The notes beneath the pieces were generated by a model. That model was not told where the DNA came from. It ran no database searches and saw only the letters and a list, made by a program, of their open reading frames with translations. Shown one piece after another: positions 1 through 64,000 of a DNA stretch of 64,000 nucleotides. The stretch comes from Pseudomonas sp. Irchel 3E13 (GTDB taxonomy: Bacteria > Pseudomonadota > Gammaproteobacteria > Pseudomonadales > Pseudomonadaceae). Numbering within the stretch: the first letter of the stretch is position 1; each line of letters begins with the position of its first letter. The translations under genes were made by a program, and so were the position numbers. Location of the stretch: contig NZ_FYDX01000012.1 in NCBI RefSeq assembly GCF_900187455.1, positions 156,402-220,401 of the forward strand, written 5' to 3'.

Positions 1-126
1 GGCGAGCGTGTTCACTGCTCTGGTGCCGGCCCATCCGCAGCAGTAGCCACGAGCCATACAGTCCCAAAATCACGGACGGTATAAGGCCGGCCCGCACTAT
101 CAGACTTCCGATCGAGGAGATGAAGT

Positions 127-1047
127 TTGGATCAAGCATACCCCCAGTTTGAACGCTTCGAGGACCTGCAGAAGCGCGAAGGCTTTCACCCACGACTGGA
201 GTTTCACCCGCAAGGCGAGCGCACCATGGGCGAGGTGCTCTGGCCTTACAAGTTCCTAGACAAGGTCAACTGCGGTATTTCAACCTGCCGCCAACTCCAC
301 TATCACGGCTACCTGATCAAGACCAGCGACGGCCTTGAGACAGGCATAGGTGTTGATTGCGGGCGAAAACACTTCGGTTTGAAGTTCACCCGCCAGCGCC
401 AGCGTGTCGACCAGGAGATCGCTCGACAGCGGCGTGTCAGGTCGATCAAGGATCTAATCGAGCAGCTCCCGTCGATGGTCGCCACGCTGACCCAGATCAA
501 AACCGACTACCAGGACCTGCAGGATCAAAAGAAGCGCCTGATGGGGGCTATAGGCCCGGGCATCTACGCAGAGTTGAAGCAACGCGCAGAGAAGGATGGC
601 TCTAAGATCACGCGCAGTGTCCAGCTGACAGGCAAAGATCTGGAGGCCTACTACGCCACTACCAACAAGCTCAGGGGGCGACGGAGCGATGCCCCACATC
701 GAGAAGAACTGGTTGCCACTCTGGAAGGCCTGGCCTTCGTCAAAGCGCGCATCAAGGACCTGCTGATCACGAACCTGCTGGAGCCGCTCCATTCGCTCAG
801 CAAGTGCAAACCTGGAGAGGTAGAGCTGTGGAAAGCACGGGAGCTACAGAAAACTGCCAAATGGGTCGGTGAGGTCCCCCAAAGCCTCATCAAGGCCCAA
901 GAACTGATCGCAGCTGGCCGGAAGTTCTTCACCAGCGATAACATCGTCAACCTGGTCCATATCGGCGCCCCGGAAGGCCCCTTGGCGCAGTTCGTCTCCG
1001 ACCTCAAGGCAGCTGAGCGAGCACGCCACAACTCTGATCGTGGATGA
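127..1047 (+). CDS. Hypothetical protein, 306 aa
   Basis: I do not recognise this protein. The reading frame opens with a TTG eight bases after a clear GAGGAG ribosome-binding site; an internal ATG at 226 is a weaker alternative. Residues 48-80 hold spaced Cys and His residues (C49, C54, H58, H60, C78, H82) that could bind a metal. The middle (about 90-140) is charged and helical, probably coiled coil. There is no signal peptide or membrane segment, so it is probably cytoplasmic. The last part of the gene is partly duplicated at 3379-3414, which suggests a family that has been copied within the element. Confidence 0.7.
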   Translation: MDQAYPQFERFEDLQKREGFHPRLEFHPQGERTMGEVLWPYKFLDKVNCGISTCRQLHYHGYLIKTSDGLETGIGVDCGRKHFGLKFTRQRQRVDQEIARQRRVRSIKDLIEQLPSMVATLTQIKTDYQDLQDQKKRLMGAIGPGIYAELKQRAEKDGSKITRSVQLTGKDLEAYYATTNKLRGRRSDAPHREELVATLEGLAFVKARIKDLLITNLLEPLHSLSKCKPGEVELWKARELQKTAKWVGEVPQSLIKAQELIAAGRKFFTSDNIVNLVHIGAPEGPLAQFVSDLKAAERARHNSDRG

Positions 1048-1173
1048 CCTGGGCACCCATGCAACTTCGCCGGCAGCCTGCCCACTGCCTCGGATGCGAT
1101 GGTGTGTACTGTATGAGCTGCCGGCACAGGCTTGCATTTCGAAGCAGCGGAGCGTAACCGCCGGCCGGGAGGT

Positions 1174-3213
1174 TCAGTTGGTGCTCGCTTGGTCCAGGTG
1201 TGGTCCGACGTAAGCTATTACCACTTTGTCATCTATGACATCAAAGTAGAGACGCATTCCCTCTACAGCCCCCCAGCCGTTACCTGTTCTTAGCCGGTAC
1301 TCGAAAAACCGTAGTTCCCCGTTGTAGTTGAACTCTCGCTGGGCGCGCATCGAATGGTCCTGCGCGACGGTCTGGGATTCCTTTGCCGAGAAAGCGCCAG
1401 CAAACAGCTCTCGACCAGTGAGCCCCATGGGAGAGCCATTTCGTACCTGGTCTAAATAATCGTAAATCAACTTGCACAGCTGCTCAGCCAGGCGCTCAGG
1501 GTAAGCAAAGTTTTCGGCACCACGGGAGGACTTCCAAGCAGACTCGAGGACGACCAGCCGATCCGGGGCTAGATAGCTGTAGAACCGCAACAACTCTACA
1601 GGGCTCAATCGCTGCCCAAATATCTGCCGGCGTGTCAGATCCTGGAAATCCTGATCTACCGTGCCAGCTGGCTGATCAAGGCGAACCTGGAGGACATCGA
1701 GCGCGGAAGAGAGACGGTAGTTTTCCGCTTGTGCTGCTTTAAGCTCGGTTTCGAGCTGCGCGTTGATCTCAAGCAGTTCTCCCTCAAATTCGTCCGTTGC
1801 GCGCAACGGCGATAGCTCACTGGAGGCAGGTTGGACAGAAGCGCACCCACCGGCCTGGGCTTCAATAGGGACTGCATCCGGCTCGCCGGCACGACTAGCC
1901 ACGTCGATGAAGAATTTCACAAGGCTCATCACTTTCGTCGCAGTACGCAAAGCGTCTGCTGCCAGCTGGGATCGCCGGCCGGAAAGATCAGATCCCTTCT
2001 TGCTCAGGTCGGATAGCAGAGCAAAATTACCTGTGGCTGTAACCGCGGATATCTCACTTTTCACGTCGTGGATTGCGTTATTCAGCTCTACAGCTTGCTC
2101 GAGATATGCCTGGTTGGTGAGCATCGGCAAAGCAGCCCTGCGAATCATTCGCGCGCTATCCACCACAAGGAGATTCAAATGGGCGGTGTACGGGAGTGAG
2201 CTTTGGATGAGTTCGTCGTCAAGATTGATCCCGGCCGCGCGAAGCTCATCGGAATTGACTTCAAGCGCCACCAAGGCGCCTATCACAGATGCCCAAGCAT
2301 TATTCAGCTCGTCAACAAGGCACAGGATTGTGTGCAAGGTGAACCTCGATTCTGGCGATGCCGCTAAAGCGAAGCTCTGCAAAGTCTCCAGCATCGAGTC
2401 CACAGGATCACTGTTCCTGGAGATCCTGCTTTCAACCGTCAACAAAGCGATGACGGCGGACATTGAGCCGGCAACCAACGGGTTACTACCGAAGACGGGT
2501 GACTCTGGATTCAGGTCCTCTTCCAGTCCGAAAGGCGACGGATACATCTCTGAAAAACGTGGGTACTCATACAGGATGGCAGTGCGTATACCAGCAACTG
2601 GGATCATCTGCAGGTACAGGTGAACGGTCATGTCTACGCAGTAGCGCATTTCCCACGAGTTCGTCTGGGGGAGGTTCGAATCCAAAATGGCGCGCAGCAT
2701 GACGCAGGCAGTCATCAGTTCGGTGCTGAATCCTCCAACTTCAATCACCTCTCCCAGCTGCGGAAATGCATCGTGAGCCATTTGAAGAAGTTCAACAGAA
2801 GAAGCGCACATGAGTTGGTGTTGGAGATCAGTAAGAGTCTTGGCACCGATAATGTCGCAGGTTTTTGCGTAAAGGTTACTCAGTGGCATTAGCTCCAGGA
2901 CGCGTTGCCGTCCAAGCAGATCTTCGAGAGCTTCACGCCGGTCCTGATTGAGCAACACGGTAGAAATGAGCATGCCTGCGCCCATCAGCTTGAGATCACT
3001 ACGCGTGAAACCCTCAAGTCTAATGCCCGACCCGATAATCTCGTTTCTGATGGCGACCACCATCTCCAATGAGCCATACCAGCTGGCCCAAGCTTTGTCG
3101 CACGTGAGTGGGTGGATGAATGAGGTAGGGGTTGTGGCAATCGAGATCACCATCTCATCAGAAACAACTCTGCCGGAACGCTGGGATGTGTTGTCTTTCT
3201 TTTGGCGTGCCAT
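1174..3213 (-). CDS. Large hypothetical protein, 679 aa
   Basis: A long uninterrupted frame of unknown family. The ATG at 3213 is chosen over an overlapping GTG one codon upstream; the ribosome-binding site is weak. The N-terminus is short, basic and Lys/Arg-rich (MARQKKD). The middle is predominantly helical, residues about 380-425 and 470-505 look like coiled coil, and the C-terminal 150 residues are mixed alpha/beta with many aromatic residues. No membrane segment or catalytic motif is evident. It is on the opposite strand from gene 127-1047 and appears to stand alone. Length and lack of frameshifts argue that it is real. Confidence 0.7.
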   Translation of the reverse strand: MARQKKDNTSQRSGRVVSDEMVISIATTPTSFIHPLTCDKAWASWYGSLEMVVAIRNEIIGSGIRLEGFTRSDLKLMGAGMLISTVLLNQDRREALEDLLGRQRVLELMPLSNLYAKTCDIIGAKTLTDLQHQLMCASSVELLQMAHDAFPQLGEVIEVGGFSTELMTACVMLRAILDSNLPQTNSWEMRYCVDMTVHLYLQMIPVAGIRTAILYEYPRFSEMYPSPFGLEEDLNPESPVFGSNPLVAGSMSAVIALLTVESRISRNSDPVDSMLETLQSFALAASPESRFTLHTILCLVDELNNAWASVIGALVALEVNSDELRAAGINLDDELIQSSLPYTAHLNLLVVDSARMIRRAALPMLTNQAYLEQAVELNNAIHDVKSEISAVTATGNFALLSDLSKKGSDLSGRRSQLAADALRTATKVMSLVKFFIDVASRAGEPDAVPIEAQAGGCASVQPASSELSPLRATDEFEGELLEINAQLETELKAAQAENYRLSSALDVLQVRLDQPAGTVDQDFQDLTRRQIFGQRLSPVELLRFYSYLAPDRLVVLESAWKSSRGAENFAYPERLAEQLCKLIYDYLDQVRNGSPMGLTGRELFAGAFSAKESQTVAQDHSMRAQREFNYNGELRFFEYRLRTGNGWGAVEGMRLYFDVIDDKVVIAYVGPHLDQASTN

Positions 3214-3378
3214 CACTAATTCTCTGGCGGATTGGCTAGGCGATCATTCTAACAACAAGCCTGTTTAGCCGGTTTCAGAAGTTGTTGGAGGTTGTGGCCT
3301 TCGGGGAAGGCCTCAAGGGACAGACGATGGTTTGTTGGAAGAGGGTATGAGGCGTGGATGAGTAGACAGAGCCCCATA

Positions 3379-3414
3379 ACGGCCCAGGAGCTGATCGCAG
3401 CTGGCCGGAGGTTC
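3379..3414 (+). repeat. Duplicated fragment of the 3' end of gene 127-1047
   Basis: This stretch matches 892-927 almost base for base and encodes the same segment (AQELIAAGR followed by F). It has no attached gene and runs to a stop at 3438. It is read here as the leftover 3' end of a deleted paralogue, or as a scar of recombination between copies. Confidence 0.55.
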
Positions 3415-3451
3415 CTGCCCGTGGCTGGCGGGAAGTGACTTCGCACCGTAG

Positions 3452-3488
3452 CAAAAAGCAAAAAACCCCACCGAGGTGGGGCTTCTGT
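3452..3488 (-). terminator. Rho-independent terminator of gene 3489-3833
   Basis: Read on the minus strand, a CCCCACC/GGTGGGG hairpin (3466-3481) is followed by a run of T residues immediately after the stop codon of the 114-aa gene. Stem, position and T-tract fit an intrinsic terminator. Confidence 0.75.
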
Positions 3489-3833
3489 TTAGTTGTTGGA
3501 TAGGACCACAACCAGATGCTCGCGCATCATTGCTTGCGCACGGTATTGACGTTCACACAAAGCAGCCTTCAGCTTCTCGACAATGGCATTCCAATAGGGC
3601 ATGTCGCTATCGGTGCCTTCGCCACTGAGACTGGGGTCGACGAAAACTACGACGTCCGCCAGATCATCTGGGTCGATCGGACCTTTCTTGTTGTGCCAGG
3701 TCATGACCTGCGAGCTGTTCACGAAATCCTGAAACCCAGGATCAGCGAACAACTCAGGCACCACCAGCTTGATCCCGAAAATGAATCGGGCTTCACTGGC
3801 CATGATGGCTTGGTCTACTGCTGAATTATTCAT
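3489..3833 (-). CDS. Hypothetical protein, 114 aa
   Basis: An unrecognised acidic soluble protein. The ATG at 3833 follows an AGGAG box nine bases upstream, which supports the start. It is transcribed away from the 160-aa gene at 3907 and has its own terminator. Its upstream region carries a GC-rich hairpin leader nearly identical to that upstream of 3907-4389, so the two genes may share a regulatory signal. No motif points to a function. Confidence 0.65.
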   Translation of the reverse strand: MNNSAVDQAIMASEARFIFGIKLVVPELFADPGFQDFVNSSQVMTWHNKKGPIDPDDLADVVVFVDPSLSGEGTDSDMPYWNAIVEKLKAALCERQYRAQAMMREHLVVVLSNN

Positions 3834-3853
3834 AGCTACTCCTGCTCTGGTAA

Positions 3854-3902
3854 GTAGGAGGCCAAGCCCTAAAGGGGCTTGAACCCCCTAGGGTTATGGG
3901 TC
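3854..3902 (-). promoter_or_regulatory. Structured leader, second family, copy 1
   Basis: On the minus strand this leader reads ACCCATA, then GGGGGTTCAAGCCCC, then a TTTAGGGCTTGG segment before the start of the 114-aa gene. Two mutually exclusive hairpins can form: GGGG with CCCC around TTCAAG, or AAGCCC with GGGCTT. The same layout recurs at 4408-4453. The arrangement would suit an attenuator or translation switch, but no ligand or regulator is evident. Confidence 0.45.
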
Positions 3903-3906
3903 TGGA

Positions 3907-4389
3907 TCAGAACTCGATGGTGCCGGTTGCAACTAAGGCAGCATGAATACCATCGAAGGTTACTTGCTGACAGATCTCCGCACTTGCTCCATTCGGCACA
4001 TCCGTGTAGGTGGCGCTGATGATTTCACGAGGGTCCAGATCTTGGACCAACTCTTTCGCCATGTCGTCGAATGAGAGGCCGTTGGTGTTACACACACGCA
4101 GGGAATAGGCCTTGAGGACGGCAGATACCTCCCCCGCTGTGACTTTGCACGGCGGCTCACCGAAAACCTCAGGCTGCCCGAGTACAGTCGCGCTATCCAC
4201 TGAACTTTCCCCTGGGAAGTGCACACTCTTGTCTTCTACCTGCCAACCAGGAAGGGCGACGATCAAGGTGAGGTTGTCATGCATCGCTGCGGCAGATGCA
4301 AAAGCGTTCTGAGGATGGTCAGCTAATACGTGGTTGGAGACGATCTGACCAGTTGTCTCGACGATAGCGATGACAGTGTATTTCTGCAT
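3907..4389 (-). CDS. Hypothetical protein, 160 aa
   Basis: An unrecognised soluble protein. The ATG at 4389 is preceded by a strong AAGGAG box. The sequence is mixed alpha/beta with no signal peptide, membrane segment or obvious catalytic site. It carries the second-family hairpin leader directly upstream, as does the next gene in the same direction (3489-3833), which suggests separately expressed but co-regulated units. Confidence 0.65.
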   Translation of the reverse strand: MQKYTVIAIVETTGQIVSNHVLADHPQNAFASAAAMHDNLTLIVALPGWQVEDKSVHFPGESSVDSATVLGQPEVFGEPPCKVTAGEVSAVLKAYSLRVCNTNGLSFDDMAKELVQDLDPREIISATYTDVPNGASAEICQQVTFDGIHAALVATGTIEF

Positions 4390-4404
4390 GTGAAGCTCCT
4401 TCAG

Positions 4405-4935
4405 TTATTGGAAGGAGCCCAGTCCCCATAGGGGCTTGAGCCCCTGATGGGTTTGTGTAAGGTGCTTATTCGACCGAGGTCGGGCAAAGCTAGCCGCATG
4501 TGCCGGTATGGCACGTTGAGTCAGCCAGTATATCACCCGCGCTCTGCAGGAAAGCAATTGAGCTACTGCTGAAGCAAAGTGGTACCGGTACGTTGCCACC
4601 TCGTAAAATTGAGCGTTATCGCCCCCATGCACCTTTTGCATGAACCATCCGGTGTCTTCGTTCGCGGCTTGTACAAATTTCACAACGTCACCTGGGAAGT
4701 CATCCGGCGTTGCGGGCAGACTCGGCCTGACGGCGCTTGGCGTCCTCCAGATTGCGCACACAACTTGCAACTTCATCACACCAGGAACCCTCTCCCTTCC
4801 AATGACTGTGTGCTGAAACGGCAGAGCCACCGATGGGAGCCAGGCTGTACTTGTCGCGCCCACCGGGCGCCAGTCGACGCACCAAAGATTCTTCTGGAAT
4901 GACCAGTGCATCGCTTTGCCAATCGGGATAGCCAA
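4405..4935 (-). pseudogene. Possible frameshifted gene of unknown function
   Basis: Two overlapping minus-strand frames both look protein-like here. The region from about 4885 to 4700 reads best in one frame (containing LAPGGRDKYSLAPIGGSAV), whereas 4700 to about 4470 reads best in another (containing DDFPGDVVKFVQAANEDTGW). The switch is near 4700. The end of the second frame runs into the hairpin leader of the next gene, which is odd for an intact gene. I read this as one gene split by a frameshift, but two overlapping genes are possible. Confidence 0.3.
4408..4453 (-). promoter_or_regulatory. Structured leader, second family, copy 2
   Basis: On the minus strand ACCCAT is followed by GGGGCTCAAGCCCC and then TATGGGGACTGGGCTCC, just before the AAGGAG of the 160-aa gene. 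GGGGCT can pair with AGCCCC, or CCCC can pair instead with the downstream GGGG, giving alternative structures like those at 3854-3902. Confidence 0.45.
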
Positions 4936-5317
4936 TTAGTCCGCCCCTTTCGAGGGGGTCGACTGGCGCTTGTGTATTCCTGGCGCGTGAGAAAATTCAC
5001 TCCGGCTTGGGGTTGTGTTAGGTCGCAGTGAAGTCCCTAGTGCCAACTGCCGCCGATGCCGGCCCTATGACAACGGAGTCGTACATGACCACTGGCGAAA
5101 ACAGGGATGCTCAATATCTCTCGCTGGAGCTTGGCCGAAGAATCTTCCGGTGCCGCCCTGGATCGCCGGCTTCGCGATGCCAACATCATCCACGATGGGG
5201 GGAGCGAGAACGCTGTTCTTGAGCGGCAGCGCGGATCCCAAACGACGTCGCGAGGCGTTCGCAGTCGATATCCGGAATTAGCCGCATCAATTACATCAGG
5301 TGAATCGAACAACAAAA

Positions 5318-5401
5318 CCCCGTCCAGGCCCAGCCGTCAAACCGCTGAGCCAAGGACGTAGTGAACTCGGGTTTTCGCGCGAGAATATGGAGGGTCAAGC
5401 A
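5318..5401 (+). promoter_or_regulatory. Two-hairpin leader copy, divergent
   Basis: The stretch upstream of the 80-aa gene contains GCCCAGC...GCTGAGCC (an imperfect first hairpin), the core AAGGACGTAGTG, then CTCGGGTTTTCGCGCGAG, which forms a second hairpin, and GGAGGG before the ATG. This matches the order of elements in the dispersed leader family, though its first stem is weaker. The 4936-5317 stretch before it holds only short overlapping frames that I cannot call as genes. Confidence 0.45.
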
Positions 5402-5644
5402 ATGCTCTTAGCGTCCAAATCAGGAAACATCTCAGCAGCGAAACTGGTCAGTGAGACCGACACGGAGTGGCAGCTACAAGTCGAAAAACGGGAGCTCAGC
5501 ATCAGCAAGACGGACAAGCAGATGCGCGCATTCAAGGACATGTCGGAGGCTCTGACCTGGGCTGGCGCGGAAGCAGAGTTGATCGAGCATTTTCGCGCCC
5601 AGGATGAAGCCAAAGCAGACGAAGGCACCCAGCCACAGCACTAA
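5402..5644 (+). CDS. Hypothetical protein, 80 aa
   Basis: A small soluble helical protein of unknown family, with a coherent sequence around SISKTDKQMRAFKDMSEAL. The ATG at 5402 is chosen because GGAGGG lies eight bases upstream; an earlier ATG at 5387 lies within that box. It has a leader-like sequence upstream and is followed after eleven bases by the 161-aa gene, so the two are probably co-transcribed. Confidence 0.6.
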   Translation: MLLASKSGNISAAKLVSETDTEWQLQVEKRELSISKTDKQMRAFKDMSEALTWAGAEAELIEHFRAQDEAKADEGTQPQH

Positions 5645-5655
5645 AGGAACTGAGC

Positions 5656-6141
5656 ATGACCTTTATCCAGCAACATGAAAAACCGTCTGAACACGCGCCC
5701 ATCATCTTTTTCAATGAATGCGGCCAGATGCCGTGGAGCGGCCGCCACCAGTCCGCTTTCACCGGACTGGAGGTGGTTGAGCTTCTCAGGTTCTGTGAAG
5801 ACGAGGGCCAACGCCAGGGGTTCAATGACGCCAACCAAGCACGCATCGGCAGCCGGGAAGAGGCACCGTTCCACCCAGAGTTCATGAACGGCTTCCCGAA
5901 GAAGCTTTGGGAAACCGCCTACTGGTCTGGTGTTGAAGAGCAACGTGACTCGACACCGGAAGCGATTGAATGTGAAATTCAGAATATCCTGAGTAGCCCC
6001 GATACGAGCCACTGGCTTCATGATGCGCTGGCCAGCGCAGTCTCGCGCGACTGCGCCGACGCGGTAAACGATGCCGAACAACTCGGTGACGTGCTGAGGC
6101 GACGCTTCAACGCCACCCTCATGGCCAGCGTCGACTCTTAG
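5656..6141 (+). CDS. Hypothetical protein, 161 aa
   Basis: An unrecognised soluble acidic protein starting at an ATG eleven bases after the stop of the 80-aa gene, with AAGGAA upstream. The sequence is rich in Glu and aromatic residues and has no transmembrane or signal segment. Spacing suggests translation from the same transcript as 5402-5644. Confidence 0.6.
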   Translation: MTFIQQHEKPSEHAPIIFFNECGQMPWSGRHQSAFTGLEVVELLRFCEDEGQRQGFNDANQARIGSREEAPFHPEFMNGFPKKLWETAYWSGVEEQRDSTPEAIECEIQNILSSPDTSHWLHDALASAVSRDCADAVNDAEQLGDVLRRRFNATLMASVDS

Positions 6142-6479
6142 GAGGGCCAAGGTCACAAACGTACAGGGCAAAACTCCCCTGCAGGAAATCAAGATGTCAC
6201 CGGTTCAGGCAAGGCCCCTCAGAACTTTGGTAGTCATACTTTGACAGCGCTGTGGTGCTGGGCCTACACCGCCAGTAAAGGACAGCCAGTAGGGCTACTA
6301 CCAAACGCCGGCCTGATACGGCTCCAGTTCTGCCTGGTGGGTTGTTTTGACCGTGGGGGGATGCTGAACTTTGGCGCATGGCCCAGATGAACAACGGGAT
6401 GCAGAGCGAGAGACCTAACCAACCCCCATTCAGTTATCGCTGATTAAAGGGCGCTTCTGCGCCGACATAGGAGAAAGCC
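6142..6479 (+). other. Intergenic stretch without a supported gene
   Basis: About 340 bases with only short frames. Near 6165-6193 a GTACAGGG...CCCCTGCAGGAAA segment distantly recalls the second half of the dispersed leader, but the open frame after it encodes only 16 residues. A small GGGCGC/GCGCC hairpin lies at 6448-6462 just before the ribosome-binding site of the next gene. Confidence 0.4.
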
Positions 6480-6665
6480 ATGCAGATCGACCCGATCAAG
6501 GAGCAGGAACGCCTTCGACTCAACAGGGAGTATTTCGAAGAAGGTTGTGCGTGCATCCTTAAGAACAAAACTCTGCAGCCGTGTCCGACCAACATGCCTG
6601 ACCTCAAGGCCGTGGAGTTCTACGAAAAGCACTGTTCGTGCTCCCGAAACTACGTTACGAGCTGA
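6480..6665 (+). CDS. Small Cys-containing hypothetical protein, 61 aa
   Basis: The start has an AGGAG box at good spacing. The protein is charged and has five cysteines, in CAC, PCP and CSCS contexts, which may bind metal. No family recognised. It is followed closely by the 128-aa gene at 6679, so the two probably form an operon. Confidence 0.55.
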   Translation: MQIDPIKEQERLRLNREYFEEGCACILKNKTLQPCPTNMPDLKAVEFYEKHCSCSRNYVTS

Positions 6666-6678
6666 TGGAGAGCCTGTC

Positions 6679-7065
6679 ATGACGCACGACTACCCAGAGT
6701 ACCCATCAGTCCTGGCCAAGGTCGACGAGTCGCGCTACATGGACGCAGTGGGTGCACTGCAAGGTGTACGACTTGCCTTTTTTGACGGGGTACAGATCCT
6801 GGTGCCTGAGGCCGAGGTACAGGCAATCGCAATGCTGCAATCGCGCTTCAATGCAGTCTTGGTTTACGGCCAGGCCAAGGAGTTTGAATTCGCGACCAAA
6901 GCCCAAGCTCAGGCCGTTGCAGTTGAACTGGTGCGACTCGGACAAGCGGTCCACAGCAGTACCGGCCAGAATGCAGAGGACATGGTCCGTTCTGCGCTGG
7001 AGCATCCTAGCGCGACGCTGCTGTCATGGTCTGCTCTCTATCGCTCAACCATGTTGCCCCTCTAA
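6679..7065 (+). CDS. Hypothetical protein, 128 aa
   Basis: The ATG at 6679 follows GGAG by nine bases; the frame extends further upstream but that part overlaps the previous gene out of frame and is not protein-like. The protein is soluble, mixed alpha/beta, rich in Ala, Val and Gln. No function can be assigned. It sits 13 bases after the 61-aa gene. Confidence 0.6.
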   Translation: MTHDYPEYPSVLAKVDESRYMDAVGALQGVRLAFFDGVQILVPEAEVQAIAMLQSRFNAVLVYGQAKEFEFATKAQAQAVAVELVRLGQAVHSSTGQNAEDMVRSALEHPSATLLSWSALYRSTMLPL

Positions 7066-7145
7066 ACCCGAACGCGAACGTTGAAAGATGACTTGCTCAC
7101 GTTGATCCTGGTGGTCTTTAACATCCTTCCTCACTACGTCCTATC

Positions 7146-7430
7146 TCAACAGCAGCCAGCCCACCAACCTGGTGGTGTGGCTGCTAGTATCCGCCCTGCC
7201 CTCTGATGAGTTCTGACAAGTGAATGGTCCCGGGTTTTCTCCACCTTTAGTGACGCCACTCTGCAGGGATCGCCAATCGGCCTATTGGCAGTAAACGTTA
7301 CATGCTGCTGGCTCTCATCCAGTTCATCTACACACGCATCATCCCGCACAGAGAATTTGAAACGATCACCGAGGGCAACGCTTAAGAAGCAGTTACCCTG
7401 GTAGGCGACGTGATCGGGCTCGCAGTTCAA
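7146..7430 (-). CDS. Possible hypothetical protein, 94 aa
   Basis: A minus-strand frame beginning at a TTG, with a protein-like N-terminal half (DRFKFSVRDDACVDELDES) and a less convincing C-terminus. It lies 24 bases downstream of the Mrr-like gene in the same direction and could be its operon partner. There is no clear ribosome-binding site, so the call is weak. Confidence 0.35.
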   Translation of the reverse strand: MNCEPDHVAYQGNCFLSVALGDRFKFSVRDDACVDELDESQQHVTFTANRPIGDPCRVASLKVEKTRDHSLVRTHQRAGRILAATPPGWWAGCC

Positions 7431-7454
7431 GTCAGCAATGTCAAAGCAAACTCT

Positions 7455-8426
7455 TTAAGCCCGGTTAACTTTTTCGCTTTGGCGAGACCAGCCGTCTAGC
7501 TGCCGAGTGCCGCGGCAAGTGGGAAAGTTAAGACAGCCCAGGAATACGTTGTTTGCAATACCGTTGTTCTTGGCTCTGGCATAACGAGGAGTCATCTTTC
7601 CTCCACAACGTGGACAAGCCATCAACTGTTCGGTATCGCTGGAGTGGGCTGAATGCTCGACGACTGCTTCAACAGTCATAACCGAAGCCGTCTCTCCGAT
7701 CGTAGGATTGCCAGCGGGCGCTGGACCACCCGAGCGCTGAGCCTGCTCCTCCGCGGCGCTTGGCTTGAACATCTCAACGAGTCGCGCTCCGTCCACCAAA
7801 ACCACACTCGTACCGCGGGCAAACGCCCAGGCATCCTTGGTGAACACCCCTGAAGTCACTACGAAACCACCTGCAGCACCGCGTGAAGACATGACGCCGA
7901 ATAGCTCGCGCACAACCTGAACGCTTACCTTGGCGGCTTTCCACTGTTTGCATTGGACCAGGAACAGCTCCCCTCCCCTGCGAAGTTCTAGATCGACCCC
8001 GCCGTCCGGACCTTTCGCGGTTTCCTCAACCCTATAGCCCTGCCTGCGGAATGCTTCCCCAACCATGCGCTCAAACTGCTCCCAGGTCAGGTCCCGCAAA
8101 GCCATACCCGGCTCCTTGGCCCTGGATATGCTTTTGAACTTGTACGCTCTGATAGAGCGCTGCAACCAACCCAAAATACCGCCGAGAACGAATACAGCGG
8201 GGATGAAAAACTGGCCTAAATAGGCAATCAGCTTGAGGAAGTAGTCCACGTAAGCCTGAGCAAGCTCACCGGTGGCCGCGTGCTGCATCACTGGTAAAGA
8301 GGAGCCAGCGTAATACCGCAGTAGGGCAAAAGAACCACCAGCAATAACCAGGTTCGCCCAAAGGGGCATCTTCATGGCGATGTTCAGCAGGTCATCAAGA
8401 GTCGAGGTTTTACGCCGCCGGGCCAT
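7455..8426 (-). CDS. Membrane-anchored Mrr-like restriction endonuclease with topoisomerase-type zinc finger
   Basis: A 323-aa protein. Residues about 20-40 and 75-100 are hydrophobic membrane segments. Residues about 120-225 match the Mrr_cat PD-(D/E)XK nuclease fold: LTWEQFERMVGEAFRRQGY, then GPDGGVDLEL supplying the catalytic Asp and LVQCKQWK supplying the Q-x-K. The C-terminus holds CPRCGG...C...CRGTR, a topoisomerase-type zinc ribbon. Mrr family enzymes cut modified DNA. The ATG at 8426 follows GGAG; the longer frame upstream lacks support. The combination of membrane anchor, nuclease and zinc ribbon is known in housekeeping-like Mrr paralogues, and a defence role is inference. Confidence 0.8.
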   Translation of the reverse strand: MARRRKTSTLDDLLNIAMKMPLWANLVIAGGSFALLRYYAGSSLPVMQHAATGELAQAYVDYFLKLIAYLGQFFIPAVFVLGGILGWLQRSIRAYKFKSISRAKEPGMALRDLTWEQFERMVGEAFRRQGYRVEETAKGPDGGVDLELRRGGELFLVQCKQWKAAKVSVQVVRELFGVMSSRGAAGGFVVTSGVFTKDAWAFARGTSVVLVDGARLVEMFKPSAAEEQAQRSGGPAPAGNPTIGETASVMTVEAVVEHSAHSSDTEQLMACPRCGGKMTPRYARAKNNGIANNVFLGCLNFPTCRGTRQLDGWSRQSEKVNRA

Positions 8427-8674
8427 ACGTTGCTCCGCAAAGAAAAACACCATCTTGCCGGACAGGTGCTGTCTTTTGCTGGCAATCAGAGCCCTCCACA
8501 GGGCAGCGGATCTTGTGCGTGTATGGGACCTCGACGCACTGGCCGCGCTTTTCATCCAGTCACATCTTGCTGATGCTCGGGCGCCCCAACCAGATCTGCA
8601 CCCTGGCGATATTTGACCGTCGATCAAGCGACGATTCGTCAGGCATTTGAAGTTGCTTTGTAGCCGTCATGGGC

Positions 8675-8692
8675 TTTACCATAAAGGGTAAA
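8675..8692. promoter_or_regulatory. Palindromic operator, site 1
   Basis: TTTACC, six bases, then GGTAAA, positioned about 30 bases before the start of the PapB-like gene. The two half-sites are identical to those at 8962 and 8995, pointing to autoregulation. Confidence 0.6.
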
Positions 8693-8723
8693 GCTACATT
8701 CATTCGCACAAGGCTGATTCTTG

Positions 8724-8972
8724 ATGGTTGATACTGATTCGGGGCTGATCGCTGGCAAGGTCGATCCCCGGCATTTTGAGCTACTGCTGGAAGGTACTTC
8801 CATTCGCGCCCCCGCGCTGATCGAGGCGCTACGGGAGCACCTTGTTGATGGCCTGACCGCCAGTGAGGCCTGGACAAAGCATGGTGTGAACATGAGCCAG
8901 TTCTCACGACGCCTGGACGTAATCCGGGCTGAGCATCGGCGCGCAGCGGCACTTAGCGAGTTTTACCTTTAA
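8724..8972 (+). CDS. PapB/FaeA-like small transcriptional regulator, 82 aa
   Basis: Residues about 15-65 resemble the PapB/FaeA adhesin-regulator family: an F-x-L-L-x-x-x-S-I-x-x-x-x-x-x-A-L core, then a DYLV-like motif (REHLVDGLTASEAW) and a helix-turn-helix ending N-x-S-Q-F-S-R-R-L. PapB proteins are small DNA-binding regulators. The gene is bracketed by three copies of TTTACC-N6-GGTAAA, one upstream and two downstream; the first downstream copy overlaps the last codons and the stop. This fits an autoregulated control gene for the following cluster. A TTG one codon earlier is an alternative start. Confidence 0.65.
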   Translation: MVDTDSGLIAGKVDPRHFELLLEGTSIRAPALIEALREHLVDGLTASEAWTKHGVNMSQFSRRLDVIRAEHRRAAALSEFYL

Positions 8973-9012
8973 AGGTAAAATAAAGCTTGCCAGCTTTACC
9001 ATATAAGGTAAA
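8962..9012. promoter_or_regulatory. Paired palindromic operators, sites 2 and 3
   Basis: Two copies of TTTACC-N6-GGTAAA at 8962-8979 and 8995-9012, separated by 15 bases that themselves complete an inverted TAAAGCT/AGCTTTA repeat. Site 2 contains the stop codon of the PapB-like gene. They lie upstream of the small-gene cluster starting at 9201 and could control it. Confidence 0.6.
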
Positions 9013-9200
9013 ATAACCTCATTGAAGCGATGCAGCAGGCGAGCATGACAGCGCTTGTTCGTTCGTAGTGGTCGATGATGCTGACCTGGTGAAGGTCGAT
9101 ATCGACCTGGCCGACAGCCTGTCGGACCTTGAAGGTGACGACACCCTTTGACCATGCCGCCCAGCTGAGGCTGGGCGTCTTCCCCAAGGAAGCCGCGACG

Positions 9201-9386
9201 ATGAATCACTACCAGCAGCTAATCGCTGACGAAATCCTCTCGGTGCAAGGCCAGAAAGACTACTGCCTTTCGGTGCTGGGTGCCGGTGGCCTGGAAAGCT
9301 GGGAATCGAAGGAGTACAGCGAGTTGGTCGAGCAGTACGACCAGAAGCTGATCGAGCTGAACAACCGCCTGCCACTCGCGGGCTAA
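9201..9386 (+). CDS. Small hypothetical protein, 61 aa
   Basis: The ATG at 9201 is chosen because AGGAAG lies eight bases upstream. The protein is charged, helical and acidic (ESWESKEYSELVEQYDQKL). A GCCCAGC/GCTGGGC hairpin lies at 9159-9176, as in the first part of the dispersed leader, but the GTAGAGG core is missing. First gene of the 9.2-12.7 kb cluster. Confidence 0.6.
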   Translation: MNHYQQLIADEILSVQGQKDYCLSVLGAGGLESWESKEYSELVEQYDQKLIELNNRLPLAG

Positions 9387-9399
9387 AGGAAAACTTACG

Positions 9400-9594
9400 A
9401 TGCCAATAGCAGATATCACCTTCCGAGTGGCCTATCCCGAGGCCTTTGATTTTGAAGACCTGCGCACCATTTTCCATAGAGCTTTTGATGACGCCAAGGA
9501 GAGGGGGCTGCTCGACCTTCCCGCCTCTGAGAATTCGGACTCTGGCGAAGAGGTGAAGTGCATGGCCATCTACCCAGACTGGCCCGATGAGTAA
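9400..9594 (+). CDS. Small hypothetical protein, 64 aa
   Basis: Starts 13 bases after the previous stop with AGGAAAA as ribosome-binding site, so it is probably co-transcribed with 9201-9386. Acidic, soluble, no recognised domain. It shares a short RAFDDAK/RAFKDAK motif with the 79-aa protein at 45677, possibly a distant relation. Confidence 0.6.
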   Translation: MPIADITFRVAYPEAFDFEDLRTIFHRAFDDAKERGLLDLPASENSDSGEEVKCMAIYPDWPDE

Positions 9595-9603
9595 CTGAGA
9601 TCC

Positions 9604-9693
9604 CTAAGCCCAAGCCCAAGCCCAGCCCCAGTGCTGGGCAGCGGCAGTAGAGGGGCATGGTAACCGTGCCCAGGATCGAGCAGGAAAATTGCT
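9604..9693 (+). promoter_or_regulatory. Two-hairpin leader, copy A
   Basis: Begins CTAAGCCC with a threefold CCCAAG run, then the hairpin CCCAGC-CCCAGT-GCTGGG, the core GGCAGTAGAGGG, a second hairpin GGCATGG-TAA-CCGTGCC, and CAGGATCGAGCAGGAAAA as ribosome-binding region before the ATG at 9694. Confidence 0.7.
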
Positions 9694-9852
9694 ATGACTC
9701 TTGGATACAAAATTGCTTTGCTTGAAGAATTGCGTTTGGGCAGCTTGGACCAGTGCAAGGTTGCCAAAACAATGAAGGACGCAGCGAGGCACGCGCGTGA
9801 TGCGGAAGCTTTCTCGGTCGAGGCTGACCGGCTTAAACCAGCTCAGAAGTAG
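9694..9852 (+). CDS. Small hypothetical protein, 52 aa
   Basis: A short frame beginning MTLGYKIALLEELRLGSLDQ and ending at a TAG at 9850. AGGAAAA is ten bases upstream. It sits exactly where a gene is expected after leader copy A. Helical and charged; no family recognised. Too short to be certain, but the leader and start context support it. Confidence 0.5.
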   Translation: MTLGYKIALLEELRLGSLDQCKVAKTMKDAARHARDAEAFSVEADRLKPAQK

Positions 9853-9872
9853 GAAAAACACGGCCAAGTACG

Positions 9873-9970
9873 CCTAAGCCCAGCCATCGCTGGGCAGCGT
9901 AGAATGGGTGCGGTTTCCGTGCCCAAGATCAAACAGGAAAAGTCACGGCACTTACACGGGAGTTATACAA
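9873..9970 (+). promoter_or_regulatory. Two-hairpin leader, copy B
   Basis: CCTAAGCCCAGC-CATC-GCTGGG, core GCAGCGTAGAAT, second hairpin GGGTGCGG-TTT-CCGTGCCC, held by G-T wobble pairs, then CAAGATCAAACAGGAAAA. An additional GGGAG ribosome-binding site precedes the ATG at 9971. Compared with copy A, the second stem differs in sequence but keeps its pairing. Confidence 0.7.
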
Positions 9971-10654
9971 ATGTTCACGCTTTCAACAACGTTCACAGAG
10001 TCCGACCAAGCGCAGGCTTTGCGCCTGTCTCGGGCTTACTACGTAGATCTGATCAACAAGTACGTGAAGCCGCACGGCCCCACCAGTAGCCTCTGTATCG
10101 CTCAGGTGGAGACCGAGGTGCAGGCTTATCTTGATGATGCACGTACCGGGTGCTACCAGGTACGTGCTGGTGCGGTCTTCGCGAGAGATGAAGCTACGGG
10201 AGAGGTTATTGGTTTCGCCACCTACCTCGGTGGCAAGACCCCGCCGACGGATTGCGGCCTCAACTATGTGGTGGTTGACAAGCGTCATCGTCGACAGGGG
10301 ATCATGAAGGCGATGCTTGGCGTCATCATGGAGAAATTCACTTTCATCGGCCTGTCCTGCAACGTGGACAAAGTGCCGTACTACGAGGCTTTGGGGTTTA
10401 GGGTTACCGGTAGCGACATGATGCAGGTTGGCATGAGCTGGGGAGTGGACAAGCCTCACGGAGTGATGAACGTCTTGGGTTTCGATAACAGCGAGCCGAT
10501 CCAGACAGCCATTGCGGCCTTTAAGCGCAACTCTGGGGGCAGAGCGGAAGCAATTCTTGCGGAGCTTGGGCGGGTACAGGAGCAAAAGATCTCCGAGGTG
10601 GAGGCCTATGTGCGAAAACGTCAATCAGGGCTCAGCCACGCTGATGCAATTTGA
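9971..10654 (+). CDS. GNAT-family N-acetyltransferase, 227 aa
   Basis: Central residues about 75-165 show the GNAT fold: a GEVIGFATY strand, NYVVVDKRHRRQGIMKAML as acetyl-CoA-binding motif A (R/Q-x-x-G-x), then VPYYEALGFRV as motif B. GNATs transfer an acetyl group from acetyl-CoA to small molecules or proteins; the substrate is unknown. The ATG at 9971 has GGGAG upstream, and the longer frame starts inside the leader. A C-terminal helical extension of about 70 residues is unusual. A related protein with the same layout lies at 36820-37518. Confidence 0.75.
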   Translation: MFTLSTTFTESDQAQALRLSRAYYVDLINKYVKPHGPTSSLCIAQVETEVQAYLDDARTGCYQVRAGAVFARDEATGEVIGFATYLGGKTPPTDCGLNYVVVDKRHRRQGIMKAMLGVIMEKFTFIGLSCNVDKVPYYEALGFRVTGSDMMQVGMSWGVDKPHGVMNVLGFDNSEPIQTAIAAFKRNSGGRAEAILAELGRVQEQKISEVEAYVRKRQSGLSHADAI

Positions 10655-10697
10655 CATTGCCCGCGACGTTCACTGATCAAGGACAACGCCCCAGGAC

Positions 10698-10778
10698 GCC
10701 CTAGCCCCGCCAAAATGTGGGGCCGAGGACGTAGAGGGACATGATGATCGTGCCCAGGATCGAACAGGAAAACCTGTA
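10698..10778 (+). promoter_or_regulatory. Two-hairpin leader, copy C
   Basis: CCCTAGCCCC-N8-GGGGC hairpin, core CGAGGACGTAGAGGG, second hairpin around ACATGATGATCGTGCCC, then CAGGATCGAACAGGAAAA before the ATG at 10779. This is the cleanest match to copy A in the core and in the ribosome-binding segment. Confidence 0.7.
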
Positions 10779-11144
10779 ATGCTGATGCAAACCCGTGAGT
10801 TTCGCCCCGTTGGCGAGTTGGCGAACTGTCACCCAGTAATATTCGAGGTTTCGCCGTTATTCCTGCATGTAAAAATTGGCCGCATTGGCCAGCCTTACGC
10901 CAAGATGACGGTCAAGCTGAGTGATCTGCGCTTCGAGGAAGCCGCGATGACTTTCGACAAACTCCGGGGGGTCAATGTGACTGGCGGTAGTGACAGCGAC
11001 CTAGCCTGGAAAATCGCCCTCAAGCCTGAAGACGCTGAAGACCTGAAAACGTTGATTTCTGAAATCCTTGGAGCGGCCAAGAGCTTGATTCAGGCCCCGC
11101 CCGATACGCCAGGCATTCACCCTGGAAAGGAACCCCACCCATGA
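10779..11144 (+). CDS. Hypothetical protein, 121 aa
   Basis: An unrecognised soluble alpha/beta protein directly after leader copy C, with AGGAAAA as ribosome-binding site. The C-terminal tail is Pro-rich. Its stop overlaps the start of the next gene by four bases (ATGA), indicating translational coupling. Confidence 0.65.
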   Translation: MLMQTREFRPVGELANCHPVIFEVSPLFLHVKIGRIGQPYAKMTVKLSDLRFEEAAMTFDKLRGVNVTGGSDSDLAWKIALKPEDAEDLKTLISEILGAAKSLIQAPPDTPGIHPGKEPHP

Positions 11145-11410
11145 CTACGACCCCGAAGCCCCCCAAGCCTGCGCCCCCTGCGCCGGCACTGCTGGCCGGC
11201 CCTGTGAACGTGACCTTTGAGTTATCTGAAGCCGTGGCGGCGCTCAATGCCTATCGGCAGGCCCTGCATGCCTCGATCCATGCCCCGGGCGATGCTTCGC
11301 CTGAGGCGCTGGAGGTGTTGCATCAGGAGATGTGCAAGTCGGCCATTTTCCTGGCGTCCGTAGTCGGTGCCCAGGTGCGTCACCAGCGCGGCGAACTGAT
11401 CACCGATTGA
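11141..11410 (+). CDS. Hypothetical protein, 89 aa
   Basis: Overlaps the previous gene by ATGA. The N-terminal 20 residues are Pro/Lys-rich and probably disordered; the remainder is helical with one Cys. No family recognised. Ends with a TGA followed by the short CCCCACCC-GATC spacer that also precedes two other small genes. Confidence 0.65.
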   Translation: MTTTPKPPKPAPPAPALLAGPVNVTFELSEAVAALNAYRQALHASIHAPGDASPEALEVLHQEMCKSAIFLASVVGAQVRHQRGELITD

Positions 11411-11441
11411 ACCACACCCCACCCGATCAAGGAGATCCGCC
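11411..11441 (+). promoter_or_regulatory. Recurrent intergenic spacer with ribosome-binding site
   Basis: The spacer from stop to start reads ACCACACCCCACCCGATC followed by AAGGAGATCCGCC and ATG. Close variants lie at 12015-12058 and 45345-45375, each running straight from a TGA stop to an ATG. The repetition suggests duplicated expression units. Confidence 0.45.
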
Positions 11442-11675
11442 ATGCCGGTCTACAGCACCACCGCCACCCTCGAGCAGCGCGCCTGGCTGCAGCAGTACGA
11501 GAACACCTGCGGTTTTGAGCCGATGCACCAAGAGGAGCTGGACAGCGGCGAAATGACCTTCGCCCAGGTGTACCGCGCCAATGTTGATTGGTTCGAGGCC
11601 TGGGCGGCCGACGCCCACCTGGCCATCCAGAAGAACACCCCGACCGACATGGACGAAGACGCCGACGCCGCGTAA
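11442..11675 (+). CDS. Hypothetical protein, 77 aa
   Basis: Strong AAGGAG upstream. Acidic helical protein with a run of Asp and Ala at the C-terminus. I recognise no family. Part of the 9.2-12.7 kb small-gene cluster. Confidence 0.6.
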   Translation: MPVYSTTATLEQRAWLQQYENTCGFEPMHQEELDSGEMTFAQVYRANVDWFEAWAADAHLAIQKNTPTDMDEDADAA

Positions 11676-11696
11676 GAGGGATAACGCTCAGTTGCA

Positions 11697-11777
11697 TCCC
11701 AAGCCCCGGGCATCCGGGGCTAAAGACGTAGAGGCGTTGGTTCGGCCAGTGCAGCCAGTCATCAGGAGAGGACGTTC
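11697..11777 (+). promoter_or_regulatory. Two-hairpin leader, copy D
   Basis: CCAAGCCCCGG-GCAT-CCGGGGCT hairpin, core AAAGACGTAGAGGCG, a weaker second hairpin, and AGGAGAGGA as ribosome-binding site before the ATG at 11778. The core is intact; the second stem is less well kept than in copies A to C. Confidence 0.6.
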
Positions 11778-12014
11778 ATGTTGTGCCTTGTCACAGATCA
11801 CCAGGGCGATGAGCCCGACATTTTAAGCCCGCTTGTCCACGGGGATTTTGAAATTCGCACGCTTGCCGGCCAGGTGCTGAAAACGTTCCTAGCCCCGGCT
11901 TCCGGCTGGACCCACGAAAGCCTCCAGGCACTCGCAGATGAACACGAGTCGATCACCCACGACGGCGCGGATGGGTACCTCGGTGGAAAATGGATGGGCA
12001 GTACCGAAATCTGA
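11778..12014 (+). CDS. Hypothetical protein, 78 aa
   Basis: Small acidic alpha/beta protein preceded by leader copy D and AGGAGAGG. No motif recognised. Followed by the recurrent CCCCACC-GATC spacer and a broken gene. Confidence 0.6.
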   Translation: MLCLVTDHQGDEPDILSPLVHGDFEIRTLAGQVLKTFLAPASGWTHESLQALADEHESITHDGADGYLGGKWMGSTEI

Positions 12015-12058
12015 CCCAGGAAAACTGAACCCCACCCCACCTGATCGAGGGCACCGCC

Positions 12059-12290
12059 ATGAGTATCCCAGTTCCGCACAACCCTAACGCCGCCCTGGGG
12101 GCCATTCGCCAGGCGATCAAGGCCGTGGCGGAGGCCTTCGATGAGCGCGAGCTGGAGGGGCGGTTGCGCCTGGCCGATGACCTGATTATCGACTGCTGGG
12201 GCCGGGCGGGTCGCTGAGGATGATTTTCCCGACCTCAAGCTTGAACTGGCGCTGACCGCCCGTAAGCGCCTGCAGCAGCTACGCCCGTAA
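12059..12290 (+). pseudogene. Small helical protein gene interrupted by a frameshift
   Basis: The ATG at 12059 follows the recurrent spacer and encodes 52 residues ending CWGRAGR at a TGA (12215). In the next frame the sequence continues naturally as VAEDDFPDLKLELALTARKRL and stops at 12290. Removing one base from the GGGCGGG run at about 12205-12211 would give a single 77-residue protein. Either the gene is broken or there is a sequencing error. Confidence 0.45.
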
Positions 12291-12377
12291 TCCGCCGTCG
12301 ACCAGTTCGAGGAATTCGCTCGGCCGTTGCATGCCGGCCCGCAACACCACACCACGCCACAGGGAAAAGGACACGAT

Positions 12378-12725
12378 ATGAAAATTAAAACTGGCGGTTC
12401 CAGCGTCACAATCAACGGTCAAATCTTTACCGGAGGCACCATCAGCGTCACTGGCGACAGAATAGTGATCGACGGTGTTGAGTGCGGTGATAGCTTGATC
12501 GGGCCTATCAGTGTCGTCGTCAACGGCAACGCCGAGTCGGTCGAAACCACTTCCGGGAACATCGAGGTCACAGGCTCAGCTGGTCGAATCAAAACCATGA
12601 GTGGTGACGTTCATTGTGCGGATGTTTCCGGCGACGTAGGCACCATGTCCGGTGATGTCATTTGCCAGAAAATTGCAGGCAATGCCAAAACCATGTCGGG
12701 TGACATCAAGGGTGTGGGTCGCTGA
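12378..12725 (+). CDS. Repeat-containing beta-solenoid-like protein, 115 aa
   Basis: The ATG at 12378 follows AAAAGGA. After an N-terminal strand-rich part, the protein has repeats of the type T-M-S-G-D-V-x-C followed by a short strand, near residues 74, 90 and 107, with earlier degenerate copies. Such SGDV-type repeats occur in DUF4097-like and other right-handed beta-helix or polymer-forming proteins. There is no signal peptide, so a cytosolic role or a fibre is possible. Function not assignable. Confidence 0.6.
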   Translation: MKIKTGGSSVTINGQIFTGGTISVTGDRIVIDGVECGDSLIGPISVVVNGNAESVETTSGNIEVTGSAGRIKTMSGDVHCADVSGDVGTMSGDVICQKIAGNAKTMSGDIKGVGR

Positions 12726-12793
12726 TCCAGACAAGAAGGAAAACGAACATGGCCGCTCACCCAACACCTGGTGAAGCACGCGTTTGGCAGCAC

Positions 12794-13027
12794 GGAATAA
12801 AGTTTGACACACAGGAATAAAGTTTGACACAAGGCTCAAAACCCCGTGTTTACGGGGGTTTGCGGCTTAGGTGGTTAGGATATATTGCGAGGAAGTTTTC
12901 CACGCTTCTCACGAGAGCGGACCAGGAAGCCTTTCGCCGTGACCGCTCGGCCGCGCTTTGTTTTCCTATTACATTCGGATTGGGTGGGTTAGAAGGAACC
13001 ATTTGCTGCTTGTGTCAAACTATATTC
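12794..13027. repeat. Inverted-repeat-bounded segment, possible miniature element
   Basis: Two tandem 20-base copies of GGAATAAAGTTTGACACA plus two bases (12794-12813 and 12814-12833) face an inverted copy, TGTGTCAAACTATATTC, at 13011-13027. The enclosed 180 bases encode nothing convincing but include a CCCCGTGTTTACGGGG hairpin (12842-12857) followed by T residues, probably a terminator. Multiple short terminal repeats like this are typical of IS21-family ends, so a non-autonomous relative or deletion remnant is plausible. Confidence 0.45.
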
Positions 13028-13052
13028 AGAGCCTCCAAGCATGGGAAAGACC

Positions 13053-13433
13053 ATGAAAAAGATTCTTGTTGCGTGTGCCTGCTTTGTCTCACTGGCAGTG
13101 CATGCCGCTGCGGCTCAGATTGTGCCGGAGCGCGTAGTGATGGTGGGCGACCATTCTGCCCCAAGCAACGGGGATCAGCTCGCTTTCGAGGGCGCCAAGG
13201 GGTGCATCTACACAGGCACTGTGGATGGCCAACGGCTGGAGGTAATCGACCGGGAAATCTGCCCCGGCGTCACAACTATGGTGACTCTGGTTGTTCCCCT
13301 GGATCGCAAATCCGGTTTCACCGAGACACTGACTAGCAACATCTTTACTGAATGGCTCACGGAGTCGAGCCGGAACTATTACCTGTTCCCGATGAAAGCG
13401 GCAGGTGATACCCAGTCCCCCACCATGAATTGA
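13053..13433 (+). CDS. Secreted small protein of unknown function
   Basis: The ATG at 13053 gives a clear Sec signal peptide (KKILVACACFVSLAVHAAAA, cleavage near residue 21-23) with GGGAAAG upstream; an in-frame ATG four codons earlier is the alternative. The mature domain of about 104 residues has two cysteines that could form a disulphide. No family recognised. The promoter would lie in or next to the inverted repeat at 13011-13027. Confidence 0.65.
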   Translation: MKKILVACACFVSLAVHAAAAQIVPERVVMVGDHSAPSNGDQLAFEGAKGCIYTGTVDGQRLEVIDREICPGVTTMVTLVVPLDRKSGFTETLTSNIFTEWLTESSRNYYLFPMKAAGDTQSPTMN

Positions 13434-13517
13434 TCGCGGAAACCGTGACCATGGTCACCCAATCGATTATGTCGCGGCTCGCTTCCAGTCCTGTTTGAGT
13501 AATGAGGCCCCCCCGTC

Positions 13518-14609
13518 ATGACGCAATTCATCGCAACTGAACACAAATTGGCTCGCCTATGGGTCGAGGCCTGCGGCAAGAGCTTGGGGATCGAGCGTGC
13601 AGAGGCCGCAGCAATGTATGCAAACCTGTGCGGTTTCCGAACTTGGGATGCAGTTACCAGCGCGATAGGGAATAGGCAGCCCAGTGTTCCAGACGAGCAA
13701 CTAGAGGTACCCGAGTTGATGGCTCGACGGAATAGCTATATCGCTGTGATGATTGATGTTTTTGCGCTCAACCCAGCGATGGCCATCCATCTGGCTGCTA
13801 ACCTCAGTCCTTCCAGCGCCAAAGTGCCCAAGCCCATATCCATCGACCGGAATACCTTGCATTCTCCGGTCGAAGACGATGATTTGAGCCTCTATGTGCC
13901 GGGCTTTGATGATCCTCGGGTATCTGATGCCATGCTCAAAGATTTGCTCGGAGGTGCGCCAGGCCTCGAAGGCATCAATCTGAATAACTTAACCGACCGT
14001 CTGCGCATTTCTCATCCGGTTGAACCAGGGGTTTTCTGGGACTTCTACAGCGATCAGGGCTTCGACCTGATCGAGGATACCTATGTCGAAGATTATGAAT
14101 ACGGTGCTCCATCGTTCTTCATGCCGTGTAGCAGTGAAATATCCGAGAGCGAAAAGGTGCCGGTCTTCCTGACCAGCCTTGCTTACATGCCGCTAGATCA
14201 TCATGACAAGATGGCAGATGAGGTCCGTCGAGTGATGCTGGAGAGCGCCAAAGCGAGCACTGGTGCGGATACCCTGCTCCTCTGCTGGGGCCATTTGCAG
14301 CAAAAAGAATTTGGGGGCAAGCGGTTCACCTACGCTGGCCAAATTCATCACAAGGGGACTTGGCGCGATCTGCTCCTGAACAGATCGCTCGACTCCTTCG
14401 AGAAGATGCTTCACGCAGCAACCGCTCTACTGGACATTAACGAGCCAGGGCCGGAGTTTCAGGACAAAGGCTCGGAATGCACGATTCGCTTCTTTATGGT
14501 GCAGACCCAGTGCGAGTCCAGCGCGGAGTTCTTCCAAAAATACACGGTGAACAGCATCGGAAACCCCAGCGGATGGTCAATTGGGATGATTGGTAGCAAG
14601 TCCGAGTAG
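13518..14609 (+). CDS. Hypothetical protein, 363 aa
   Basis: Unrecognised cytoplasmic protein. The N-terminal 50 residues (AAAMYANLCGFRTWDAVTSAI) resemble the short helical motif seen at the start of several plasmid-borne glyoxalase-related and toxin-associated proteins, but this is weak. The rest is acidic, alpha/beta, and free of membrane segments. It begins a run of three genes (13518, 14629, 14943) in the same direction with short gaps, so they may be an operon. Confidence 0.65.
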   Translation: MTQFIATEHKLARLWVEACGKSLGIERAEAAAMYANLCGFRTWDAVTSAIGNRQPSVPDEQLEVPELMARRNSYIAVMIDVFALNPAMAIHLAANLSPSSAKVPKPISIDRNTLHSPVEDDDLSLYVPGFDDPRVSDAMLKDLLGGAPGLEGINLNNLTDRLRISHPVEPGVFWDFYSDQGFDLIEDTYVEDYEYGAPSFFMPCSSEISESEKVPVFLTSLAYMPLDHHDKMADEVRRVMLESAKASTGADTLLLCWGHLQQKEFGGKRFTYAGQIHHKGTWRDLLLNRSLDSFEKMLHAATALLDINEPGPEFQDKGSECTIRFFMVQTQCESSAEFFQKYTVNSIGNPSGWSIGMIGSKSE

Positions 14610-14628
14610 GCATCAAGGAAACCGAGCC

Positions 14629-14964
14629 ATGTTTGAAGTCCCGTTTGAAGAAATGGCCGCCACGGTCTTCGTCGAAGAAGGCGCGGCAGGCATGGCTTAC
14701 ATGTTCGGAGCCGCGGACGTGCAGCCCGGCGAGAACAAGCTTCGCTGTGCAGAGGGGCTTGCGTTGATTCGCATACTGGATCCACTCCAAGCAGGAGTAC
14801 CGAAACACCTGCACAAAAAGTGGCGACCATTTTGCGAAACAGTCTGTCTTGAACTAAGTCATAGGAAAGCGACCATGACACAACTGATCGGGGCTACGCG
14901 CAACCGCGGATCACATACCAAGCTTCAGAATCGGAGAGGACAATGTTCACTTATGGCCTTTTGA
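14629..14964 (+). CDS. Hypothetical protein, 111 aa
   Basis: The ATG at 14629 lies 19 bases after the previous stop with AAGGAAA upstream. The first 85 residues look like a compact domain; the tail is basic. Its 3' end overlaps the next gene by 22 bases in another frame, which implies either coupling or a misplaced end. No family recognised. Confidence 0.5.
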   Translation: MFEVPFEEMAATVFVEEGAAGMAYMFGAADVQPGENKLRCAEGLALIRILDPLQAGVPKHLHKKWRPFCETVCLELSHRKATMTQLIGATRNRGSHTKLQNRRGQCSLMAF

Positions 14965-15587
14965 AGAACCATGCCGGGATCGTTCTTTGTGGTGATTATT
15001 CCTCACTCAAATCTCTCCACGAAGTCGTACACGTAGTTAACGAAAAGTCGATGCTCCTTGAGGACAAAGAGAGCTGGTTCCTAGGCTTGGCCTTTGATGT
15101 CAGAAAAGCTTACGAAAAGCAGCGCCAGATCTTTCAACCTCCGGCGCACTTTCCTGAAAAGGGTGTCCGTTACGGGGTTGAGATTCTCTGGCCTGTTGTA
15201 CTCCTCCAATGCAGCATGCTGCGTGCGTCGCTCCAAACATTCGATAACACGAAACTAGAACAGGCAATGACCTACGCGCTGGAGTACATCGTATTAGCCG
15301 CGCTGGAAGATGACTTTGGTGTTCAAGCGAAAGCAATTATTGAAAGCTGGCAACGAATTGATTGCCGTCATCCGCATCCAGGACAAAAGTTAGATAGCCG
15401 TGGTGCGGTTTTCTGTAGCTGGTCAAAGAAGCAGCGTAAAGAAAGACTAGCAGGCTTGCTTGCCAGCTTAGATCCTATGTACCCCACGCTGTTCCCCATT
15501 TGGGAGCGTAATGGGGCAAAGCATTTGATAGCCCCCGACATACTGGATTCCTACGAAGATGCAGAGTGGGTAGACCCGAAGTGGTGA
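14943..15587 (+). CDS. DUF6904-like protein, 214 aa
   Basis: The N-terminal half (NHAGIVLCGDYSSLKSLHEVVHVV followed by LGLAFDVRKAYEKQR) resembles what I recall of the DUF6904 family: an opening strand with GDY, then a helix, then an LG-x-x-x-D-x-R-x-A motif. The family has no established function. An AGAGGACA box precedes the ATG. It is the last gene before the AT-rich boundary of the recombinase operon. Confidence 0.55.
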   Translation: MFTYGLLKNHAGIVLCGDYSSLKSLHEVVHVVNEKSMLLEDKESWFLGLAFDVRKAYEKQRQIFQPPAHFPEKGVRYGVEILWPVVLLQCSMLRASLQTFDNTKLEQAMTYALEYIVLAALEDDFGVQAKAIIESWQRIDCRHPHPGQKLDSRGAVFCSWSKKQRKERLAGLLASLDPMYPTLFPIWERNGAKHLIAPDILDSYEDAEWVDPKW

Positions 15588-15799
15588 GGCTATTTGCAGC
15601 ATTGCTCAGGACACGTATGAAATCGCCCTGCCCTACCAGCCCGCCTAGTCGCGGACTTTTGCAGTCAGCATGACCATTCTTTGGAATGTAAACTTATCTA
15701 TAAAATAGACAATAAAAACAAATAGTTATTGTAATTTTTTGCGCAAGGTTAAATTGTGATCTAAGGTTGATTATTATTTACCTGTTGGGTATGTAAACA
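15588..15799 (+). other. AT-rich upstream region and probable left edge of the recombinase element
   Basis: The first hundred bases resemble the surrounding GC-rich DNA; from about 15675 the composition drops sharply (AAAATAGACAATAAAAACAA and similar). No gene. The change in composition places the left boundary of the element here and the promoter of the recombinase operon in the AT-rich part. Confidence 0.4.
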
Positions 15800-17053
15800 A
15801 TGAACCCTTATAGAATCAAGCTTGTGCGGTTCGATAGTGGTGAACGGTTCCCCATCCTTTGTACTCGGCAAGATGGTATGCCCGTACACAGTGCCACGCT
15901 TTGGGCTCTTGCAGAGTTAAGAGCAACTAACTTGTCAGTGAACACTCTCCATCAAGCACTTCGCTCTCTGATGGTTTTGTTTATTACTTTGGACAAATTA
16001 AAAATAGATTTGTATGCCCGGTTGCGTGACGGCCAAATTCTAACTGCAGGAGATATAGAAGCTGTTGTTGGTGCGTGTAAGTTACCAATATCAGCCAGCG
16101 TTGAGGAGCAATGTGGGGATGGTATGTTTACATGGCCATGTTATACGGGGGGTGAGATTTCAAAAGAAATTAATCCTCCCACTATTGCCATACGGCTTTT
16201 GTACATAATCCGATACCTCAACTGGGCCGTTACCGATTACTTGCTAAAAATAGGGGCTGGGCACCCACACTTCTCTGGTTTAGAAAAGTTACGCGAGAGA
16301 GTATCCGCATCCATAAAAGCTCGCATCCCTTCAGTACGCCGCTTTTCAAATGTTGCCCCTCGCGAGGGGCTAGACGAGCAAGCGTTATCGCTGCTGCAAA
16401 AGATCGTTGATCCGAAATTTGAGAATAATCCTTGGTTGCATGGCGGTGTGCGGTATCGAAACTACATAATGATTCGCTGGTTGTTGTCCTTGGGCGTGCG
16501 GCGAGCTGAGTTGCTTGGTGTAAAAATTTCGGATGTTAACTTTCAAACCAATGAGGTTCTAATTTCCAGAAGGGCAGATGATCCTGCGGATCCCCGATTG
16601 AGACAACCAAATACTAAAACTAGCGGTCGCTTATTGTCGTTAGATACAGAGTTGGCGGAACTCACTCGGTCGTATGTAATGTCCGTGCGTCGTAATATCG
16701 CAGGCGCGCGAAGGCATGAATATCTTTGGGTGGCCGACGGGACCGGTAAGCCGCTGAGTCTTGCTGGGCTAAATAAAATCTTCGTTACCCTTCGACAAAA
16801 CTGTCCGGAATTGCCGGCAAATCTATGCCCTCATCTTCTTCGCCATACGTGGAATTATCTCTTTTCGGAGGAAGTCGATAGAAGTAATGTTTCACCGGAC
16901 TTGGAGAAGAAGTTGCGATCGCGCCTGATGGGATGGTCTGAGGCATCTGGGATGGCGGCTGTATATAACCAGCGCCACATCAAGAAAAAGGCCACCGCTG
17001 TATCCTTGCAACTGCAAAAACAATTGCGTCTGGGGGGGCATTCGGATGAGTAG
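15800..17053 (+). CDS. Tyrosine recombinase 1, 417 aa
   Basis: Phage-integrase-family C-terminal domain from about residue 200. The catalytic set is visible: Arg in LGVRRAELLGV (about 236), Lys in NTKTSGR (about 274), HLLRHTW (His and Arg, about 350), a GW in place of the usual second H/W region, and the nucleophile Tyr in AAVYNQRHI (about 395). The N-terminal half is the expected SAM-like core-binding domain. It cuts and rejoins DNA through a covalent tyrosine link, probably to move this element. First gene of a four-gene operon; the next starts eight bases before its stop. Confidence 0.85.
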   Translation: MNPYRIKLVRFDSGERFPILCTRQDGMPVHSATLWALAELRATNLSVNTLHQALRSLMVLFITLDKLKIDLYARLRDGQILTAGDIEAVVGACKLPISASVEEQCGDGMFTWPCYTGGEISKEINPPTIAIRLLYIIRYLNWAVTDYLLKIGAGHPHFSGLEKLRERVSASIKARIPSVRRFSNVAPREGLDEQALSLLQKIVDPKFENNPWLHGGVRYRNYIMIRWLLSLGVRRAELLGVKISDVNFQTNEVLISRRADDPADPRLRQPNTKTSGRLLSLDTELAELTRSYVMSVRRNIAGARRHEYLWVADGTGKPLSLAGLNKIFVTLRQNCPELPANLCPHLLRHTWNYLFSEEVDRSNVSPDLEKKLRSRLMGWSEASGMAAVYNQRHIKKKATAVSLQLQKQLRLGGHSDE

Positions 17054-18587
17054 AAGTCCAGAGATAGACCTCGTAATCCCTAGACGTGATGTCTGTTCGT
17101 CACTCCCCTCAGTAGTTCGGAGCAAAGGCGGAGTTGTGTTTGACCCTAACCAGCCAATTTGGTCGTATAGAGACGGCGTGCACTCGGTTTACATGAATTT
17201 CTCTGGGCTGAATTTTTCCCTCGTGCTCCTGGCTTCAGTTCGCCTTACGTTGATTTGGTTTGCTGAAAATAGAGCGCCGAGCACCCTGATGGGGCATTTT
17301 ATAGGTTTGAAAGCGTTTGCTTTGCGAATGCAGGAGCGGTGTATTGAACCGTTAGAGTTGATCAGCGGAAATGACGTATTGATACATTGCGATGCCAATG
17401 ACTTTCGAACACGCAATTTCTTTGCTTTTTTGCGCCGATGGCATGCAATGGGGCTGCCAGGTATTCACGGTGATGTTACGCACGTCCTAGACATGAAAAA
17501 GCTTCGAAAACGAGAAACTGGGATTGCCGTGTTGACGTGGGACCCCGAGTTGGGCCCCTTTACGGAAATTGAGCAAGTAGGTATTCAAGATGCCTTGAAT
17601 GACGCTTATGGGGCGGGACTTTTGTCTGAGGAAATTTACCTACTGGGATGGTTGTTTATTGCGTTGGGTTCCCGCCCAATTCAATTGGCGGCCTTGAAGG
17701 TTTGTGATGTGGTGTGCTCTGTGGCTGCGGATGGGACAGAGTCTTTTATTTTGCGCATTCCGCGTGCGAAGCAACAAAACCAATCGATACGTCAGGAGCT
17801 AAAGCCAAGAGCGCTAGTTCATCAAATTGGCCGGCCTCTGTTTGATTACGCTCAACGCGTAAGTGAAAGTTTTGTTGGAGAGCTTCCAGACACCCAGCAG
17901 GCACCCCTGTTTCCTTTACCCCGGCAGTCACAGTATCGGGCGGATGTACCAGGATGGGGCAGGTTCCATCGTACCAGTGAAAATATAAGAAATCTTTTAG
18001 TGTCTGGGTTGAAGAAACTTTCCGTTCGATCTGAGCGGACAGGGGCCGTAATTAATATCTGTGCCCTGCGCTTTCGGCGCACTTTAGGGACAAATCTTGC
18101 GCGGGAAGGCCATGGGGTGTTGGTCATCGCGGACTTGCTTGATCATTCGCGGACAGACTCTGCTGGGGTCTATGTCGCCGCTACACCAGAGCTTGCGATG
18201 CGCATTGAAAAGGCGACAGCACTGTACATGGCGCCACTAGCTCAAGCCTTTAAAGGTCAACTGATAGCTCATGAGGGCAGTGCTGTCCGTGGGGCAGACC
18301 GTTCCAGCCGAATTATTGATCTGCGTATCGATCAAAGCGCACGGCCGATGGGATCTTGTGGAAGCTTTAGTTTCTGTGGATTGAATGCTCCCGTGGCCTG
18401 TTACACGTGTCAATGTTTTCAACCTTGGCTGGATGGACCGCATGAGGCGGTCCTGGATTTCTTGCTTGAGGACGCTAAACGCTATTCGGACGCGCGTATT
18501 GCGGCGGTCAATGATCGAACGTTGCTCGCAGTGGCAGAGGTGATTCGACTATGCCGCACCAGAAAGGAGCAGACTCTTGGACGATAG
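17046..18587 (+). CDS. Tyrosine recombinase 2, 513 aa
   Basis: Overlaps recombinase 1 by eight bases; a GGGGGG stretch supplies the ribosome-binding site. Catalytic features: Arg in LGSRPIQLAAL (about 210), a Lys in RAKQQNQS (about 240), ALRFRRTLG where His is replaced by Arg or Leu in the usual H-x-x-R, then LLDHSRTDSAGVYVAA giving His and the nucleophile Tyr. After the catalytic domain a Cys-rich patch (CGSFSFCG...CYTCQCF) could bind zinc. Partner of recombinases 1 and 3. Confidence 0.8.
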   Translation: MSRSPEIDLVIPRRDVCSSLPSVVRSKGGVVFDPNQPIWSYRDGVHSVYMNFSGLNFSLVLLASVRLTLIWFAENRAPSTLMGHFIGLKAFALRMQERCIEPLELISGNDVLIHCDANDFRTRNFFAFLRRWHAMGLPGIHGDVTHVLDMKKLRKRETGIAVLTWDPELGPFTEIEQVGIQDALNDAYGAGLLSEEIYLLGWLFIALGSRPIQLAALKVCDVVCSVAADGTESFILRIPRAKQQNQSIRQELKPRALVHQIGRPLFDYAQRVSESFVGELPDTQQAPLFPLPRQSQYRADVPGWGRFHRTSENIRNLLVSGLKKLSVRSERTGAVINICALRFRRTLGTNLAREGHGVLVIADLLDHSRTDSAGVYVAATPELAMRIEKATALYMAPLAQAFKGQLIAHEGSAVRGADRSSRIIDLRIDQSARPMGSCGSFSFCGLNAPVACYTCQCFQPWLDGPHEAVLDFLLEDAKRYSDARIAAVNDRTLLAVAEVIRLCRTRKEQTLGR

Positions 18588-20670
18588 GATTATTCTGTTC
18601 AAGCCCCGAGCAGAACAGGCGGCTGAGGAAAACCTTAGAGACTTCATTAGTCTAGCCAGAGATTCTCTGACTGCCTTTGGTAGTGGGCTGATATTTGATG
18701 CAGACAGTTGGGACGTCACCAATTTTGTTCGATTGAAGCGACGTAATTCTCGTTCAAGTATCCGATTTTATGGCTTCCCCAGTGGGCGAGGGCAAAAGGA
18801 CTCTTGTTGTTTACCGCAGCCTTTCAAAGACTTTGCCAAAGCCTACTGTCGTTATGACTATGCGATGTGTGCTTATACAACCGTAAGTTCACGATTGGCC
18901 GCGCTCCGCTCCTTGGCTGTAGCTTTGGAAGAAACGGAAGGTTGCGTCACGCCTATCAAGGCAGGGCTGGGGCACTTTAATCGCGCGTGTGCAATACTCA
19001 ATGAGCGTTACCAAGCCTCTGCCGCTTTTTTTGCCGGCGTTGAACTCAAACGCATCTCGCAGTTTCTAGTTGAGCATAGACTCTGCGCGATGCCTCTACA
19101 GTGGCAAAATCCGCTTCGCTCGCCAACAACATTTGAACGTCGCGTGGGCCCGGAGTTTGATGCATCGCGCCAGGCACGTCTGCCCTCGCCGAGCTCGTTA
19201 GAAGCGATTGCCGAAATCTTCAGAACCGCCGAGAAGCCAAATGATGTCTTCACCTCCAGTGTGTGTGCATTGCTAGCGTCGGCACCGAGTCGCATTAATG
19301 AGGTGCTATCTATTTCAAACCAATGCGAAGTCGAGGAATTCGATCCAAAAACAAATCAACAATTATATGGATTGCGCTGGATGCCTTCAAAGGGTGGAAA
19401 GGCACAAGTCAAATGGGTGGTGCAATCAATGGCCAGTGTTGCTCGTGAGGCAGTGAGTAAACTCAGAGCTATTTCTGCACCTGCGCGAGAAGTGGCTCGG
19501 TGGTACGAGCAGTATCCTAACGCGATATATTTACCCATTGAGTTGGAGGCGCTCCGAGGGACGTCGTTAATTAGTCCAGAGCAAGTGAGTGCGATTGTTT
19601 TTCTCAATCCGCTGCCCAATGGTAATCAAGTCGAGCGCGGGTCAGGATGGTGCAGGAAGCAAGGGATCGTTGAGCACATTCCGTATGACCCTCAGCATAA
19701 AAATGCCCCTAGGTTCTTGTTCGCGGACGTTGAGCGAGTGATCACATCGATGCTGCCACTAAACTTTCCGATGGCGGACCAGAAGAACAACCTAAAGTAC
19801 AGTGAAACGCTTTGTTTGACGCGCCTCAATGAGTTAACCGAGGCCTGGGGAACGTACCGTGGGGTAATTGTATTACCAGACACTAGTTATATTCAGAAGC
19901 AATTGTCCAGTCAGCGAAGGTCTCTCAATATTTTTGACCGCTTCGATTATAGTGAGCCTGATGGCAGTCCAATGAAAATTACGACGCATCAATTTCGCCA
20001 TTTTTTGAATACCATAGCGCAGATGGGCGGATTATCACAACTCGACATAGCTAAGTGGAGCGGTCGCGCCAAGGTTGGACAGAATAGCTGCTATGACCAT
20101 CAATCTGACAGGGATGTGCTGGCACTCGCCAGATCAGCTTTAGGTGATCCGGAAAAGTCGGCCGGGCATGTCGCGAGTATTCCACCCAATAGTTTGATTG
20201 CACGGGATCAATTTGCAGCACTGAAGATCGTGACCGCCCATACAACAGACCTGGGATATTGCCTGCACGATTTTTCCATGCTGCCTTGTCAGCTTTATCG
20301 TGATTGCCTTAATTGTGATGAGCATGTGTGCATCAAAGGTGATGGGGTTAGAGAGCAGGCTATTCGTCAGCATCGTCAGGAAACCCAGGTCCTCCTTGCG
20401 AAAGCCTTAGAAGCACTGGGCGAAGAGGAGTTTGGTGCCAACCGTTGGGTCGAACACCAGACGCTGACCTTAAAACGATTGGATGAACTGCATGCGATTT
20501 TTGAGGACCCTTCCGTTGCGGCGAACGCGATTATCCAGCCGAGTGGAGTAGTACCCGCGTCGAGATTGGAACAATTACTGGCGCATCATAAAATTGTGAA
20601 GGCGCGTGAACTTCAATCCTCGGCCATTGATGATCCAAATGTGCAACGCATAGAGTCTGAGGAGCAGTGA
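18577..20670 (+). CDS. Tyrosine recombinase 3, 697 aa
   Basis: Begins with TTG eight bases after AAGGAG, overlapping recombinase 2 by eleven bases. The catalytic domain spans about 210-510: Arg in SAPSRINEVL, Lys in SKGGKAQ, HQFRHFLNT (H-x-x-R), WSGRA, and Tyr in NSCYDHQS. It is much longer than a standard integrase and, like recombinase 2, carries a C-terminal Cys cluster (CQLYRDCLNCDEHVC, about 570) that may form a zinc site. Size and order recall TnpB of Tn554 and the large integrase of gamma-mobile-trio islands. Confidence 0.85.
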   Translation: MDDRIILFKPRAEQAAEENLRDFISLARDSLTAFGSGLIFDADSWDVTNFVRLKRRNSRSSIRFYGFPSGRGQKDSCCLPQPFKDFAKAYCRYDYAMCAYTTVSSRLAALRSLAVALEETEGCVTPIKAGLGHFNRACAILNERYQASAAFFAGVELKRISQFLVEHRLCAMPLQWQNPLRSPTTFERRVGPEFDASRQARLPSPSSLEAIAEIFRTAEKPNDVFTSSVCALLASAPSRINEVLSISNQCEVEEFDPKTNQQLYGLRWMPSKGGKAQVKWVVQSMASVAREAVSKLRAISAPAREVARWYEQYPNAIYLPIELEALRGTSLISPEQVSAIVFLNPLPNGNQVERGSGWCRKQGIVEHIPYDPQHKNAPRFLFADVERVITSMLPLNFPMADQKNNLKYSETLCLTRLNELTEAWGTYRGVIVLPDTSYIQKQLSSQRRSLNIFDRFDYSEPDGSPMKITTHQFRHFLNTIAQMGGLSQLDIAKWSGRAKVGQNSCYDHQSDRDVLALARSALGDPEKSAGHVASIPPNSLIARDQFAALKIVTAHTTDLGYCLHDFSMLPCQLYRDCLNCDEHVCIKGDGVREQAIRQHRQETQVLLAKALEALGEEEFGANRWVEHQTLTLKRLDELHAIFEDPSVAANAIIQPSGVVPASRLEQLLAHHKIVKARELQSSAIDDPNVQRIESEEQ

Positions 20671-21083
20671 TGTCTCGTTCGAGAAACCTTACCCCTAGCG
20701 CTATAGAGCAGATCGTGTCGATCCTTGATGGCTGGTCAGGAAAATTGACTTGGGAACTGTTAATCCAAAGTGTCGCACGCCGTTTGCGGGTGACCTATAC
20801 ACGTCAGGCGCTTCATAAACATGAGCGGATTAGGCGTGCTTTCTCTCTACGTAAAAAAACACTTCTCGTTTCGGCTGAGCAGAAGAAGGCCATAAACCCA
20901 GAGTCTCAAGCGACAAACGAGCGGATCGCACGTTTGGAAGGCGAGAATCAACGGCTGCAAATGGAGAATGATCGACTGCTCGAACAGTTCGTGAGGTGGG
21001 CGTATAACGCATATAGCCGAGGCCTGGATGAGCAGTTTCTTTCCCGCCCTTTGCCTACGATCAATCGTCAGCAGACACGGTAG
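20670..21083 (+). CDS. Small HTH/coiled-coil accessory protein of the recombinase operon, 137 aa
   Basis: Starts at an ATG overlapping the stop of recombinase 3 (TGATG), after AGGAG. Residues about 25-60 look like a helix-turn-helix with basic residues; residues about 85-115 (RIARLEGENQRLQMENDRLL) form a clear coiled coil. Position and size match the small TnpC-type protein that accompanies paired tyrosine recombinases and affects their efficiency or orientation in Tn554. The function here is inferred from position. Confidence 0.65.
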   Translation: MSRSRNLTPSAIEQIVSILDGWSGKLTWELLIQSVARRLRVTYTRQALHKHERIRRAFSLRKKTLLVSAEQKKAINPESQATNERIARLEGENQRLQMENDRLLEQFVRWAYNAYSRGLDEQFLSRPLPTINRQQTR

Positions 21084-21094
21084 GTAGCTTCACC

Positions 21095-21122
21095 GAGATG
21101 AGCGCGGTGAGATGAGTGCGGT
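21095..21122. repeat. Two tandem 14-base repeats at the right edge of the recombinase operon
   Basis: GAGATGAGCGCGGT (21095-21108) is followed directly by GAGATGAGTGCGGT (21109-21122), twelve bases after the last stop codon of the operon. They could be recombinase-binding sites at an element end. Confidence 0.4.
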
Positions 21123-21279
21123 GGCTAGGAGGAGAAAGTACTCCCCCCACCATGGCCTCACCTTTACGGGCGGACTCGTAATCGTCGGGCGCGCTCCTGA
21201 AACGCGGTGTTACCGCCTTCCAGAATTTCACATACCGCTTTGCGCACTTCCAAACTCTCCAGGCCGCTTGGTACATAGG

Positions 21280-21476
21280 AGATATCTGATGCAGCGACAG
21301 CTTGTCGCGAAAGTACGTCCGCCGAATTTTCCCCAACATTTCCATGCTGATCACCCTGTGTTCTCCTGCTCGGAAAGCGAGCAGAAGCAGTTGAACATCT
21401 GGATCAGTTTTCAGTCGGCAGAACAGCCTTTACTGGGTCAGTTTTCGGTCAGCGGCAACACCCTTACCGACTGACA
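21280..21476 (-). mobile_element. IS21-family remnant (istA 5' end and terminal repeats)
   Basis: On the minus strand the IS end begins TGTCAGTCGGTAAGG at 21476 and contains two about 20-base repeats (CTGACCGAAAACTGACCCAG and the related CTGAAAACTGATCCAG), typical of IS21-family ends. The transposase frame then starts MISMEMLGKIRRTYFRDKLS at 21354, the hallmark N-terminus of IstA, but after about 25 codons (21280) the sequence changes to unrelated DNA. Only the left end survives; the rest has been cut away, probably when the neighbouring element arrived or by deletion. Confidence 0.75.
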
Positions 21477-21553
21477 AAGATGTAATCCACAGATCACCCG
21501 AGAGACAGGTGCTGCCCCCTAAGATTCAGTCACACCAAATCGGAGTGACGAAC

Positions 21554-21886
21554 ATGAAAGCTCTCAACGGCATTGCCGCCTTACTAATTCTGATCGCTTC
21601 CACGGCCGCGATGGCTGAGGGCGGGTCCGACCGCCTGCACGGGAAGATGATTCAGGCGAATGAGCAGGCCATGCGCGCATACGCAGCCTCCATCGGTAAA
21701 AATCCCCCTGAGGTAGTCCACTACCGCTACGGCATGGAGCTCGATGTAGCAAAAGTGATTGCTGTGACCTCGAACCGGGGAAGCTGTGATGTGATGCCTG
21801 CGCAAATGACCTATGAAGACTCGACAGGCAAACTCAACATTCTCGAATACCGTGCAGCTGGCATCAATTGCCGCGGACAGAACTGA
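21554..21886 (+). CDS. DUF2790-like periplasmic protein, 110 aa
   Basis: Sec signal peptide of about 21 residues, then mature AEGGSDRL. The C-terminal half (YRYGMELDVAKVIAVT...CDVMPAQMTYEDSTGKL...C) matches the DUF2790 family, small periplasmic proteins common beside Pseudomonas copper genes. Two cysteines may form a disulphide. CGGAG precedes the ATG. The gene lies 77 bases from an IS21 end, so its native promoter may be missing or replaced. It converges on the cytochrome/copB operon, sharing a bidirectional terminator. Confidence 0.75.
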   Translation: MKALNGIAALLILIASTAAMAEGGSDRLHGKMIQANEQAMRAYAASIGKNPPEVVHYRYGMELDVAKVIAVTSNRGSCDVMPAQMTYEDSTGKLNILEYRAAGINCRGQN

Positions 21887-21907
21887 GATCTTGGACGCTA
21901 TCCAAAC

Positions 21908-21936
21908 GAAAACGGCGCCTTTAAAAGCGCCGTTTG
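21908..21936. terminator. Bidirectional terminator
   Basis: AAACGGCGC-CTTTAAAA-GCGCCGTTT hairpin, with A-rich and T-rich flanks on either side, lies between the convergent DUF2790-like gene and the copper operon. Confidence 0.7.
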
Positions 21937-21953
21937 CGTTGGGAATACGTCGA

Positions 21954-22145
21954 TCAGTGGCCTGGATACTCAGCAACCACTTCATCCTGCCCGGTCTTGT
22001 TGAGAGCGATGACCTGGTATGCATGAGTGACACCATCCACTTCCCGATGAACATCAATCGTGGTCGGCACGGCTGCGTAGACTGGTGGCAGCGCGATGAA
22101 TGTCGCGAGGGCGGCCAACCTGAGAAAGCGGCTGTTAGCCTTCAT
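21954..22145 (-). CDS. Small exported protein at the end of the copper operon, 63 aa
   Basis: A Sec signal peptide (MKANSRFLRLAALATFIALP, cleavage near VYA-A) is followed by a mature part of about 40 residues with DVHREVDGVTHAYQVI. The start overlaps the stop of the cytochrome gene by eleven bases, which supports it as the last gene of the copA operon. The mature sequence is too short to assign a family; two His residues could bind copper. Confidence 0.55.
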   Translation of the reverse strand: MKANSRFLRLAALATFIALPPVYAAVPTTIDVHREVDGVTHAYQVIALNKTGQDEVVAEYPGH

Positions 22146-22911
22146 GGGTGTGTACCTTTCCATCTTTGTGTGTGTGCGTCTTCGAGCTTGGCTTGGAATG
22201 CTGATCGGATTCGGTAGCATCATGATGGCCGCCCTCAGACTCGTGACCCTCGGAGTCTGCCGAGTGTGAGTGATGAGCCTCTGACTGCTCCATATCGTGG
22301 TGCCCAGCCTCTGAGGAAACCTTGCCATGATGGTCTGGGTCATTGCCGCCATGCTGGCCCTCATGGTTGTGCATCTCACTTTCCCCACCACCGTGCTGGT
22401 GGCCGCCACTGGTTGTTACCAGGGCCTTGTACTGCTCTGCGTTCATCTGCGGCATTTGCTCGAGGAAAGCGACAATACCCCAGATGTACTGATCACCCAT
22501 GCTCTTGCCCCAAGCGGGCATGCCGGTAGCCTTGATACCGTGTTTAATGGTCCAGAAGGCAGCTGCGGGGTCATCGCTTAAACCAATCTTGGCAAGATTG
22601 GGCGGTGCCGGATAAAGCGCTTGGCTGAGCTCGGTTTTTTCCAACCCAGGCGCGAGGTGGCAGCCAATGCACATAGCATTGTAGTTACCGGCACCAGTAC
22701 GGATAAGGGTTTCATCCTTCAGGTTCGGGACCTCTATGTCCCGTGCGCGCACTTCAATAGAGCGATCCCGCGCCATGGCGAGGAAAGCATGCACGGCAGG
22801 GAAGTGAGGATCATCAGCACCGACGTTGACCAGGCCAAAATACGCGGCCCCCAACGCCGCCGCACTACCCACGGCGCCTGCTGCTACCAACGTTGTAATT
22901 GTTCTCTTCAT
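22135..22911 (-). CDS. Cytochrome c with His-rich C-terminal tail, 258 aa
   Basis: An N-terminal signal or anchor segment (residues 5-27) leads into a monohaem cytochrome c domain: CIGCH at about 81-85 for haem attachment and a distal Met in GMPAWG (about 129). From residue 170 on, the tail is made of His, Glu, Ser and Gly with many HH and HxH motifs, ending KTHTHKDGKVHTHEG, apparently for metal binding. It lies ten bases after copB in the same operon. A role in periplasmic copper redox handling is inferred from location and tail. Confidence 0.8.
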   Translation of the reverse strand: MKRTITTLVAAGAVGSAAALGAAYFGLVNVGADDPHFPAVHAFLAMARDRSIEVRARDIEVPNLKDETLIRTGAGNYNAMCIGCHLAPGLEKTELSQALYPAPPNLAKIGLSDDPAAAFWTIKHGIKATGMPAWGKSMGDQYIWGIVAFLEQMPQMNAEQYKALVTTSGGHQHGGGESEMHNHEGQHGGNDPDHHGKVSSEAGHHDMEQSEAHHSHSADSEGHESEGGHHDATESDQHSKPSSKTHTHKDGKVHTHEG

Positions 22912-22920
22912 GTCAGGCTC

Positions 22921-23997
22921 TCAAAACCACATCCGAATGCCGGCAACGAAACGTGCTTCATCTACATCCCCGCCTTCATCGCGAATCAGGTCTGCTGTTT
23001 TGCCATAGGAGCGGTTCCAGGTTACGCCGATGTAGGGTGCGAACTGACGCACGATCTCATACCGTAAGCGCAGGCCGACTTCGGTGTTTGCCAGGCCAGA
23101 ACCCACTCCGCGCTCGGGATCGTTTTTGCCATAAAAATTAGCTTCAGCGGTTGGCTGCAAGATCAGGCGATTGGTCAGGAGAATGTCGTATTCGCCCTCC
23201 AACCGAGCAGCTGTCTGGCCATTCTCACCGATGAACGCTGTGGCTTCGGCCTCGAAGTCATAGAGCGCCATGCCCTGGATACCAAAAGCTCCCCATGTCT
23301 GAGGAGATCCTGGTTGGAAGTCTTGGCGCACCCCAGCGACCACATCCCACCATGGGCTAATGGATCGCCCATACAGAAGCTGCAACTCAGCGTCTTCGGT
23401 GACGCCGTTCGTCCGCTCTCCTTCGGAGCGGATCCACAGCCGGTTGATATCGCTGCCAACCCATCCAGAAGCTTCCCAAGCCAGCGCGCTTCCTTCGTCT
23501 GCATCCTGGTACTCAAGCTTATCTAGCAGGAAGAAGCTGTTGATCGCGCTGTCGTGCATCTGATGCCCGCCCAACGGAGGAAAGGCAGCTTGGCGATCAG
23601 CATCCGTCAGCGCAGGTATCGGAGTACGGCTAGTCGTCGTTGGGGCATCAGAGCCATTGTTCATCATTGAGTGATCCATGGCCCCATGGTCCATCCCCTG
23701 CATGCTGCCATGATCCATCTTGCTATGGTCCATGTGCGCAGGTTTGGCCGCAGGTTGACTGTGTTTCATCTTGCTGTGATCAATGGGCGCGGGTTTCTTC
23801 TGCTGCTTGCTCGCGCCCATCTGAGCGTGGTCCATGCCTGGCATCGGGTCAGCAGAAGGGGCGGAATCCATTTCCATGGCCCCGTGCCCCATTGCCGAAT
23901 GGTCCATCTCCTCAGCAGCAAAGCTGGGTGCAGCACCCAGCATGCTGAATGAAACAGTCAATGCCAGCAGCGATGGTCGTGCCAGGCTATTGGTCAT
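22921..23997 (-). CDS. copB: Copper resistance outer-membrane protein CopB
   Basis: Start placed at ATG 23997, giving a Sec signal peptide ending SFA-A. The mature N-terminus (about 25-115) is rich in MDHSKM, MDHGSM and similar motifs that bind copper. The C-terminal 230 residues are a CopB/PcoB beta-barrel domain ending in a terminal Phe (GIRMWF), as outer-membrane barrels do. Known family role: copper sequestration or export at the outer membrane with CopA. It overlaps the preceding Met/His-rich gene by eleven bases, indicating coupled translation. Confidence 0.9.
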
Positions 23998-24304
23998 CTT
24001 TCCCTGCCTTAGCTTTATCGCTGCCATGCGATTCCATCATTTTGCTGTGATCCATACCTTCCATCGACCCATGGTCCATACCTTTCATGGTGTCGTGGTC
24101 CATACCCTTCATGGAACCATGATCCATACCCTTCATCGAGTCATGATCCATGCCCTGAGAGCCCTTCGATTTCGCGGCATCGGCAGACTTCTGGGTGTGC
24201 TGTTCATGGTTGTCGCTGGACCACGACGAAGGAGCATAAACAGCAAACAGACCAGCCATCGCAGCAGAGAGGAAAAAGGCGTTTCGCTTTATTGGTTTGC
24301 TCAT
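23987..24304 (-). CDS. Met/His-rich periplasmic copper-binding protein, 105 aa
   Basis: The start is ATG 24304 after GGAG; the N-terminus is a signal peptide ([20 protein letters not shown]). The middle is a tandem array of [16 protein letters not shown] and GMDHDTMK units, five in about 45 residues, like the copper-binding repeats of CopA and CopB. It lies between copA and copB and probably buffers periplasmic copper. No enzyme domain. Short repeats make length variation between strains likely. Confidence 0.75.
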
Positions 24305-24318
24305 CTTGGATCTCCAGT

Positions 24319-26160
24319 TCATTCGTCCACGCGGACTTCTCGGAACATGCCCATTTCCATATGGAACAGTAGGTGGCAGTGGTAGGCCCAACGGCCCAAA
24401 GCATCCGCAGTTACTCGGTAACTTCGTTTTGAGCCTGGAGGCATGTCGATGGTGTGTTTTCGAACCATGAAATTACCGTCCTCATCTTCCAGATCGCTCC
24501 ACATTCCGTGGAGGTGGATGGGGTGAGTCATCATGGTGTCGTTGACCAATGTGATTCGCAGACGCTCGCCATATTTGAGGCGCAGGGGTTCAGCATCGGA
24601 GAATTTAACGCCGTCAAAGGACCAGGAGAACTTCTCCATATGGCCTGTGAGATGCAGTTCGATGGTGCGCCCTGGTTCACGTCCATCTGGATCAATGAAC
24701 GTGCTTCGCAGATCCGCATAGGTCAGGACACGTCGTCCATTGTTGCGCAGGCCGATTCCCGGATCGTCCAACTTAGGCGTTGGACTCATAGTCTGCATGT
24801 CGACCAAGGGGTTATTAGTTTCTGAGGCTGGGTGAGACTGCATGGCGCCGCCCATGTCTCCCATGCTGCCATGGTCCATGCCAGCCATCTTGCTGTGGTC
24901 CATACCGGCCATGCTGCCATGGTCCATCCCAGCCATTTTGCTGTGGTCCATACCGGCCATGCTGCCATGGTCCATCCCAGCCATTTTGCTGTGGTCCATA
25001 CCGGCCATGCTGCCTTGGTCCATTCCAACCATGCTGCCGTGATCCATACCCATATCGCTCATTGAAATGAGAGGGCGAGGATCAACTGCCGGAACTGCAG
25101 CTTGCATACCTTCGCGAACGGCTAAAGTGCCTCTGGAGTAGCCTGTACGATCCATGGATTGAGCAAAAATGGTGTAAGCCTGCTCGCTTTCGGGCTCGAC
25201 GATGACATCGTAGGTTTCGGCAACGGCGATGCGGAACTCGTCGACTGCAACGGGTTTGACATGTTGCCCATCCGCTGCGACTACCGTCATCTTAAGGCCG
25301 GGAATTCGCACATCGAAATACGTCATGGCCGAGCCGTTGATGAAGCGCAGGCGGATTTTTTCGCCCGGCTTGAACACGCCCGTCCAGTTACCGTCCGGGG
25401 CCTGGCCGTTCATCAGGTAGGTGTAGGTGTAGCCACTCACGTCAGCGAGGTCTGTAGGGCTCATTTTCATTTCAGCCCACATTTTCCGATCGGCCACCGC
25501 AGCCGACCATCCCATCTCGCCTACGTCGTTGACGAAGTCGCCCACGGTGCGCTTGTGGTAGTTGTAGTAGTCAGACTGCTTCTTGAGCTTGGACAGAACC
25601 CTGGCAGGATTCTCGTCAGTCCAATCGCTAAGCATGACCACATAATCGCGATCATAGGTGAATGGCTCTGGCTCCTTGGCATCAATGACTAGGGCACCGT
25701 ACACCCCGACCTGCTCCTGGAGTCCAGAGTGGCTGTGGTACCAGTAGGTACCGTTCTGATGGACCTTGAACTTGTACTCATACATGCCATCGGGTGCGAT
25801 GCCATGAAAGCTCAGACCAGGCACACCATCCATGTTCGCCGGCAGGATGATGCCGTGCCAATGGATAGAAGTGTCCTGCTTTAAGCGGTTACGTACTCGG
25901 AGTGTGACAGTGTCTCCTTCACGCCACCGAAGGATCGGCCCCGGCAGCGAACCGTTGATTGCCATGGCTGTGCGAGTTGCTCCGGTGATATTGACCGGCA
26001 ACTCACCGATGTAGAGATCAAAATCGGTGCCTGTCAGAACATTCGGTTGGCCAGGGCTAGTCACAGCCCAGACCGGCGCGCGCCACATGCCCAGTCCACC
26101 CAGTAATCCAGTAGCGGCCAGGCCTTTGACGAAAGATCGTCTCGTGGTTTTGCTTTGCAT
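24319..26160 (-). CDS. copA: Periplasmic multicopper oxidase CopA
   Basis: The N-terminus has a Tat signal ([20 protein letters not shown]). Three cupredoxin domains follow, with the four copper ligand motifs: [22 protein letters not shown] and [12 protein letters not shown]. Between domains 2 and 3 (about 370-445) is an expanded [16 protein letters not shown] array encoded by a 48-base DNA repeat. CopA oxidises or binds Cu(I) in the periplasm. First gene of the operon copA, Met/His protein, copB, cytochrome, small exported protein; a CopR-type box lies about 165 bases upstream. Confidence 0.95.
24890..25033 (-). repeat. Three 48-base tandem repeats inside copA
   Basis: Units start at 24890, 24938 and 24986; the first two are almost identical and the third differs at a few bases. 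Each encodes 16 residues with two MDH-S/G-x-M copper-binding motifs. Near identity suggests recent expansion. Confidence 0.85.
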
Positions 26161-26321
26161 GCCGTAGTGTCCAGTCAGTCAGATAGTTCGCTGATATCCG
26201 GGTCGCTTGGTCGCAGGCCCGGCTTCCTTGGGGATCCCACAAGTCTTAGGGACTTGCTCGAAAGCGCAAGCCACAGTGGGAGAAAGCGATTTGAAACTGC
26301 CACATAAAAGATTCCCGAGTG

Positions 26322-26339
26322 ATTACATTTCCGTAAGCT
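26322..26339 (-). promoter_or_regulatory. Putative CopR box upstream of copA
   Basis: ATTACATTTCCGTAAGCT, an inverted TTAC-N6-GTAA core. Similar boxes with the same orientation occur before both PtrA-domain genes, matching the known style of Pseudomonas cop boxes. Confidence 0.55.
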
Positions 26340-26343
26340 CGGA

Positions 26344-26550
26344 TCAGCAGTTCTCATGCTGCCCGTGTTTATGGCCCTGGCTTGCCACCGGCGCCTTGTC
26401 GGTCTTCTGCTGTGCGAGCTGATACGCCTCTGTTGCGGTCTGGCGGGCAGCCTCCATTTTCGCAAAGGTACGGTCGCCACCACCTTCAGCCAGAGCGACG
26501 CCGGCCATTCCAAAAGTGATAACCATTACGAGTGCTTTGATCGAGTTCAT
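26344..26550 (-). CDS. PtrA-domain small periplasmic protein, 68 aa
   Basis: A signal peptide (residues 1-21, ending ALA-EGG) is followed by EGGGDRTFAKMEAARQTATEAY, which matches the PtrA N-terminal domain found in copper-inducible Pseudomonas proteins. The tail GHKHGQHENC ends in a Cys and carries His residues suited to copper binding. It is monocistronic, has its own cop-like box about 95 bases upstream, and lies between copA and the second PtrA-domain gene. Confidence 0.75.
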   Translation of the reverse strand: MNSIKALVMVITFGMAGVALAEGGGDRTFAKMEAARQTATEAYQLAQQKTDKAPVASQGHKHGQHENC

Positions 26551-26642
26551 CTGGTGTTCCTCGGCGGATTACTGTGCGGCCCATGGAGTTCAGGCTTAGG
26601 GTCACATTAGCCAGGCTGCGCTTTCAGAAAGCTGAGCTCGGC

Positions 26643-26661
26643 ATTACAGTTTCGTCAGCTT
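26643..26661 (-). promoter_or_regulatory. Putative CopR box upstream of the first PtrA-domain gene
   Basis: ATTACAGTTTCGTCAGCTT, one base off the TTAC-N6-GTAA inverted core, with the same AGCTT tail as the box at 27217. Confidence 0.5.
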
Positions 26662-26740
26662 CATGCGGCCCCCAAAAAACGGCGCCGTGTGGGCGCCGAT
26701 AGGCCAAAGGAGCAGAAGGGGAGCGGCCACGAATCCAGGG

Positions 26741-27100
26741 TTATGGATGACACTCCTTGTCCGCCATCATCAATTTGTGTTCACGAACCATTTGATCGAG
26801 TACGTCATCAACCATCTTGTCGTGTTTCTCCATCCACGCCAGGTGATCTTCTTTGGACATACCCGCTTTGGGGTGATCTTGGTGCAATTGGCCCATCAGG
26901 TCCTGAAGCATGGTCATGTGCTCTTTCATATGCACATGTCGCTGGCCGGGCTCAGCTTTTTCCGCCCTCATCAGAACCGCTTCGGCTTTGTCGCGAAGCT
27001 GCTGCATCCGCTCTATTGCCCGATCGCTCCCACCTTCAGCAAAAACGGCCGACGACAGCAGCATAGATGTAGCCACAAGCAAAAGTCTGATCGATTTCAC
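26741..27100 (-). CDS. PtrA-domain periplasmic protein, 119 aa
   Basis: Read from GTG 27100, nine bases after GGAG, giving the signal peptide KSIRLLLVATSMLLSSAVFA and mature EGGSDRAIERMQQLRDKAEA, the PtrA N-terminal signature. The C-terminal part is helical with many Met and His residues (HVHMKEHMTMLQDLM), suggesting a metal-binding helical bundle. Divergent from copR, with a cop-like box in between. A longer frame upstream exists but lacks a signal sequence at its end. Confidence 0.75.
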   Translation of the reverse strand: MKSIRLLLVATSMLLSSAVFAEGGSDRAIERMQQLRDKAEAVLMRAEKAEPGQRHVHMKEHMTMLQDLMGQLHQDHPKAGMSKEDHLAWMEKHDKMVDDVLDQMVREHKLMMADKECHP

Positions 27101-27216
27101 GGGACTATCTCCATCAGGGGGGTTGAAGCAATTGCTACCGATAACGGCAGGCGTGACTGCATCGCCCGTCTTCAATGACCGTAGACGGCAGGCCCTGACA
27201 GCTGGCTGATACCAAC

Positions 27217-27235
27217 ATTACTTTTACGTCAGCTT
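27217..27235. promoter_or_regulatory. Putative CopR box between the PtrA-domain gene and copR
   Basis: ATTACTTTTACGTCAGCTT; it shares ATTAC-N6-GT and the AGCTT tail with the boxes at 26322 and 26643. Its location in the divergent promoter would let CopR control both itself and the PtrA-domain gene. Confidence 0.5.
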
Positions 27236-27293
27236 CTGGTTAGCTCACTTTTTTGCTGCACACTGGGTGTGTACACCTTTGGAAGCTGAGCAC

Positions 27294-27971
27294 ATGAAAC
27301 TACTCGTAGCTGAGGATGAACCGAAAACCGGTGCTTACTTGCAACAGGGCCTTGCAGAGGCGGGTTTCACTGTTGACCGGGTCCTCACGGGTACCGATGC
27401 CCTTCAACATGCACTCAGCGAAAGCTATGACTTGTTGATACTCGACGTGATGATGCCGGGGCTAGAAGGATGGGAAGTCTTGCGAATGGTCCGCGCAGCC
27501 GGCAAAGACGTCCCCGTATTGTTTCTGACTGCCAGGGATGGTGTGGATGATCGAGTGAAGGGCCTTGAGCTGGGAGCCGATGACTACCTGATCAAACCCT
27601 TCGCTTTCTCAGAACTGCTGGCTCGGGTGCGGACTTTGCTACGCAGGGGCACCAGCACAGCAGCCCAGACCACCATGAAAATGGCGGATCTTGAGGTAGA
27701 CCTCCTCAAACGAAGAGCTACTCGAAGTGGCAAGCGAATCGACCTGACCGCTAAAGAGTTTTCGCTTCTGGAGCTTTTGATGCGCCGGCGCGGTGAAGTG
27801 CTCCCCAAATCTCTGATTGCTTCCCAGGTGTGGGACATGAACTTCGACAGCGACACCAATGTGATCGAGGTGGCTATAAGACGGCTACGGGCAAAGATCG
27901 ATGATGACTTTGCCCCTAAGCTGATACATACCGCTCGGGGAATGGGCTACATGATGGATGCACCGGAGTGA
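27294..27971 (+). CDS. copR: Copper response regulator CopR (OmpR/PhoB family)
   Basis: A 225-aa two-domain regulator. The receiver domain (1-115) has the acidic pair EDE, phospho-acceptor Asp in [10 protein letters not shown] (D51), and [13 protein letters not shown] with the conserved Lys. The C-terminal winged helix (125-220) ends [11 protein letters not shown], as in CopR/CusR. When phosphorylated by CopS it should activate cop promoters. ATG 27294 starts MKLLVAEDE; the next gene overlaps by four bases. Confidence 0.92.
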
Positions 27972-29377
27972 TTTTGACCCGTTCCTCGCTCGTCAAGCGC
28001 CTGACGCTGATGATCATGTTCGCGGTCATCGCTGTTCTTGTGGTCGCAGGCATCAGCTTCAACATGCTGAGCCAGCATCACTTCCGCATGCTCGATGAAC
28101 AAGCGCTGTCTGAAAAGCTGGAGTCAACAAGACACATCCTGTCAATCCAGGCACCTGGAACGGGAATGGAAGAGCTGAGACCACAACTCCGCGCATTGCT
28201 GGGTGCTCATCAGGATCTGACGGCGGAGATTCTGACCTCAGAGGGTGAGGTACTATTTTCAGATCTCAAAGCAGTACAAGTTCCAGATAACTACAAGCGC
28301 GCCGACAAGGAAGAGATGTGGGAATGGCAGGACGAATCCCATAATTTCCGTGGTATCACCACTGACGTTGAGATCCTGGGCCAACCAGCTCCCGGAACCG
28401 TCATGCTGATGCTGGATATCACCAGCCATGCGCACTTCTTCGAAACCCTGCAACGGTGGTTTGCGATTGGTTTGGTTATCAGTGCGTTGGTCAGTGCTGG
28501 TATAGGCTGGCTGGTCGCGAAAAGTGGTCTACGCCCCGTCGAACAGATCACGAAGGTTGCTACGTCCATATCTGCCAGGTCACTTCAAGAGCGCATCCCT
28601 CTGGAGCCTGTACCACTCGAACTGCAAACACTGATCTTGTCCTTCAACGGGATGCTTGCACGCCTGGAAGATGCCTTCGTTCGTCTATCCAATTTCTCAG
28701 CTGATATCGCGCATGAGCTGCGAACACCTGTCAGTAACCTGTTAACGCACACCGAGGTGGTGCTGACCCGGAAGCGCGACGTCGACGCGTATGAAGAAAA
28801 CCTGTATTCAAACCTGGAAGATCTGAAGCGAATGTCACGCATGATCGATGACATGCTCTTCCTCGCCAAGTCAGACAACGGCCTCATCATCCCTGAGCAG
28901 GTTGACATCCAGCTTCATGACCTCGTTTCCAAGTTATTTGAGTACTACCAGCTGCTGGCGGACGATCGAGGCATACGACTCACGCTTCAAGGGAAAGGTA
29001 CTATCTCCGGAGACAGGCTCATGATCGATCGAGCTGTATCCAATATTCTCTCCAATGCCGTGCGATACACACCGGACGGAAGCGAGATCTCGGTAGAAAT
29101 TCAGCAAGCCGCAGACAAAGTAACCCTTACGATCAAAAACGGTGGGGCCACCATTGACCCTCAACACATCAACAAGATTTTTGATCGTTTCTACCGGGCC
29201 GACCCGGCAAGGCGAGAGGGGGGGCCTAACAATGCAGGGCTTGGTCTGGCCATTACCCGTTCCATCGTAAAAGCGCATGATGGAAAAGTCTGGTGCACCT
29301 CGTCCGAAGGGGTTACAGCATTCAATTTCGTTTTTCCTGCAGCGCACCGGACAGTTCACAATCGCTCGCGTCATTAA
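27968..29377 (+). CDS. copS: Copper sensor histidine kinase CopS
   Basis: Starts at a GTG overlapping the copR stop. Two membrane segments (about 12-32 and 160-185) bracket a periplasmic sensor loop; HAMP follows. The H-box is [14 protein letters not shown] with the phosphorylated His; the N-box is [13 protein letters not shown], and the G-box [16 protein letters not shown]. Copper in the periplasm is presumed to trigger autophosphorylation and transfer to CopR. Normal length for CusS/CopS. Confidence 0.92.
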
Positions 29378-29394
29378 TGCTAAGTCTGCACATC

Positions 29395-29445
29395 CACAGT
29401 GATGTGTGGCTCGGTCTCGAACGTAGAGCTGTGGTTTCGATTCCC
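29395..29445 (+). promoter_or_regulatory. Orphan two-hairpin leader copy N
   Basis: A CCACA-GTGA-TGTGG hairpin, then GGTCTCGAACGTAGAG and CTGTGGTTTCGATTCCCGG resemble the core and second arm of copy E. No credible gene follows for about 180 bases, so this is probably a remnant. Confidence 0.35.
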
Positions 29446-29623
29446 GGTTAAAGATTTCGGCAAGGGAAATTCCCGAATTTGAGCGAGGCCGATGTGCATC
29501 TTATTTTCTTTTTGACTGGCGTGAAGCCTTCGAGCATGTGTGTCGTAAATGGCTCAAAACCTCTAGGCGCGCTGCCAAATGTTGATCTGGAATTGTAAAC
29601 TTTTTCATCAAAATGCCTGATAT

Positions 29624-30394
29624 GTGACGTTAATTCCCACATCAGGTGTAGAAAAATCAGCTATTTTCAATGAGGTGCGGACTTTATTTACAGAATTGGT
29701 CCGCATAAATGCAGTACCAGGGCGGGGCTTTTCCGCCACGCCATTTGAATGCGACAGGAGGCCTGATGCCCCCCCCCCCCCGCACACTGAGTCACCAGAA
29801 CGCTCGCCTACAGCCGATGAGGCGGCGGGTATCGCGTGGTGGAATTGCATTCCCGACGACGAGCGCAGCCAATGGCTTGCCGCGTCAGACACCGAGTCGG
29901 TGGCTAACGCTTGGGCAACACGCAAGGCCGCCCAGGCGCTGGAGCCGGCCGATGCGGCGGTCTATCACAACCACCTCTTCTGGTTCGATAAGCTCGCCGA
30001 ACGGCACCGGGCGGTAGACACTGCTCCGAATGATGTGGACGCCCGTGCGGCGCTGCAGCGCGTGGAGGCGTTACTGGAACTGGAGGCGTCAGAGCGCCAA
30101 TTGCCGCTACGAGCGTGGCACATCGGCGACGATTTTGTGGTCGTCGCACGTTCTGTTGAACAGGCGCTGGCCGTGGTCGAAGCAGAGGGCGCCGAGCTTC
30201 CGGGAGGATGGGCTGATCCGAGGCTGGTGGAAGAGCACATTCCTGATCCTTCGAGCTTGCGGCGTATGAGTTTCGATGATGCGCCGGATGTTATGTTGAC
30301 CTTCGCTGAAATGCTTCCGCGATTCCGTTTTCCCCGGATTATCTGGGTTTGCCCTTTTGACAACACCTGGACCAATCCGGATTACGACGAATAG
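29624..30394 (+). CDS. Hypothetical protein with a C13 homopolymer near its 5' end
   Basis: Unrecognised acidic protein; the region after residue 65 (WWNCIPDDERSQWLAASDTES onward) is convincingly protein-like. The current frame starts at GTG 29624 and reads through thirteen C residues (29769-29781). A better start, ATG 29766 with AGGAGG just upstream, lies immediately before the tract but is out of frame; one more C, or two fewer, would join it to the conserved part. The tract may therefore switch the gene, or reflect a sequencing slip. The N-terminal 48 codons are doubtful. Confidence 0.55.
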   Translation: MTLIPTSGVEKSAIFNEVRTLFTELVRINAVPGRGFSATPFECDRRPDAPPPPHTESPERSPTADEAAGIAWWNCIPDDERSQWLAASDTESVANAWATRKAAQALEPADAAVYHNHLFWFDKLAERHRAVDTAPNDVDARAALQRVEALLELEASERQLPLRAWHIGDDFVVVARSVEQALAVVEAEGAELPGGWADPRLVEEHIPDPSSLRRMSFDDAPDVMLTFAEMLPRFRFPRIIWVCPFDNTWTNPDYDE

Positions 30395-30408
30395 ATGGGA
30401 AATCGACT

Positions 30409-30639
30409 ATGGCTAGCCGCCGTGAGCCCTTCACCCCTTGTAAATTATACATCGACGGTGCAGAAGGCTTGAGCGCCGGCGACTACATCGTCACATCTGG
30501 TGGTTCGGCCTATCTGGTCCAAGCAACTCGGCCCAGTCCGAGCAAGCCTGAACGTTTGTATCTGGATTGTCTGCGCTGGGTATCGGACCAGATACCTGCG
30601 GATGCCAGATGCTATCAACTCAACTGGTACCGCCGTTAG
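30409..30639 (+). CDS. Small hypothetical protein, 76 aa
   Basis: Starts 15 bases after the previous stop with GGGAAA upstream, so probably co-transcribed. Beta-rich, with GAEGLSAGDYIVTSGGSAYLV resembling a small barrel; no family recognised. The 276 bases after it hold no convincing gene. Confidence 0.5.
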   Translation: MASRREPFTPCKLYIDGAEGLSAGDYIVTSGGSAYLVQATRPSPSKPERLYLDCLRWVSDQIPADARCYQLNWYRR

Positions 30640-30915
30640 TAAGGGTGCAGATCCTGCAATGGGTGACGCTCGCTTACAGCCCGAGATCCAGCTATTCGAC
30701 CCAGTATCGAGATCAGTCTGCTACTTGCGCTTCCAGGTGATGCTGGATAATGCCAGTAACAAGTCGGGACTGTGCTCGCAGTTTGGATGTTCAGCCAAAA
30801 GGCCAACGAGTCTTCACTCCAAAGAGCAGCAGCGGTACCCCGGTGAAAAAGCCAACTGATCACCAGCTGACTGGAACGATGCCTAGTCAATGACGATTGA
30901 GTGAAGGAATCTGCG

Positions 30916-31332
30916 ATGAATGCTCACAACCTAATGACCGATGAACTCAAGCATGCGATGCAATGCGACGTGCCGTTCTCCTGGGTGTCCTCCGGCAGCG
31001 TTCAAGAAGGCGCCTTTGGTATCTACTCTCAGGCGGAGTGGGATCAGCGCGCGATCAACCAGCTTTGCGATCTGTGGTCGGCTGCTGGCTACGACCTTGA
31101 AGATGCTGACGCCTTCCAAGTGTGCGCCGCGAAGGTGGTTGGCAGCGTGCGTTTCCACATCACTGATCCGGACGGTACCGGGATGCCCCATCCTGATACC
31201 GCATGCCTGGTTCATGCGTTCGACGCCGAAGACCACGAATTCCTGGAGTTGTACCGCGAGTTCCCGAACCACGCAGCGCTTGAGTTGGCGATGCCGGATC
31301 TGGCCGTTGAGGCTGCTGCAAACCGCTGCTGA
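30916..31332 (+). CDS. Hypothetical protein, 138 aa
   Basis: The ATG at 30916 has GAAGGAA upstream. Acidic, soluble, alpha/beta with three Cys and a central GSVRFHITDPDGTG strand region. No family recognised. It is followed by a clear copy of the two-hairpin leader and the DnaJ-type zinc-finger gene. Confidence 0.6.
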   Translation: MNAHNLMTDELKHAMQCDVPFSWVSSGSVQEGAFGIYSQAEWDQRAINQLCDLWSAAGYDLEDADAFQVCAAKVVGSVRFHITDPDGTGMPHPDTACLVHAFDAEDHEFLELYREFPNHAALELAMPDLAVEAAANRC

Positions 31333-31335
31333 CCA

Positions 31336-31426
31336 ACCCTAGGTTGCAAAAGCCCCGCCTTGAGTGGGGCCGAGGACGTAGAAGCTGTGGCGACTTTCGC
31401 CCCCGCGGAACTGATAGGGAATCGCC
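31336..31426 (+). promoter_or_regulatory. Two-hairpin leader, copy E
   Basis: AAAGCCCC-N8-GGGGC hairpin, then CGAGGACGTAGAAGC, identical to copy C through the GTAGA, a second region GGCGACTTTCGCCCCC able to pair GGCGA with TCGCC, and AGGGA before the ATG at 31427. Confidence 0.65.
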
Positions 31427-31747
31427 ATGAAGAAGTTGAAATGGGTCATCTGCGATTGCTGTGAAGGAAATGGCAAGGTTGAAAATCCAGCGTTCTCGAA
31501 CGGCTTTACTTCCAGTGAATGGCACGACATGCACGACGACGAGCAGGCTAGCTACATGGCAGGCGACTATGACGTTGAGTGCCAGGACTGCAAAGGTTTG
31601 GGTCGCGTACAGGTTCCAAACGTAGCCGCAATGACGTTTGCCGAAAAGCGCCTGCTGGTGGTCGAGCGCCGCGAAAGTCGGGAGGAAGCTCGCTTGGATG
31701 CTGAAATCGATGCTGAGTTGGCCGCAGAGCGCCATTTCGGCTGTTAA
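31427..31747 (+). CDS. DnaJ-type zinc-finger small protein, 106 aa
   Basis: Two CxxCxGxG motifs, CDCCEGNGKV (residues 9-18) and CQDCKGLGRV (about 52-61), match half of a DnaJ central zinc-binding domain and would hold one zinc ion. The C-terminal third is a charged helix. No J-domain is present, so it is not a chaperone cofactor of the usual type; such mini zinc fingers are common in phage and plasmid DNA. Directly downstream of leader copy E. Confidence 0.7.
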   Translation: MKKLKWVICDCCEGNGKVENPAFSNGFTSSEWHDMHDDEQASYMAGDYDVECQDCKGLGRVQVPNVAAMTFAEKRLLVVERRESREEARLDAEIDAELAAERHFGC

Positions 31748-31805
31748 ACCAGGACCTGCTCGGTTCGCCGGGGCCTCTGAAGCCCAATCCCAGGAGCACC
31801 ACCGC

Positions 31806-32540
31806 ATGCAAGAGATACCGATACTGTTCAACGGGCCGATGGCCAAGGCAGTCCTTGACGGCCGCAAGACCGTGACCCGCCGCCTGGTCAAGGGTGGCCA
31901 GATTCCGCACCTCAGTCCCATCGAAAGTGAATGGCCCTGGACAGCTGTGGCCCAATACGACCCTCGCTACGGATTCGTCGTCTCCGCACGCACTGAGCAG
32001 GAATGCGCCGAACTGCTGGGTATTCACGGCGAGTCCCCCTATGGACGCCCGGGCGATCGGCTGTGGGGTCGCGAAGCCTGGGCGGCTGATCAGCAGTTGG
32101 ACGGCGTGGCACCCCGCGACATGAGTCACGGCGAACCGATCGTCTACCTGGCCGATAATGCGCTACGGCAGACTGGCTGCGCGATGATTACCAAGGGCAA
32201 GACGCGGCCCTCAATTCACATGCCACGCTGGGCGTCACGCATCGAGCTGGAGGTCACCGAGCGACGCATCGAGCGCCTGCAGGCGATCACCGAGGACCAG
32301 GCCATCGCCGAGGGCCTGGTCGTCACCGGCGAAGTTAATGGCCGGGTGCTCTACAGCGCAAGCACGCCGGCGCCAATTCCGGCCGGCACACAGCAGGTTT
32401 TCACGCCGTCCGGTACCGACGCGATTAGCGCGTTTCGGCAGCTGTGGGAATCCACCGGCGGCGACTGGGCGAGCAATCCGTGGGTATGGGTTGTTGAGTT
32501 CAAGCGGGTTGAGGCGGCTTCGGGGAGAGTGGCAGCATGA
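31806..32540 (+). CDS. ASCH/phage-like morphogenetic protein homologue, 244 aa
   Basis: ATG 31806 follows CAGGAG. The opening IPILFNGPMAKAVLDGRKTVTRR matches the N-terminus of phage proteins often called hypothetical morphogenetic protein, with an ASCH-like (PUA-related) fold: GRPGDRLWGREAW and later PSIHMPRWASRIELEV. ASCH domains are thought to bind RNA or modified nucleotides. The neighbouring 89-aa gene overlaps by ATGA. Origin by transfer from a prophage is likely. Confidence 0.65.
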   Translation: MQEIPILFNGPMAKAVLDGRKTVTRRLVKGGQIPHLSPIESEWPWTAVAQYDPRYGFVVSARTEQECAELLGIHGESPYGRPGDRLWGREAWAADQQLDGVAPRDMSHGEPIVYLADNALRQTGCAMITKGKTRPSIHMPRWASRIELEVTERRIERLQAITEDQAIAEGLVVTGEVNGRVLYSASTPAPIPAGTQQVFTPSGTDAISAFRQLWESTGGDWASNPWVWVVEFKRVEAASGRVAA

Positions 32541-32806
32541 CCGGGAAAACTTTCTACGCTCGACGTGTCCAGGTCGACCAGGGTGACCCGCGGATCTGGC
32601 CGCCCGGCGAAGCCGTGGTGCTGGCCAGCGACTACAACGCCCTGCTAGCCGAGGTCGAGGCACTGCGCGCTGATGCCGCTCGGCACCGGTATCTGCGCGA
32701 TATCGTCGGCCTACGTTACAAGCGGCCCGGGGTGCCGATCGCACACAGCGCCGAAGCGAGCGACCAACTGATCGATGCCGATCGACTGCAGGCGCCGCCG
32801 GCGTGA
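32537..32806 (+). CDS. Phage-like hypothetical protein, 89 aa
   Basis: Overlaps the ASCH-like gene by four bases. The sequence ALLAEVEALRADAARHRYLRD is the typical helical segment of small phage early-region proteins. Function unknown. Confidence 0.55.
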   Translation: MTGKTFYARRVQVDQGDPRIWPPGEAVVLASDYNALLAEVEALRADAARHRYLRDIVGLRYKRPGVPIAHSAEASDQLIDADRLQAPPA

Positions 32807-32948
32807 TCGAGCGCGGTTTCGCCGCCGTGGTCCAGGTCGTGCGCGCGGCGGAATTTCCGGTAACCATAATGGCCCGGCCCGGGTGGACCGCTTTTCATCA
32901 TGAGATGGTGAGGCTTGGCGAATTCGGCGTTTCTGGAATGCATGGTAC

Positions 32949-33005
32949 CGCCCAAGCCATGCCTCTGCTGGGCAGCAGTAGCGGGGTGCGAGTTTCGCGT
33001 CTGCC
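32949..33005 (+). promoter_or_regulatory. Orphan two-hairpin leader copy J
   Basis: GCCCAAGCCATGCCTCTGCTGGGC is followed by AGCAGTAGCGGGG and a second wobble-rich hairpin TGCGA-GTT-TCGCG. It resembles copies A and B but is not followed by a convincing gene. The surrounding 32807-33318 stretch (512 bases) otherwise shows only short overlapping frames. Confidence 0.4.
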
Positions 33006-33318
33006 ACCGACCTTGACCCAGCCCAAAACATCGCCGCCGAATTCAGCGAGCAGCAACCATTCAGCTAACACGTCCAGTAACGGGTCAGAGAGGATCCCTG
33101 TCCTCGACAAGCAAACCTGGACCTGGACACTCAGCTGACAAATGTCGCCCCTGCCCCCTACCCTTGCGAGCCTTTGCCCACTTGGGTACCACTCATCGCC
33201 GACTTGCACTTTTTTTGCCTTCGGTAACATCACCCTCATCGAACAGTCCCGGGCGTCGGGACTACGTCAGCGCCAGGGTGCTAATCAAGCGCCCGTGAAC
33301 CTGCAGGAATGCGCCAGC

Positions 33319-33603
33319 ATGCTCAATCTGAAATCAGCAATTTGCCCGGGGTGCGCTCAGGCCCTACCAGTCGAAAACACTGGCTGCACCAGTTGTGGCT
33401 ATGAGGACTATGTTGCCGGCCGCATTCTGACTCTTGAGGAGATCATCAAGCTGCCGATCGACGATCAGCAGCGGGCGTTCAACGATGCCTCGCCAGCCTT
33501 CATTGCGGCGGTTGTCCAGGCGGCACAACAATCTCGAGATGAATCGCCAATGGTCGCGAGCGGAACAACCATGGATCTGGCCCCAGACACCGATATCGAC
33601 TGA
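33319..33603 (+). CDS. Small zinc-ribbon protein, 94 aa
   Basis: The ATG at 33319 with AGGA upstream gives MLNLKSAICPGCAQALP and then CTSCGYE: two CxxC pairs about 15 residues apart, a zinc ribbon. The rest is helical. No other motif. The longer frame upstream is not protein-like. Confidence 0.55.
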   Translation: MLNLKSAICPGCAQALPVENTGCTSCGYEDYVAGRILTLEEIIKLPIDDQQRAFNDASPAFIAAVVQAAQQSRDESPMVASGTTMDLAPDTDID

Positions 33604-33628
33604 TCGACCAAGTTGCCGCCGGCACACA

Positions 33629-33700
33629 CGTCCCCTGCCATGCGGGGTTGTGGTCGTGGAGGGGCGCGGTATTCGCGTCCACGAAACTGGTGGTGAGATC
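33629..33700 (+). promoter_or_regulatory. Two-hairpin leader, copy H (variant core)
   Basis: CCCC-N8-GGGG hairpin, core TGGTCGTGGAGGGG (GTGGA instead of GTAGA), second hairpin GGGCGCG-N5-CGCGTCC, then GGTGAG before ATG 33701. Pairing of both stems is kept while the sequence differs from other copies. Confidence 0.5.
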
Positions 33701-34480
33701 ATGGACTTTACTTGGGCGTTGGCGTACCACTCGGGCATGAGTGCGAGCAGCGACCTGCGAGCGGCAGTCGACGAAGGCATTCCTGTTGGGGTCGTTGCAA
33801 CGTTGTTGGACACCCTCAAATTGATCCGTGTGGTACCACGCCACCTCGACGCCGGAGGTGCCGTGTTCATCGACTCTGGGGCCTTTGCAGCTTTCCAGAA
33901 AGGTGATGTGGTGAACTGGTCTCGGGTGTTCTCTGCGTATGAAACGGTCCTGGGTCACACCGATCGGCCTGATGGCCTGAGCATCGTCGCGCCTGATGTC
34001 ATTGGTGACCAGACCGCAACGCTAGCACTGTGGGAGGTGCACGCAAAAAGAGTAGGCGCTTGGATCGCCGACGGTGCCCGGGTGATCGTTCCTCTGCAGC
34101 GAGGGAAGCTGTCGGCCGGCACGATGCTCGCCCATGCCAAACGCATCTTTCAAACCGACCGGTTCTGCGCGGGTATCCCATCGAACCTGGAGGCGATGAG
34201 CGCCGAGGACTGTTCGACGCTGCACCACCATGACTTCCATGTCCTTGGACGGGTGATCCTGACCCCAGAACTGTGGGACAAATTGCAGGCGCTATTGGCG
34301 AATAATCAAGATGCCACGTACACCGCAGATGCCAACTGGCTGCGATCGCGCATTCAAAAGATCAGCCGAGCCGCGCAAAGGCTTCGGCATGAACCAACCC
34401 GCAATCCGTTTGATACGTCACGAGCTCGCGCGGTGCGATCCGTCCTACGCGAAGAAGCGTACCAATACAAACAAGTCTGA
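33701..34480 (+). CDS. TGT/DpdA-like TIM-barrel protein, 259 aa
   Basis: The ATG at 33701 follows leader H. The order of motifs VFIDSGAFAAFQ, IVAPDVIGDQ, VIVPLQRG and FCAGIPSN fits the queuine tRNA-ribosyltransferase superfamily fold, as in DpdA-type enzymes that insert 7-deazaguanine into DNA: a DSGA-type Asp, a D near the barrel centre and the GIP(S) loop. I cannot see the zinc-binding Cys/His set of classical TGT. The family relation is moderate; base exchange on DNA or RNA is inference. Confidence 0.45.
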   Translation: MDFTWALAYHSGMSASSDLRAAVDEGIPVGVVATLLDTLKLIRVVPRHLDAGGAVFIDSGAFAAFQKGDVVNWSRVFSAYETVLGHTDRPDGLSIVAPDVIGDQTATLALWEVHAKRVGAWIADGARVIVPLQRGKLSAGTMLAHAKRIFQTDRFCAGIPSNLEAMSAEDCSTLHHHDFHVLGRVILTPELWDKLQALLANNQDATYTADANWLRSRIQKISRAAQRLRHEPTRNPFDTSRARAVRSVLREEAYQYKQV

Positions 34481-34496
34481 ACAGGGCGCAATTATC

Positions 34497-34769
34497 ATGA
34501 CCACACCCTCCCCCCTGATGGCAGCAACACGTGATGCCAGCTGGTTCAACCGCCCGGATGTTCGTTCGCCCAAGCGTTACCACCTTGTCAGCTTAACCGG
34601 CGACCCGAAATGTCGCCTAAGGACCCTGCTCGGCGATCCAATGGCAGCAGTTGACGTTCCAACGAACCTGCGCTGCCAGCGCCCTGGCTGTCGTGACGGC
34701 TGGCCGGTAGATCCGCCCGAACTGTCATCCGATTCCCCATCTGCTGGGCAATCGGTTGGAACAGCTTAG
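34497..34769 (+). CDS. Hypothetical protein, 90 aa
   Basis: Starts 16 bases after the TGT-like gene, probably co-transcribed. It has a short Cys pattern (KCRL...RCQRPGCRDGW) that might bind a metal. No family recognised. Confidence 0.45.
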   Translation: MTTPSPLMAATRDASWFNRPDVRSPKRYHLVSLTGDPKCRLRTLLGDPMAAVDVPTNLRCQRPGCRDGWPVDPPELSSDSPSAGQSVGTA

Positions 34770-34858
34770 CGGCGTGATTCACTGTCGCCGGGCGACCCAT
34801 CGAAGGGTGACCTAGGCATCAACATTGGCGAGCAACTCAGGGGCGCTGCCTAATGCCC

Positions 34859-35314
34859 CTACCGCTCGCTATACGAGGATCCGTTCTCACTTGAAACAGA
34901 GTCACAGACCAGAGGCCGGCCAGTGTCCGGACTGTACCGGACGAACGTGCTGTCTCTACGGTGCTCAATCAGCCTCACAACCTGTATGCGGTTGATGCAG
35001 TAGGTTCTGTACCTCACACCAAACTGTTCAAAACCTGCGTTCTGCCCACCACTGCAACCTATCGCCAGGCCCTGCGCATCGAGCAGTGCTGTAACAGGGT
35101 TCCCCAAGCGAGTCAGGTAGCTGACCCCATCCACGCAAGTCGTCATTGAAGCCAGATCAGCCTGAGAGACAGTCACGCCAGGCAGTTCTAGCTGTCTAGG
35201 CGGCTGAGGACCAAGGAACGTGAAAAGGGAATAGCCACCAAGGCCGCAGATCACTATTGCGCAACCGACCTTCCGGAGCGCTTGGCTGACTGGGTGTTTC
35301 GGATTCACTGGCAT
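34859..35314 (-). CDS. Membrane-anchored hypothetical protein, 151 aa
   Basis: ATG 35314 follows GGAG by six bases. Residues 16-36 form one membrane segment or uncleaved signal (VGCAIVICGLGGYSLFTFLG). The periplasmic part has four to five cysteines (TTCVDGVSYLTRLG, IGCSGG, YCINRI, VCDSV). Such a layout recalls small plasmid-encoded inner-membrane proteins. No function assigned. Confidence 0.55.
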   Translation of the reverse strand: MPVNPKHPVSQALRKVGCAIVICGLGGYSLFTFLGPQPPRQLELPGVTVSQADLASMTTCVDGVSYLTRLGNPVTALLDAQGLAIGCSGGQNAGFEQFGVRYRTYCINRIQVVRLIEHRRDSTFVRYSPDTGRPLVCDSVSSENGSSYSER

Positions 35315-35373
35315 TGTGAACTCCAATCAGCCTTACAAATAAGACGACTCATCCTGACCCTCCAGATTTAGCA

Positions 35374-35970
35374 ATCAGCACCACCGGTGCCGGCAATATT
35401 GTCATGGACCTGGGTGAGCCATGTATCGGCAATCTGCCACCTGGAAAGGGTCTGATACCCGTGGTTTCCAGCGCTTTCGCGTGTCGAAAGTTTACTTTGC
35501 GTTGGGAGATCGACTGGGCTGGAACAGCTTATCGCCTTTATGCGCAGTCGCCGGGCCACCTCAGAGAAAGGCGTCACGTGTATCAGCGCTGGCTTGGAAC
35601 ATCCTCCGAAGCCACCAATAGTCGAATTACTGCGCCGCCCACAATGCCAGGAACGAAGGCAAAAGCGAGCATCGTCATCCGGATCAAGTCGCTTTGGAAG
35701 CCGACTTCGCGAAGGAATTCCTCCCCAGGCCTGATCCAAAGAAAAAGTGCGGTGGCGATTGCGAAGGCAATGAGGTTGCTGAATTTGTAGATGAATTTCA
35801 TAGCCAAACCCTTAGTCGATTTCTTGATCTGGTGGAGATGACTCGATTGACCGGTCCGGTAGCTTGAATGGCGAACAGAATCAACGATCAGCACCACCGG
35901 TGCCGGCGGTATTGTCACGGACCTAGGGGAGCCATGAATCGGCAATCTGCCACCTAAAAAGGGCCTGATA
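35374..35970. repeat. 84-base direct repeat, two copies about 510 bases apart
   Basis: Positions 35374-35457 and 35887-35970 match at about nine of ten positions (both start ATCAGCACCACCGGTGCCGG). The copies flank the 72-aa membrane-protein gene. On the minus strand they encode a similar peptide (RWQIADTWL and NIAGTGGAD), so they may be remnants of one protein's C-terminus or of a mobile unit. Confidence 0.6.
35583..35801 (-). CDS. Small two-helix membrane protein, 72 aa
   Basis: ATG 35801 with AAGGG upstream. Two hydrophobic helices (about 7-25 and 43-65) joined by a charged loop with EEFLREVGFQSD. Possible small inner-membrane protein; function unknown. It lies between the two copies of the 84-base repeat. 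Confidence 0.5.
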   Translation of the reverse strand: MKFIYKFSNLIAFAIATALFLWIRPGEEFLREVGFQSDLIRMTMLAFAFVPGIVGGAVIRLLVASEDVPSQR

Positions 35971-36309
35971 GCCGGGCGGCCTCCACTCTCCTGCCGGGGG
36001 AGTTCAACTTGTGCTGGTCGATCAGCGGAAACAACCTGCCCCATTGGGTGCGTTTGCTGATAAGGAGAAAATTACAAAGACTTGGGCCTGGTGCTGACTC
36101 GTTGGGCCAATTGTCTACCTGGAGTCACGTTCCCTTTGCTAATCGGTAATTCGGTTGTGCTATTTGTTCTGCGTACCTGGACTCAAGCACCGATGCGTGG
36201 TGACCGTAGCGTCCCGATAGTCGACGTCACCAGGTGTAGCGCTGAGGACAATTTCCTCCTACGCTGCTATGCGAAATTTAGGGCTGATTTTTTCAAAGGA
36301 GAACTACCG

Positions 36310-36684
36310 GTGGACAAGCAAAAACTTCAGCAAATCGCGGCGTTCGCCGCTGATGAGAAACGATTGAACGCTGCCTTTGAGAATGTGATTGGAGGCATCG
36401 AAAGCGGCCGTATTCGGGCTGATGACTTTCCAATCGCAGCTGCACCGCTCCGAGCGGGTGGACTGAAGGACAACCGGGAGTTTGTGGCTCGCTACTTAGA
36501 GCAGTCTGCTGGACTGACGCTCAGCCCAGACCAGAAGCTCGCGCTCGATGACACGATAACCGCTCTTCCTCCAGGTGCGAGCATTGAAGAGCTGTACCTT
36601 GCCCTTGATCAGGTTCCATCACTGGCAAGCTTCACCGCGGCCCTGCGAAAGGCCCATGCCGAATCGGTAGATGCCCCACACTGA
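36310..36684 (+). CDS. Hypothetical helical protein, 124 aa
   Basis: GTG 36310 follows a strong AAAGGAG, and the sequence becomes coherent from there (DKQKLQQIAAFAADEKRLN). Frames upstream (to 36082) are less protein-like. All-helical, acidic, no motif recognised. The 508 bases before it contain the second copy of the 84-base repeat and no other gene I can support. Confidence 0.55.
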   Translation: MDKQKLQQIAAFAADEKRLNAAFENVIGGIESGRIRADDFPIAAAPLRAGGLKDNREFVARYLEQSAGLTLSPDQKLALDDTITALPPGASIEELYLALDQVPSLASFTAALRKAHAESVDAPH

Positions 36685-36819
36685 GGCCGTCGGTCATGCC
36701 CCTGGCCAGGGCTTGTGGATCAAACTACGGCCAGTCCTGGGCGCGATGCTCGCGCCCTACCCTCCTGCCGCAACCTCACGTTTCAATGCCTGTAGGCAGT
36801 CGCTGATATATGCCTGAAG

Positions 36820-37518
36820 TCACTCTGGGGCTTGGACAGCTTTAGAACGGGCGTCAGCGAATGCCTTGGCATGTCGCGCAAGCTGCGCAACGTGGCGCTC
36901 AAGCTGTTTCTCTGCCTGGGTCATTGCCCTGAGGCCCCAGCGCTGCACCAGGCCGCTGTGATGCGCACTGACCTCGCTCGACTCATAGATCGGACTCACG
37001 TCGAGAACAGCCATCAGCCCTGTAGTGCTCGCCGAACGCGTGTTCATCACCACCTGAGTGTTGTGTGAGTCCAACACCTGAAGGCCAAGTGATTCGTAGA
37101 ACGGTACCTTTTTGATCTGGCAGGTGAGCTCAGTGTGGGGGTGCTGTCCGATCAGCATCTTCATCAACTGGGTACCAATACCGCGGCGGCGATGGGATTG
37201 CTTGACCGCCATGTAGTTGACCCCGCACGCCTCAGGGTGGGTGGGCACTGGAGAGAACAGGAGAAATCCGACTACTTCATGCGGAGCTGCGTCATCGAAT
37301 GCCACCAGGAGCTCTACCGGCTCACTGGCGACTTTGCCTATGCGACTGATGTACGCCCCAATTTCGGTGGGTAGTGCCCAACGATAGATCTCGTAGAGAA
37401 GATTGCTGGGCGGTACAGCGAGCATGCTCAGCTCAGTGATGTTGTCCTCCACGAGCTTGAGCACTTGCTCGCCGATAGCTTGACCGGGTGGAGTGGCATG
37501 GTAGCGAGTGATGCTCAT
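36820..37518 (-). CDS. GNAT-family N-acetyltransferase, 232 aa
   Basis: GNAT core at about 65-165: HEVVGFLLFS, NYMAVKQSHRRRGIGTQLM as acetyl-CoA motif A (R-R-G-I-G), and VPFYESLGLQV as motif B. It has the same extended C-terminal helix (SGLVQRWGLRAMTQAEKQLERH) as the GNAT at 9971, to which it is clearly related in layout. Substrate unknown. Starts at ATG 37518. Confidence 0.75.
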   Translation of the reverse strand: MSITRYHATPPGQAIGEQVLKLVEDNITELSMLAVPPSNLLYEIYRWALPTEIGAYISRIGKVASEPVELLVAFDDAAPHEVVGFLLFSPVPTHPEACGVNYMAVKQSHRRRGIGTQLMKMLIGQHPHTELTCQIKKVPFYESLGLQVLDSHNTQVVMNTRSASTTGLMAVLDVSPIYESSEVSAHHSGLVQRWGLRAMTQAEKQLERHVAQLARHAKAFADARSKAVQAPE

Positions 37519-37571
37519 TCGGGATTCCTAAACAAAAGTGAGTAGAAGGTCTGATCTAACGAGAGAATGCA

Positions 37572-38003
37572 TCAGCTGAGTCGAAGGTCAGAATAACGAG
37601 ACAACTGGAATCGGCGAGCCTCGACGAGTAGTGAAGCAATAAAAAATGCAACAGCTGGTATCGATATCCAGTTCTCATAACCTGATGTTGCTTCCCAATT
37701 GAGCGGATTAATCAACAGCCCAATTAAGATTGCTGAATTAGCGCAGACTGCCTTTGTCGAGGGCTTCCATCTCGTAACGAATCCGGTCAGTAACAATGCT
37801 ATGACCGTGCCGCATTTCAAACTCGATGAAAGAATGGTTTCTCCCGGAGCGAGCGGGAAATACCATACTAGCCCTGCCCAGTATACGGCCATTGTTAAAA
37901 GCAGGGCGTTGCGCAGAAGACTGAGCTTCTCGATACGTTTTTTAAGTAAGGACTGCAAGGTTCTCTCCGTTTCCGTGATTAAGCCGGGAAGCTGGTACTC
38001 CAC
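37572..38003 (-). CDS. Integral membrane protein, 143 aa
   Basis: Four hydrophobic segments (about 30-47, 62-78, 86-100 and 111-128) predict a small inner-membrane protein. The N-terminal 28 residues are charged and helical and may interact with a partner. No known family. Confidence 0.55.
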   Translation of the reverse strand: MEYQLPGLITETERTLQSLLKKRIEKLSLLRNALLLTMAVYWAGLVWYFPLAPGETILSSSLKCGTVIALLLTGFVTRWKPSTKAVCANSAILIGLLINPLNWEATSGYENWISIPAVAFFIASLLVEARRFQLSRYSDLRLS

Positions 38004-38131
38004 TGCTCGAATTGTGATTCACCATGGCGCCTGGCCCCAGTTTTCTAGGCCGGGGATTGGGATGCTGCTGAGGCGGTGTCCTCCAGACCTAGCAAGCTGC
38101 TTTGACGCTCTCGTAGAACATGCGTTTTCCC

Positions 38132-38458
38132 TCAATTTACGGTGTTGACACCGAGGTGCTTACAAAGAGCATCCAGCTTAGTTTCAAGAGCCTGAACCGC
38201 TGGCGTTGCCGAAACATCCTCGACTAACGGAGGGCGCGGATGGGTACCGGACAGACCTTTGCCTAGCTCTCGGCAAGAAACAATCACTAACGCGACCGCC
38301 ACAGCAGCAAAACCTACTGCCCCAATACCAAACCACCATTCCATCGCAAACGCCGTAGGTATGTTCGCGCAACTCCAGGTCGTTAGGACCGAGTAAAAAA
38401 CCAACCAAGCAGGGCTGTTTAAAGGTGTGGCTTCAAGTCTCATCAGAATATCCATCAT
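38132..38458 (-). CDS. Small membrane protein with coiled-coil tail, 108 aa
   Basis: Two hydrophobic segments (WLVFYSVLTTWSC and IGAVGFAAVAVALVIVSC) are followed by a short helix (AVQALETKLDALCKHLG). Start uncertain: ATG 38458 is used, but later ATG codons at residues 2 and 6 are possible. Function unknown. Confidence 0.45.
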   Translation of the reverse strand: MMDILMRLEATPLNSPAWLVFYSVLTTWSCANIPTAFAMEWWFGIGAVGFAAVAVALVIVSCRELGKGLSGTHPRPPLVEDVSATPAVQALETKLDALCKHLGVNTVN

Positions 38459-38618
38459 TTCGTGTGCGCGAAAATCGCATCTTCTCTTAATACCTAGCCC
38501 CAGTATCACAGGGCTTATGGGTGTAGCTGAGCGGTTTCCTACTTACCAGCACTATTGCCGAAAGTGAGGAACACCGCGGCGCTGACTCGCACCACAGCTA
38601 ACGCCCAGCCCCCCACCC

Positions 38619-38870
38619 TCAGAAGGCTTTCGCCTGCTGGTCAATTGGCTGGCACCGCTTTTTGAGACCTACCAGGTCCCGGCGTCGGATCTCGATCGCA
38701 CCGCGGTTGGCCTGCATGAGCAGTTTGGCGGCACAGTCTGACCCAGCCATAGCCGCTTGAATTTCGGAAACGGTTGCAGCCTTAAATGTGCTTGCGACCG
38801 ACAGCACACCAACTACTGCCAATGCGCAGCCGGCGAGTACTGCTCCGGTGAGCATGACTTTGCTTTTCAT
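38619..38870 (-). CDS. Small exported or anchored protein, 83 aa
   Basis: The N-terminus (MKSKVMLTGAVLAGCALAVV) is a signal peptide or anchor; the mature part has two cysteines that may pair. ATG 38870 is preceded by AGAGGAACG. No family recognised. Confidence 0.55.
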   Translation of the reverse strand: MKSKVMLTGAVLAGCALAVVGVLSVASTFKAATVSEIQAAMAGSDCAAKLLMQANRGAIEIRRRDLVGLKKRCQPIDQQAKAF

Positions 38871-39096
38871 GGTCGTTCCTCTTGCCTTCCTATGTGAGCG
38901 GCCTGCTTCACGTTTCAGGCCCTCTGAAAGACCCTTTGGTCAGGCTCTCTGCCCCCATCGAGTCGCTGCCCTGTAGCTTAAATTTTCCCACAGTCGCGGA
39001 TCTCGCAAGCCCCAATTCTGCCCTGCAGGTGGCACCAACCCCGGTCTGACAATCGGGGCTAGCAATTGGCTTCTAGGCCTCGTTTCCAGTCCAGGA

Positions 39097-40806
39097 TCAG
39101 GCCGCTTTACGCCTTGCCACCAGGACAACGACCGATACCGCAGTGCCGGCGAAGGCGTTCTCGATTACGCCGGACCACTCCAGTTCGAAGCCTGGGAGCA
39201 ACTCCTTGTGCTTAGCGATGGCCGGCAGAACCGCGGTTATCTGGCCGTCATCCGCCAGCAACCCTGCTGCAGCGTTCAAATGTGACAACCAGCGGCCTTC
39301 GCTGAATGGTGGGTTGCATACGACCCGGTCGAATCGCTCATCAGTCGTGCTCGCCCATTCAAGGAAGTCAGCCTGGGTAACGTCGAAGCCCTTCGCTGCA
39401 AGCACCTTGCAGTGCAACTCGCTGATCTCGATGCAACGGGTCTGGTCCTTGGGCATGTGATCGGCAAGGCCGCCTACCCCTGCTTGCGGCTCGAGGCAGG
39501 AATGCCCCTCCTGGATGTCGGCCAGATCGACTACCAGCTCAGCGAGAGTACCGGGGGTTGGGTAGAACTGATGCCCTTTGGTATCTGGGATGCAGCCGCT
39601 GATGATGATCTCGTCGAGCGCCTCCCGGGGGTCGAAAGCGAACTCAAACCATACGTGCGAATTCTTGTTATGGCGCACACCACCGATCATGGCCAGGACC
39701 TTTTCTGCCTCGGCCTGGACTGCCGCGTTGCGATCGCCATAGAACTGGAGAGCGTAGGGGTTTGCCGTCAGCGGCTGCCGTGGTTCCTGCCACCGATCCC
39801 ACTTCACAGGTTTATTCGGCTCAGATCGCATAGCCGACAGCATGGCAATCACCGGGAACGGCAACGGTTTCACGAAAACCTTGTGCTGTTTGGCCTTGGC
39901 CTTTGGCTTGGTGCGGAAACTTGCCGGGATGGCAGATGGGTAGATGCTGGCCAATACCGCGTTGAGTCGCCATGCCATTTCCGGGTGGACCTCGATATGG
40001 CAGGTCCCCTTTTTGAACAGCTTCATGCGCAGGGTGCCACCATCGACGTCGAACCATTCGCCCGTACGACGACGGAACGCGGTCAAAAGTGGCTGAGTAT
40101 CACCGTGTTTCAACTCCTCGCGCCCCATGAATTTAGCGATGATGCAGCGCAGGTCATTCAGGTATCCAGAGCGGTCATGATCGATGGTGTCATAGCTGGT
40201 GATCATGTTGGCGACGATCAACCGATTGCCGAAGGCGCCAGACTGGTTTGTGACGTGATCGCCGGACAATGCCCGGAATATACCGTCGACCCTTTCTGCA
40301 AAGAACCTTGAGCGCGACAACAGCAACTCGTTGAGAGTGGACCTCACGCTCATCTCTTCGAAATCAGGCAGAGGGTGGATCTCCCACTCTTCCTCGACCT
40401 GTTCCGACGACCGCCGCCTGTGAGCCTTCTTGCCCAATGGGTTGCGGATCTGTTCCTGCCATTCGGAGCGGCGTTTCTGGGGCATGCAATCATAGACGTC
40501 GGTCAGTGCCAGGGCCTTACCCCAGTAGGACGCGTTGAGCGATCCTATGGCCGGCTCCAGCTGCATCAAATTCGCGATGTTGGTGGTGTAGTAGCGTCCC
40601 TGTTCGCTGGTGTTGCCCTCCATGAAGTGATGGAGCGCCACGCTGTAGCCACCACCCGTCATCATCTCGTGCAACTGCTCGATACGGGCGCGTTCGGCCT
40701 GGTAACCACCAATCAGACCGTCTACCAGGTCGGAGGCGACCGGGGCGAAGAACTCGCAAGCGTCTTCGACAAGGTCACCAATTTGGGCGTGGGAGAGGTC
40801 AGTCAT
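39097..40806 (-). CDS. DUF4942-type protein with C-terminal adenine-methyltransferase domain, 569 aa
   Basis: The N-terminal 400 residues match the DUF4942 layout seen in phage and plasmid methyltransferases (e.g. GGGYSVALHHFMEGNTSEQGRYY is replaced in mature form by helices, and a FDPREAL segment follows). The last 170 residues are a Rossmann methyltransferase: FYPTPGTLAELVVDLA, an acidic loop LEPQAGVGGLADHM, and the catalytic CNPPFSEGRW of N6-adenine methyltransferases. It probably methylates adenine in DNA, self-protecting or regulatory. Single gene with its own start at ATG 40806. Confidence 0.8.
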   Translation of the reverse strand: MTDLSHAQIGDLVEDACEFFAPVASDLVDGLIGGYQAERARIEQLHEMMTGGGYSVALHHFMEGNTSEQGRYYTTNIANLMQLEPAIGSLNASYWGKALALTDVYDCMPQKRRSEWQEQIRNPLGKKAHRRRSSEQVEEEWEIHPLPDFEEMSVRSTLNELLLSRSRFFAERVDGIFRALSGDHVTNQSGAFGNRLIVANMITSYDTIDHDRSGYLNDLRCIIAKFMGREELKHGDTQPLLTAFRRRTGEWFDVDGGTLRMKLFKKGTCHIEVHPEMAWRLNAVLASIYPSAIPASFRTKPKAKAKQHKVFVKPLPFPVIAMLSAMRSEPNKPVKWDRWQEPRQPLTANPYALQFYGDRNAAVQAEAEKVLAMIGGVRHNKNSHVWFEFAFDPREALDEIIISGCIPDTKGHQFYPTPGTLAELVVDLADIQEGHSCLEPQAGVGGLADHMPKDQTRCIEISELHCKVLAAKGFDVTQADFLEWASTTDERFDRVVCNPPFSEGRWLSHLNAAAGLLADDGQITAVLPAIAKHKELLPGFELEWSGVIENAFAGTAVSVVVLVARRKAA

Positions 40807-40933
40807 GGGCAGTATCTCGAGAAAGTTTCAGTACTGCAGAAGCCCCCAGTGAAGGAGGCGTGGTCGTCGTCAGCGTGAAATCGAAGATTCTTCTCGGCGG
40901 TCTGCAATAGCCCCTAAGGGATCTGTTCGACCT

Positions 40934-41185
40934 TCAGGAATAGAGGTACTTGATGTGGTAGACCGGGATCTCGTGGAATTTGCGGCCACAAGCATCGTCG
41001 GCAACAAAGCAGCTGCTGACGTCGTCGGTGAAGTCAACGCCAAGCCGGCCACGATCTTCGCTGCGGATGACGCCCTTTGCCCCGGCGGTGGCGATCAGCT
41101 CGCCGTGGAGGTTTCGGTAGTCTTTGTGAATTACAACGTTCTTGAACTGGGTCATGTCTCGGCATCCTTCGCAATCCGGCTTCAT
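40934..41185 (-). CDS. Small hypothetical protein, 83 aa
   Basis: ATG 41185 follows AGGAGAG by ten bases. The sequence is beta-rich (NVVIHKDYRNLHGELIATAGAKGVI) with Cys at both ends; a small barrel is likely. No family recognised. In the same direction as, and upstream of, the methyltransferase gene. Confidence 0.5.
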   Translation of the reverse strand: MKPDCEGCRDMTQFKNVVIHKDYRNLHGELIATAGAKGVIRSEDRGRLGVDFTDDVSSCFVADDACGRKFHEIPVYHIKYLYS

Positions 41186-41388
41186 GAAAAAGTCTCTCCT
41201 GAGAAGTCGAATGCGCAAGGGGCAGCCAAGTCATTTTTATCGAATGCTTCCGGCCTGGCTGGGTGCAGGGAGACACGCGCAAGCGTCCTTGATCCCTGCC
41301 CGGTAAGAGCTATAGAGCGGGGGGCGTTGACCGTGCACAAGGTTTCGAACGACATTCCTGGCCAGTTCTGCGAGCGCTAGAGCTCGAA

Positions 41389-41586
41389 CTATTGCCCGGT
41401 GGTTGCCTGAGCTCGCGCCAGCTGGACTGGGCTGAGTTTTGACGTGAGCGCATCACGTGCATCGTCATATTCTGACGTGACATTGGCGATGGCGATGGCC
41501 ATCGATTGCTGGTTGTGATCCTTGGGTACGCATCGCTTGGAGGCATACGCAAGGTCCAGGTCTGTGTGCGCTCCAGTAAGCCCCAA
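41389..41586 (-). CDS. Possible small hypothetical protein, 65 aa
   Basis: Protein-like frame (IANVTSEYDDARDALTSKLSP) with a weak TTG start and no good ribosome-binding site; an internal ATG at residue 29 could be used. Real status uncertain. Confidence 0.3.
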   Translation of the reverse strand: MGLTGAHTDLDLAYASKRCVPKDHNQQSMAIAIANVTSEYDDARDALTSKLSPVQLARAQATTGQ

Positions 41587-41746
41587 CTCCGAAGCTATGC
41601 CGTACTAAACGAACGCCTGGTTAAGGTCTCCTGAACTGCAGGGGCCTCGGGCATAGTGATTGCCGAGCTTGAACCGGTCTGGCGCGAAGCTCGGGCTGAA
41701 TCAGGCGGGCTCCTAAAGCTATGGGCATCAGGCGCCCAAGCTATAT

Positions 41747-42100
41747 CTATTTCCCCTCGCCGACCCCCTTGGCAAGGCATGGAATGTTTAGCGAGAACAA
41801 TTCGCCCTCTTTTGCCATGGCGAACTTGTCGTACACCGCCTGGCGGGTTCGAGGGCCGTAGTCTTTCTCAATAGCCCGGAGAATCCGCTTACCGGTGTAA
41901 GCCGAATAAAAGGGGAGCGCGAAAAAGGTCAGGATCAGGGAGGCCCCCACCCAGAACGGGATTGAAACAACCCCATTATTGAACTGTTTCATGGTGACCC
42001 CTACTGTCACGAGGGCCATCATCCATGGTAAGCCAATATAGCCAATGGGATTACCAAGGGTAAAAGCAATTTGGCGTAGCACTTTGTTGGAGTAGCTCAT
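41747..42100 (-). CDS. Membrane protein, 117 aa
   Basis: Two membrane helices (about 18-35 and 47-66) with a basic C-terminal cytoplasmic tail (RAIEKDYGPRTRQAVYDKF). AAGGAA precedes ATG 42100. Family unknown. Confidence 0.55.
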   Translation of the reverse strand: MSYSNKVLRQIAFTLGNPIGYIGLPWMMALVTVGVTMKQFNNGVVSIPFWVGASLILTFFALPFYSAYTGKRILRAIEKDYGPRTRQAVYDKFAMAKEGELFSLNIPCLAKGVGEGK

Positions 42101-42290
42101 GGTGTTCCTTGATGGTTCAGACGACTTGCAGGCGTGGGCGGTCAGGGTTCAAGGCACTTTACCTCCCGCTAGCCTAATGAAAGGGACTATCCGATCCAGT
42201 AACTGGGCCGGATGATTGGTCCTTCCTTTGGCGGGTCTGCACCTCCATACACTCGTGCAGGACTGCTGCCTGGCCTCACCCGCACAGCCG

Positions 42291-44159
42291 TCAGAACTGC
42301 ATCAAGTACTGACCACATTCAGCCACAGGAGGCAACGGCGTAACCTCCACCGACCCAATCATTGGGTCACAAGCCCGGGCCGTACCGGTTAGCCTGGCAA
42401 TCAACGCCTCAGGATTGTTCAGGATGTCGCGGAGCCCCAGACGGTGCAGCTGGTTTCCGATCCGGAGCATGCGGTCCCATTCGGAGTGTCCGCCTTTCTT
42501 GAACGAGACCACCCCAAAGCGTGCCAGGTAGTGCACGGCCTCCGACGGCGCCACGTCAGCGTGTGGACCATAGTACTCAAGGGCACGGTCGAGCTCGAAC
42601 TCGTAGAAGAGCTCCACCGCTTCAGCGTCCAAATCGTACTCAGTGCTCTCATTCACGTTGGTGTAGTAGACGCCGTTTTTCTTGATCACCGACTCGCAGC
42701 CGGCGGCCGCGGCTGTAACCGACCTCAGGCCCTCGTAGAAGCCGTTGAAATGCTCATCGGCGAATGGCACCTCGACCGACTTCGACACGTCCAGGTCGGA
42801 GCGTGTGAAGGCCTTGTACTCCTCTGGGATGTAGTACCGCTTGCCATCCTCAAAGATGGCCTTGTACTCGGCCAGGGCCGTGAAGGGCTTCTGGTAGCTG
42901 TACCGTGCCCACTGAAGATCGATAGCCAAGACCTCACGCATACCCAGGATCTGGAACCGCGCAGCCTCACCGGTGCGCATGGACCACTCGGCTTCATCAG
43001 CGTCGATGGTCAATGCGTAACGCAGCAGTTCGAGGCAGAAGTCAGGAGAGTAGGCGTTTGCCGCGATCTTGATGTAGCCGTTGTCGGGGTTGATCGATCG
43101 GGCAAGCCAGTTGCGGGCCGCGGGATCATAGTGCCTCGCACCCAGGTAGTTTCTGAACGCGTTCAATGGGCGCATGTGAGCGTGCTTGCCAGTCTCCTCG
43201 GCCAGCATCTGTTCCATGGACCGGTCCGTGCTCACTCGCAGGCAGCCCCAGCATCCATGACGACTGCCACAAGCAGTACGGCGCTCTACCCCACCCTCTC
43301 GCATGAACACGTTGACCATGCACTCCCCGCCGGCGGAGTCGCGGTAGATTTCGGTCAGTTGCTGAAAGTCTGAGTACGTTTCGAAGCGGCCGTTGGTAAC
43401 TCGGCCCAGGAAGGTGAAGATGTCCATGGTGGTGAAGTCCGCGATCGGACTAAGCACCCAGCTTGGCTTCTCACCCTCGCTTGCCATGTTAACCGGTTCA
43501 TAGGCGCTTTCGCCCCGAGCCTCCATGTTGCGCTCCCGCACAGCCGACTCATCGCGTCGGGTGCCGATCAGGACGATGACATCCTCCTCCTTGTAGGCCG
43601 CTCCCACCTTCTGCTTGATGACTGCCTTGATCTGTCGCTTGGTTCGGTCGAGCGGGGCCTTCTTCAGCTGTTGTTGGCATTTGGCAGAGTTGCCTGGCAG
43701 AGATGCCACAGTTCGCCCACCGATAATGCTTGCGAGCCAATTTTCAGAAAGATTCGGGCGGCACACCCATACGCGAACCGGCAAGTCCTTGGCCTTGGCG
43801 TAGGCCTTCAGTACGGAAATCTCCGTCTTACTGTATATATGTACAGATGGATTCTCCATGAGCGTGTCGCTGTTCATGACGCTCAGCTCAGGGACTTCAA
43901 AGCCAGCGGTCTTCAGCTCGCTCATCGCTCGTAAGGTGAGCGCCAGGGTTACGGAAGAATCTTTTCCGAAGGAGCACGCCACGACGAGGTGCTTGCCATT
44001 GCGGATGAGACATTTGATGACTTCGACTGCGGCTAGCACCTTCTCGTCGAACGAGCGCTCTGTCACGACGGCCGCTTCCCGAATGGTGACTGGGGTTGCT
44101 GGCTCGAAAAGGCCGGTTGGGATCAGGTGCATGTCGAAGGCTCGTTGTTGGACTGACAT
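42291..44159 (-). CDS. DndC-like PAPS-reductase-superfamily protein, 622 aa
   Basis: Near residue 62, ACSFGKDSSVTLAL is the PP-loop (SGGKDS-type) that activates substrates with ATP. Around residues 290-315 ACGSRHGCWGCLRVSTDRSM matches the Cys motif of DndC (GCW-x-C-x-V-x-x-D-x-S-M), which binds a 4Fe-4S cluster for DNA phosphorothioation. A C-terminal extension of about 250 residues is unknown. The other dnd genes are absent, so a full phosphorothioation system is unlikely; other nucleic-acid sulphur or ATP-pyrophosphatase chemistry is possible. Divergent from the related gene at 44401. Confidence 0.7.
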   Translation of the reverse strand: MSVQQRAFDMHLIPTGLFEPATPVTIREAAVVTERSFDEKVLAAVEVIKCLIRNGKHLVVACSFGKDSSVTLALTLRAMSELKTAGFEVPELSVMNSDTLMENPSVHIYSKTEISVLKAYAKAKDLPVRVWVCRPNLSENWLASIIGGRTVASLPGNSAKCQQQLKKAPLDRTKRQIKAVIKQKVGAAYKEEDVIVLIGTRRDESAVRERNMEARGESAYEPVNMASEGEKPSWVLSPIADFTTMDIFTFLGRVTNGRFETYSDFQQLTEIYRDSAGGECMVNVFMREGGVERRTACGSRHGCWGCLRVSTDRSMEQMLAEETGKHAHMRPLNAFRNYLGARHYDPAARNWLARSINPDNGYIKIAANAYSPDFCLELLRYALTIDADEAEWSMRTGEAARFQILGMREVLAIDLQWARYSYQKPFTALAEYKAIFEDGKRYYIPEEYKAFTRSDLDVSKSVEVPFADEHFNGFYEGLRSVTAAAAGCESVIKKNGVYYTNVNESTEYDLDAEAVELFYEFELDRALEYYGPHADVAPSEAVHYLARFGVVSFKKGGHSEWDRMLRIGNQLHRLGLRDILNNPEALIARLTGTARACDPMIGSVEVTPLPPVAECGQYLMQF

Positions 44160-44400
44160 CCTCAAATTACCGTCGATCCCAAATCTGCAACCTCCACCAC
44201 ACCCGGCCTGGGCGAATTAGCTTTCGCATCTGGTTGTAATGGGCTGAGCGTTGTACACAGACGCTCCATTCCTGGTAGCGACTTGGGCCGTGGGACAAGG
44301 ATCTGGTCGGCCGCCAACTTGCATTCTCGAAGCTGCGTGAGACGCTGAATCCATTACGAAACACGGGCAGTGCACGCTGCTCTTACCTGAGGATGCAGGA

Positions 44401-45204
44401 ATGGAATTTCAGCAGCAGCGTATGCTTTTCGAAGATGAACTCGATGCTCGCGCCGCATGGGAATCTGAGGTTGACCGTCTGATCGGTAGTGGTGCGCTGT
44501 TTGTAGCGAACCATTCGGGCGGCAAGGATTCCCAGGTACAACTGATCCGCCTCCTTGAGCGCGTGCCAGCAAACCAGCTGGTTGTGGTTCATGCGTCGCT
44601 TGGGCCGATGGAATGGCCGGGGGCCATGGAGCTGGCTCGCGACCAGGCTGCTGCTGCAGACCTGCCTTTCATCGTCGCCAAGGCCGGCAAGACCCTGTTG
44701 GAAATGGTTGAACGGCGGTTTGAAAGCCGACCCGAGGTACCTAGCTGGCCGTCAGCATCGACCCGACAATGCACCAGCGATTTGAAACGTGGGCCTATTC
44801 AGCGGGAAGTGCGGCGTTACGCGAAAGCCAATGGCTTCAAGACGATCGTAAACTGCTTGGGGCTTCGCGCCCAGGAGTCGCCAAACCGTGCTAAACGTAC
44901 GGTCTTCAGTCGCATGGGTATCAGCAACTCTGTGCTCACCTGGTACGAGTGGTTGCCAGTTCATGACATGCGCACCACTGAGGTTTTCGAAGCGATTGCT
45001 GCGGCTGGACAGCAACCCCATTACGCCTACGCCCTCGGTAATGATCGACTGTCCTGCGTTTTCTGCGTGATGGCATCCAAGCCAGACTTGCGGAATGGGC
45101 GAGCTCAACACCCTGAGTTGTTCGAGCAATACGTCGCACTGGAGCAGCGTACGGGCTACACCATGCACATGAACCGCATCCCTCTCCTTGAACTGACGGC
45201 ATGA
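44401..45204 (+). CDS. PAPS-reductase-family protein, 267 aa
   Basis: NHSGGKDSQVQLIRLL (residues about 38-54) is the PP-loop. ARDQAAAADLPFIVAK and CTSDLKRGPIQREVRRYAK match the PAPS-reductase-like phage family. LSCVFCVMAS near the end gives a C-x-x-C that may bind a cluster or metal. It probably activates an adenylate-type substrate, but sulphate reduction is unlikely without reductase partners. ATG 44401 has TGAGGA upstream; stop overlaps the 47-aa gene by four bases. Confidence 0.75.
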   Translation: MEFQQQRMLFEDELDARAAWESEVDRLIGSGALFVANHSGGKDSQVQLIRLLERVPANQLVVVHASLGPMEWPGAMELARDQAAAADLPFIVAKAGKTLLEMVERRFESRPEVPSWPSASTRQCTSDLKRGPIQREVRRYAKANGFKTIVNCLGLRAQESPNRAKRTVFSRMGISNSVLTWYEWLPVHDMRTTEVFEAIAAAGQQPHYAYALGNDRLSCVFCVMASKPDLRNGRAQHPELFEQYVALEQRTGYTMHMNRIPLLELTA

Positions 45205-45344
45205 GGCCCTTCACGGGAAAGGCCCAGCTGCTCAAGCGCTGCACTTGGAGCGAATCCCGCGGCAGTGCCGTGGATCACCGCATCATGGCTGCCGCCCGCA
45301 AGCTGCAGGATGCTTCGAGCCGAACCGGCTACGTGCGACGCTGA
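45201..45344 (+). CDS. Small basic protein, 47 aa
   Basis: Starts on the ATGA overlap with the PAPS-reductase-like gene and encodes a basic protein beginning MRPFTGKAQLLKRCTW and ending at a TGA (45342). Coupled translation supports it. Function unknown. Confidence 0.5.
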   Translation: MRPFTGKAQLLKRCTWSESRGSAVDHRIMAAARKLQDASSRTGYVRR

Positions 45345-45375
45345 GCTCCACCCACCCTAGATCGAGGCCGCCGCC

Positions 45376-45600
45376 ATGCCCCTGATTGACACCGATCAGC
45401 TGAAAGCCGCCCATGCTGCCTGGATGCAAGCGTCGGCCGCGTACAGCCAGGCCGCGCGGGTCATGAGTGAGGCCCAGGCGCAGCGCGACCGCCCAGCCTC
45501 GGAGGCGGCCTACCAGCAAGCCCTCGAGGCGCACGACGAGTGGCACGACCGCAGCCAGGAGCTGTGCCACCTGGTCGGACGCCTGCTGGCCGAGCCCTGA
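45376..45600 (+). CDS. Hypothetical helical protein, 74 aa
   Basis: A single long amphipathic helix pair (AAWMQASAAYSQAARVMSEA) preceded by the recurrent CCACCC-GATCGAGG spacer. No family recognised. First of a set of small genes in the same direction. Confidence 0.6.
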   Translation: MPLIDTDQLKAAHAAWMQASAAYSQAARVMSEAQAQRDRPASEAAYQQALEAHDEWHDRSQELCHLVGRLLAEP

Positions 45601-45676
45601 GGGTTACCGTAACGAACCGCCCAGAAGCCCCAACCCGCCACGCGTGCCGGCCTAACTACTACAAGGAGCTCCACCC

Positions 45677-45916
45677 ATGCCCACCTTCACCGACGAGCAA
45701 CAGCGCATCGTCAACCGCCTGGATCGCGCTTTCAAGGACGCCAAGAAGGCCGGGCTGGCCCTGCGCGTTTATGATGGTGCGGTGCTGATGCTGTGCGAGG
45801 ACGCGTTAAACGATCCGCGCTATGGCGACTTTGGGTCTGTGGGTGGCGAATGGTTCGAGGAGTGCACCACTCGCATTGCCTTGGGCCTGAACGCCGATGG
45901 CGGCGCCGGCCGTTGA
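45677..45916 (+). CDS. Hypothetical protein, 79 aa
   Basis: Strong AAGGAG upstream of ATG 45677. Small mixed protein (QQRIVNRLDRAFKDAKKAG) found next to similar small ORFs. Possibly distantly related to the 64-aa protein at 9400. Function unknown. Confidence 0.6.
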   Translation: MPTFTDEQQRIVNRLDRAFKDAKKAGLALRVYDGAVLMLCEDALNDPRYGDFGSVGGEWFEECTTRIALGLNADGGAGR

Positions 45917-45992
45917 ACTGAATCCCCACCCTACTTTATGGCGAGGAACCCGCCGTCGCTGACGCGGCCGCGCCTGACAGGAGAATCACCGC

Positions 45993-46184
45993 ATGGCCAG
46001 CCTGACCACCTCACAGATTCACGCCGTCGGCGAATGGTGCGCCGAACGTGGCATGCTGCCGCAGCGGATCGACGCCGCCGATATCAAGGCCGCATGTGCC
46101 AGCCTGGGCATTGCCCTGGTCGCTGCGCTTAGCCAGCACGAAGTGGAGGCGATCAGCGACGTGTGCGAGGACGCCACCGCGTAG
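45993..46184 (+). CDS. Hypothetical protein, 63 aa
   Basis: CAGGAG precedes the ATG. Small helical protein (TTSQIHAVGEWCAERGM) resembling a short SAM- or HTH-like bundle. No further assignment. Confidence 0.55.
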   Translation: MASLTTSQIHAVGEWCAERGMLPQRIDAADIKAACASLGIALVAALSQHEVEAISDVCEDATA

Positions 46185-46255
46185 TGGATCTTGAGGGTGG
46201 CACCCTGCGCTGCGTACCGACTGGCCCATACCCATTCACGAAAATTGCTCGTTGC

Positions 46256-46339
46256 ACCTAAGCCCCGGCGCAGTCCAAACCGGGGCGAAGGACGTAAAGG
46301 GCGCCCCTTTGGGGCTCATTTCCTAGAAGGAGAGATGAC
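46256..46339 (+). promoter_or_regulatory. Two-hairpin leader, copy F
   Basis: CCTAAGCCCCG-N11-CGGGGC hairpin, core GAAGGACGTAAAGGG, second hairpin GCCCC-TTT-GGGGC, and AGAAGGAGAG as ribosome-binding site before ATG 46340. Here the second stem is a completely different but perfectly paired sequence, evidence that structure is conserved. Confidence 0.65.
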
Positions 46340-46588
46340 ATGACTTTGAGCAATCACCAGCAGGCTCATGTGGCTAAGGTATTCCCTGAGTGCCGCGAAC
46401 AGATGGAGATGTACCTGGAAGAGCGCGTGGAGGTTGTCGTTTATCTTCAGAACGAATGCGGTGTCGATGTCCCGCCGTTTGCCGTAGCGCCCAAGGACAA
46501 CCAGGAGTTCTGGATCGGTTGCTGGGACACTGCTGAAGAGGCAGCGAAAGAAGCCATTGCTCTTGGCCTAAAGGTTGTCACGAACTGA
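46340..46588 (+). CDS. Hypothetical protein, 82 aa
   Basis: Acidic, alpha/beta protein following leader F, with AAGGAG nine bases upstream. No recognised family. Two Cys and several Trp (FWIGCWD). Confidence 0.6.
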   Translation: MTLSNHQQAHVAKVFPECREQMEMYLEERVEVVVYLQNECGVDVPPFAVAPKDNQEFWIGCWDTAEEAAKEAIALGLKVVTN

Positions 46589-46605
46589 TCTCGGAACCCG
46601 CGGTA

Positions 46606-46692
46606 CCGCCCAAGCCCAGCCCACGCGCTGGGCCGAGCCCGTAGAAGGGCGCCGTACTGTGCCCATCCTACCGAAACCTAAGGGACGCAACC
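46606..46692 (+). promoter_or_regulatory. Two-hairpin leader, copy G
   Basis: CCCAAGCCCAGC-N6-GCTGGGC hairpin, core CGAGCCCGTAGAAGGG, second hairpin GGGCGC-N6-GTGCCC, then AAGGGA before ATG 46693. Confidence 0.65.
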
Positions 46693-47226
46693 ATGCCGCT
46701 TGACGAAACCAACCAAGCCGAATTCGATGAACTGCACACGCAGATCCATGACGCAATCCACGCTGACCATGAGGTTCGTTGGATGCAGACAGTAGGCGGT
46801 TTCTCGGGGCGGCGCATGCCCGAGCAAGGCATGTTCGTGAAAACGGGACCGCATGGTGGATCGCTGCGCGGCTCTATCGGCTGGGTTGCCCAAGTGCGTC
46901 TGAAACAGGGCCAGTTCGGTTCAGACAACTACATTTTGTGTCACGCCGGCGACGGCGGGTGGTTGATGCAGCATTCAAACAACGTTTTCTATCCGCTCAC
47001 GCCTGCGGAAGTTGATCTGGTCCGACCATTTTTTGCTGATCGTCTGCCAGAGAACGAAGATTTCAGTCATGGCTATACCCTTGGCAGCGAAGGAACTCGA
47101 GCCTTTGGCTTCCTGGTCGAACCGCCTGAGGGGTTTGAGACTCGCGGTGGCGAGGGTGCCCGGATGCGGATGACCACCATCGACGCCGATGGGAGCAAAA
47201 CCGTTACTGACACTGTTTTCCTGTAG
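46693..47226 (+). CDS. Hypothetical protein, 177 aa
   Basis: Soluble protein with Gly-rich strands (GGFSGRRMPEQGMFVKTGPH); no family recognised. Located right after leader G. The next gene starts seven bases later. Confidence 0.6.
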   Translation: MPLDETNQAEFDELHTQIHDAIHADHEVRWMQTVGGFSGRRMPEQGMFVKTGPHGGSLRGSIGWVAQVRLKQGQFGSDNYILCHAGDGGWLMQHSNNVFYPLTPAEVDLVRPFFADRLPENEDFSHGYTLGSEGTRAFGFLVEPPEGFETRGGEGARMRMTTIDADGSKTVTDTVFL

Positions 47227-47233
47227 GAAGCCC

Positions 47234-47377
47234 ATGCGATACGTACTCAGCGTTGTGCGCCACTACCTGGCCGGAAAACTCACCACCGAGCACGCCTTAT
47301 ATGCCCTTCGCGAACGACCTGTGGCCGTGGCCAGCAAAGGCAAAACTTGGGTCATCGACCCTGACTTCAAGGTGTGA
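47234..47377 (+). CDS. Small hypothetical protein, 47 aa
   Basis: ATG 47234 with AGGAAG. Sequence begins MRYVLSVVRHYLAGKLTTEH; probably a small helical protein translated with its neighbours. Function unknown. Confidence 0.5.
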   Translation: MRYVLSVVRHYLAGKLTTEHALYALRERPVAVASKGKTWVIDPDFKV

Positions 47378-47390
47378 GGATAACGTGAAC

Positions 47391-47699
47391 ATGCCGCGGG
47401 AAATGCCGCTACCGATGCGCCTGGCCTGTCTCTTGCCGACCAATATGGCACCGCGCACCGCAAAAATGGTGCGGTCCTATCGCCTGAAACTGTCGCTGGC
47501 GCAACTGGCCCCGAATAAATTCCACTTCGATTCCGAATACAGCCAGGCGATGGGCTATCTCAAGGCGATGGACGATGCGGAAATCATTGATTGGGACACA
47601 TGGAAGGAGCTGCTGGACGAAGCTGTGGCTTTGCTTCGTAGTTGGCGAGCTCCGTCTCCCCCTGACGAATTAGAGGAAAAATCGCATGACCACCAGTAA
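47391..47699 (+). CDS. Hypothetical protein, 102 aa
   Basis: ATG 47391 (GTG 47385 is an alternative) after GAGGA. Helical acidic C-terminus. It overlaps the next gene by 14 bases. No family recognised. Confidence 0.55.
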   Translation: MPREMPLPMRLACLLPTNMAPRTAKMVRSYRLKLSLAQLAPNKFHFDSEYSQAMGYLKAMDDAEIIDWDTWKELLDEAVALLRSWRAPSPPDELEEKSHDHQ

Positions 47700-48060
47700 T
47701 CCCGTTCCGCCCTATATCGGCCGTGTGCCGCTGGTAGGGGGCTTTTATGCCGCCGGGTGCACCCTTTGCGGGTGGGTCGGCAGTTCTGAAGAGCTTACCG
47801 ACGACTGCCAGTGCACGCGGAGTGTTGGTGACCGTTATTGTCTGGGCGATACCGACGAGATTGGTACCGAGCGTCTGCTGGCAATCATCCAGGCAATGGC
47901 TGAACTGAAGCAGGATGCTACTCGCTTCCGATTCATTGTCGACTGCCCGATCCGCGAAGCGGTTGCAATTAGCCGGAAAGCGAATGACCCGACGTTCGAC
48001 CTGACTGCGGAGTGCGATCGTTTGATTGAGAAAACCGCGTTTACAAGCAGCAGTGCCTGA
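47686..48060 (+). CDS. Cys-rich plasmid/phage-type hypothetical protein, 124 aa, possibly truncated by frameshift
   Basis: The N-terminal part (IGRVPLVGGFYAAGCTLCGWVG and later CQCTRSVGDRYCLG) is a conserved-looking Cys region that could hold zinc. Frame stops at 48060, but another frame continues from about 48036 to a TAA at 48240-48242 with protein-like sequence (PQGDPGANEDGPRTLLDLV, EMLVVVETMAQLVPEYQF). A one-base indel near 48036 may have cut off about 60 residues. An independent second small gene is the alternative. Confidence 0.55.
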   Translation: MTTSNPVPPYIGRVPLVGGFYAAGCTLCGWVGSSEELTDDCQCTRSVGDRYCLGDTDEIGTERLLAIIQAMAELKQDATRFRFIVDCPIREAVAISRKANDPTFDLTAECDRLIEKTAFTSSSA

Positions 48061-48242
48061 CACCGGAAAGCCATGACGGCCTGTTACCTCAAGGTGATCC
48101 CGGGGCCAATGAAGATGGGCCGCGGACTTTGCTCGACCTGGTGAAAGGTTCTGCCGGCCAGCGTGCTCCAGAGTCGGAGATGCTTGTCGTGGTCGAAACG
48201 ATGGCCCAGTTGGTCCCTGAATACCAGTTCCCCTGGAAGTAA

Positions 48243-49620
48243 ACGGAAACCGCCGCTCAGTTGCAATCAAGCTGACGGAGCCTCACTCTTGCGCCGACAA
48301 GTCGGGCTACTCACCAGGTACACCCAAGACCCGCCCCAAGGGTTGTCCAGGGTGTTCTGGTGCTGACCCGCCACCCAGGCCAGCATGGGGTGAGCGCCAC
48401 AACAGCCTCATGAAAAAATGCTGCCCCACGCGGAAGAATTTTTTCACCTCTCAGCGAGAACTCCTCCGTCACCACGGTCAATCCACAGCATCCTGGTAGG
48501 TCAGTTCGTCATTGTTCAGGAAGCGTTCCTTCTTGACATGGGCGTCCTGGATGGCCTGGGAGTTGTTCTGAATTGGCTTCCCACTGATCAGTGCCTCCAT
48601 CGACGATAGGGCTAGGTCTGACTTGGTTCCTGTTGCCGGCCAAGCCGAGCAGCAGGAACCGGTGGTGGCCTGATCAGCCAGCGACTGCGCCGACTACCCA
48701 GTGGGGATCCCCCGCGGCTCAACCGGGGGGGCTGGCGCTGACATTCGGTACCGGGTCAGATGCGGACGGGGCAGGCTTGAGCTGGTACGGGGTCCGTCAA
48801 CGGCACAACGGGCGTAGTGACCAGAGGCCGCCAACTGCAGCCTGCCCCGCTTCATCCACCAGTAGCCATTCCATCTCGCTGACGGACAAGGTACAGAACG
48901 TACGGCTGAGCTTGAGATGGTACTGCTCGGTACCGGGATGAACATGAACAGAGCGGCCCCAATCTGAGCCTTCACTTGCCCGAGAGTGACCGTCGTTGAG
49001 CCGGGGTCCACCCAGCACCTTCATCACAAGGCCGAGGTTGACCCGACGCCACTTAGGCAGAAGGGGGAATCATGTCCTATGCGGACGATGCGCCTCAGTT
49101 GACACCAGCTCACCTGTTCAACGCCACTCTGGAACCCTCCACGCCTCGACGTTGCTCAATGTTCGGTCGGCTTCACAGCCAGGCATGGTTGCGCTCAGCT
49201 TTGTACCGTTCGGCCAACGTAGCACCCCAGGTTCCAATCGCGTTGGTAGCCTGTCGCACCTGTTGCAACGCGGATTCTGCCATCGCCTTCTCTTGTCCTG
49301 TTCGGACGGTCGTTTTCGGGCGCTGCACTTTTATGGAGGCGTGCGCAGACTCTCCTTCAGCCGAAAGAAGAACCTTCTGGAGCAAGGGCAACGCAACCTG
49401 CCACTCTGGCCGTCACCGCAAAGGCTGGTGATGCTGGCCTGAACGCCGGCATTGTCGCTTTCTGACACTGGAGCTTTTCTGCTTGTGCCCGGGTTGTGCA
49501 CCAAGCGCTCCGCCAGATCGGGCTCAATCCTGGTGCCATGTCCCTTGTGACTGGCCTGGCAAACTCGCCCTCAACGCGTCCGACATTCACTCGCAGCACT
49601 GCGTCCGCCAGACAGGCCAT
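48243..49620 (-). pseudogene. Decayed region with traces of a helicase-like gene
   Basis: No intact gene spans this 1.4 kb. On the minus strand, fragments read like one broken protein: a coiled-coil stretch at about 49391-49173 (LQKVLLSAEGESAHASIKVQ and EKAMAESALQQVRQATNAIG), then at about 49027-48797 EMEWLLVDEAGQAAVGGLW, which resembles the DEAG-box region of a superfamily 1 helicase (WLLVDEAGQA). Stops and frame changes separate them. The helicase reading is tentative. Confidence 0.35.
48478..48600 (-). CDS. Possible small protein, 40 aa
   Basis: Minus-strand frame MEALISGKPIQNNSQAIQDAH ending QDAVD with TGA at 48478. The frame remains open and protein-like for about 40 codons further upstream with no start, so this could instead be the last piece of the decayed gene. 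No clear ribosome-binding site. Confidence 0.3.
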   Translation of the reverse strand: MEALISGKPIQNNSQAIQDAHVKKERFLNNDELTYQDAVD

Positions 49621-49823
49621 TGATGCCGCTTGCCAACGTCCAATTACGACCAGGGAGGGATGCGCTTAGTGACTACCTTTCTGACGCTTTCACCCGCTCG
49701 GGCTCTTACAAGCGGTCAAGCAGATGTGGACAGCACCAGGCGGCCTGCCACCTCGTGTGCCTATCATCTTGGGAGCGCAGAGAGCACCGAACCTCAGATC
49801 CGCTCCTGCGGAGCGGAGGCGGG

Positions 49824-49840
49824 GAGAATTAAACTGTCGC
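49824..49840. repeat. Inverted repeat, left copy
   Basis: GAGAATTAAACTGTCGC; the reverse complement, with one extra A, recurs at 51173-51190, and a third direct copy at 60459-60476. It faces the right copy across the CoiA-like gene. Confidence 0.55.
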
Positions 49841-49877
49841 AACCAGCAGGTATGGCACGATGCAACGGTTCAGCCCG

Positions 49878-51059
49878 TCACGCCTGTGCAATCGCTGACC
49901 TGAGCGGGTAGATGAATTCATCCTTCCACCTACGCTCAGACATTACAGACTCAACCCAGCAATCCTTTCTGTACACTCTCCAGCACGATTTGACGGTAAG
50001 AACAGAACGCGCATCGACGGTGGTGGCGACTGGGACTGGGCACATCAACAGTGCCACCCCTTTGGGTAAACCCCGCGTCAGCGGTTCAGGCGTACTGGCG
50101 CAGGCCGGGCAGCTATAGCTGCGCTCCCATACCCGAATGCCAGTTTCCAAGCTTCCAAATCGCCCGTAGCGATGCCAGACCTTGGATGGCTGTCCAATTC
50201 CAACACCATATTTCTCGGCGCTAGCTTTCACGGAAGACATGCCCAGGTCGAAATATCTTTCCACGGCCCTCATTCTGGCTGTAGCTAGAAGCCCTTTGCC
50301 AACCTTGCTAGTACTAAAGCAGCTGATGAACATTGGTGCTGTCTCCCCAGAGATTCTGTTGAGAAGCAAAACGGAACCGAACGGGTAGAGCCACCTGCCC
50401 CCGCATGCACAGTTCACGAGTAATGCAACTGGCCTGGCAGGCGTTTTCTGATACTGCAACAAGTCATCGAAGAATGCTTGGCCACGACACACAGCGCTAG
50501 CTATAACGGCTGCATCCTGGGGCGTGTTTGCGACGAAGACGGGGTTGCTCCGTGCCAGATCTTCGGAGATTACGCCCGTCTGGCCGGCACTGCCGAATAT
50601 CCATAGCGTAGGAACACCAGACCGATTGCGTTGCTCAGTACGCTCGTATGTCCGCTGCGCTGACTGAGTCGAAATCTGTACCTCTATTGCTAGGCGCGGA
50701 GCGAAGGCTGAGTCGCCAACAAGGATGTCAGCTCGCCAATCGTCTAAACCGTCTTCAAGCTCGGCTGGAATGCCTAGCTCGACCAGTGCTTTATAGATGG
50801 CCACCTTCATGGCGATGTGTTCTGGGCTTTCAGTGTTCGTATAGCCTTCTGGGCTCTCCCCAGGGAAATGGGAAAAGTACCTGGTGATGCCGCCATTCCA
50901 TCTACGAGTTTTGGCCTGCGCAGGAAGTTTCGTATCCGGCATGAGCACCTGGCGGCATTTCGACAGCTTCACTACTTTCTTCCAGTCTTCATCGCTAAGC
51001 ACAGACGCCACAGTGCGGCAGCCGTCCACTAAGCCCACGCATGCCAAGCCAACCTCCAT
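49878..51059 (-). CDS. CoiA-like competence-family nuclease, 393 aa
   Basis: The middle (about 80-165) matches the CoiA-like nuclease domain: HIAMKVAIYKALVELGI, then DWRADILVGD, LAIEVQIS and RTEQRNRSGVPTLWIFG. The D and E-x-Q arrangement is the PD-(D/E)xK catalytic core; the ordering (helix, D, EVQ, RT..Y/R, LWI) is typical. The first 40 residues and C-terminal 200 residues (with CACGG, CPAC and further Cys) are extra and may bind zinc. A DNA-end nuclease is inferred. The gene is enclosed by inverted copies of the GAGAATTAAAACTGTCGC repeat. Confidence 0.7.
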   Translation of the reverse strand: MEVGLACVGLVDGCRTVASVLSDEDWKKVVKLSKCRQVLMPDTKLPAQAKTRRWNGGITRYFSHFPGESPEGYTNTESPEHIAMKVAIYKALVELGIPAELEDGLDDWRADILVGDSAFAPRLAIEVQISTQSAQRTYERTEQRNRSGVPTLWIFGSAGQTGVISEDLARSNPVFVANTPQDAAVIASAVCRGQAFFDDLLQYQKTPARPVALLVNCACGGRWLYPFGSVLLLNRISGETAPMFISCFSTSKVGKGLLATARMRAVERYFDLGMSSVKASAEKYGVGIGQPSKVWHRYGRFGSLETGIRVWERSYSCPACASTPEPLTRGLPKGVALLMCPVPVATTVDARSVLTVKSCWRVYRKDCWVESVMSERRWKDEFIYPLRSAIAQA

Positions 51060-51152
51060 GTCACAAAGACGCAGTTAAGATTCAGAGCGCCAGAATCTGT
51101 GCCTTAGCCACCTGAACCGTCTGTCAGAAGCGAAGCCTGGGACAGCCAGCCT

Positions 51153-51190
51153 GCGACAGATTTTAATACATCGCGACAGTTTTAATTCTC
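51153..51190. repeat. Inverted repeat, right copy, tandem
   Basis: GCGACAGATTTTAAT (51153-51167) followed by GCGACAGTTTTAATTCTC (51173-51190), two related copies in tandem, inverted relative to the copy at 49824. Tandem terminal repeats are known from several IS families, including IS21. The following 380 bases carry no gene; two CCCTTTCCATTTTT tracts lie near 51415-51490. Confidence 0.55.
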
Positions 51191-51549
51191 CAGAAACAGC
51201 GGCGGTGCTGCTGGGCGCAAGCAACGGACCATGACGGCAGGATTCGCCCGCTGTCCTTTTTGTGAGGCATGCGCGCGGGTTTGGCACCGGGAAATGGCGC
51301 ACATCGCACTAGCCGGACTGAGTGCGTTGGGTGCCCTCTTCGACTGTGCACCGCTTACCGCCGGCCATGCCAAATCCAAGACCCCAGCCAAGCACACCAT
51401 GTTCCAGGGGCTGCGCCCTTCCCTTTCCATTTTTCCGGCTGCGCCGGGCGGCCCGCAGGGCGGGCTTTCCCTTTCCATTTTTTCACTCGGCCCCTTCTAG
51501 CGCGTCAGCCTTGTCGACCACAGCTTCGCGTGTATGATGTTTACACATA

Positions 51550-51565
51550 CTGTACATTTATACAG
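51550..51565 (+). promoter_or_regulatory. LexA (SOS) box of umuDC
   Basis: CTGTACATTTATACAG fits CTGT-N8-ACAG, eight bases before umuD. SOS control of the polymerase operon follows. Confidence 0.85.
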
Positions 51566-51572
51566 GTTAGCC

Positions 51573-52013
51573 ATGCATACCATCTCAATCCTCGGCCGTA
51601 TTCGGCTGGAGCCTGCAACCAATCCGCTGCCGCTTTTCAGTTCGCGACTGAGCTGCGGCTTTCCGAGCCCTGCAGAGGACCTCGTCGAGGAAATGTCTTC
51701 GCTGGATGACATCGCGGTTACCAACCCTCCCGCAACGTACCTGGTGCGCAGTGGTGGCGACTCGATGATCGATGCCGGCATATGGCCGGACGATGTGATC
51801 GTGGTCGACAGGTCCAAGAAAGCAGTCAATCGCTCAATCGTTGTCGCCATTCACGAGGGCGAGTTTGTATGTAAGCGCTTGGTCATTGCAGGTGAAGTTG
51901 TCCTGCTCTGTCCGGAGAATCCAAGTTACGCACCAATAGTAATTTCAGACAAAGAGGCGCTCATTGTCTGGGGGGTCTGCACGTTCAATCTTCACAGGCT
52001 TTGCCCGGTATGA
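51573..52013 (+). CDS. umuD: UmuD/RulA-type SOS protein, 146 aa
   Basis: S24 peptidase family. The autocleavage site is the Cys-Gly in SCGFPSP (about residue 28), the nucleophile Ser is in GGDSMIDAG and the Lys in VAIHEGEFVCKRL. After RecA-stimulated self-cleavage it becomes the UmuD' subunit of DNA polymerase V. Length and the rulAB-like partner fit Pseudomonas plasmid rulA. A LexA box lies just upstream; umuC overlaps by four bases. Confidence 0.9.
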   Translation: MHTISILGRIRLEPATNPLPLFSSRLSCGFPSPAEDLVEEMSSLDDIAVTNPPATYLVRSGGDSMIDAGIWPDDVIVVDRSKKAVNRSIVVAIHEGEFVCKRLVIAGEVVLLCPENPSYAPIVISDKEALIVWGVCTFNLHRLCPV

Positions 52014-53281
52014 ACGGACGCCAGGCATTCATATTGTTCGATGCGAACAATTTCTATGTTTCTGCTGAGCGCGTGTGGCGTCCTGAACTTGAGAACAAGC
52101 CTGTTGTGGTCGCCGGATCCGGCGATGGCTGTGTTATATCTCGCTCAAATGAAGCCAAGGAACTTGGCATTAAAATGTCTGAACCTGTTCACCTCGTCCG
52201 TCAAGAACATTGGCGTTCCGGCGTAATTATTTGTTCAGCTAACTTTCCTTTATATGGTGATTTGTCGTCACGAATGATGAGATCGATTGCGACCCTCGCG
52301 CCGAGCATACTTACCTACTCAATTGATGAAGCCTTCGTTTTTGCCCATGGCATGTCTGACGAACAACTTCACCAGTTGACTATGCAGATTAGGGACCGCG
52401 TCCTCGCCTGGACCGGTCTTGCCACAGGCGCTGGAGTCGGCCCCACCCCTACCCTTGCAAAGCTAGGCTCGTACGGCGCTAAGCGCGTACTGAAGACTGG
52501 CTACTGCAACCTGATGTCGCCGATCGACCGAGATCAACTGCTGGCGCTCACTCCAGTCGGAGAGGTATGGGGAATCGGAGCAGCGACCGCCTCGCGGCTG
52601 ACCGGTATGGGGGTGACCACAGCTGCTGAATTCGCCATGCTCCCCAAGCACATCGTCGAAAGGGAGTTCCCAATCACCGTACGCCGTACTCAACTGGAAC
52701 TGAATGGCGTCTGCGCTGTGGACCTCAAGGGCAACGATGGCCCTCGAGAGATGATCAACGTGGGTCGAACCTTCGGTTCACGAATAGACACGCTGGATTC
52801 GCTCACAGCAGCACTGGTTGAGTTTGCTAGCCTGGCAGCCAGCAGACTAAGGAAGCAGGGGTCCGCAGCCTCAGCGATGAGGGTCTACGCCCGGACAAGT
52901 CCTTACGATAACAAGGATGCTCCGTACGCAAAGTCGATCACCGTCCCATTCTCTCAGCCAGCGTCTGATGTACGCATTTTCGCTAGGGCCGCTGCGCAAG
53001 CTGCGCGCACCATATTCAGGTCCGGGGTTCGTTTTTCTAAGGCGGGCGTTCTGCTTATGGGAGTTCAGCCAGCATCGGCAATGTCCCAGCAGGACCTGTT
53101 CGGTTACGACACGGGATTGCAGGATCGGTTGATGTCCACCTTGGACGAGATCAACTCCAGGTTTGGCCGCGGTACGGTGAAACTGGGGAGAACCATCGTT
53201 GCCGGTGGGTGGAAGCCCAGATCGGACAATCTGAGCCCTGCGTACTCATGTCGACTATCCGACCTCAAAGTCGTCTTCTGA
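52010..53281 (+). CDS. umuC: UmuC/RulB-type Y-family DNA polymerase, 423 aa
   Basis: Y-family translesion polymerase: LFDANNFYVSAERVW near the N-terminus with the first catalytic Asp, SIDEAFVF with the second Asp-Glu pair, helix-hairpin-helix and little finger domains after that (GVWGIG-type GEVWGIGAATASRL). Works with UmuD' in error-prone repair. ATG 52010 is chosen; a TTG three codons earlier is possible. Length equals rulB. It is the intact counterpart of the broken umuC at 61529-62513. Confidence 0.9.
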   Translation: MNGRQAFILFDANNFYVSAERVWRPELENKPVVVAGSGDGCVISRSNEAKELGIKMSEPVHLVRQEHWRSGVIICSANFPLYGDLSSRMMRSIATLAPSILTYSIDEAFVFAHGMSDEQLHQLTMQIRDRVLAWTGLATGAGVGPTPTLAKLGSYGAKRVLKTGYCNLMSPIDRDQLLALTPVGEVWGIGAATASRLTGMGVTTAAEFAMLPKHIVEREFPITVRRTQLELNGVCAVDLKGNDGPREMINVGRTFGSRIDTLDSLTAALVEFASLAASRLRKQGSAASAMRVYARTSPYDNKDAPYAKSITVPFSQPASDVRIFARAAAQAARTIFRSGVRFSKAGVLLMGVQPASAMSQQDLFGYDTGLQDRLMSTLDEINSRFGRGTVKLGRTIVAGGWKPRSDNLSPAYSCRLSDLKVVF

Positions 53282-53361
53282 TCTGGGCCATCATTGGCTG
53301 CTCCGGCCCTACTGCTAGCAGCGCTGCTGCTAGTCCCTTTCCATTTTCCTCAGCCTTGGAT

Positions 53362-53688
53362 TCAGCGTTCACTCTGCCTGGCGCTGTGAACCAGTTTCAG
53401 GTGCCGGGCCGCGACCTTGGTCTTTTCATCACTGCCCGCCCATACCGCCTGAAGATCCGTTGCAGCTCTAACCTGGTCCGGCGTCAGTGGGAGAAATCCG
53501 TTCTCCAAACAGTCGAGCGCTGATGACTGCCCTGACTTGTCCAGGTAGTCATAGGGGCTCTGCAGAAACTCCGACAGCGTAACGGTACACAGCTGGGCAA
53601 GCCTGGCCTTGCAGTAAATATCAGCCCAAAGGTCCAGCTCGACCTTGTCGATGGTGATATGTGTGTCGCGGGGAGTGGAAGTCATCAT
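53362..53688 (-). CDS. Hypothetical protein, 108 aa
   Basis: Helical acidic protein starting 33 bases after the MobI-like gene, probably in one operon with it. First residues MMTSTPRDTHITIDK. No family recognised. A function related to transfer is possible from position only. Confidence 0.55.
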   Translation of the reverse strand: MMTSTPRDTHITIDKVELDLWADIYCKARLAQLCTVTLSEFLQSPYDYLDKSGQSSALDCLENGFLPLTPDQVRAATDLQAVWAGSDEKTKVAARHLKLVHSARQSER

Positions 53689-53720
53689 GAGCCCTGTCTG
53701 TGTGGGTTATGCAATCCACT

Positions 53721-54212
53721 CTATACGCCATCCACGATATGCAACCCATCCCTGATCGGAGGGTTGGCGTTTACGCGGCGCTGCAGATCCAGGAGCTGCT
53801 TTCGAGCCTTCATGTTGATTAGAAGGCTCTCACGGATAATCGCGAACTTCGGTTCGTAGGCGTGGAAGAGCTGCTGGATCCAGAAATCGGCATTTTTGAC
53901 AACCGACGCCTCCCTGTAGCTATGGGCCTTTCCTTTGGGAATGGCAACGGACCACGCCTTCAAGCCTCCGCTGGTTTTCTGGAACGTCACACGCTTCCAA
54001 ATGATCGACACTGATCCCGCCGTGTTCACCTTCACTTGAACCGTGCGGTACTGGATCTTCCCCTCTCGCTTGGCAGCCTCCAGGAACTCATCCCTTAACT
54101 GAAGGGCTTCGAGCTTGAGCTTCTCATGGACGATGTCGAGTTTCTTGATTACGTCGGAGTAGATCCCGCTGATCTCGCCGCGGACATCAGAACCACTGAT
54201 CGGATCAATCAT
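53721..54212 (-). CDS. MobI-like conjugative transfer protein, 163 aa
   Basis: A helical N-terminus (HEKLKLEALQLRDEFLEAAKR), a central beta part (VQVKVNTAGSVSIIWKRV) and a C-terminal helix with YEPKFAIIRESLLINMKARKQL resemble the MobI(A/C) proteins of SXT and IncA/C elements, which are needed for oriT processing and lie beside it. The relation is by pattern and not certain. The adjacent 54213-54500 region has perfect inverted repeats, as expected for an origin of transfer. Confidence 0.5.
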   Translation of the reverse strand: MIDPISGSDVRGEISGIYSDVIKKLDIVHEKLKLEALQLRDEFLEAAKREGKIQYRTVQVKVNTAGSVSIIWKRVTFQKTSGGLKAWSVAIPKGKAHSYREASVVKNADFWIQQLFHAYEPKFAIIRESLLINMKARKQLLDLQRRVNANPPIRDGLHIVDGV

Positions 54213-54500
54213 TACCCTATCCTTATAATAGGAATTTTGAAGTCTGGATTCCCCTACTAATCCGTGTAGTCGGAAATGGCAGAAAATCAGCAGTTTAAGA
54301 CCTGGGAATCCTGGTTTTCAAGAAAAATGTAGGTTCCTCTTATAGGGGAATGTAGCTTTTTCGTGAACGCACCGTATCAAATCGCCAGATTTTTCTTGTA
54401 TTCCTTTATATAGGAATCTAGCACTCAATATTTTTGCAATTCAGCTTCTGAGTAGTAGAGGCCTACATTCCCCTATAAGGAGAATTCAGCAAATTCCACG
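54213..54500. other. Inverted-repeat-rich region, candidate oriT
   Basis: CTTATAGGGGAATGTAG (54339-54355) pairs perfectly with CTACATTCCCCTATAAG (54463-54479). TATAATAGGAATTTT (54226-54240), TATATAGGAATC (54406-54417) and GGATTCCCCTACTA (54246-54259) are related short motifs. No gene is present from 54213 to 54796. Iterated motifs next to a MobI-like gene suggest an origin of transfer; a replication or partition site for the following parM pair is the alternative. Confidence 0.45.
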
Positions 54501-54796
54501 CCTATCAGCAAAATTGACCAATCTGTACGATTTTTAGCCAACTCGGGTGCGCGTTTCGCTGGTCTGAAATGAGGGGCAGATTGGGGGGTTGCATATTGGA
54601 AATCGATGGCAGGATTGAGATGAGAGGTGCGTTTCTCGACCGATTGTGCTCCTGCGAGACCTTCGGGGCATCGGTACAGACCACCTCACAATGAATCTCT
54701 TTTTTCGAAGCAGTTGCAATTGTTGACCGTTAGTCGACCGATTGAAGGCTGCTTGAATACCAACAGCAATCCCATACAAACGCTTAAGGAGCGAAC

Positions 54797-55807
54797 ATGG
54801 CCAGTAAAAGCAAACCAACCGGCGACTTCGTGGTAGGCCTGGACATCGGCTATTCGAACGTGAAAATTGCATTCGGTCATGCGGAGCAAGACCGGCCAAC
54901 CCTGATCATCCGCCCAGCTCAGGCAGCCCCAGTGGCAAGCCTCAATGGCAACGTGGATCTGAAGGACGGTGAGCACTACGTGTTTCTGAATGACGAGCAA
55001 TGGGTCGGATTCGTGAATCCAGGTCGCTCGGGGGTGAAGCGCGAGCTTCATGCGGACTATCCGTCCACCGACACCTACCGTGCCCTCTTCAACGCGTCTA
55101 TCAGCGAAGTGTGTCAGGACGGCCAGACTGAGATCGACCACCTGATTACAGGCCTCCCGGTGAAGCAAGCCCGTGATGAGCGGCTGGTCGAGCGGCTCAT
55201 CGCTCAGTTAACCGGTACTCACAAGGTCTCCCCCAAGCGAGAGATCACCGTGAAACGCGTCACGGTCCTGCCTCAACCTGTCGGCACCTTGAACTACATC
55301 TGCGCTACCTATGAGAACCCAGAGATCCTCGAGGAGTCGGTACTGCTGGTGCTCGACCCTGGGTTTTTCTCGGTTGACTGGGTTGTTTTCCGCCGGGGAG
55401 ATATCGTTCGCGACTCTTCTGACTCGTCCATGGAAGCCATGAGCGCCCTTCTGGATGCCATCAACGCAGAGATCGCCAAAGACTACGGTGGCAATGGACC
55501 GGGCCGCGATAAGATTGAGATCGCATTGCAGAACGGCCGAAGCCAAGTTCTCCTTTTTGGCGAGCAGGTAGACCTTGCACCCTACATTGATCAGGCCTGC
55601 AGCATCGTGGCCCCTAAAGCCCTGCTGAACATGAAGCAGCAGATGCGCTTCCTGGATGGAGAGGCGATGGACTTCGTCCTTCTGGGCGGCGGCGGCGGGC
55701 AATGCTACATGCCAGCCGCGCAGCAGGTCTTCCCTCGGTCCAAAACACTCACCTCCGACCGCCCGGTCATTTCGAATGCGTTTGGGTACTGGCTGCATCA
55801 CGGCTAA
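54797..55807 (+). CDS. parM: ParM/StbA-type actin-like plasmid segregation ATPase, 336 aa
   Basis: Actin fold: phosphate-1 loop in GLDIGYSNVKIAFG (residues 13-26), phosphate-2 loop in LVLDPGFFSVDWV (about 191-203), and adenosine motif LLGGGGGQCYMP (about 295-306). ParM polymerises to push plasmid copies apart, bound to DNA through an adaptor. The next gene is the likely adaptor. AAGGAG lies upstream of ATG 54797. Confidence 0.85.
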   Translation: MASKSKPTGDFVVGLDIGYSNVKIAFGHAEQDRPTLIIRPAQAAPVASLNGNVDLKDGEHYVFLNDEQWVGFVNPGRSGVKRELHADYPSTDTYRALFNASISEVCQDGQTEIDHLITGLPVKQARDERLVERLIAQLTGTHKVSPKREITVKRVTVLPQPVGTLNYICATYENPEILEESVLLVLDPGFFSVDWVVFRRGDIVRDSSDSSMEAMSALLDAINAEIAKDYGGNGPGRDKIEIALQNGRSQVLLFGEQVDLAPYIDQACSIVAPKALLNMKQQMRFLDGEAMDFVLLGGGGGQCYMPAAQQVFPRSKTLTSDRPVISNAFGYWLHHG

Positions 55808-55821
55808 GGGAGATGACAAAA

Positions 55822-56307
55822 ATGAGCGAGGTAGTGGAAGACGACACACTGAAAATGGTGGTCAAGCTGACTTCGGAATCGAAGATGCTTTACAACGATC
55901 TCGAAAGCATCTCAAAAATGCGGCGGGCCAGGCGTATCCTCTACCTCGCTCAGCTCGGCCTGATGTTTGAAAGAACGCTTGAAGAAAAAACGTCGACTGG
56001 CGCCGAAATCCCGGTAAAGCCATTGGTGCCCATGGCGCCTAGCGGGCCAGGGGAAGTAGGCTCTGACGAGCCATCGAAGGCAGCGGGTGAGCCGCCCCAT
56101 GTAGAGTCAGCTGGGGCCCCTACCCTTCCGAAGATTGAGCTACCAGTTGAACGTGCACAGGTCGCCACGGAAAGCAAAAATGCCGGCGACCAGGTGGTTG
56201 ACGCTACACCATTGGAGCAGTCCCATCCTCCTGCGAACGAGGTTCCATCTGCTGACACAGCCATAAACCCGCCTTTAAACCGCAGGAAGCCTGGTTTTAA
56301 ACTTTAA
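55822..56307 (+). CDS. Putative ParM partner (StbB/ParR-like), 161 aa
   Basis: AAGGGAG precedes ATG 55822 by nine bases, 14 bases after the parM stop. The N-terminal 45 residues (VVKLTSESKMLYNDLESI, KMRRARRILYLAQLG) look like a small helical DNA-binding module; the rest is Pro/Ala/Glu-rich and probably disordered. Such adaptors bind the partition site and filament end. Assigned by position and shape. Confidence 0.65.
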   Translation: MSEVVEDDTLKMVVKLTSESKMLYNDLESISKMRRARRILYLAQLGLMFERTLEEKTSTGAEIPVKPLVPMAPSGPGEVGSDEPSKAAGEPPHVESAGAPTLPKIELPVERAQVATESKNAGDQVVDATPLEQSHPPANEVPSADTAINPPLNRRKPGFKL

Positions 56308-56320
56308 ACTCAATAGAAAC

Positions 56321-56349
56321 AGAAAGCCCCTAACAAAGGGGCTTTTTTT
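56321..56349 (+). terminator. Rho-independent terminator after the partition operon
   Basis: AAAGCCCC-TAACAA-GGGGCTTTTTTT, a stem followed by a seven-T run, directly after the stop of the parM-partner gene. Confidence 0.85.
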
Positions 56350-57043
56350 ATAGTGCGCTCAAGGACATCCGACAAACAACCTTGGCTATCACCCGGGTAT
56401 CACTATTTTTTGGTAGCCCTGTTTCAGGGTCGATCGGAACTGTAGTGCCGAGGATGTTGGGATTTGTAGAGGTAAGAGCAAAACCAGTTATCACGGGTGA
56501 AACTTGCCTAAGAACAACCGATTCACGAATTGATATTAAGTAGACACCTTCGTGAAGCGTTTTCTGTGATATGTCAACCAAAATAATGTCATTTCTGGAT
56601 ATCACCGTTTTTAATGCATCTGTGTTTACCAAAACAGCCCTTGTGTTCTCTGGTGTTAAACCGTACTCCGATAATAACCTAAGGGGCATTGGTAGGGTTC
56701 GAAGAACGGACTCTACGACTATCGCAGGCGGCTCTTTCTTCAGCACGCCTTGGGTGAAGGCCAGCTGTTCCGGGCTCTGCACCAGCAAAGAGGCAGAGTC
56801 ACCTGCCTTCGTAACGTCGGAGCCAGTGCCCAGGTACTCGACAGTCGTTTCCAATACTCGGGCCAACTGAACAAGCCGCTCACGAGTGCAAGAGGTACCT
56901 TTATAAAGCATGTTCTTGACTGTGGATTCAGATTCTTCCAGCAGCTGTGCCAGCTTTGTTGCTGAGATTTCCTGGGCCTTCATCAACTCACTCACACGAG
57001 TGACAAAGGCTTGATGGCTAGTCGCTTCAGCGGCGTACTGCAT
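56348..57043 (-). CDS. CI/SetR-like repressor with inactive S24-type C-terminus, 231 aa
   Basis: Residues about 15-70 form an HTH_XRE domain (ISATKLAQLLEESESTVKNMLY). The C-terminal 110 residues have the S24 (LexA-like) fold (NDIILVDISQKTLHEGVYLI and VVLRQVSP), but the nucleophile Ser is replaced (TDALKT) and the Lys by Arg or Leu (VVLRQV). Self-cleavage is therefore unlikely, and induction may work differently from SetR. Divergent from the transglycosylase/FlhDC-like operon; operator palindrome TTTACACC-N8-GGTGTAAA lies just upstream. Confidence 0.75.
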   Translation of the reverse strand: MQYAAEATSHQAFVTRVSELMKAQEISATKLAQLLEESESTVKNMLYKGTSCTRERLVQLARVLETTVEYLGTGSDVTKAGDSASLLVQSPEQLAFTQGVLKKEPPAIVVESVLRTLPMPLRLLSEYGLTPENTRAVLVNTDALKTVISRNDIILVDISQKTLHEGVYLISIRESVVLRQVSPVITGFALTSTNPNILGTTVPIDPETGLPKNSDTRVIAKVVCRMSLSAL

Positions 57044-57117
57044 GTAGTGCGGTCCTCGGCAATTCCACCTTGGTTAAAATTCAAATGATCAAAACAACTC
57101 ATTTATAGGTGTGTCAA

Positions 57118-57141
57118 TTTACACCCTTTCAATGGTGTAAA
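57118..57141. promoter_or_regulatory. Operator palindrome in the repressor/transfer intergenic region
   Basis: TTTACACC-CTTTCAAT-GGTGTAAA, perfect 8-base arms, between the divergent repressor and transglycosylase genes. A second partial motif (TTTTAGGGTAAAATTTAC) is near 57164-57181. The 398-base gap contains no gene. Confidence 0.6.
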
Positions 57142-57441
57142 TCAAAACCGTGAAATCTGACCCTTTTAGGGTAAAATTTACTCATAGCAGTGTAGAATTT
57201 TGTAGTAGCACCTTGACGCCAAAATCACGTCAAAATGGTGGCACCATGCCACTTTTTAGCCGTTTATTACAAAAACAAGTCAAAATCCTGCCGCAAGTAC
57301 CACCGTTCGTCTGAATATTCGCGCTTGTCTACACTGGTAGAGGGTCATATTATGGTGAACCATCTTGAAACATCCTGAACCATGGGTAGAATGCGCCCCG
57401 ACGTTGGGCGTATTTATGCACTAGGATAGGGTCATATTTCG

Positions 57442-58008
57442 ATGGATTGCACACCACGACTCACAAGGACGATAGGCGCTGGCATAGCCTTGCTGCCGCT
57501 GGTCGCAGGGGCCTTCAGTCTTGAAGGTACCGTCTGGGAGCAAGAATCGAGTCGAGCCTGCAAGGTTGACCCAAAGCTTCTGTATGCAATAGCTCTTGTC
57601 GAATCAAAAAAAATCTCCGGCCCCGTCGCCAGACCGAACCCTTACGCCTTGAACATCGACAACAAGGCCTATCACCCAACGACGCACACTAAGGCCGCAG
57701 ATCTGCTCAACAGCGCCCTGACCAGGACGAAGTCCATAGCTGTCGGTGCCATGCAGGTGAGCATTCGCTGGAACGGTAATCGTGTCTCAAATCCCGAGGA
57801 TCTCCTGGACCTCCGGACAAACGTACGCGTCGGCACACAGATACTGTGCGAATTCATCAAAGGCGGCAAAGGCGACGACCACAGCCTGGCTGTTGCGTTA
57901 GGCCGGTATCACACGCCGAACCCTGAACTGCAACACGTTGCACGTGACTATGGGGTAAATGTCCTCCGAGTATGGCGGCGCCTCATCGTTCTCGAGCAGG
58001 AGGGCTGA
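57442..58008 (+). CDS. VirB1-type lytic transglycosylase, 188 aa
   Basis: The N-terminus is a signal peptide (GAGIALLPLVAGAFS). The SLT domain has the catalytic Glu in YAIALVESKK (about residue 54), GAMQVSIRWNG, and LGRYHTPNPE, as in conjugation-associated transglycosylases. It opens peptidoglycan for the transfer apparatus. In SXT the gene just before the FlhD/FlhC-type activators is of this type, matching the order here. Confidence 0.8.
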   Translation: MDCTPRLTRTIGAGIALLPLVAGAFSLEGTVWEQESSRACKVDPKLLYAIALVESKKISGPVARPNPYALNIDNKAYHPTTHTKAADLLNSALTRTKSIAVGAMQVSIRWNGNRVSNPEDLLDLRTNVRVGTQILCEFIKGGKGDDHSLAVALGRYHTPNPELQHVARDYGVNVLRVWRRLIVLEQEG

Positions 58009-58013
58009 CCGTG

Positions 58014-58520
58014 ATGGACTCGTACGCACTGAACCTGGCGCTAAGGGTTGCTCAAGAATGGGCAATCAACAACGACCCTGCCTATGGCCGTTTCTTTGAC
58101 TTAGCACCTGTCGACCGTCAATGGCTCATTCAGGCCTCTGAGAGCGACTTAACTGAGCTCTCGTCCCTGCCCTCCTCCATTCTTCTTGTAAAAATCGGCA
58201 CCCTGAGTGACGACAATTGCACAGGCTTTAATACCCCCTCCCATGCGGTCTCGACGGTCAGTCAGCTGCTAGGGGCGATCTCAGATGATCTTCGGGTGAG
58301 AGGCCGGGTTGCAATGATTGACTGGGGAATCAGTTGCCCGGACAAAGCTAGCTGGCTTGCGCAGAGCAAGATGAAGGATCGCGTACGTCTAGCTGCGTTA
58401 GGGAAGGTTACCTTCGCTACACGTACGTCATTCTGCAAAATTATCGTTGGTGCTCCTGATAGCACAGTGCGAATTGCCAACCTGATGCGAATACTCTCAG
58501 GGGGGCGCCGGAGTGAATAA
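58014..58520 (+). CDS. FlhD/SetD-like activator subunit, 168 aa
   Basis: The first 70 residues (SYALNLALRVAQEWAINNDPAYGRFFDLAP, DLTELSSLPSSILLVKIG) follow the FlhD pattern: a long helix with AQ-x-x, D-x-x-A-x-x-F, then a short L-rich helix. FlhD forms a complex with FlhC to activate transcription. A C-terminal extension of about 70 residues is unlike FlhD. GTG 58011 is an alternative start. Overlaps the next gene by eight bases. Confidence 0.55.
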   Translation: MDSYALNLALRVAQEWAINNDPAYGRFFDLAPVDRQWLIQASESDLTELSSLPSSILLVKIGTLSDDNCTGFNTPSHAVSTVSQLLGAISDDLRVRGRVAMIDWGISCPDKASWLAQSKMKDRVRLAALGKVTFATRTSFCKIIVGAPDSTVRIANLMRILSGGRRSE

Positions 58521-58947
58521 ACAGCGTCAGGCACTACGCTTGCTCAAAGCTGGGCTCAGCCCAATCCTGGTCAACATTCAGACCGGACTTTCCACTGACC
58601 AAATCTTGATGCCGGCCGATTTGAAGGCACAAGTGGTCTGTGACCTGGGCGCCCAAAAGATCTCCACTCTGGACGACATTCTCGCAGCTCCGCACGGGGC
58701 TTCCGATGCAGCTGCTCTGCTGCTGCTTTACACGGCTAAAACAGGCCGTGCTGAGTTAGAGGTCGACATCGATAAGCTTGTCAGCGCGTACGAGGACTAC
58801 CTCCGCGAATGCCGGCTTGTATCCCAATCTAGTGTCACCTCCCCTCTTTCACTGAACGACGCCTGGGTTCTCGCTCGAGAACTGCGAAGCTCAGATCAGA
58901 TATCACTACTAAACAAAATCCTATCTAACGTCGTAAAGGGGCACTGA
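58513..58947 (+). CDS. Short FlhC-like protein lacking the zinc domain, 144 aa
   Basis: Starts at GTG 58513. The N-terminus (LRLLKAGLSPILVNIQTGLSTDQI) and the C-terminal SLNDAWVLARELRSSDQISLL are similar to the FlhC-like protein that follows, but the sequence ends before the C-x-x-C zinc site. It may be a duplicated or diverged FlhC-type subunit. Confidence 0.55.
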   Translation: MNKQRQALRLLKAGLSPILVNIQTGLSTDQILMPADLKAQVVCDLGAQKISTLDDILAAPHGASDAAALLLLYTAKTGRAELEVDIDKLVSAYEDYLRECRLVSQSSVTSPLSLNDAWVLARELRSSDQISLLNKILSNVVKGH

Positions 58948-58948
58948 A

Positions 58949-59722
58949 ATGGACGAAGCGCTTGCCGGTGTTTTGGTTAAAGCAGGATTCCGATCAGCAA
59001 TCATTCGGCTTCACACCGGCCTGACTCGGAAGCAAGTGACAAGCCTGAGAAAGAAGCTAGGGGTTTGTGGCCCTTCAGAATCTGGCCCCTTGCCAAACGC
59101 AGAGAGCCTTCTTGTGAAACGTGCCGTCAGCTTGGAGGCATCCCTCTTCATGCTGGCCTATCTGATTACCGCCGTTAAACCGCGTGAAGCCATTGATATT
59201 CACGCAGTCATGGCAGCGCACACCCAGTACCTGGACAGCCACGCCAGCCTTAGGGGCGGGAACATGGACCTGGAGAACATCCTCGAGCTCGATGACGCTT
59301 GGCTGGTTGCACGTGACTACCGAAGCCAGGAAGTTACCATGCGCACATGTAACTCCTGCCACGTCGAATTTGTAGCCAGTATCAACCATCGGCGACACGC
59401 CTGCCCCCTGTGTGACGGGGTGCAGGTTCGCGACCCATTCCACTGTGATTTCGCCGACCGTCCAGTGTCCACTCGCAGTGTTGGTGAACTCCTGGAAGTA
59501 TCCCAGAAAGTCAGCCAGTGGGAAAATTGGGGGTACTCGACCGAAGAGCTTCGGCATGAACTGTCCCTTTCAGTTCACGAGTTCACAGCTTGTAAAAAGA
59601 TCCTATCCATCACCGAGGCCGACATCAGTCGCCTATGCGCCAAGTATTCGACTGGCGATCGATTGGTGAAGCACCTGATCAAAGCATCAACGACACAGGC
59701 CCGTACCTTGTTGGCAGCTTGA
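58949..59722 (+). CDS. FlhC/SetC-like transcriptional activator with C-terminal extension, 257 aa
   Basis: Residues 1-150 match FlhC: LVKAGFRSAIIRLHTGLTRKQV, SLEASLFMLAYLITAV, LDDAWLVARDYRSQEV and the zinc site CNSCHVEFVAS...CPLCDG (C131, C134, C149, C152 approximately). A further 100 residues contain an HTH-like helix set (WGYSTEELRHELSLSVHEFTAC). With the FlhD-like protein it probably forms a SetCD/AcaCD-type master activator of transfer genes. Starts two bases after the previous stop. Confidence 0.7.
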   Translation: MDEALAGVLVKAGFRSAIIRLHTGLTRKQVTSLRKKLGVCGPSESGPLPNAESLLVKRAVSLEASLFMLAYLITAVKPREAIDIHAVMAAHTQYLDSHASLRGGNMDLENILELDDAWLVARDYRSQEVTMRTCNSCHVEFVASINHRRHACPLCDGVQVRDPFHCDFADRPVSTRSVGELLEVSQKVSQWENWGYSTEELRHELSLSVHEFTACKKILSITEADISRLCAKYSTGDRLVKHLIKASTTQARTLLAA

Positions 59723-59723
59723 A

Positions 59724-60296
59724 ATGCATACGCCTACAGATGAGCAGGCGGCATTTCAATTGGCTTCCGTGAGCCTGCTTGGGGCTCCTAGGGGGATTAT
59801 CAAATCGACAGCCGGGGCCGGTTGCGGGAAAACAACTGCATTGAAGGGCGCAGTAAGCGACTGCAGTCGAGCCGGCGCAAGCCGGCTTCTGGTTTTGGCC
59901 TATAGCAAACCACTTATCACTGAGATGCAAGCCGCATTTGGTAGTTGCGCTATCGTTCGAACCTTCAACAGCATTGCGCTTGAGTCCGTCAGGGCCCACA
60001 CAGATGTACGCTCAATCGGGCAGATTTATCCATCCCATGTAGTTCAAGCCTTTGATCTTAATAAGAAAAGGCTGCCCATCGACATTCAGTCCTTCGCGAA
60101 GATCATTATTGGAGTAGTGGGCAAGTACTGCTCGAGCGCTGATAGGACCTTAACAACAGCACATGTCCCATCCTGGGTGAGGGACCCCGTCGTAGCGGAA
60201 CTCGGCATGCAGTATGCGACGGTCCTCTTCAACGCTCTACGGGTGACATCAAGAACAACGCTTCCCCTCCCCCATGACGTTTATCTGCCCTATTAA
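59724..60296 (+). pseudogene. UvrD/PcrA-type helicase truncated after its first quarter
   Basis: N-terminal part of a superfamily 1 helicase: TDEQAAFQL (Q-motif), STAGAGCGKTTALKG (Walker A), LVLAYSKPLITEM and RTFNSIALESV (motif Ia). The normal sequence breaks after LPHDVYL at about 60289, where unrelated DNA begins, and the frame ends seven bases later. Motifs II-VI are absent from the window, so it is not functional as it stands. Starts one base after the FlhC-like stop. Confidence 0.7.
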
Positions 60297-61135
60297 GTTT
60301 TAGTCACGTTTATGATCTGCAATAGAGCCCTCCTGGCTACTAGCTTCCCGGCCTGCCCACCATCTTTATCTTCTCAGTCCTGTGTCAGGTCAGAGCTTTT
60401 AGTTAGCTTTTGCTGATTTTGGCCAAATTTAGGGCCCAAAACTTAACTTTTGGATTTTGAGAATTAAAACTGTCGCAGAGGCCCCGCGAATCCGCGGCCT
60501 ACGGCAGCAGGCCTTGTCGCGAAAAACCGTCCCGCTAGTCAGAACGCGAGAATCCAGCGAAGTCCTGGCAAAATAAAACTGTCTAGCCCGGTCTAATTTG
60601 TTGATTTTAATATTTTTCTACAAATCTTAAGCCGGTCTTCATCGCACCCGCCCCGACCTTCTGAGAACACCAGGTGAATGGCCGGGGCTTCGAGCCCAAA
60701 CTCCACGGATATACCTCAGCCAGCACCCGCGTCCGAGTCCTCTGTCCCCAATCTTCCATCATCTTCGCAGTGTCATCAGAAATCAGACGACGCGTGTCCG
60801 GAATCCGTCGGCGGGAGCCGTTCAAGCTCTGCCGCCCTCCCAGCGAGGTCCCGAAGCGAGGCTGGTTTCTGTCGTTTTGACCTCTGAGCAAAAGCCATGA
60901 TGAGTCAACGAGCTGCATTCGTGCAGGTGATCGCAGTAAAGCGGGTTGCGGCAGGATTGCACAAAGGTTTCTCCGCGGCTGGATGCAGCGCTGATCGGGG
61001 TCTGATTCATCGCATTTGCACCGACCATCCCCTTCACCAGCCTCCGCCTGAACTTACCCCGCGCTGAGAATTCATCTGCATATCGGGCTCGCAATAACTC
61101 AGCCCAGCGGCCATTTCAAGTGTAGGGAGACAGTC
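60297..61135 (+). other. Non-coding or decayed stretch with a GAGAATTAAAACTGTCGC repeat
   Basis: No supported gene. It contains GAGAATTAAAACTGTCGC at 60459-60476 (direct copy of the repeat at 49824) and a related AAAATAAAACTGTCTAG at about 60571. A minus-strand frame at 60607-60918 looks partly protein-like (DDTAKMMEDWGQRTRTRV) but lacks a start. Probably transposition debris adjoining the truncated helicase. Confidence 0.4.
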
Positions 61136-61369
61136 ATGAGTGAGCCTGTGACGTACTTTTGGATTGCCCTGGCGGCAATTATCTTATTGGTGGACCTGTG
61201 GGCAATCGTCAGCGTGTTTCGCAGTGACAAAACAGATTCCACCAAGGCGATGTGGGCTTTGATACTGGTGGTGTTGCCCGTTGTTGGACTCGCGATTTGG
61301 GGAGTGGCTGGTCCCCGCGGGATAAAGCGTGGAACCGGTCCGACGTCGAAGGAGCACAGTAAAGGCTAG
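61136..61369 (+). CDS. PLD-N-domain membrane protein, 77 aa
   Basis: Two membrane helices (YFWIALAAIILLVDLWAIVS and WALILVVLPVVGLAIWGVAG) with a conserved KTDSTKAMWA loop, the pattern of the phospholipase D-nuclease N-terminal (PLDc_N) family, small membrane proteins without catalytic residues. GTAGGGAG lies before ATG 61136. Function unknown. Confidence 0.65.
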   Translation: MSEPVTYFWIALAAIILLVDLWAIVSVFRSDKTDSTKAMWALILVVLPVVGLAIWGVAGPRGIKRGTGPTSKEHSKG

Positions 61370-61528
61370 CTCCGCGCAAGCTTTGATATCGATCTCCGAC
61401 AGTGGCTGATTCAGTTGAATGCATACCGGTCTCTCCCGAGGGAGATCGCTGAAGTATGGCTGATAGACCGTCTGTTCGAAGATAGAGAGCCGCGACTGCG
61501 CAAAAATCTGAGCGTCTTCAGCTGAAGG

Positions 61529-62513
61529 TTAACAAGCTCTCACGGTCCAAAGCTGATCAAGCCTCGTGGTGAAGCTCTGGCTCATCAAGTCTCGCTTCAT
61601 GGCCCATTCAGGAGCCGTCGGCACGCTGGCTACCCGCAAGGTCCCCCGGCCCCACCTGCCGTTGATTTCATCTAGCACCGTCATCACCTTCTCCGCCACA
61701 ACCGGTTGCGACTGCGCGAAGAGGTCATCGGTGAATTCGCCAGGCTGGCGGAGATCCATGAGCAGCACTTCGGCTTTGCTGTATTTGAACCCAGAGCGAT
61801 AAAGCCGCTTGACCGCTTCAGTCGCCGCCTTTGTCATCAGCCGAACGTCGTTGGTTGGATAGGGCAGTTCAACCAGGGCGCCATTGGCATATTTGGCTTC
61901 TTCTGGGTTGAACATGCCGGTACGGATACTGACACGGATCCTTCTGCAGAATGAGTTCTGTGTTCTGAGCTTCTCCGCCGCCCGCTGGGTATAGGTGGCT
62001 ACCGCTTCCTTGATCGGCGCAATGTCGGTCAGTCGGTTGCCGAACATGCGGCTGCAGCAGATTTCCTGCTTTACAGGGTCAGCCTCTTCCAGTTCTAGAC
62101 AGGAAGTGCCGGCGAGCACGGGCAGTCTTCTCGATCACCACACTGAATCTCTGACGCAGGGTCCAGGGATCAGCTTTTGCAAGGTCCATGGCCGTCTTGA
62201 TGCCCATCAGTTCCAGATGCGCCTTCATACGTTTGCCGACACCCCAGACTTCTGCCACGTCGGTATTGGTAGCGTCCAGTCGCGCTTGAACTCATCACAT
62301 AGGTCGACTACGCCACCAGTCTTGTCGAGCAGACGCTTGGCCGTATGGTTGGCCAGCTTCGCGAGCGTTTTTGTCCGGGCAATCCCGACGCCGACCGGCA
62401 GACCGGTATGCTTGTAGATCGTGGCCCGTAGCTTCCGGCCAAAGGCCGTCAGGTCACCCTGTATCCTCGTCAGATCAGCGAAGGCTTCATCAATGTAAAG
62501 GAAAGTTTAGCGG
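61529..62513 (-). pseudogene. Truncated and frameshifted umuC
   Basis: Minus strand: starts abruptly at 62513 with LYIDEAFADLTRIQGDL, the middle of a Y-family polymerase (the first about 95 residues are missing), then HTGLPVGVGIARTKTLAKLA, a frame change near 62300-62270, VWGVGKRMKAHLELMGI, another near 62110, and the C-terminal domain to 61529. Two or more frameshifts and the lost N-terminus make it dead. It is a second umuC, distinct from the intact one at 52010. Confidence 0.75.
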
Positions 62514-62731
62514 GTATGGACATCGCCACAGGCCAGGCCGGGCCGGGCTTTTCTCGGACCTCACAATGTCCATAGGATGCGTCCGTTTTGTGAATGAAAC
62601 CTTGTTGTGATGTCCATGGCAGGCATCCACAAACGCTCCGCGTTTTTTTTCCGGCTAGGGCTTGACCACACCCCTATTGCACATCCCACTCCGAATGAGA
62701 TTTCATCCGCCAATCAAGGATGGAGATCTTC
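62514..62731 (+). other. Intergenic region before the OLD-family gene
   Basis: About 220 bases with no gene, including an ATGGACATCGCC/GATGTCCAT inverted pair near 62516 and 62612, and an eight-T run near 62645. The promoter of the OLD-type gene should be here. Confidence 0.35.
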
Positions 62732-64000
62732 ATGTACCTCGCTGAACTCACCATAAATAACTTCCGCAAGCTGCGTGACACAACACTGAAATTTCAGCCC
62801 GGGTTGAACGTTCTGGTCGGGCCCAACAACGTGGGAAAAAGCGCCGTTGTCGATGCGCTGCGGACGCTTCTGGCCGGGCATGAAGAGCCGTACCCACGTC
62901 TTGATATTGCCGATCGCCACCGCCCACTTGAGGGCGAACCAGGTGGTGACATCAGCTTCCATTTTGTTTTCAAAGATCTGAGCCACGATGACGAGGCAGA
63001 CTTTATCGCGGCCCTGAAACCCTCAGATAACAACTCTATGGAAGCGCACATCCACGTCCTCTACACCGATGCCGATCAATCTGGTCGCTTCAGGGTTAAA
63101 CGATGGTGCGGAGATCACCAGGACATTGCTCTTACTTCGGACATGATGGAGAACCTGCGTGGGGTCTATCTTCAGCCTCTGCGGGATGCCGCTCAGGGAC
63201 TTCGTCCCAGCCGCAACAGCCAGCTGGCTCGATTGCTCCATCTACTGACCGATGACCAAGGCCGAGAGGCAATCAACACCGCGCTGAAAGAGCTAGATGA
63301 CCAGTTGCAGCAGAATGACTCGATCAAAAGCACCCATGCCGCGATCTCAGCGCGCCACGGCGCCATGATGGGTGAGCAGTTGGCGCAAGTGCTTGCCGTG
63401 GGGCTCAGTGCAACAGATTTCCAGCGTCTTTCTGCTCGCCTTTCCATGACAGCGGAGTCAATGGAAATTGAGCAGAACGGCCTTGGTTTCAACAATCTGA
63501 TCTTCATGGCCGTGGTGCTGAGCGAGCTGGCCAAAAACCCAGATGCTGCTTACCGTAGCTTGATTGTCGAGGAGCCAGAAGCGCATCTGCACCCCCAACT
63601 GCAGCGCGTGCTGTTGAGCTACCTGGCAGGCATTCCTACGAATGAAGGTGAAAAGCCTGTGCAATTGTTCGTCACCAGCCACTCGCCAAACTTCGCCAGC
63701 AATTCAAAGCTCCAGTCCCTGGTGTGCTTGGTCGAGAACGATGCAGGAGTAGAGACTTTCTTCCCTCGCGATGTCCAGTTTGAAAAGGGTAAGCGAGAGA
63801 AGCTCGAACGCTACCTGGACGTGACCCGGGCAGAGCTGTTTTTCTCCCGTCGCGTCATTTTCGTCGAAGGCGCCGCCGAGCTCATGCTGGTGGACGCTCT
63901 CGCAAAACGGCTGGGTTTCGATTTGAAAGATTACGGCATCAGCCTCATCAGCGTCGAGGGTCTTAACTTCGACTCATTCCTCCCACTGTTCGGTGAGAAA
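62732..64000 (+). CDS. OLD-family ATPase/nuclease, N-terminal part (runs off the window)
   Basis: At least 423 residues to the window edge without a stop. An SMC-like ATPase head: Walker A GPNNVGKSAV (about 30-39), signature region with LSARLSM, EEPEAHLHPQL as Walker B and LFVTSHSPNFA as the H-loop. Then VIFVEGAAELMLVDALAK starts the TOPRIM domain of OLD nucleases. OLD proteins act in phage defence alone or with a helicase partner (as GajA with GajB). The downstream genes are outside the window, so the class cannot be decided. Confidence 0.8.
   Translation, partial: MYLAELTINNFRKLRDTTLKFQPGLNVLVGPNNVGKSAVVDALRTLLAGHEEPYPRLDIADRHRPLEGEPGGDISFHFVFKDLSHDDEADFIAALKPSDNNSMEAHIHVLYTDADQSGRFRVKRWCGDHQDIALTSDMMENLRGVYLQPLRDAAQGLRPSRNSQLARLLHLLTDDQGREAINTALKELDDQLQQNDSIKSTHAAISARHGAMMGEQLAQVLAVGLSATDFQRLSARLSMTAESMEIEQNGLGFNNLIFMAVVLSELAKNPDAAYRSLIVEEPEAHLHPQLQRVLLSYLAGIPTNEGEKPVQLFVTSHSPNFASNSKLQSLVCLVENDAGVETFFPRDVQFEKGKREKLERYLDVTRAELFFSRRVIFVEGAAELMLVDALAKRLGFDLKDYGISLISVEGLNFDSFLPLFGEK

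What the first reader, a model, noticed from the sequence alone, without database searches (positions are those of the whole stretch)
53721..59722. SXT/IncC-like transfer-control module in a Pseudomonas-type element
MobI-like protein, CI-like repressor with divergent operator, VirB1-type transglycosylase, FlhD-like protein and FlhC-like proteins occur in the SXT-like order. Known SetCD/AcaCD systems are from Vibrio and Enterobacterales; this would be a distant version with an additional, zinc-less FlhC-like protein.
Basis: partly seen in the sequence, partly recalled or inferred. Interest (0 to 1): 0.7.

Follow-up and report, generated by a model that had tools for sequence, protein, structure and literature searches.

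The report
Plasmid transfer switch with extra subunit
This stretch of a large plasmid, probably from a Pseudomonas, carries what is very probably the master switch for its spread between cells, a distant cousin of switches known from enteric and Vibrio mobile elements, with an additional cut-down copy of one of its two parts.

Summary
Window 53721-59722 encodes MobI, a ParM-like protein, a divergent CI-like repressor, a VirB1-type transglycosylase, a 168-aa protein D, a 144-aa zinc-less FlhC paralogue (C') and a 257-aa FlhC protein (C). It lies on a 234-kb contig with MOBH relaxase and F-type transfer genes: plasmid rather than SXT-type ICE. The layout resembles IncT plasmid Rts1, where slt, setD and setC are needed for transfer. 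The same order was read in 12 of 12 Pseudomonas plasmid records; C' is in 8 of 13 listed. D misses Pfam FlhD, but shuffle controls support two weak FlhD-like repeats, as in AcaD.

New here: a palindromic site (GACCC-N7-GGGTC-AGATT) about 75-90 bp before the traL, dsbC, acaB and mobH promoters in eight plasmids. A matrix learned only from five distant plasmids ranks the host contig's acaB, traL and dsbC sites 8th, 10th and 17th of 467,770 positions (mobH 203rd). I read it as the D/C operator; binding is untested. The CI proteins lack the LexA-type Ser-Lys pair, so classical SOS cleavage is unlikely.

C' forms one clade, is under purifying selection, and evolves faster than D and C. Its role is unknown. 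Verdict: new variant of the SetCD/AcaCD kind.

The parts
53721..54212 (-). mobI-like gene (163 aa), mobilisation protein
   Evidence: Pfam MobI E=3.6e-14; orthologues annotated mobI in relatives
54213..54796 (.). mobI-parM intergenic region, candidate oriT; 22-nt inverted repeat arms 54334-54355 and 54463-54484
   Evidence: Rts1 oriT lies next to mobI (PMC10838148, passage); nick site not tested
54797..55807 (+). ParM/StbA-like actin gene (336 aa)
   Evidence: Pfam ALP_N E=3.5e-28
55822..56307 (+). small ParM-adjacent gene (161 aa); same place as Rts1 orf249 (deletion raised transfer 402-fold) but without sequence match to it
   Evidence: position, paper table; BLASTP to orf249 E=1.9, to the CP102429 copy E=3e-8; no Pfam hit
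56348..57043 (-). CI-like repressor gene (231 aa), HTH plus S24-like domain without the Ser-Lys pair
57117..57142 (.). inverted repeat ATTTACACCCTT/AATGGTGTAAAT, candidate CI operator
57154..57175 (-). activator-type site facing the repressor gene (score 14.2, 0 of 200 shuffles as high)
57342..57351 (+). half-site GGGTCATATT upstream of the -35
57365..57392 (+). sigma-70-like promoter TTGAAA-N16-TAGAAT of the slt-D-C'-C operon; -35 identical in the 7 plasmids aligned, -10 in 6 of 7
57429..57438 (+). second half-site GGGTCATATT just before the slt start codon
57442..58008 (+). slt, VirB1-type lytic transglycosylase (188 aa)
   Evidence: Pfam SLT; 44% identity to Rts1 slt over 167 columns, E=8e-46
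58014..58520 (+). D, protein in the SetD/AcaD position (168 aa) with two weak FlhD-like repeats
58513..58947 (+). C', zinc-less FlhC N-domain paralogue (144 aa, GTG start overlapping the end of D)
58949..59722 (+). C, FlhC-type protein (257 aa) with Cys4 zinc site and a C-terminal HTH-like extension
59724..60296 (+). N-terminal part of a UvrD-like helicase gene that follows C in most relatives; the rest lies near the other end of the contig

Best explanation
A transfer-control switch of a conjugative plasmid family of Pseudomonas. The CI-like repressor (56348-57043) holds down the conserved promoter of the slt-D-C'-C operon. When repression lifts, D and C form an FlhDC/AcaCD-like complex that binds a palindromic site upstream of the transfer operons (traL, dsbC-traC, acaB, mobH) and recruits RNA polymerase there; the AcaB-like protein would reinforce it, as in IncC. 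In several plasmids a site also faces the repressor gene, so the activator may switch its own repressor back on. C' shares C's N-terminal domain but lacks the zinc domain; most likely it joins or competes for D and tunes the complex. SHOWN: gene identities, conservation, the shared site and its near-fixed position. INFERRED: which protein binds it, direction of control, derepression signal, role of C'.
For: Gene identities. Similar layout in Rts1, where setC and setD deletions abolish transfer and their complementation exceeds wild type. Transfer backbone on the same contig: mobH, traD, traL/E/K/B/V/A, dsbC, trbC, traU, traN, traH, traG, recT, exo. The order mobI-parM-cI-slt-D-[C']-C was read in 12 of 12 Pseudomonas plasmid records fetched, of 15 Pseudomonas records that match C, 13 of them listed. 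De novo 22-bp motif in 30 upstream regions of 8 plasmids: 29 sites look alike by eye, 28 start 74-90 bp before the start codon; log ratio 270 against 64-70 for 4 shuffled sets run with fewer restarts. Repeated with the 18 regions of the five distant plasmids only and equal restarts: 149.5 against 64.8-74.2 for 8 shuffled sets; that matrix ranks the contig's acaB, traL and dsbC sites 8th, 10th and 17th of 467,770 positions. In IncC, PtraL, PtraI (relaxase gene) and acaB are AcaCD-inducible, the AcaCD core is GCCCAAAATGGGC, and IncC traL has GCCCGAAAAGGGC at -83.
Against: No binding or expression data. D has no significant single-database match; D against Rts1 SetD or AcaD alone is not significant, and the FlhD/AcaD-repeat test is modest (1 of 300 shuffles as high) with a profile that I built after seeing the pattern by eye. 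AF2 model of D unusable (mean pLDDT 42.8). The contig's mobH site is weak (rank 203; 33); P. psychrotolerans mobH had no proper site and pQBR55 mobH had one at -138. With the matrix of the two near relatives the contig's traL site in its own orientation and its mobH site are not among the top 25. Places scoring at least as high as the traL site with the matrix include 142128, 192345, 109458 and 161344, which I could not tie to transfer genes. The loose palindrome occurs at 6 places in the contig, only 3 of them before these operons. In the IncC plasmid the exact GCCC-N5-6-GGGC pattern was found before traL and the gene preceding it, not before dsbC, mobH or the acaB-position gene. I picked traL, dsbC and mobH after seeing the motif in two plasmids. 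PLSDB types 9 of the 12 records read as non-mobilizable and PA83 as MOBP/MPF_T.
Confidence: 0.78

Rival explanations
1. The palindromic site is the operator of the CI-like repressor, which represses the transfer operons directly; D/C act elsewhere.
For: In 5 of the 10 cI-slt regions scanned (host contig, P. psychrotolerans, P. putida, pF051, pPALO532) a good site lies there, 0 of 200 shuffles as high in each; half-sites bracket the slt promoter.
Against: PA83 (best score -1.8, 198 of 200 shuffles as high) and pQBR55 (6.1, 22 of 200) have no site between cI and slt although their transfer promoters do; CP146204 (7 of 200), P. mandelii (18 of 200) and LS-2 (9 of 200) have only weak ones. The CI region has its own inverted repeat.
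Confidence: 0.17
2. C' is a decaying duplicate of C without function.
For: Absent from 5 of 13 plasmid records; faster evolution (dN/dS 0.56 against 0.02 for D and 0.06 for C between CP146204 and P. mandelii); the last residues of the CP146204 copy differ from its relatives.
Against: One clade that splits like the C tree, open reading frames kept over deep divergence, dN/dS 0.18-0.21 in three more distant pairs, where dS is above 1, 18 invariant residues in 7 sequences, tight coupling between D and C.
Confidence: 0.15
3. The FlhDC-like proteins mainly reprogram host genes (motility) rather than transfer.
For: FlhDC is a flagellar regulator in enterics (established knowledge).
Against: The host genome holds no further match to C at E<=0.001 apart from C'; the sites precede transfer operons. 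The host chromosome was not scanned for the site.
Confidence: 0.05

Closest known systems
SetR/SLT/SetD/SetC module of IncT plasmid Rts1 (PMC10838148, passages read)
   Same: Order mobI, ParM, small gene, slt, setD, setC; SetD without FlhD match; slt 44% identical; C 30% identical over 158 aa
   Different: No CI-type divergent gene between the small gene and slt, no C' between setD and setC, SetC only 163 aa without the C-terminal extension; D not alignable to Rts1-type SetD
AcaDC/Acr1/AcaB circuit of IncC plasmids (PMC4207636, PMC11493245, PMC5058578, passages read)
   Same: slt-D-C order, two FlhD stretches in AcaD, AcaB-like gene E=2e-17, palindromic CCC...GGG site at -83 of traL
   Different: Repressor Acr1 is a small HTH protein (90-aa gene), CI-like here; site is GACCC-N7-GGGTC-AGATT, not GCCC-N5-GGGC; extra C' and longer C
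SetR/SetCD of SXT/R391 ICEs (PMC4344509, PMC4542580, passages read)
   Same: CI-related repressor controlling an FlhDC-like class II activator; sites just upstream of -35
   Different: ICE against plasmid; SetR is thought to be RecA-cleaved, the CI here lacks the catalytic pair; SetC and SetD letters were not held, so not compared directly
Flagellar FlhDC (PDB 2avu, 8j56)
   Same: C profile positions 3-156 match FlhC (E=8.1e-13) with the four zinc Cys
   Different: Plasmid-borne, extra C-terminal HTH-like domain, divergent D, and C'

Membership tests
FlhC family (PF05280) | Domain score above the curated cut-off; Cys4 zinc site (for C) | tested here: met
   52.3 bits against 27; Cys134/137/152/155 invariant in 10 sequences
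FlhC family (PF05280) | Same for C' | tested here: not met
   13.2 bits against 27; zinc region absent. C' is a paralogue of the N-domain, not a full member
FlhD family (PF05247) | Domain score above the curated cut-off (for D) | tested here: not met
   0 families; AcaD as yardstick passes, 31.6 bits against 27, but Rts1-type D proteins of pECTOK-001 and pPROV008 also fail; PMC4542580 calls the Pfam profiles unsuitable for such orthologues; repeats weakly FlhD-like
SetCD/AcaCD-type transfer activators | FlhC-like and D gene adjacent or nearly so, downstream of slt, near mobI and parM, on a MOBH/F-type element | tested here: met
   yardsticks. C' lies between D and C, unlike the yardsticks
SetCD/AcaCD-type transfer activators | Common operator upstream of transfer operons | tested here: met
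   (sequence only; mobH weak in the host contig)
SetCD/AcaCD-type transfer activators | Required for conjugation | not testable with these tools
   needs mutants and mating assays
SXT/R391 ICE | Chromosomal integration at prfC with SXT-type int and att sites | tested here: inconclusive
   contig carries trfA-, ParA- and ParB-like genes and resembles complete plasmids; an integrase-like gene is present too; att sites not sought
IncC plasmid | IncC replicon | not tested
   a trfA-like gene was found; IncC repA was not searched
SOS-cleaved CI/LexA-type repressor (SetR) | Ser-Lys catalytic pair in the S24 domain | tested here: not met
   11 aligned CI proteins, some near-identical: Ser column is Ala in 8, Val in 1, Ser in 2 (AP025274, CP017294); Lys column is Leu, Met or Ile in all 11. 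Columns assigned by eye against the LexA motif, which is recalled
MobI (PF19456) | Domain score above the curated cut-off | tested here: met
   53.3 bits against 26.6

The most novel reading that the evidence does not exclude
A three-subunit FlhDC-type activator: beside D and C, a dedicated zinc-less FlhC paralogue (C') is made in the same translationally coupled operon and builds mixed complexes that tune or gate conjugation. C' would be a built-in modulator that I have not seen described for SetCD, AcaCD, SgaCD or FlhDC, evolving fast because it sets how strongly each plasmid transfers.
Probability: 0.4. Interest if true: 0.68.

Novelty: new variant of a known kind. Interest (0 to 1): 0.52.

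Why it matters
Several large Pseudomonas plasmids, among them ones from human-source P. aeruginosa, carry this module, and I found no description of their transfer regulator in the paper listings seen. Naming the regulator and an operator makes the regulon predictable, allows a search for islands that borrow the helper's signal (as SGI1 does from IncC), and gives a clean test of what an extra FlhC-like subunit does. pQBR55, which carries the module without C', conjugates in the laboratory strain P. fluorescens SBW25, at a comparatively low rate (PMC4989453, passages).

Tried and rejected
Structure of D: AF2 on 4 sequences gave mean pLDDT 42.8; not used for fold search. AF2 of C (mean 60.6) was used only for the FlhC core and the helices at 178-219.

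D against the AcaD set, Rts1-type SetD and single sequences by hhalign: not significant; Rts1-type SetD against AcaD also not. Against the FlhD/AcaD-repeat profile, Rts1-type SetD failed in its first half (24 of 150 shuffles as high) and passed in its second (2 of 150). A match of D to a leucine-rich repeat protein chain in the PDB search (27 residues) was set aside as a likely repeat artefact. Spike-protein matches of C' (E>=0.15) are taken as noise; FlhC itself was listed there at E=0.18.

Viral contigs: two scans, no relatives. Genome contigs: 2 loci only. Seven of the 10 genomes matched in the genus survey (398 searched) gave only weak FlhC matches; the contexts that I read (L033-L036; that output was cut) look flagellar (MotA- and FliS-like neighbours, recognised by eye), so they were not counted as the module.

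A possible site upstream of traF (48951-48972) and the positions 142128, 192345, 109458 and 161344 were left unassigned. The matrix took its sites from a joint matrix that had seen the host contig; one search was run to remove that leak, and its ranks (8, 10, 17, 203) are the ones to use instead of 3, 4, 8, 33.

In one search I read the window's ParM-adjacent gene one base off; replace that comparison.

Rows dropped before counts: pF061_2 D (annotated as truncated) was left out of the D alignment, while its transfer region was used in the motif work; CP115197 was never fetched (its C and C' are known only, C' at E=0.1); two of the 15 Pseudomonas records matching C were not listed; the C' tree used 8 of 10 known C' sequences; P. 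putida mobH (cut by the fetched stretch) and pQBR55 acaB (not identified) gave no upstream region; P. psychrotolerans mobH was dropped before the matrix but kept; A6 used 7 of 11 CI proteins.
Full report
OBSERVATION. On window coordinates: mobI-like 53721-54212(-), ParM-like 54797-55807(+), a small gene 55822-56307(+), CI-like repressor 56348-57043(-), slt 57442-58008(+), D 58014-58520(+), C' 58513-58947(+), C 58949-59722(+). Pfam gives MobI E=3.6e-14, ALP_N E=3.5e-28, S24 and HTH for CI, SLT E=4.4e-5, FlhC E=7.6e-14 for C; C' is sub-threshold (E=0.075) and D has nothing. The C' GTG overlaps the last 8 bases of D, and one base separates the C' stop from the C start, so the three are likely translated together (inference).

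WHERE IT LIES. The window is G000:C10:156402-220401 of an unnamed 7.24-Mb genome in 48 contigs; C10 is 233,906 bases. That the host is a Pseudomonas is inferred from its relatives. tblastn with proteins of the complete plasmid NZ_CP146204 found on C10 a MOBH relaxase, traD, traL/E/K/B/V/A, dsbC, trbC, traU, traN, traH, traG, recT, exo, trfA, parA, parB and more (traC was not in the query set). So it is plasmid DNA of a conjugative type (inference), not an SXT-type ICE. The helicase gene that follows C in relatives is split between 59724-60296 and C10:29634-30494. The genome has no further match to C besides C' at E<=0.001.

FAMILY. tblastn with C against 72,556 plasmid records matches 15 Pseudomonas records, of which 13 appear in the listing, with 78-97% of C covered. 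Twelve were fetched, and in all 12 the order mobI(-), parM, cI(-), slt, D, [C'], C was read (in CP075772 the gene at the mobI place is annotated hypothetical). Helicase, parA and parB follow in 11 of 12; CP102429 has an integrase gene instead. mobH was seen on the 7 plasmids whose transfer regions I read. PLSDB nevertheless types 9 of the 12 as non-mobilizable and PA83 as MOBP. C' is in 8 of 13: 7 as an annotated gene between D and C, CP115197 by a weak tblastn place only (E=0.1). It is also in the window and in Pseudomonas sp. LS-2, and absent from AP025274, CP017294, CP102429, pQBR55 and CP017887 and from G392. In a genus sample, 10 of 398 genomes match the C profile at 1e-6, of which 3 are of this long type. 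C' was found in 1 of 95 relatives, the window's own genome.

D. AcaD passes Pfam FlhD (E=2e-7) but D and the Rts1-type D proteins tested do not; PMC4542580 itself calls the Pfam profiles unsuitable for such orthologues (passage). A profile of 8 FlhD-like proteins plus the two FlhD-like repeats of AcaD and of its pVPH1 relative scored D better than 299 of 300 column-shuffled D alignments; D residues 1-69 gave 4 of 150, 70-168 gave 0 of 150, and repeat 1 against repeat 2 gave 0 of 150. FlhD alone (89 of 300) and AcaD alone (17 of 300) were not convincing, and I cut the AcaD repeats after seeing the pattern by eye. I conclude, at about 0.8, that D is a diverged double FlhD-like protein.

C AND C'. 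C matches solved FlhC (profile positions 3-156, E=8.1e-13), has four invariant Cys, and carries about 100 extra C-terminal residues with an invariant WG, modelled as helices 178-193, 198-204 and 209-219 with block pLDDT 78-85 over 181-220; Foldseek finds FlhC in the first three ranks and only weak LuxR-type HTH matches (E above 1) for the rest. AcaC has 183 aa, Rts1 SetC 163, pQBR55 C 216. C' aligns to the C N-domain with E=2.6e-20. In a tree of 29 N-domains C' is one clade (99/98) that splits like the C tree, which fits one duplication. dN/dS of C' is 0.18-0.56 against 0.02-0.15 for D and C in pairs where dS could be computed; dS is saturated in the distant pairs.

REPRESSOR. The HTH resembles P22 c2 (E=0.0012). 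In 11 aligned CI proteins the Lys column of the S24 pair is Leu, Met or Ile in all, and Ser is kept only in AP025274 and CP017294 (read by eye, LexA motif recalled). SetR of SXT is thought to be RecA-cleaved (PMC4344509, passage), so the inducing signal should differ here.

OPERATOR. Aligning upstream regions of C10 and CP146204 showed a shared palindrome. GACCC-N7-GGGTC-AGATT occurs in CP146204 205149-330000 at exactly three places, before acaB, dsbC and traL; in C10 the loose palindrome occurs at six places, three of them before the same genes. The seven other plasmids compared carry a like or drifted version before traL and dsbC; P. mandelii is nearly identical to CP146204. A de novo search of 30 upstream regions from 8 plasmids recovered it in 29 by eye, 28 of them 74-90 bp before the start codon; log ratio 270 against 64-70 for 4 shuffled sets with fewer restarts. 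The plasmids are related and I chose the operons after the first two, so the fair test is: 18 regions of the five distant plasmids alone give 149.5 against 64.8-74.2 for 8 shuffled sets with equal restarts, and that matrix ranks the C10 acaB, traL and dsbC sites 8th, 10th and 17th of 467,770, at 81, 75 and 78 bp from the start; mobH is 203rd.

WHO BINDS. AcaCD and SetCD sit just upstream of or over the -35 element. In IncC, PtraL, PtraI and acaB are AcaCD-inducible and a traN fusion rises about 260-fold; for the dsbC-traC promoter I saw no explicit statement. The AcaCD core is GCCCAAAATGGGC. In an IncC plasmid the exact pattern lies at -83 of traL but was not found before dsbC, mobH or the acaB-position gene. 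PA83 and pQBR55 have the site before transfer operons but not between cI and slt, which speaks against the CI protein as binder. Five of ten plasmids do have a good site there, the best one facing cI in each; P. putida, pF051 and pPALO532 have further ones facing slt. I read this as feedback by the activator on its repressor (inference).

COMPARISON. Rts1 is the nearest tested system: deletion of setC, setD or mobI abolishes transfer, slt loss cuts it to 0.00025 of wild type, and orf249 is negative (PMC10838148, passages). The window's small gene sits where orf249 sits but does not match it (E=1.9); whether it is a second negative input is open. PMC4542580 (passages) names Enterobacteriaceae and Vibrionaceae as hosts of FlhCD-like activators. 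In the listings that I saw (several capped) no paper described the Pseudomonas module; two pQBR papers hold no mention of FlhC. Most subscription journals are not covered.

VERDICT. New variant of a known kind; function as transfer activator very likely, operator well supported by sequence, role of C' open.

Noticed in passing
window 59724-60296 and C10:29634-30494: The helicase gene that follows C in most relatives is split; its two parts lie near opposite ends of the contig, so inserted DNA or a rearrangement separates them.
   Followed up: partly
window 55822-56307: Small gene after parM in the position of Rts1 orf249, whose deletion raised Rts1 transfer 402-fold; no match to orf249, but similar to the gene at that place in CP102429 (E=3e-8).
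   Followed up: partly
C10:78532-79185 (outside the window): AcaB-like gene, 23% identical to the IncC gene at the acaB position (E=2e-17), with a strong operator-type site before it.
   Followed up: yes
window 54334-54355 and 54463-54484: 22-nt inverted repeat in the mobI-parM gap, candidate oriT; the region is only partly conserved in CP146204.
   Followed up: partly
window 51534-53281: UmuD-like (by eye) and UmuC-type polymerase genes just left of the module; such pairs are annotated there in several relatives.
   Followed up: no
window 24319-29377: Copper-resistance-like cargo: multicopper oxidase and CusS-like sensor kinase.
   Followed up: no
window 7455-8627, 15800-20670, 39097-40806: Mrr-type restriction endonuclease; integrase-like gene followed by two large genes without Pfam match; DUF4942/N6-methylase protein.
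   Followed up: no
L044 (G486): Another gammaproteobacterial locus with, by eye, an S24-like repressor, an SLT-like gene, an FlhD-like gene (over the Pfam cut-off) and an FlhC-like gene in this order, possibly a further element with such a switch.
   Followed up: no
PLSDB NZ_CP054622 (L021): Unannotated FlhC-like sequence on an Azospirillum oryzae plasmid typed MOBH.
   Followed up: no
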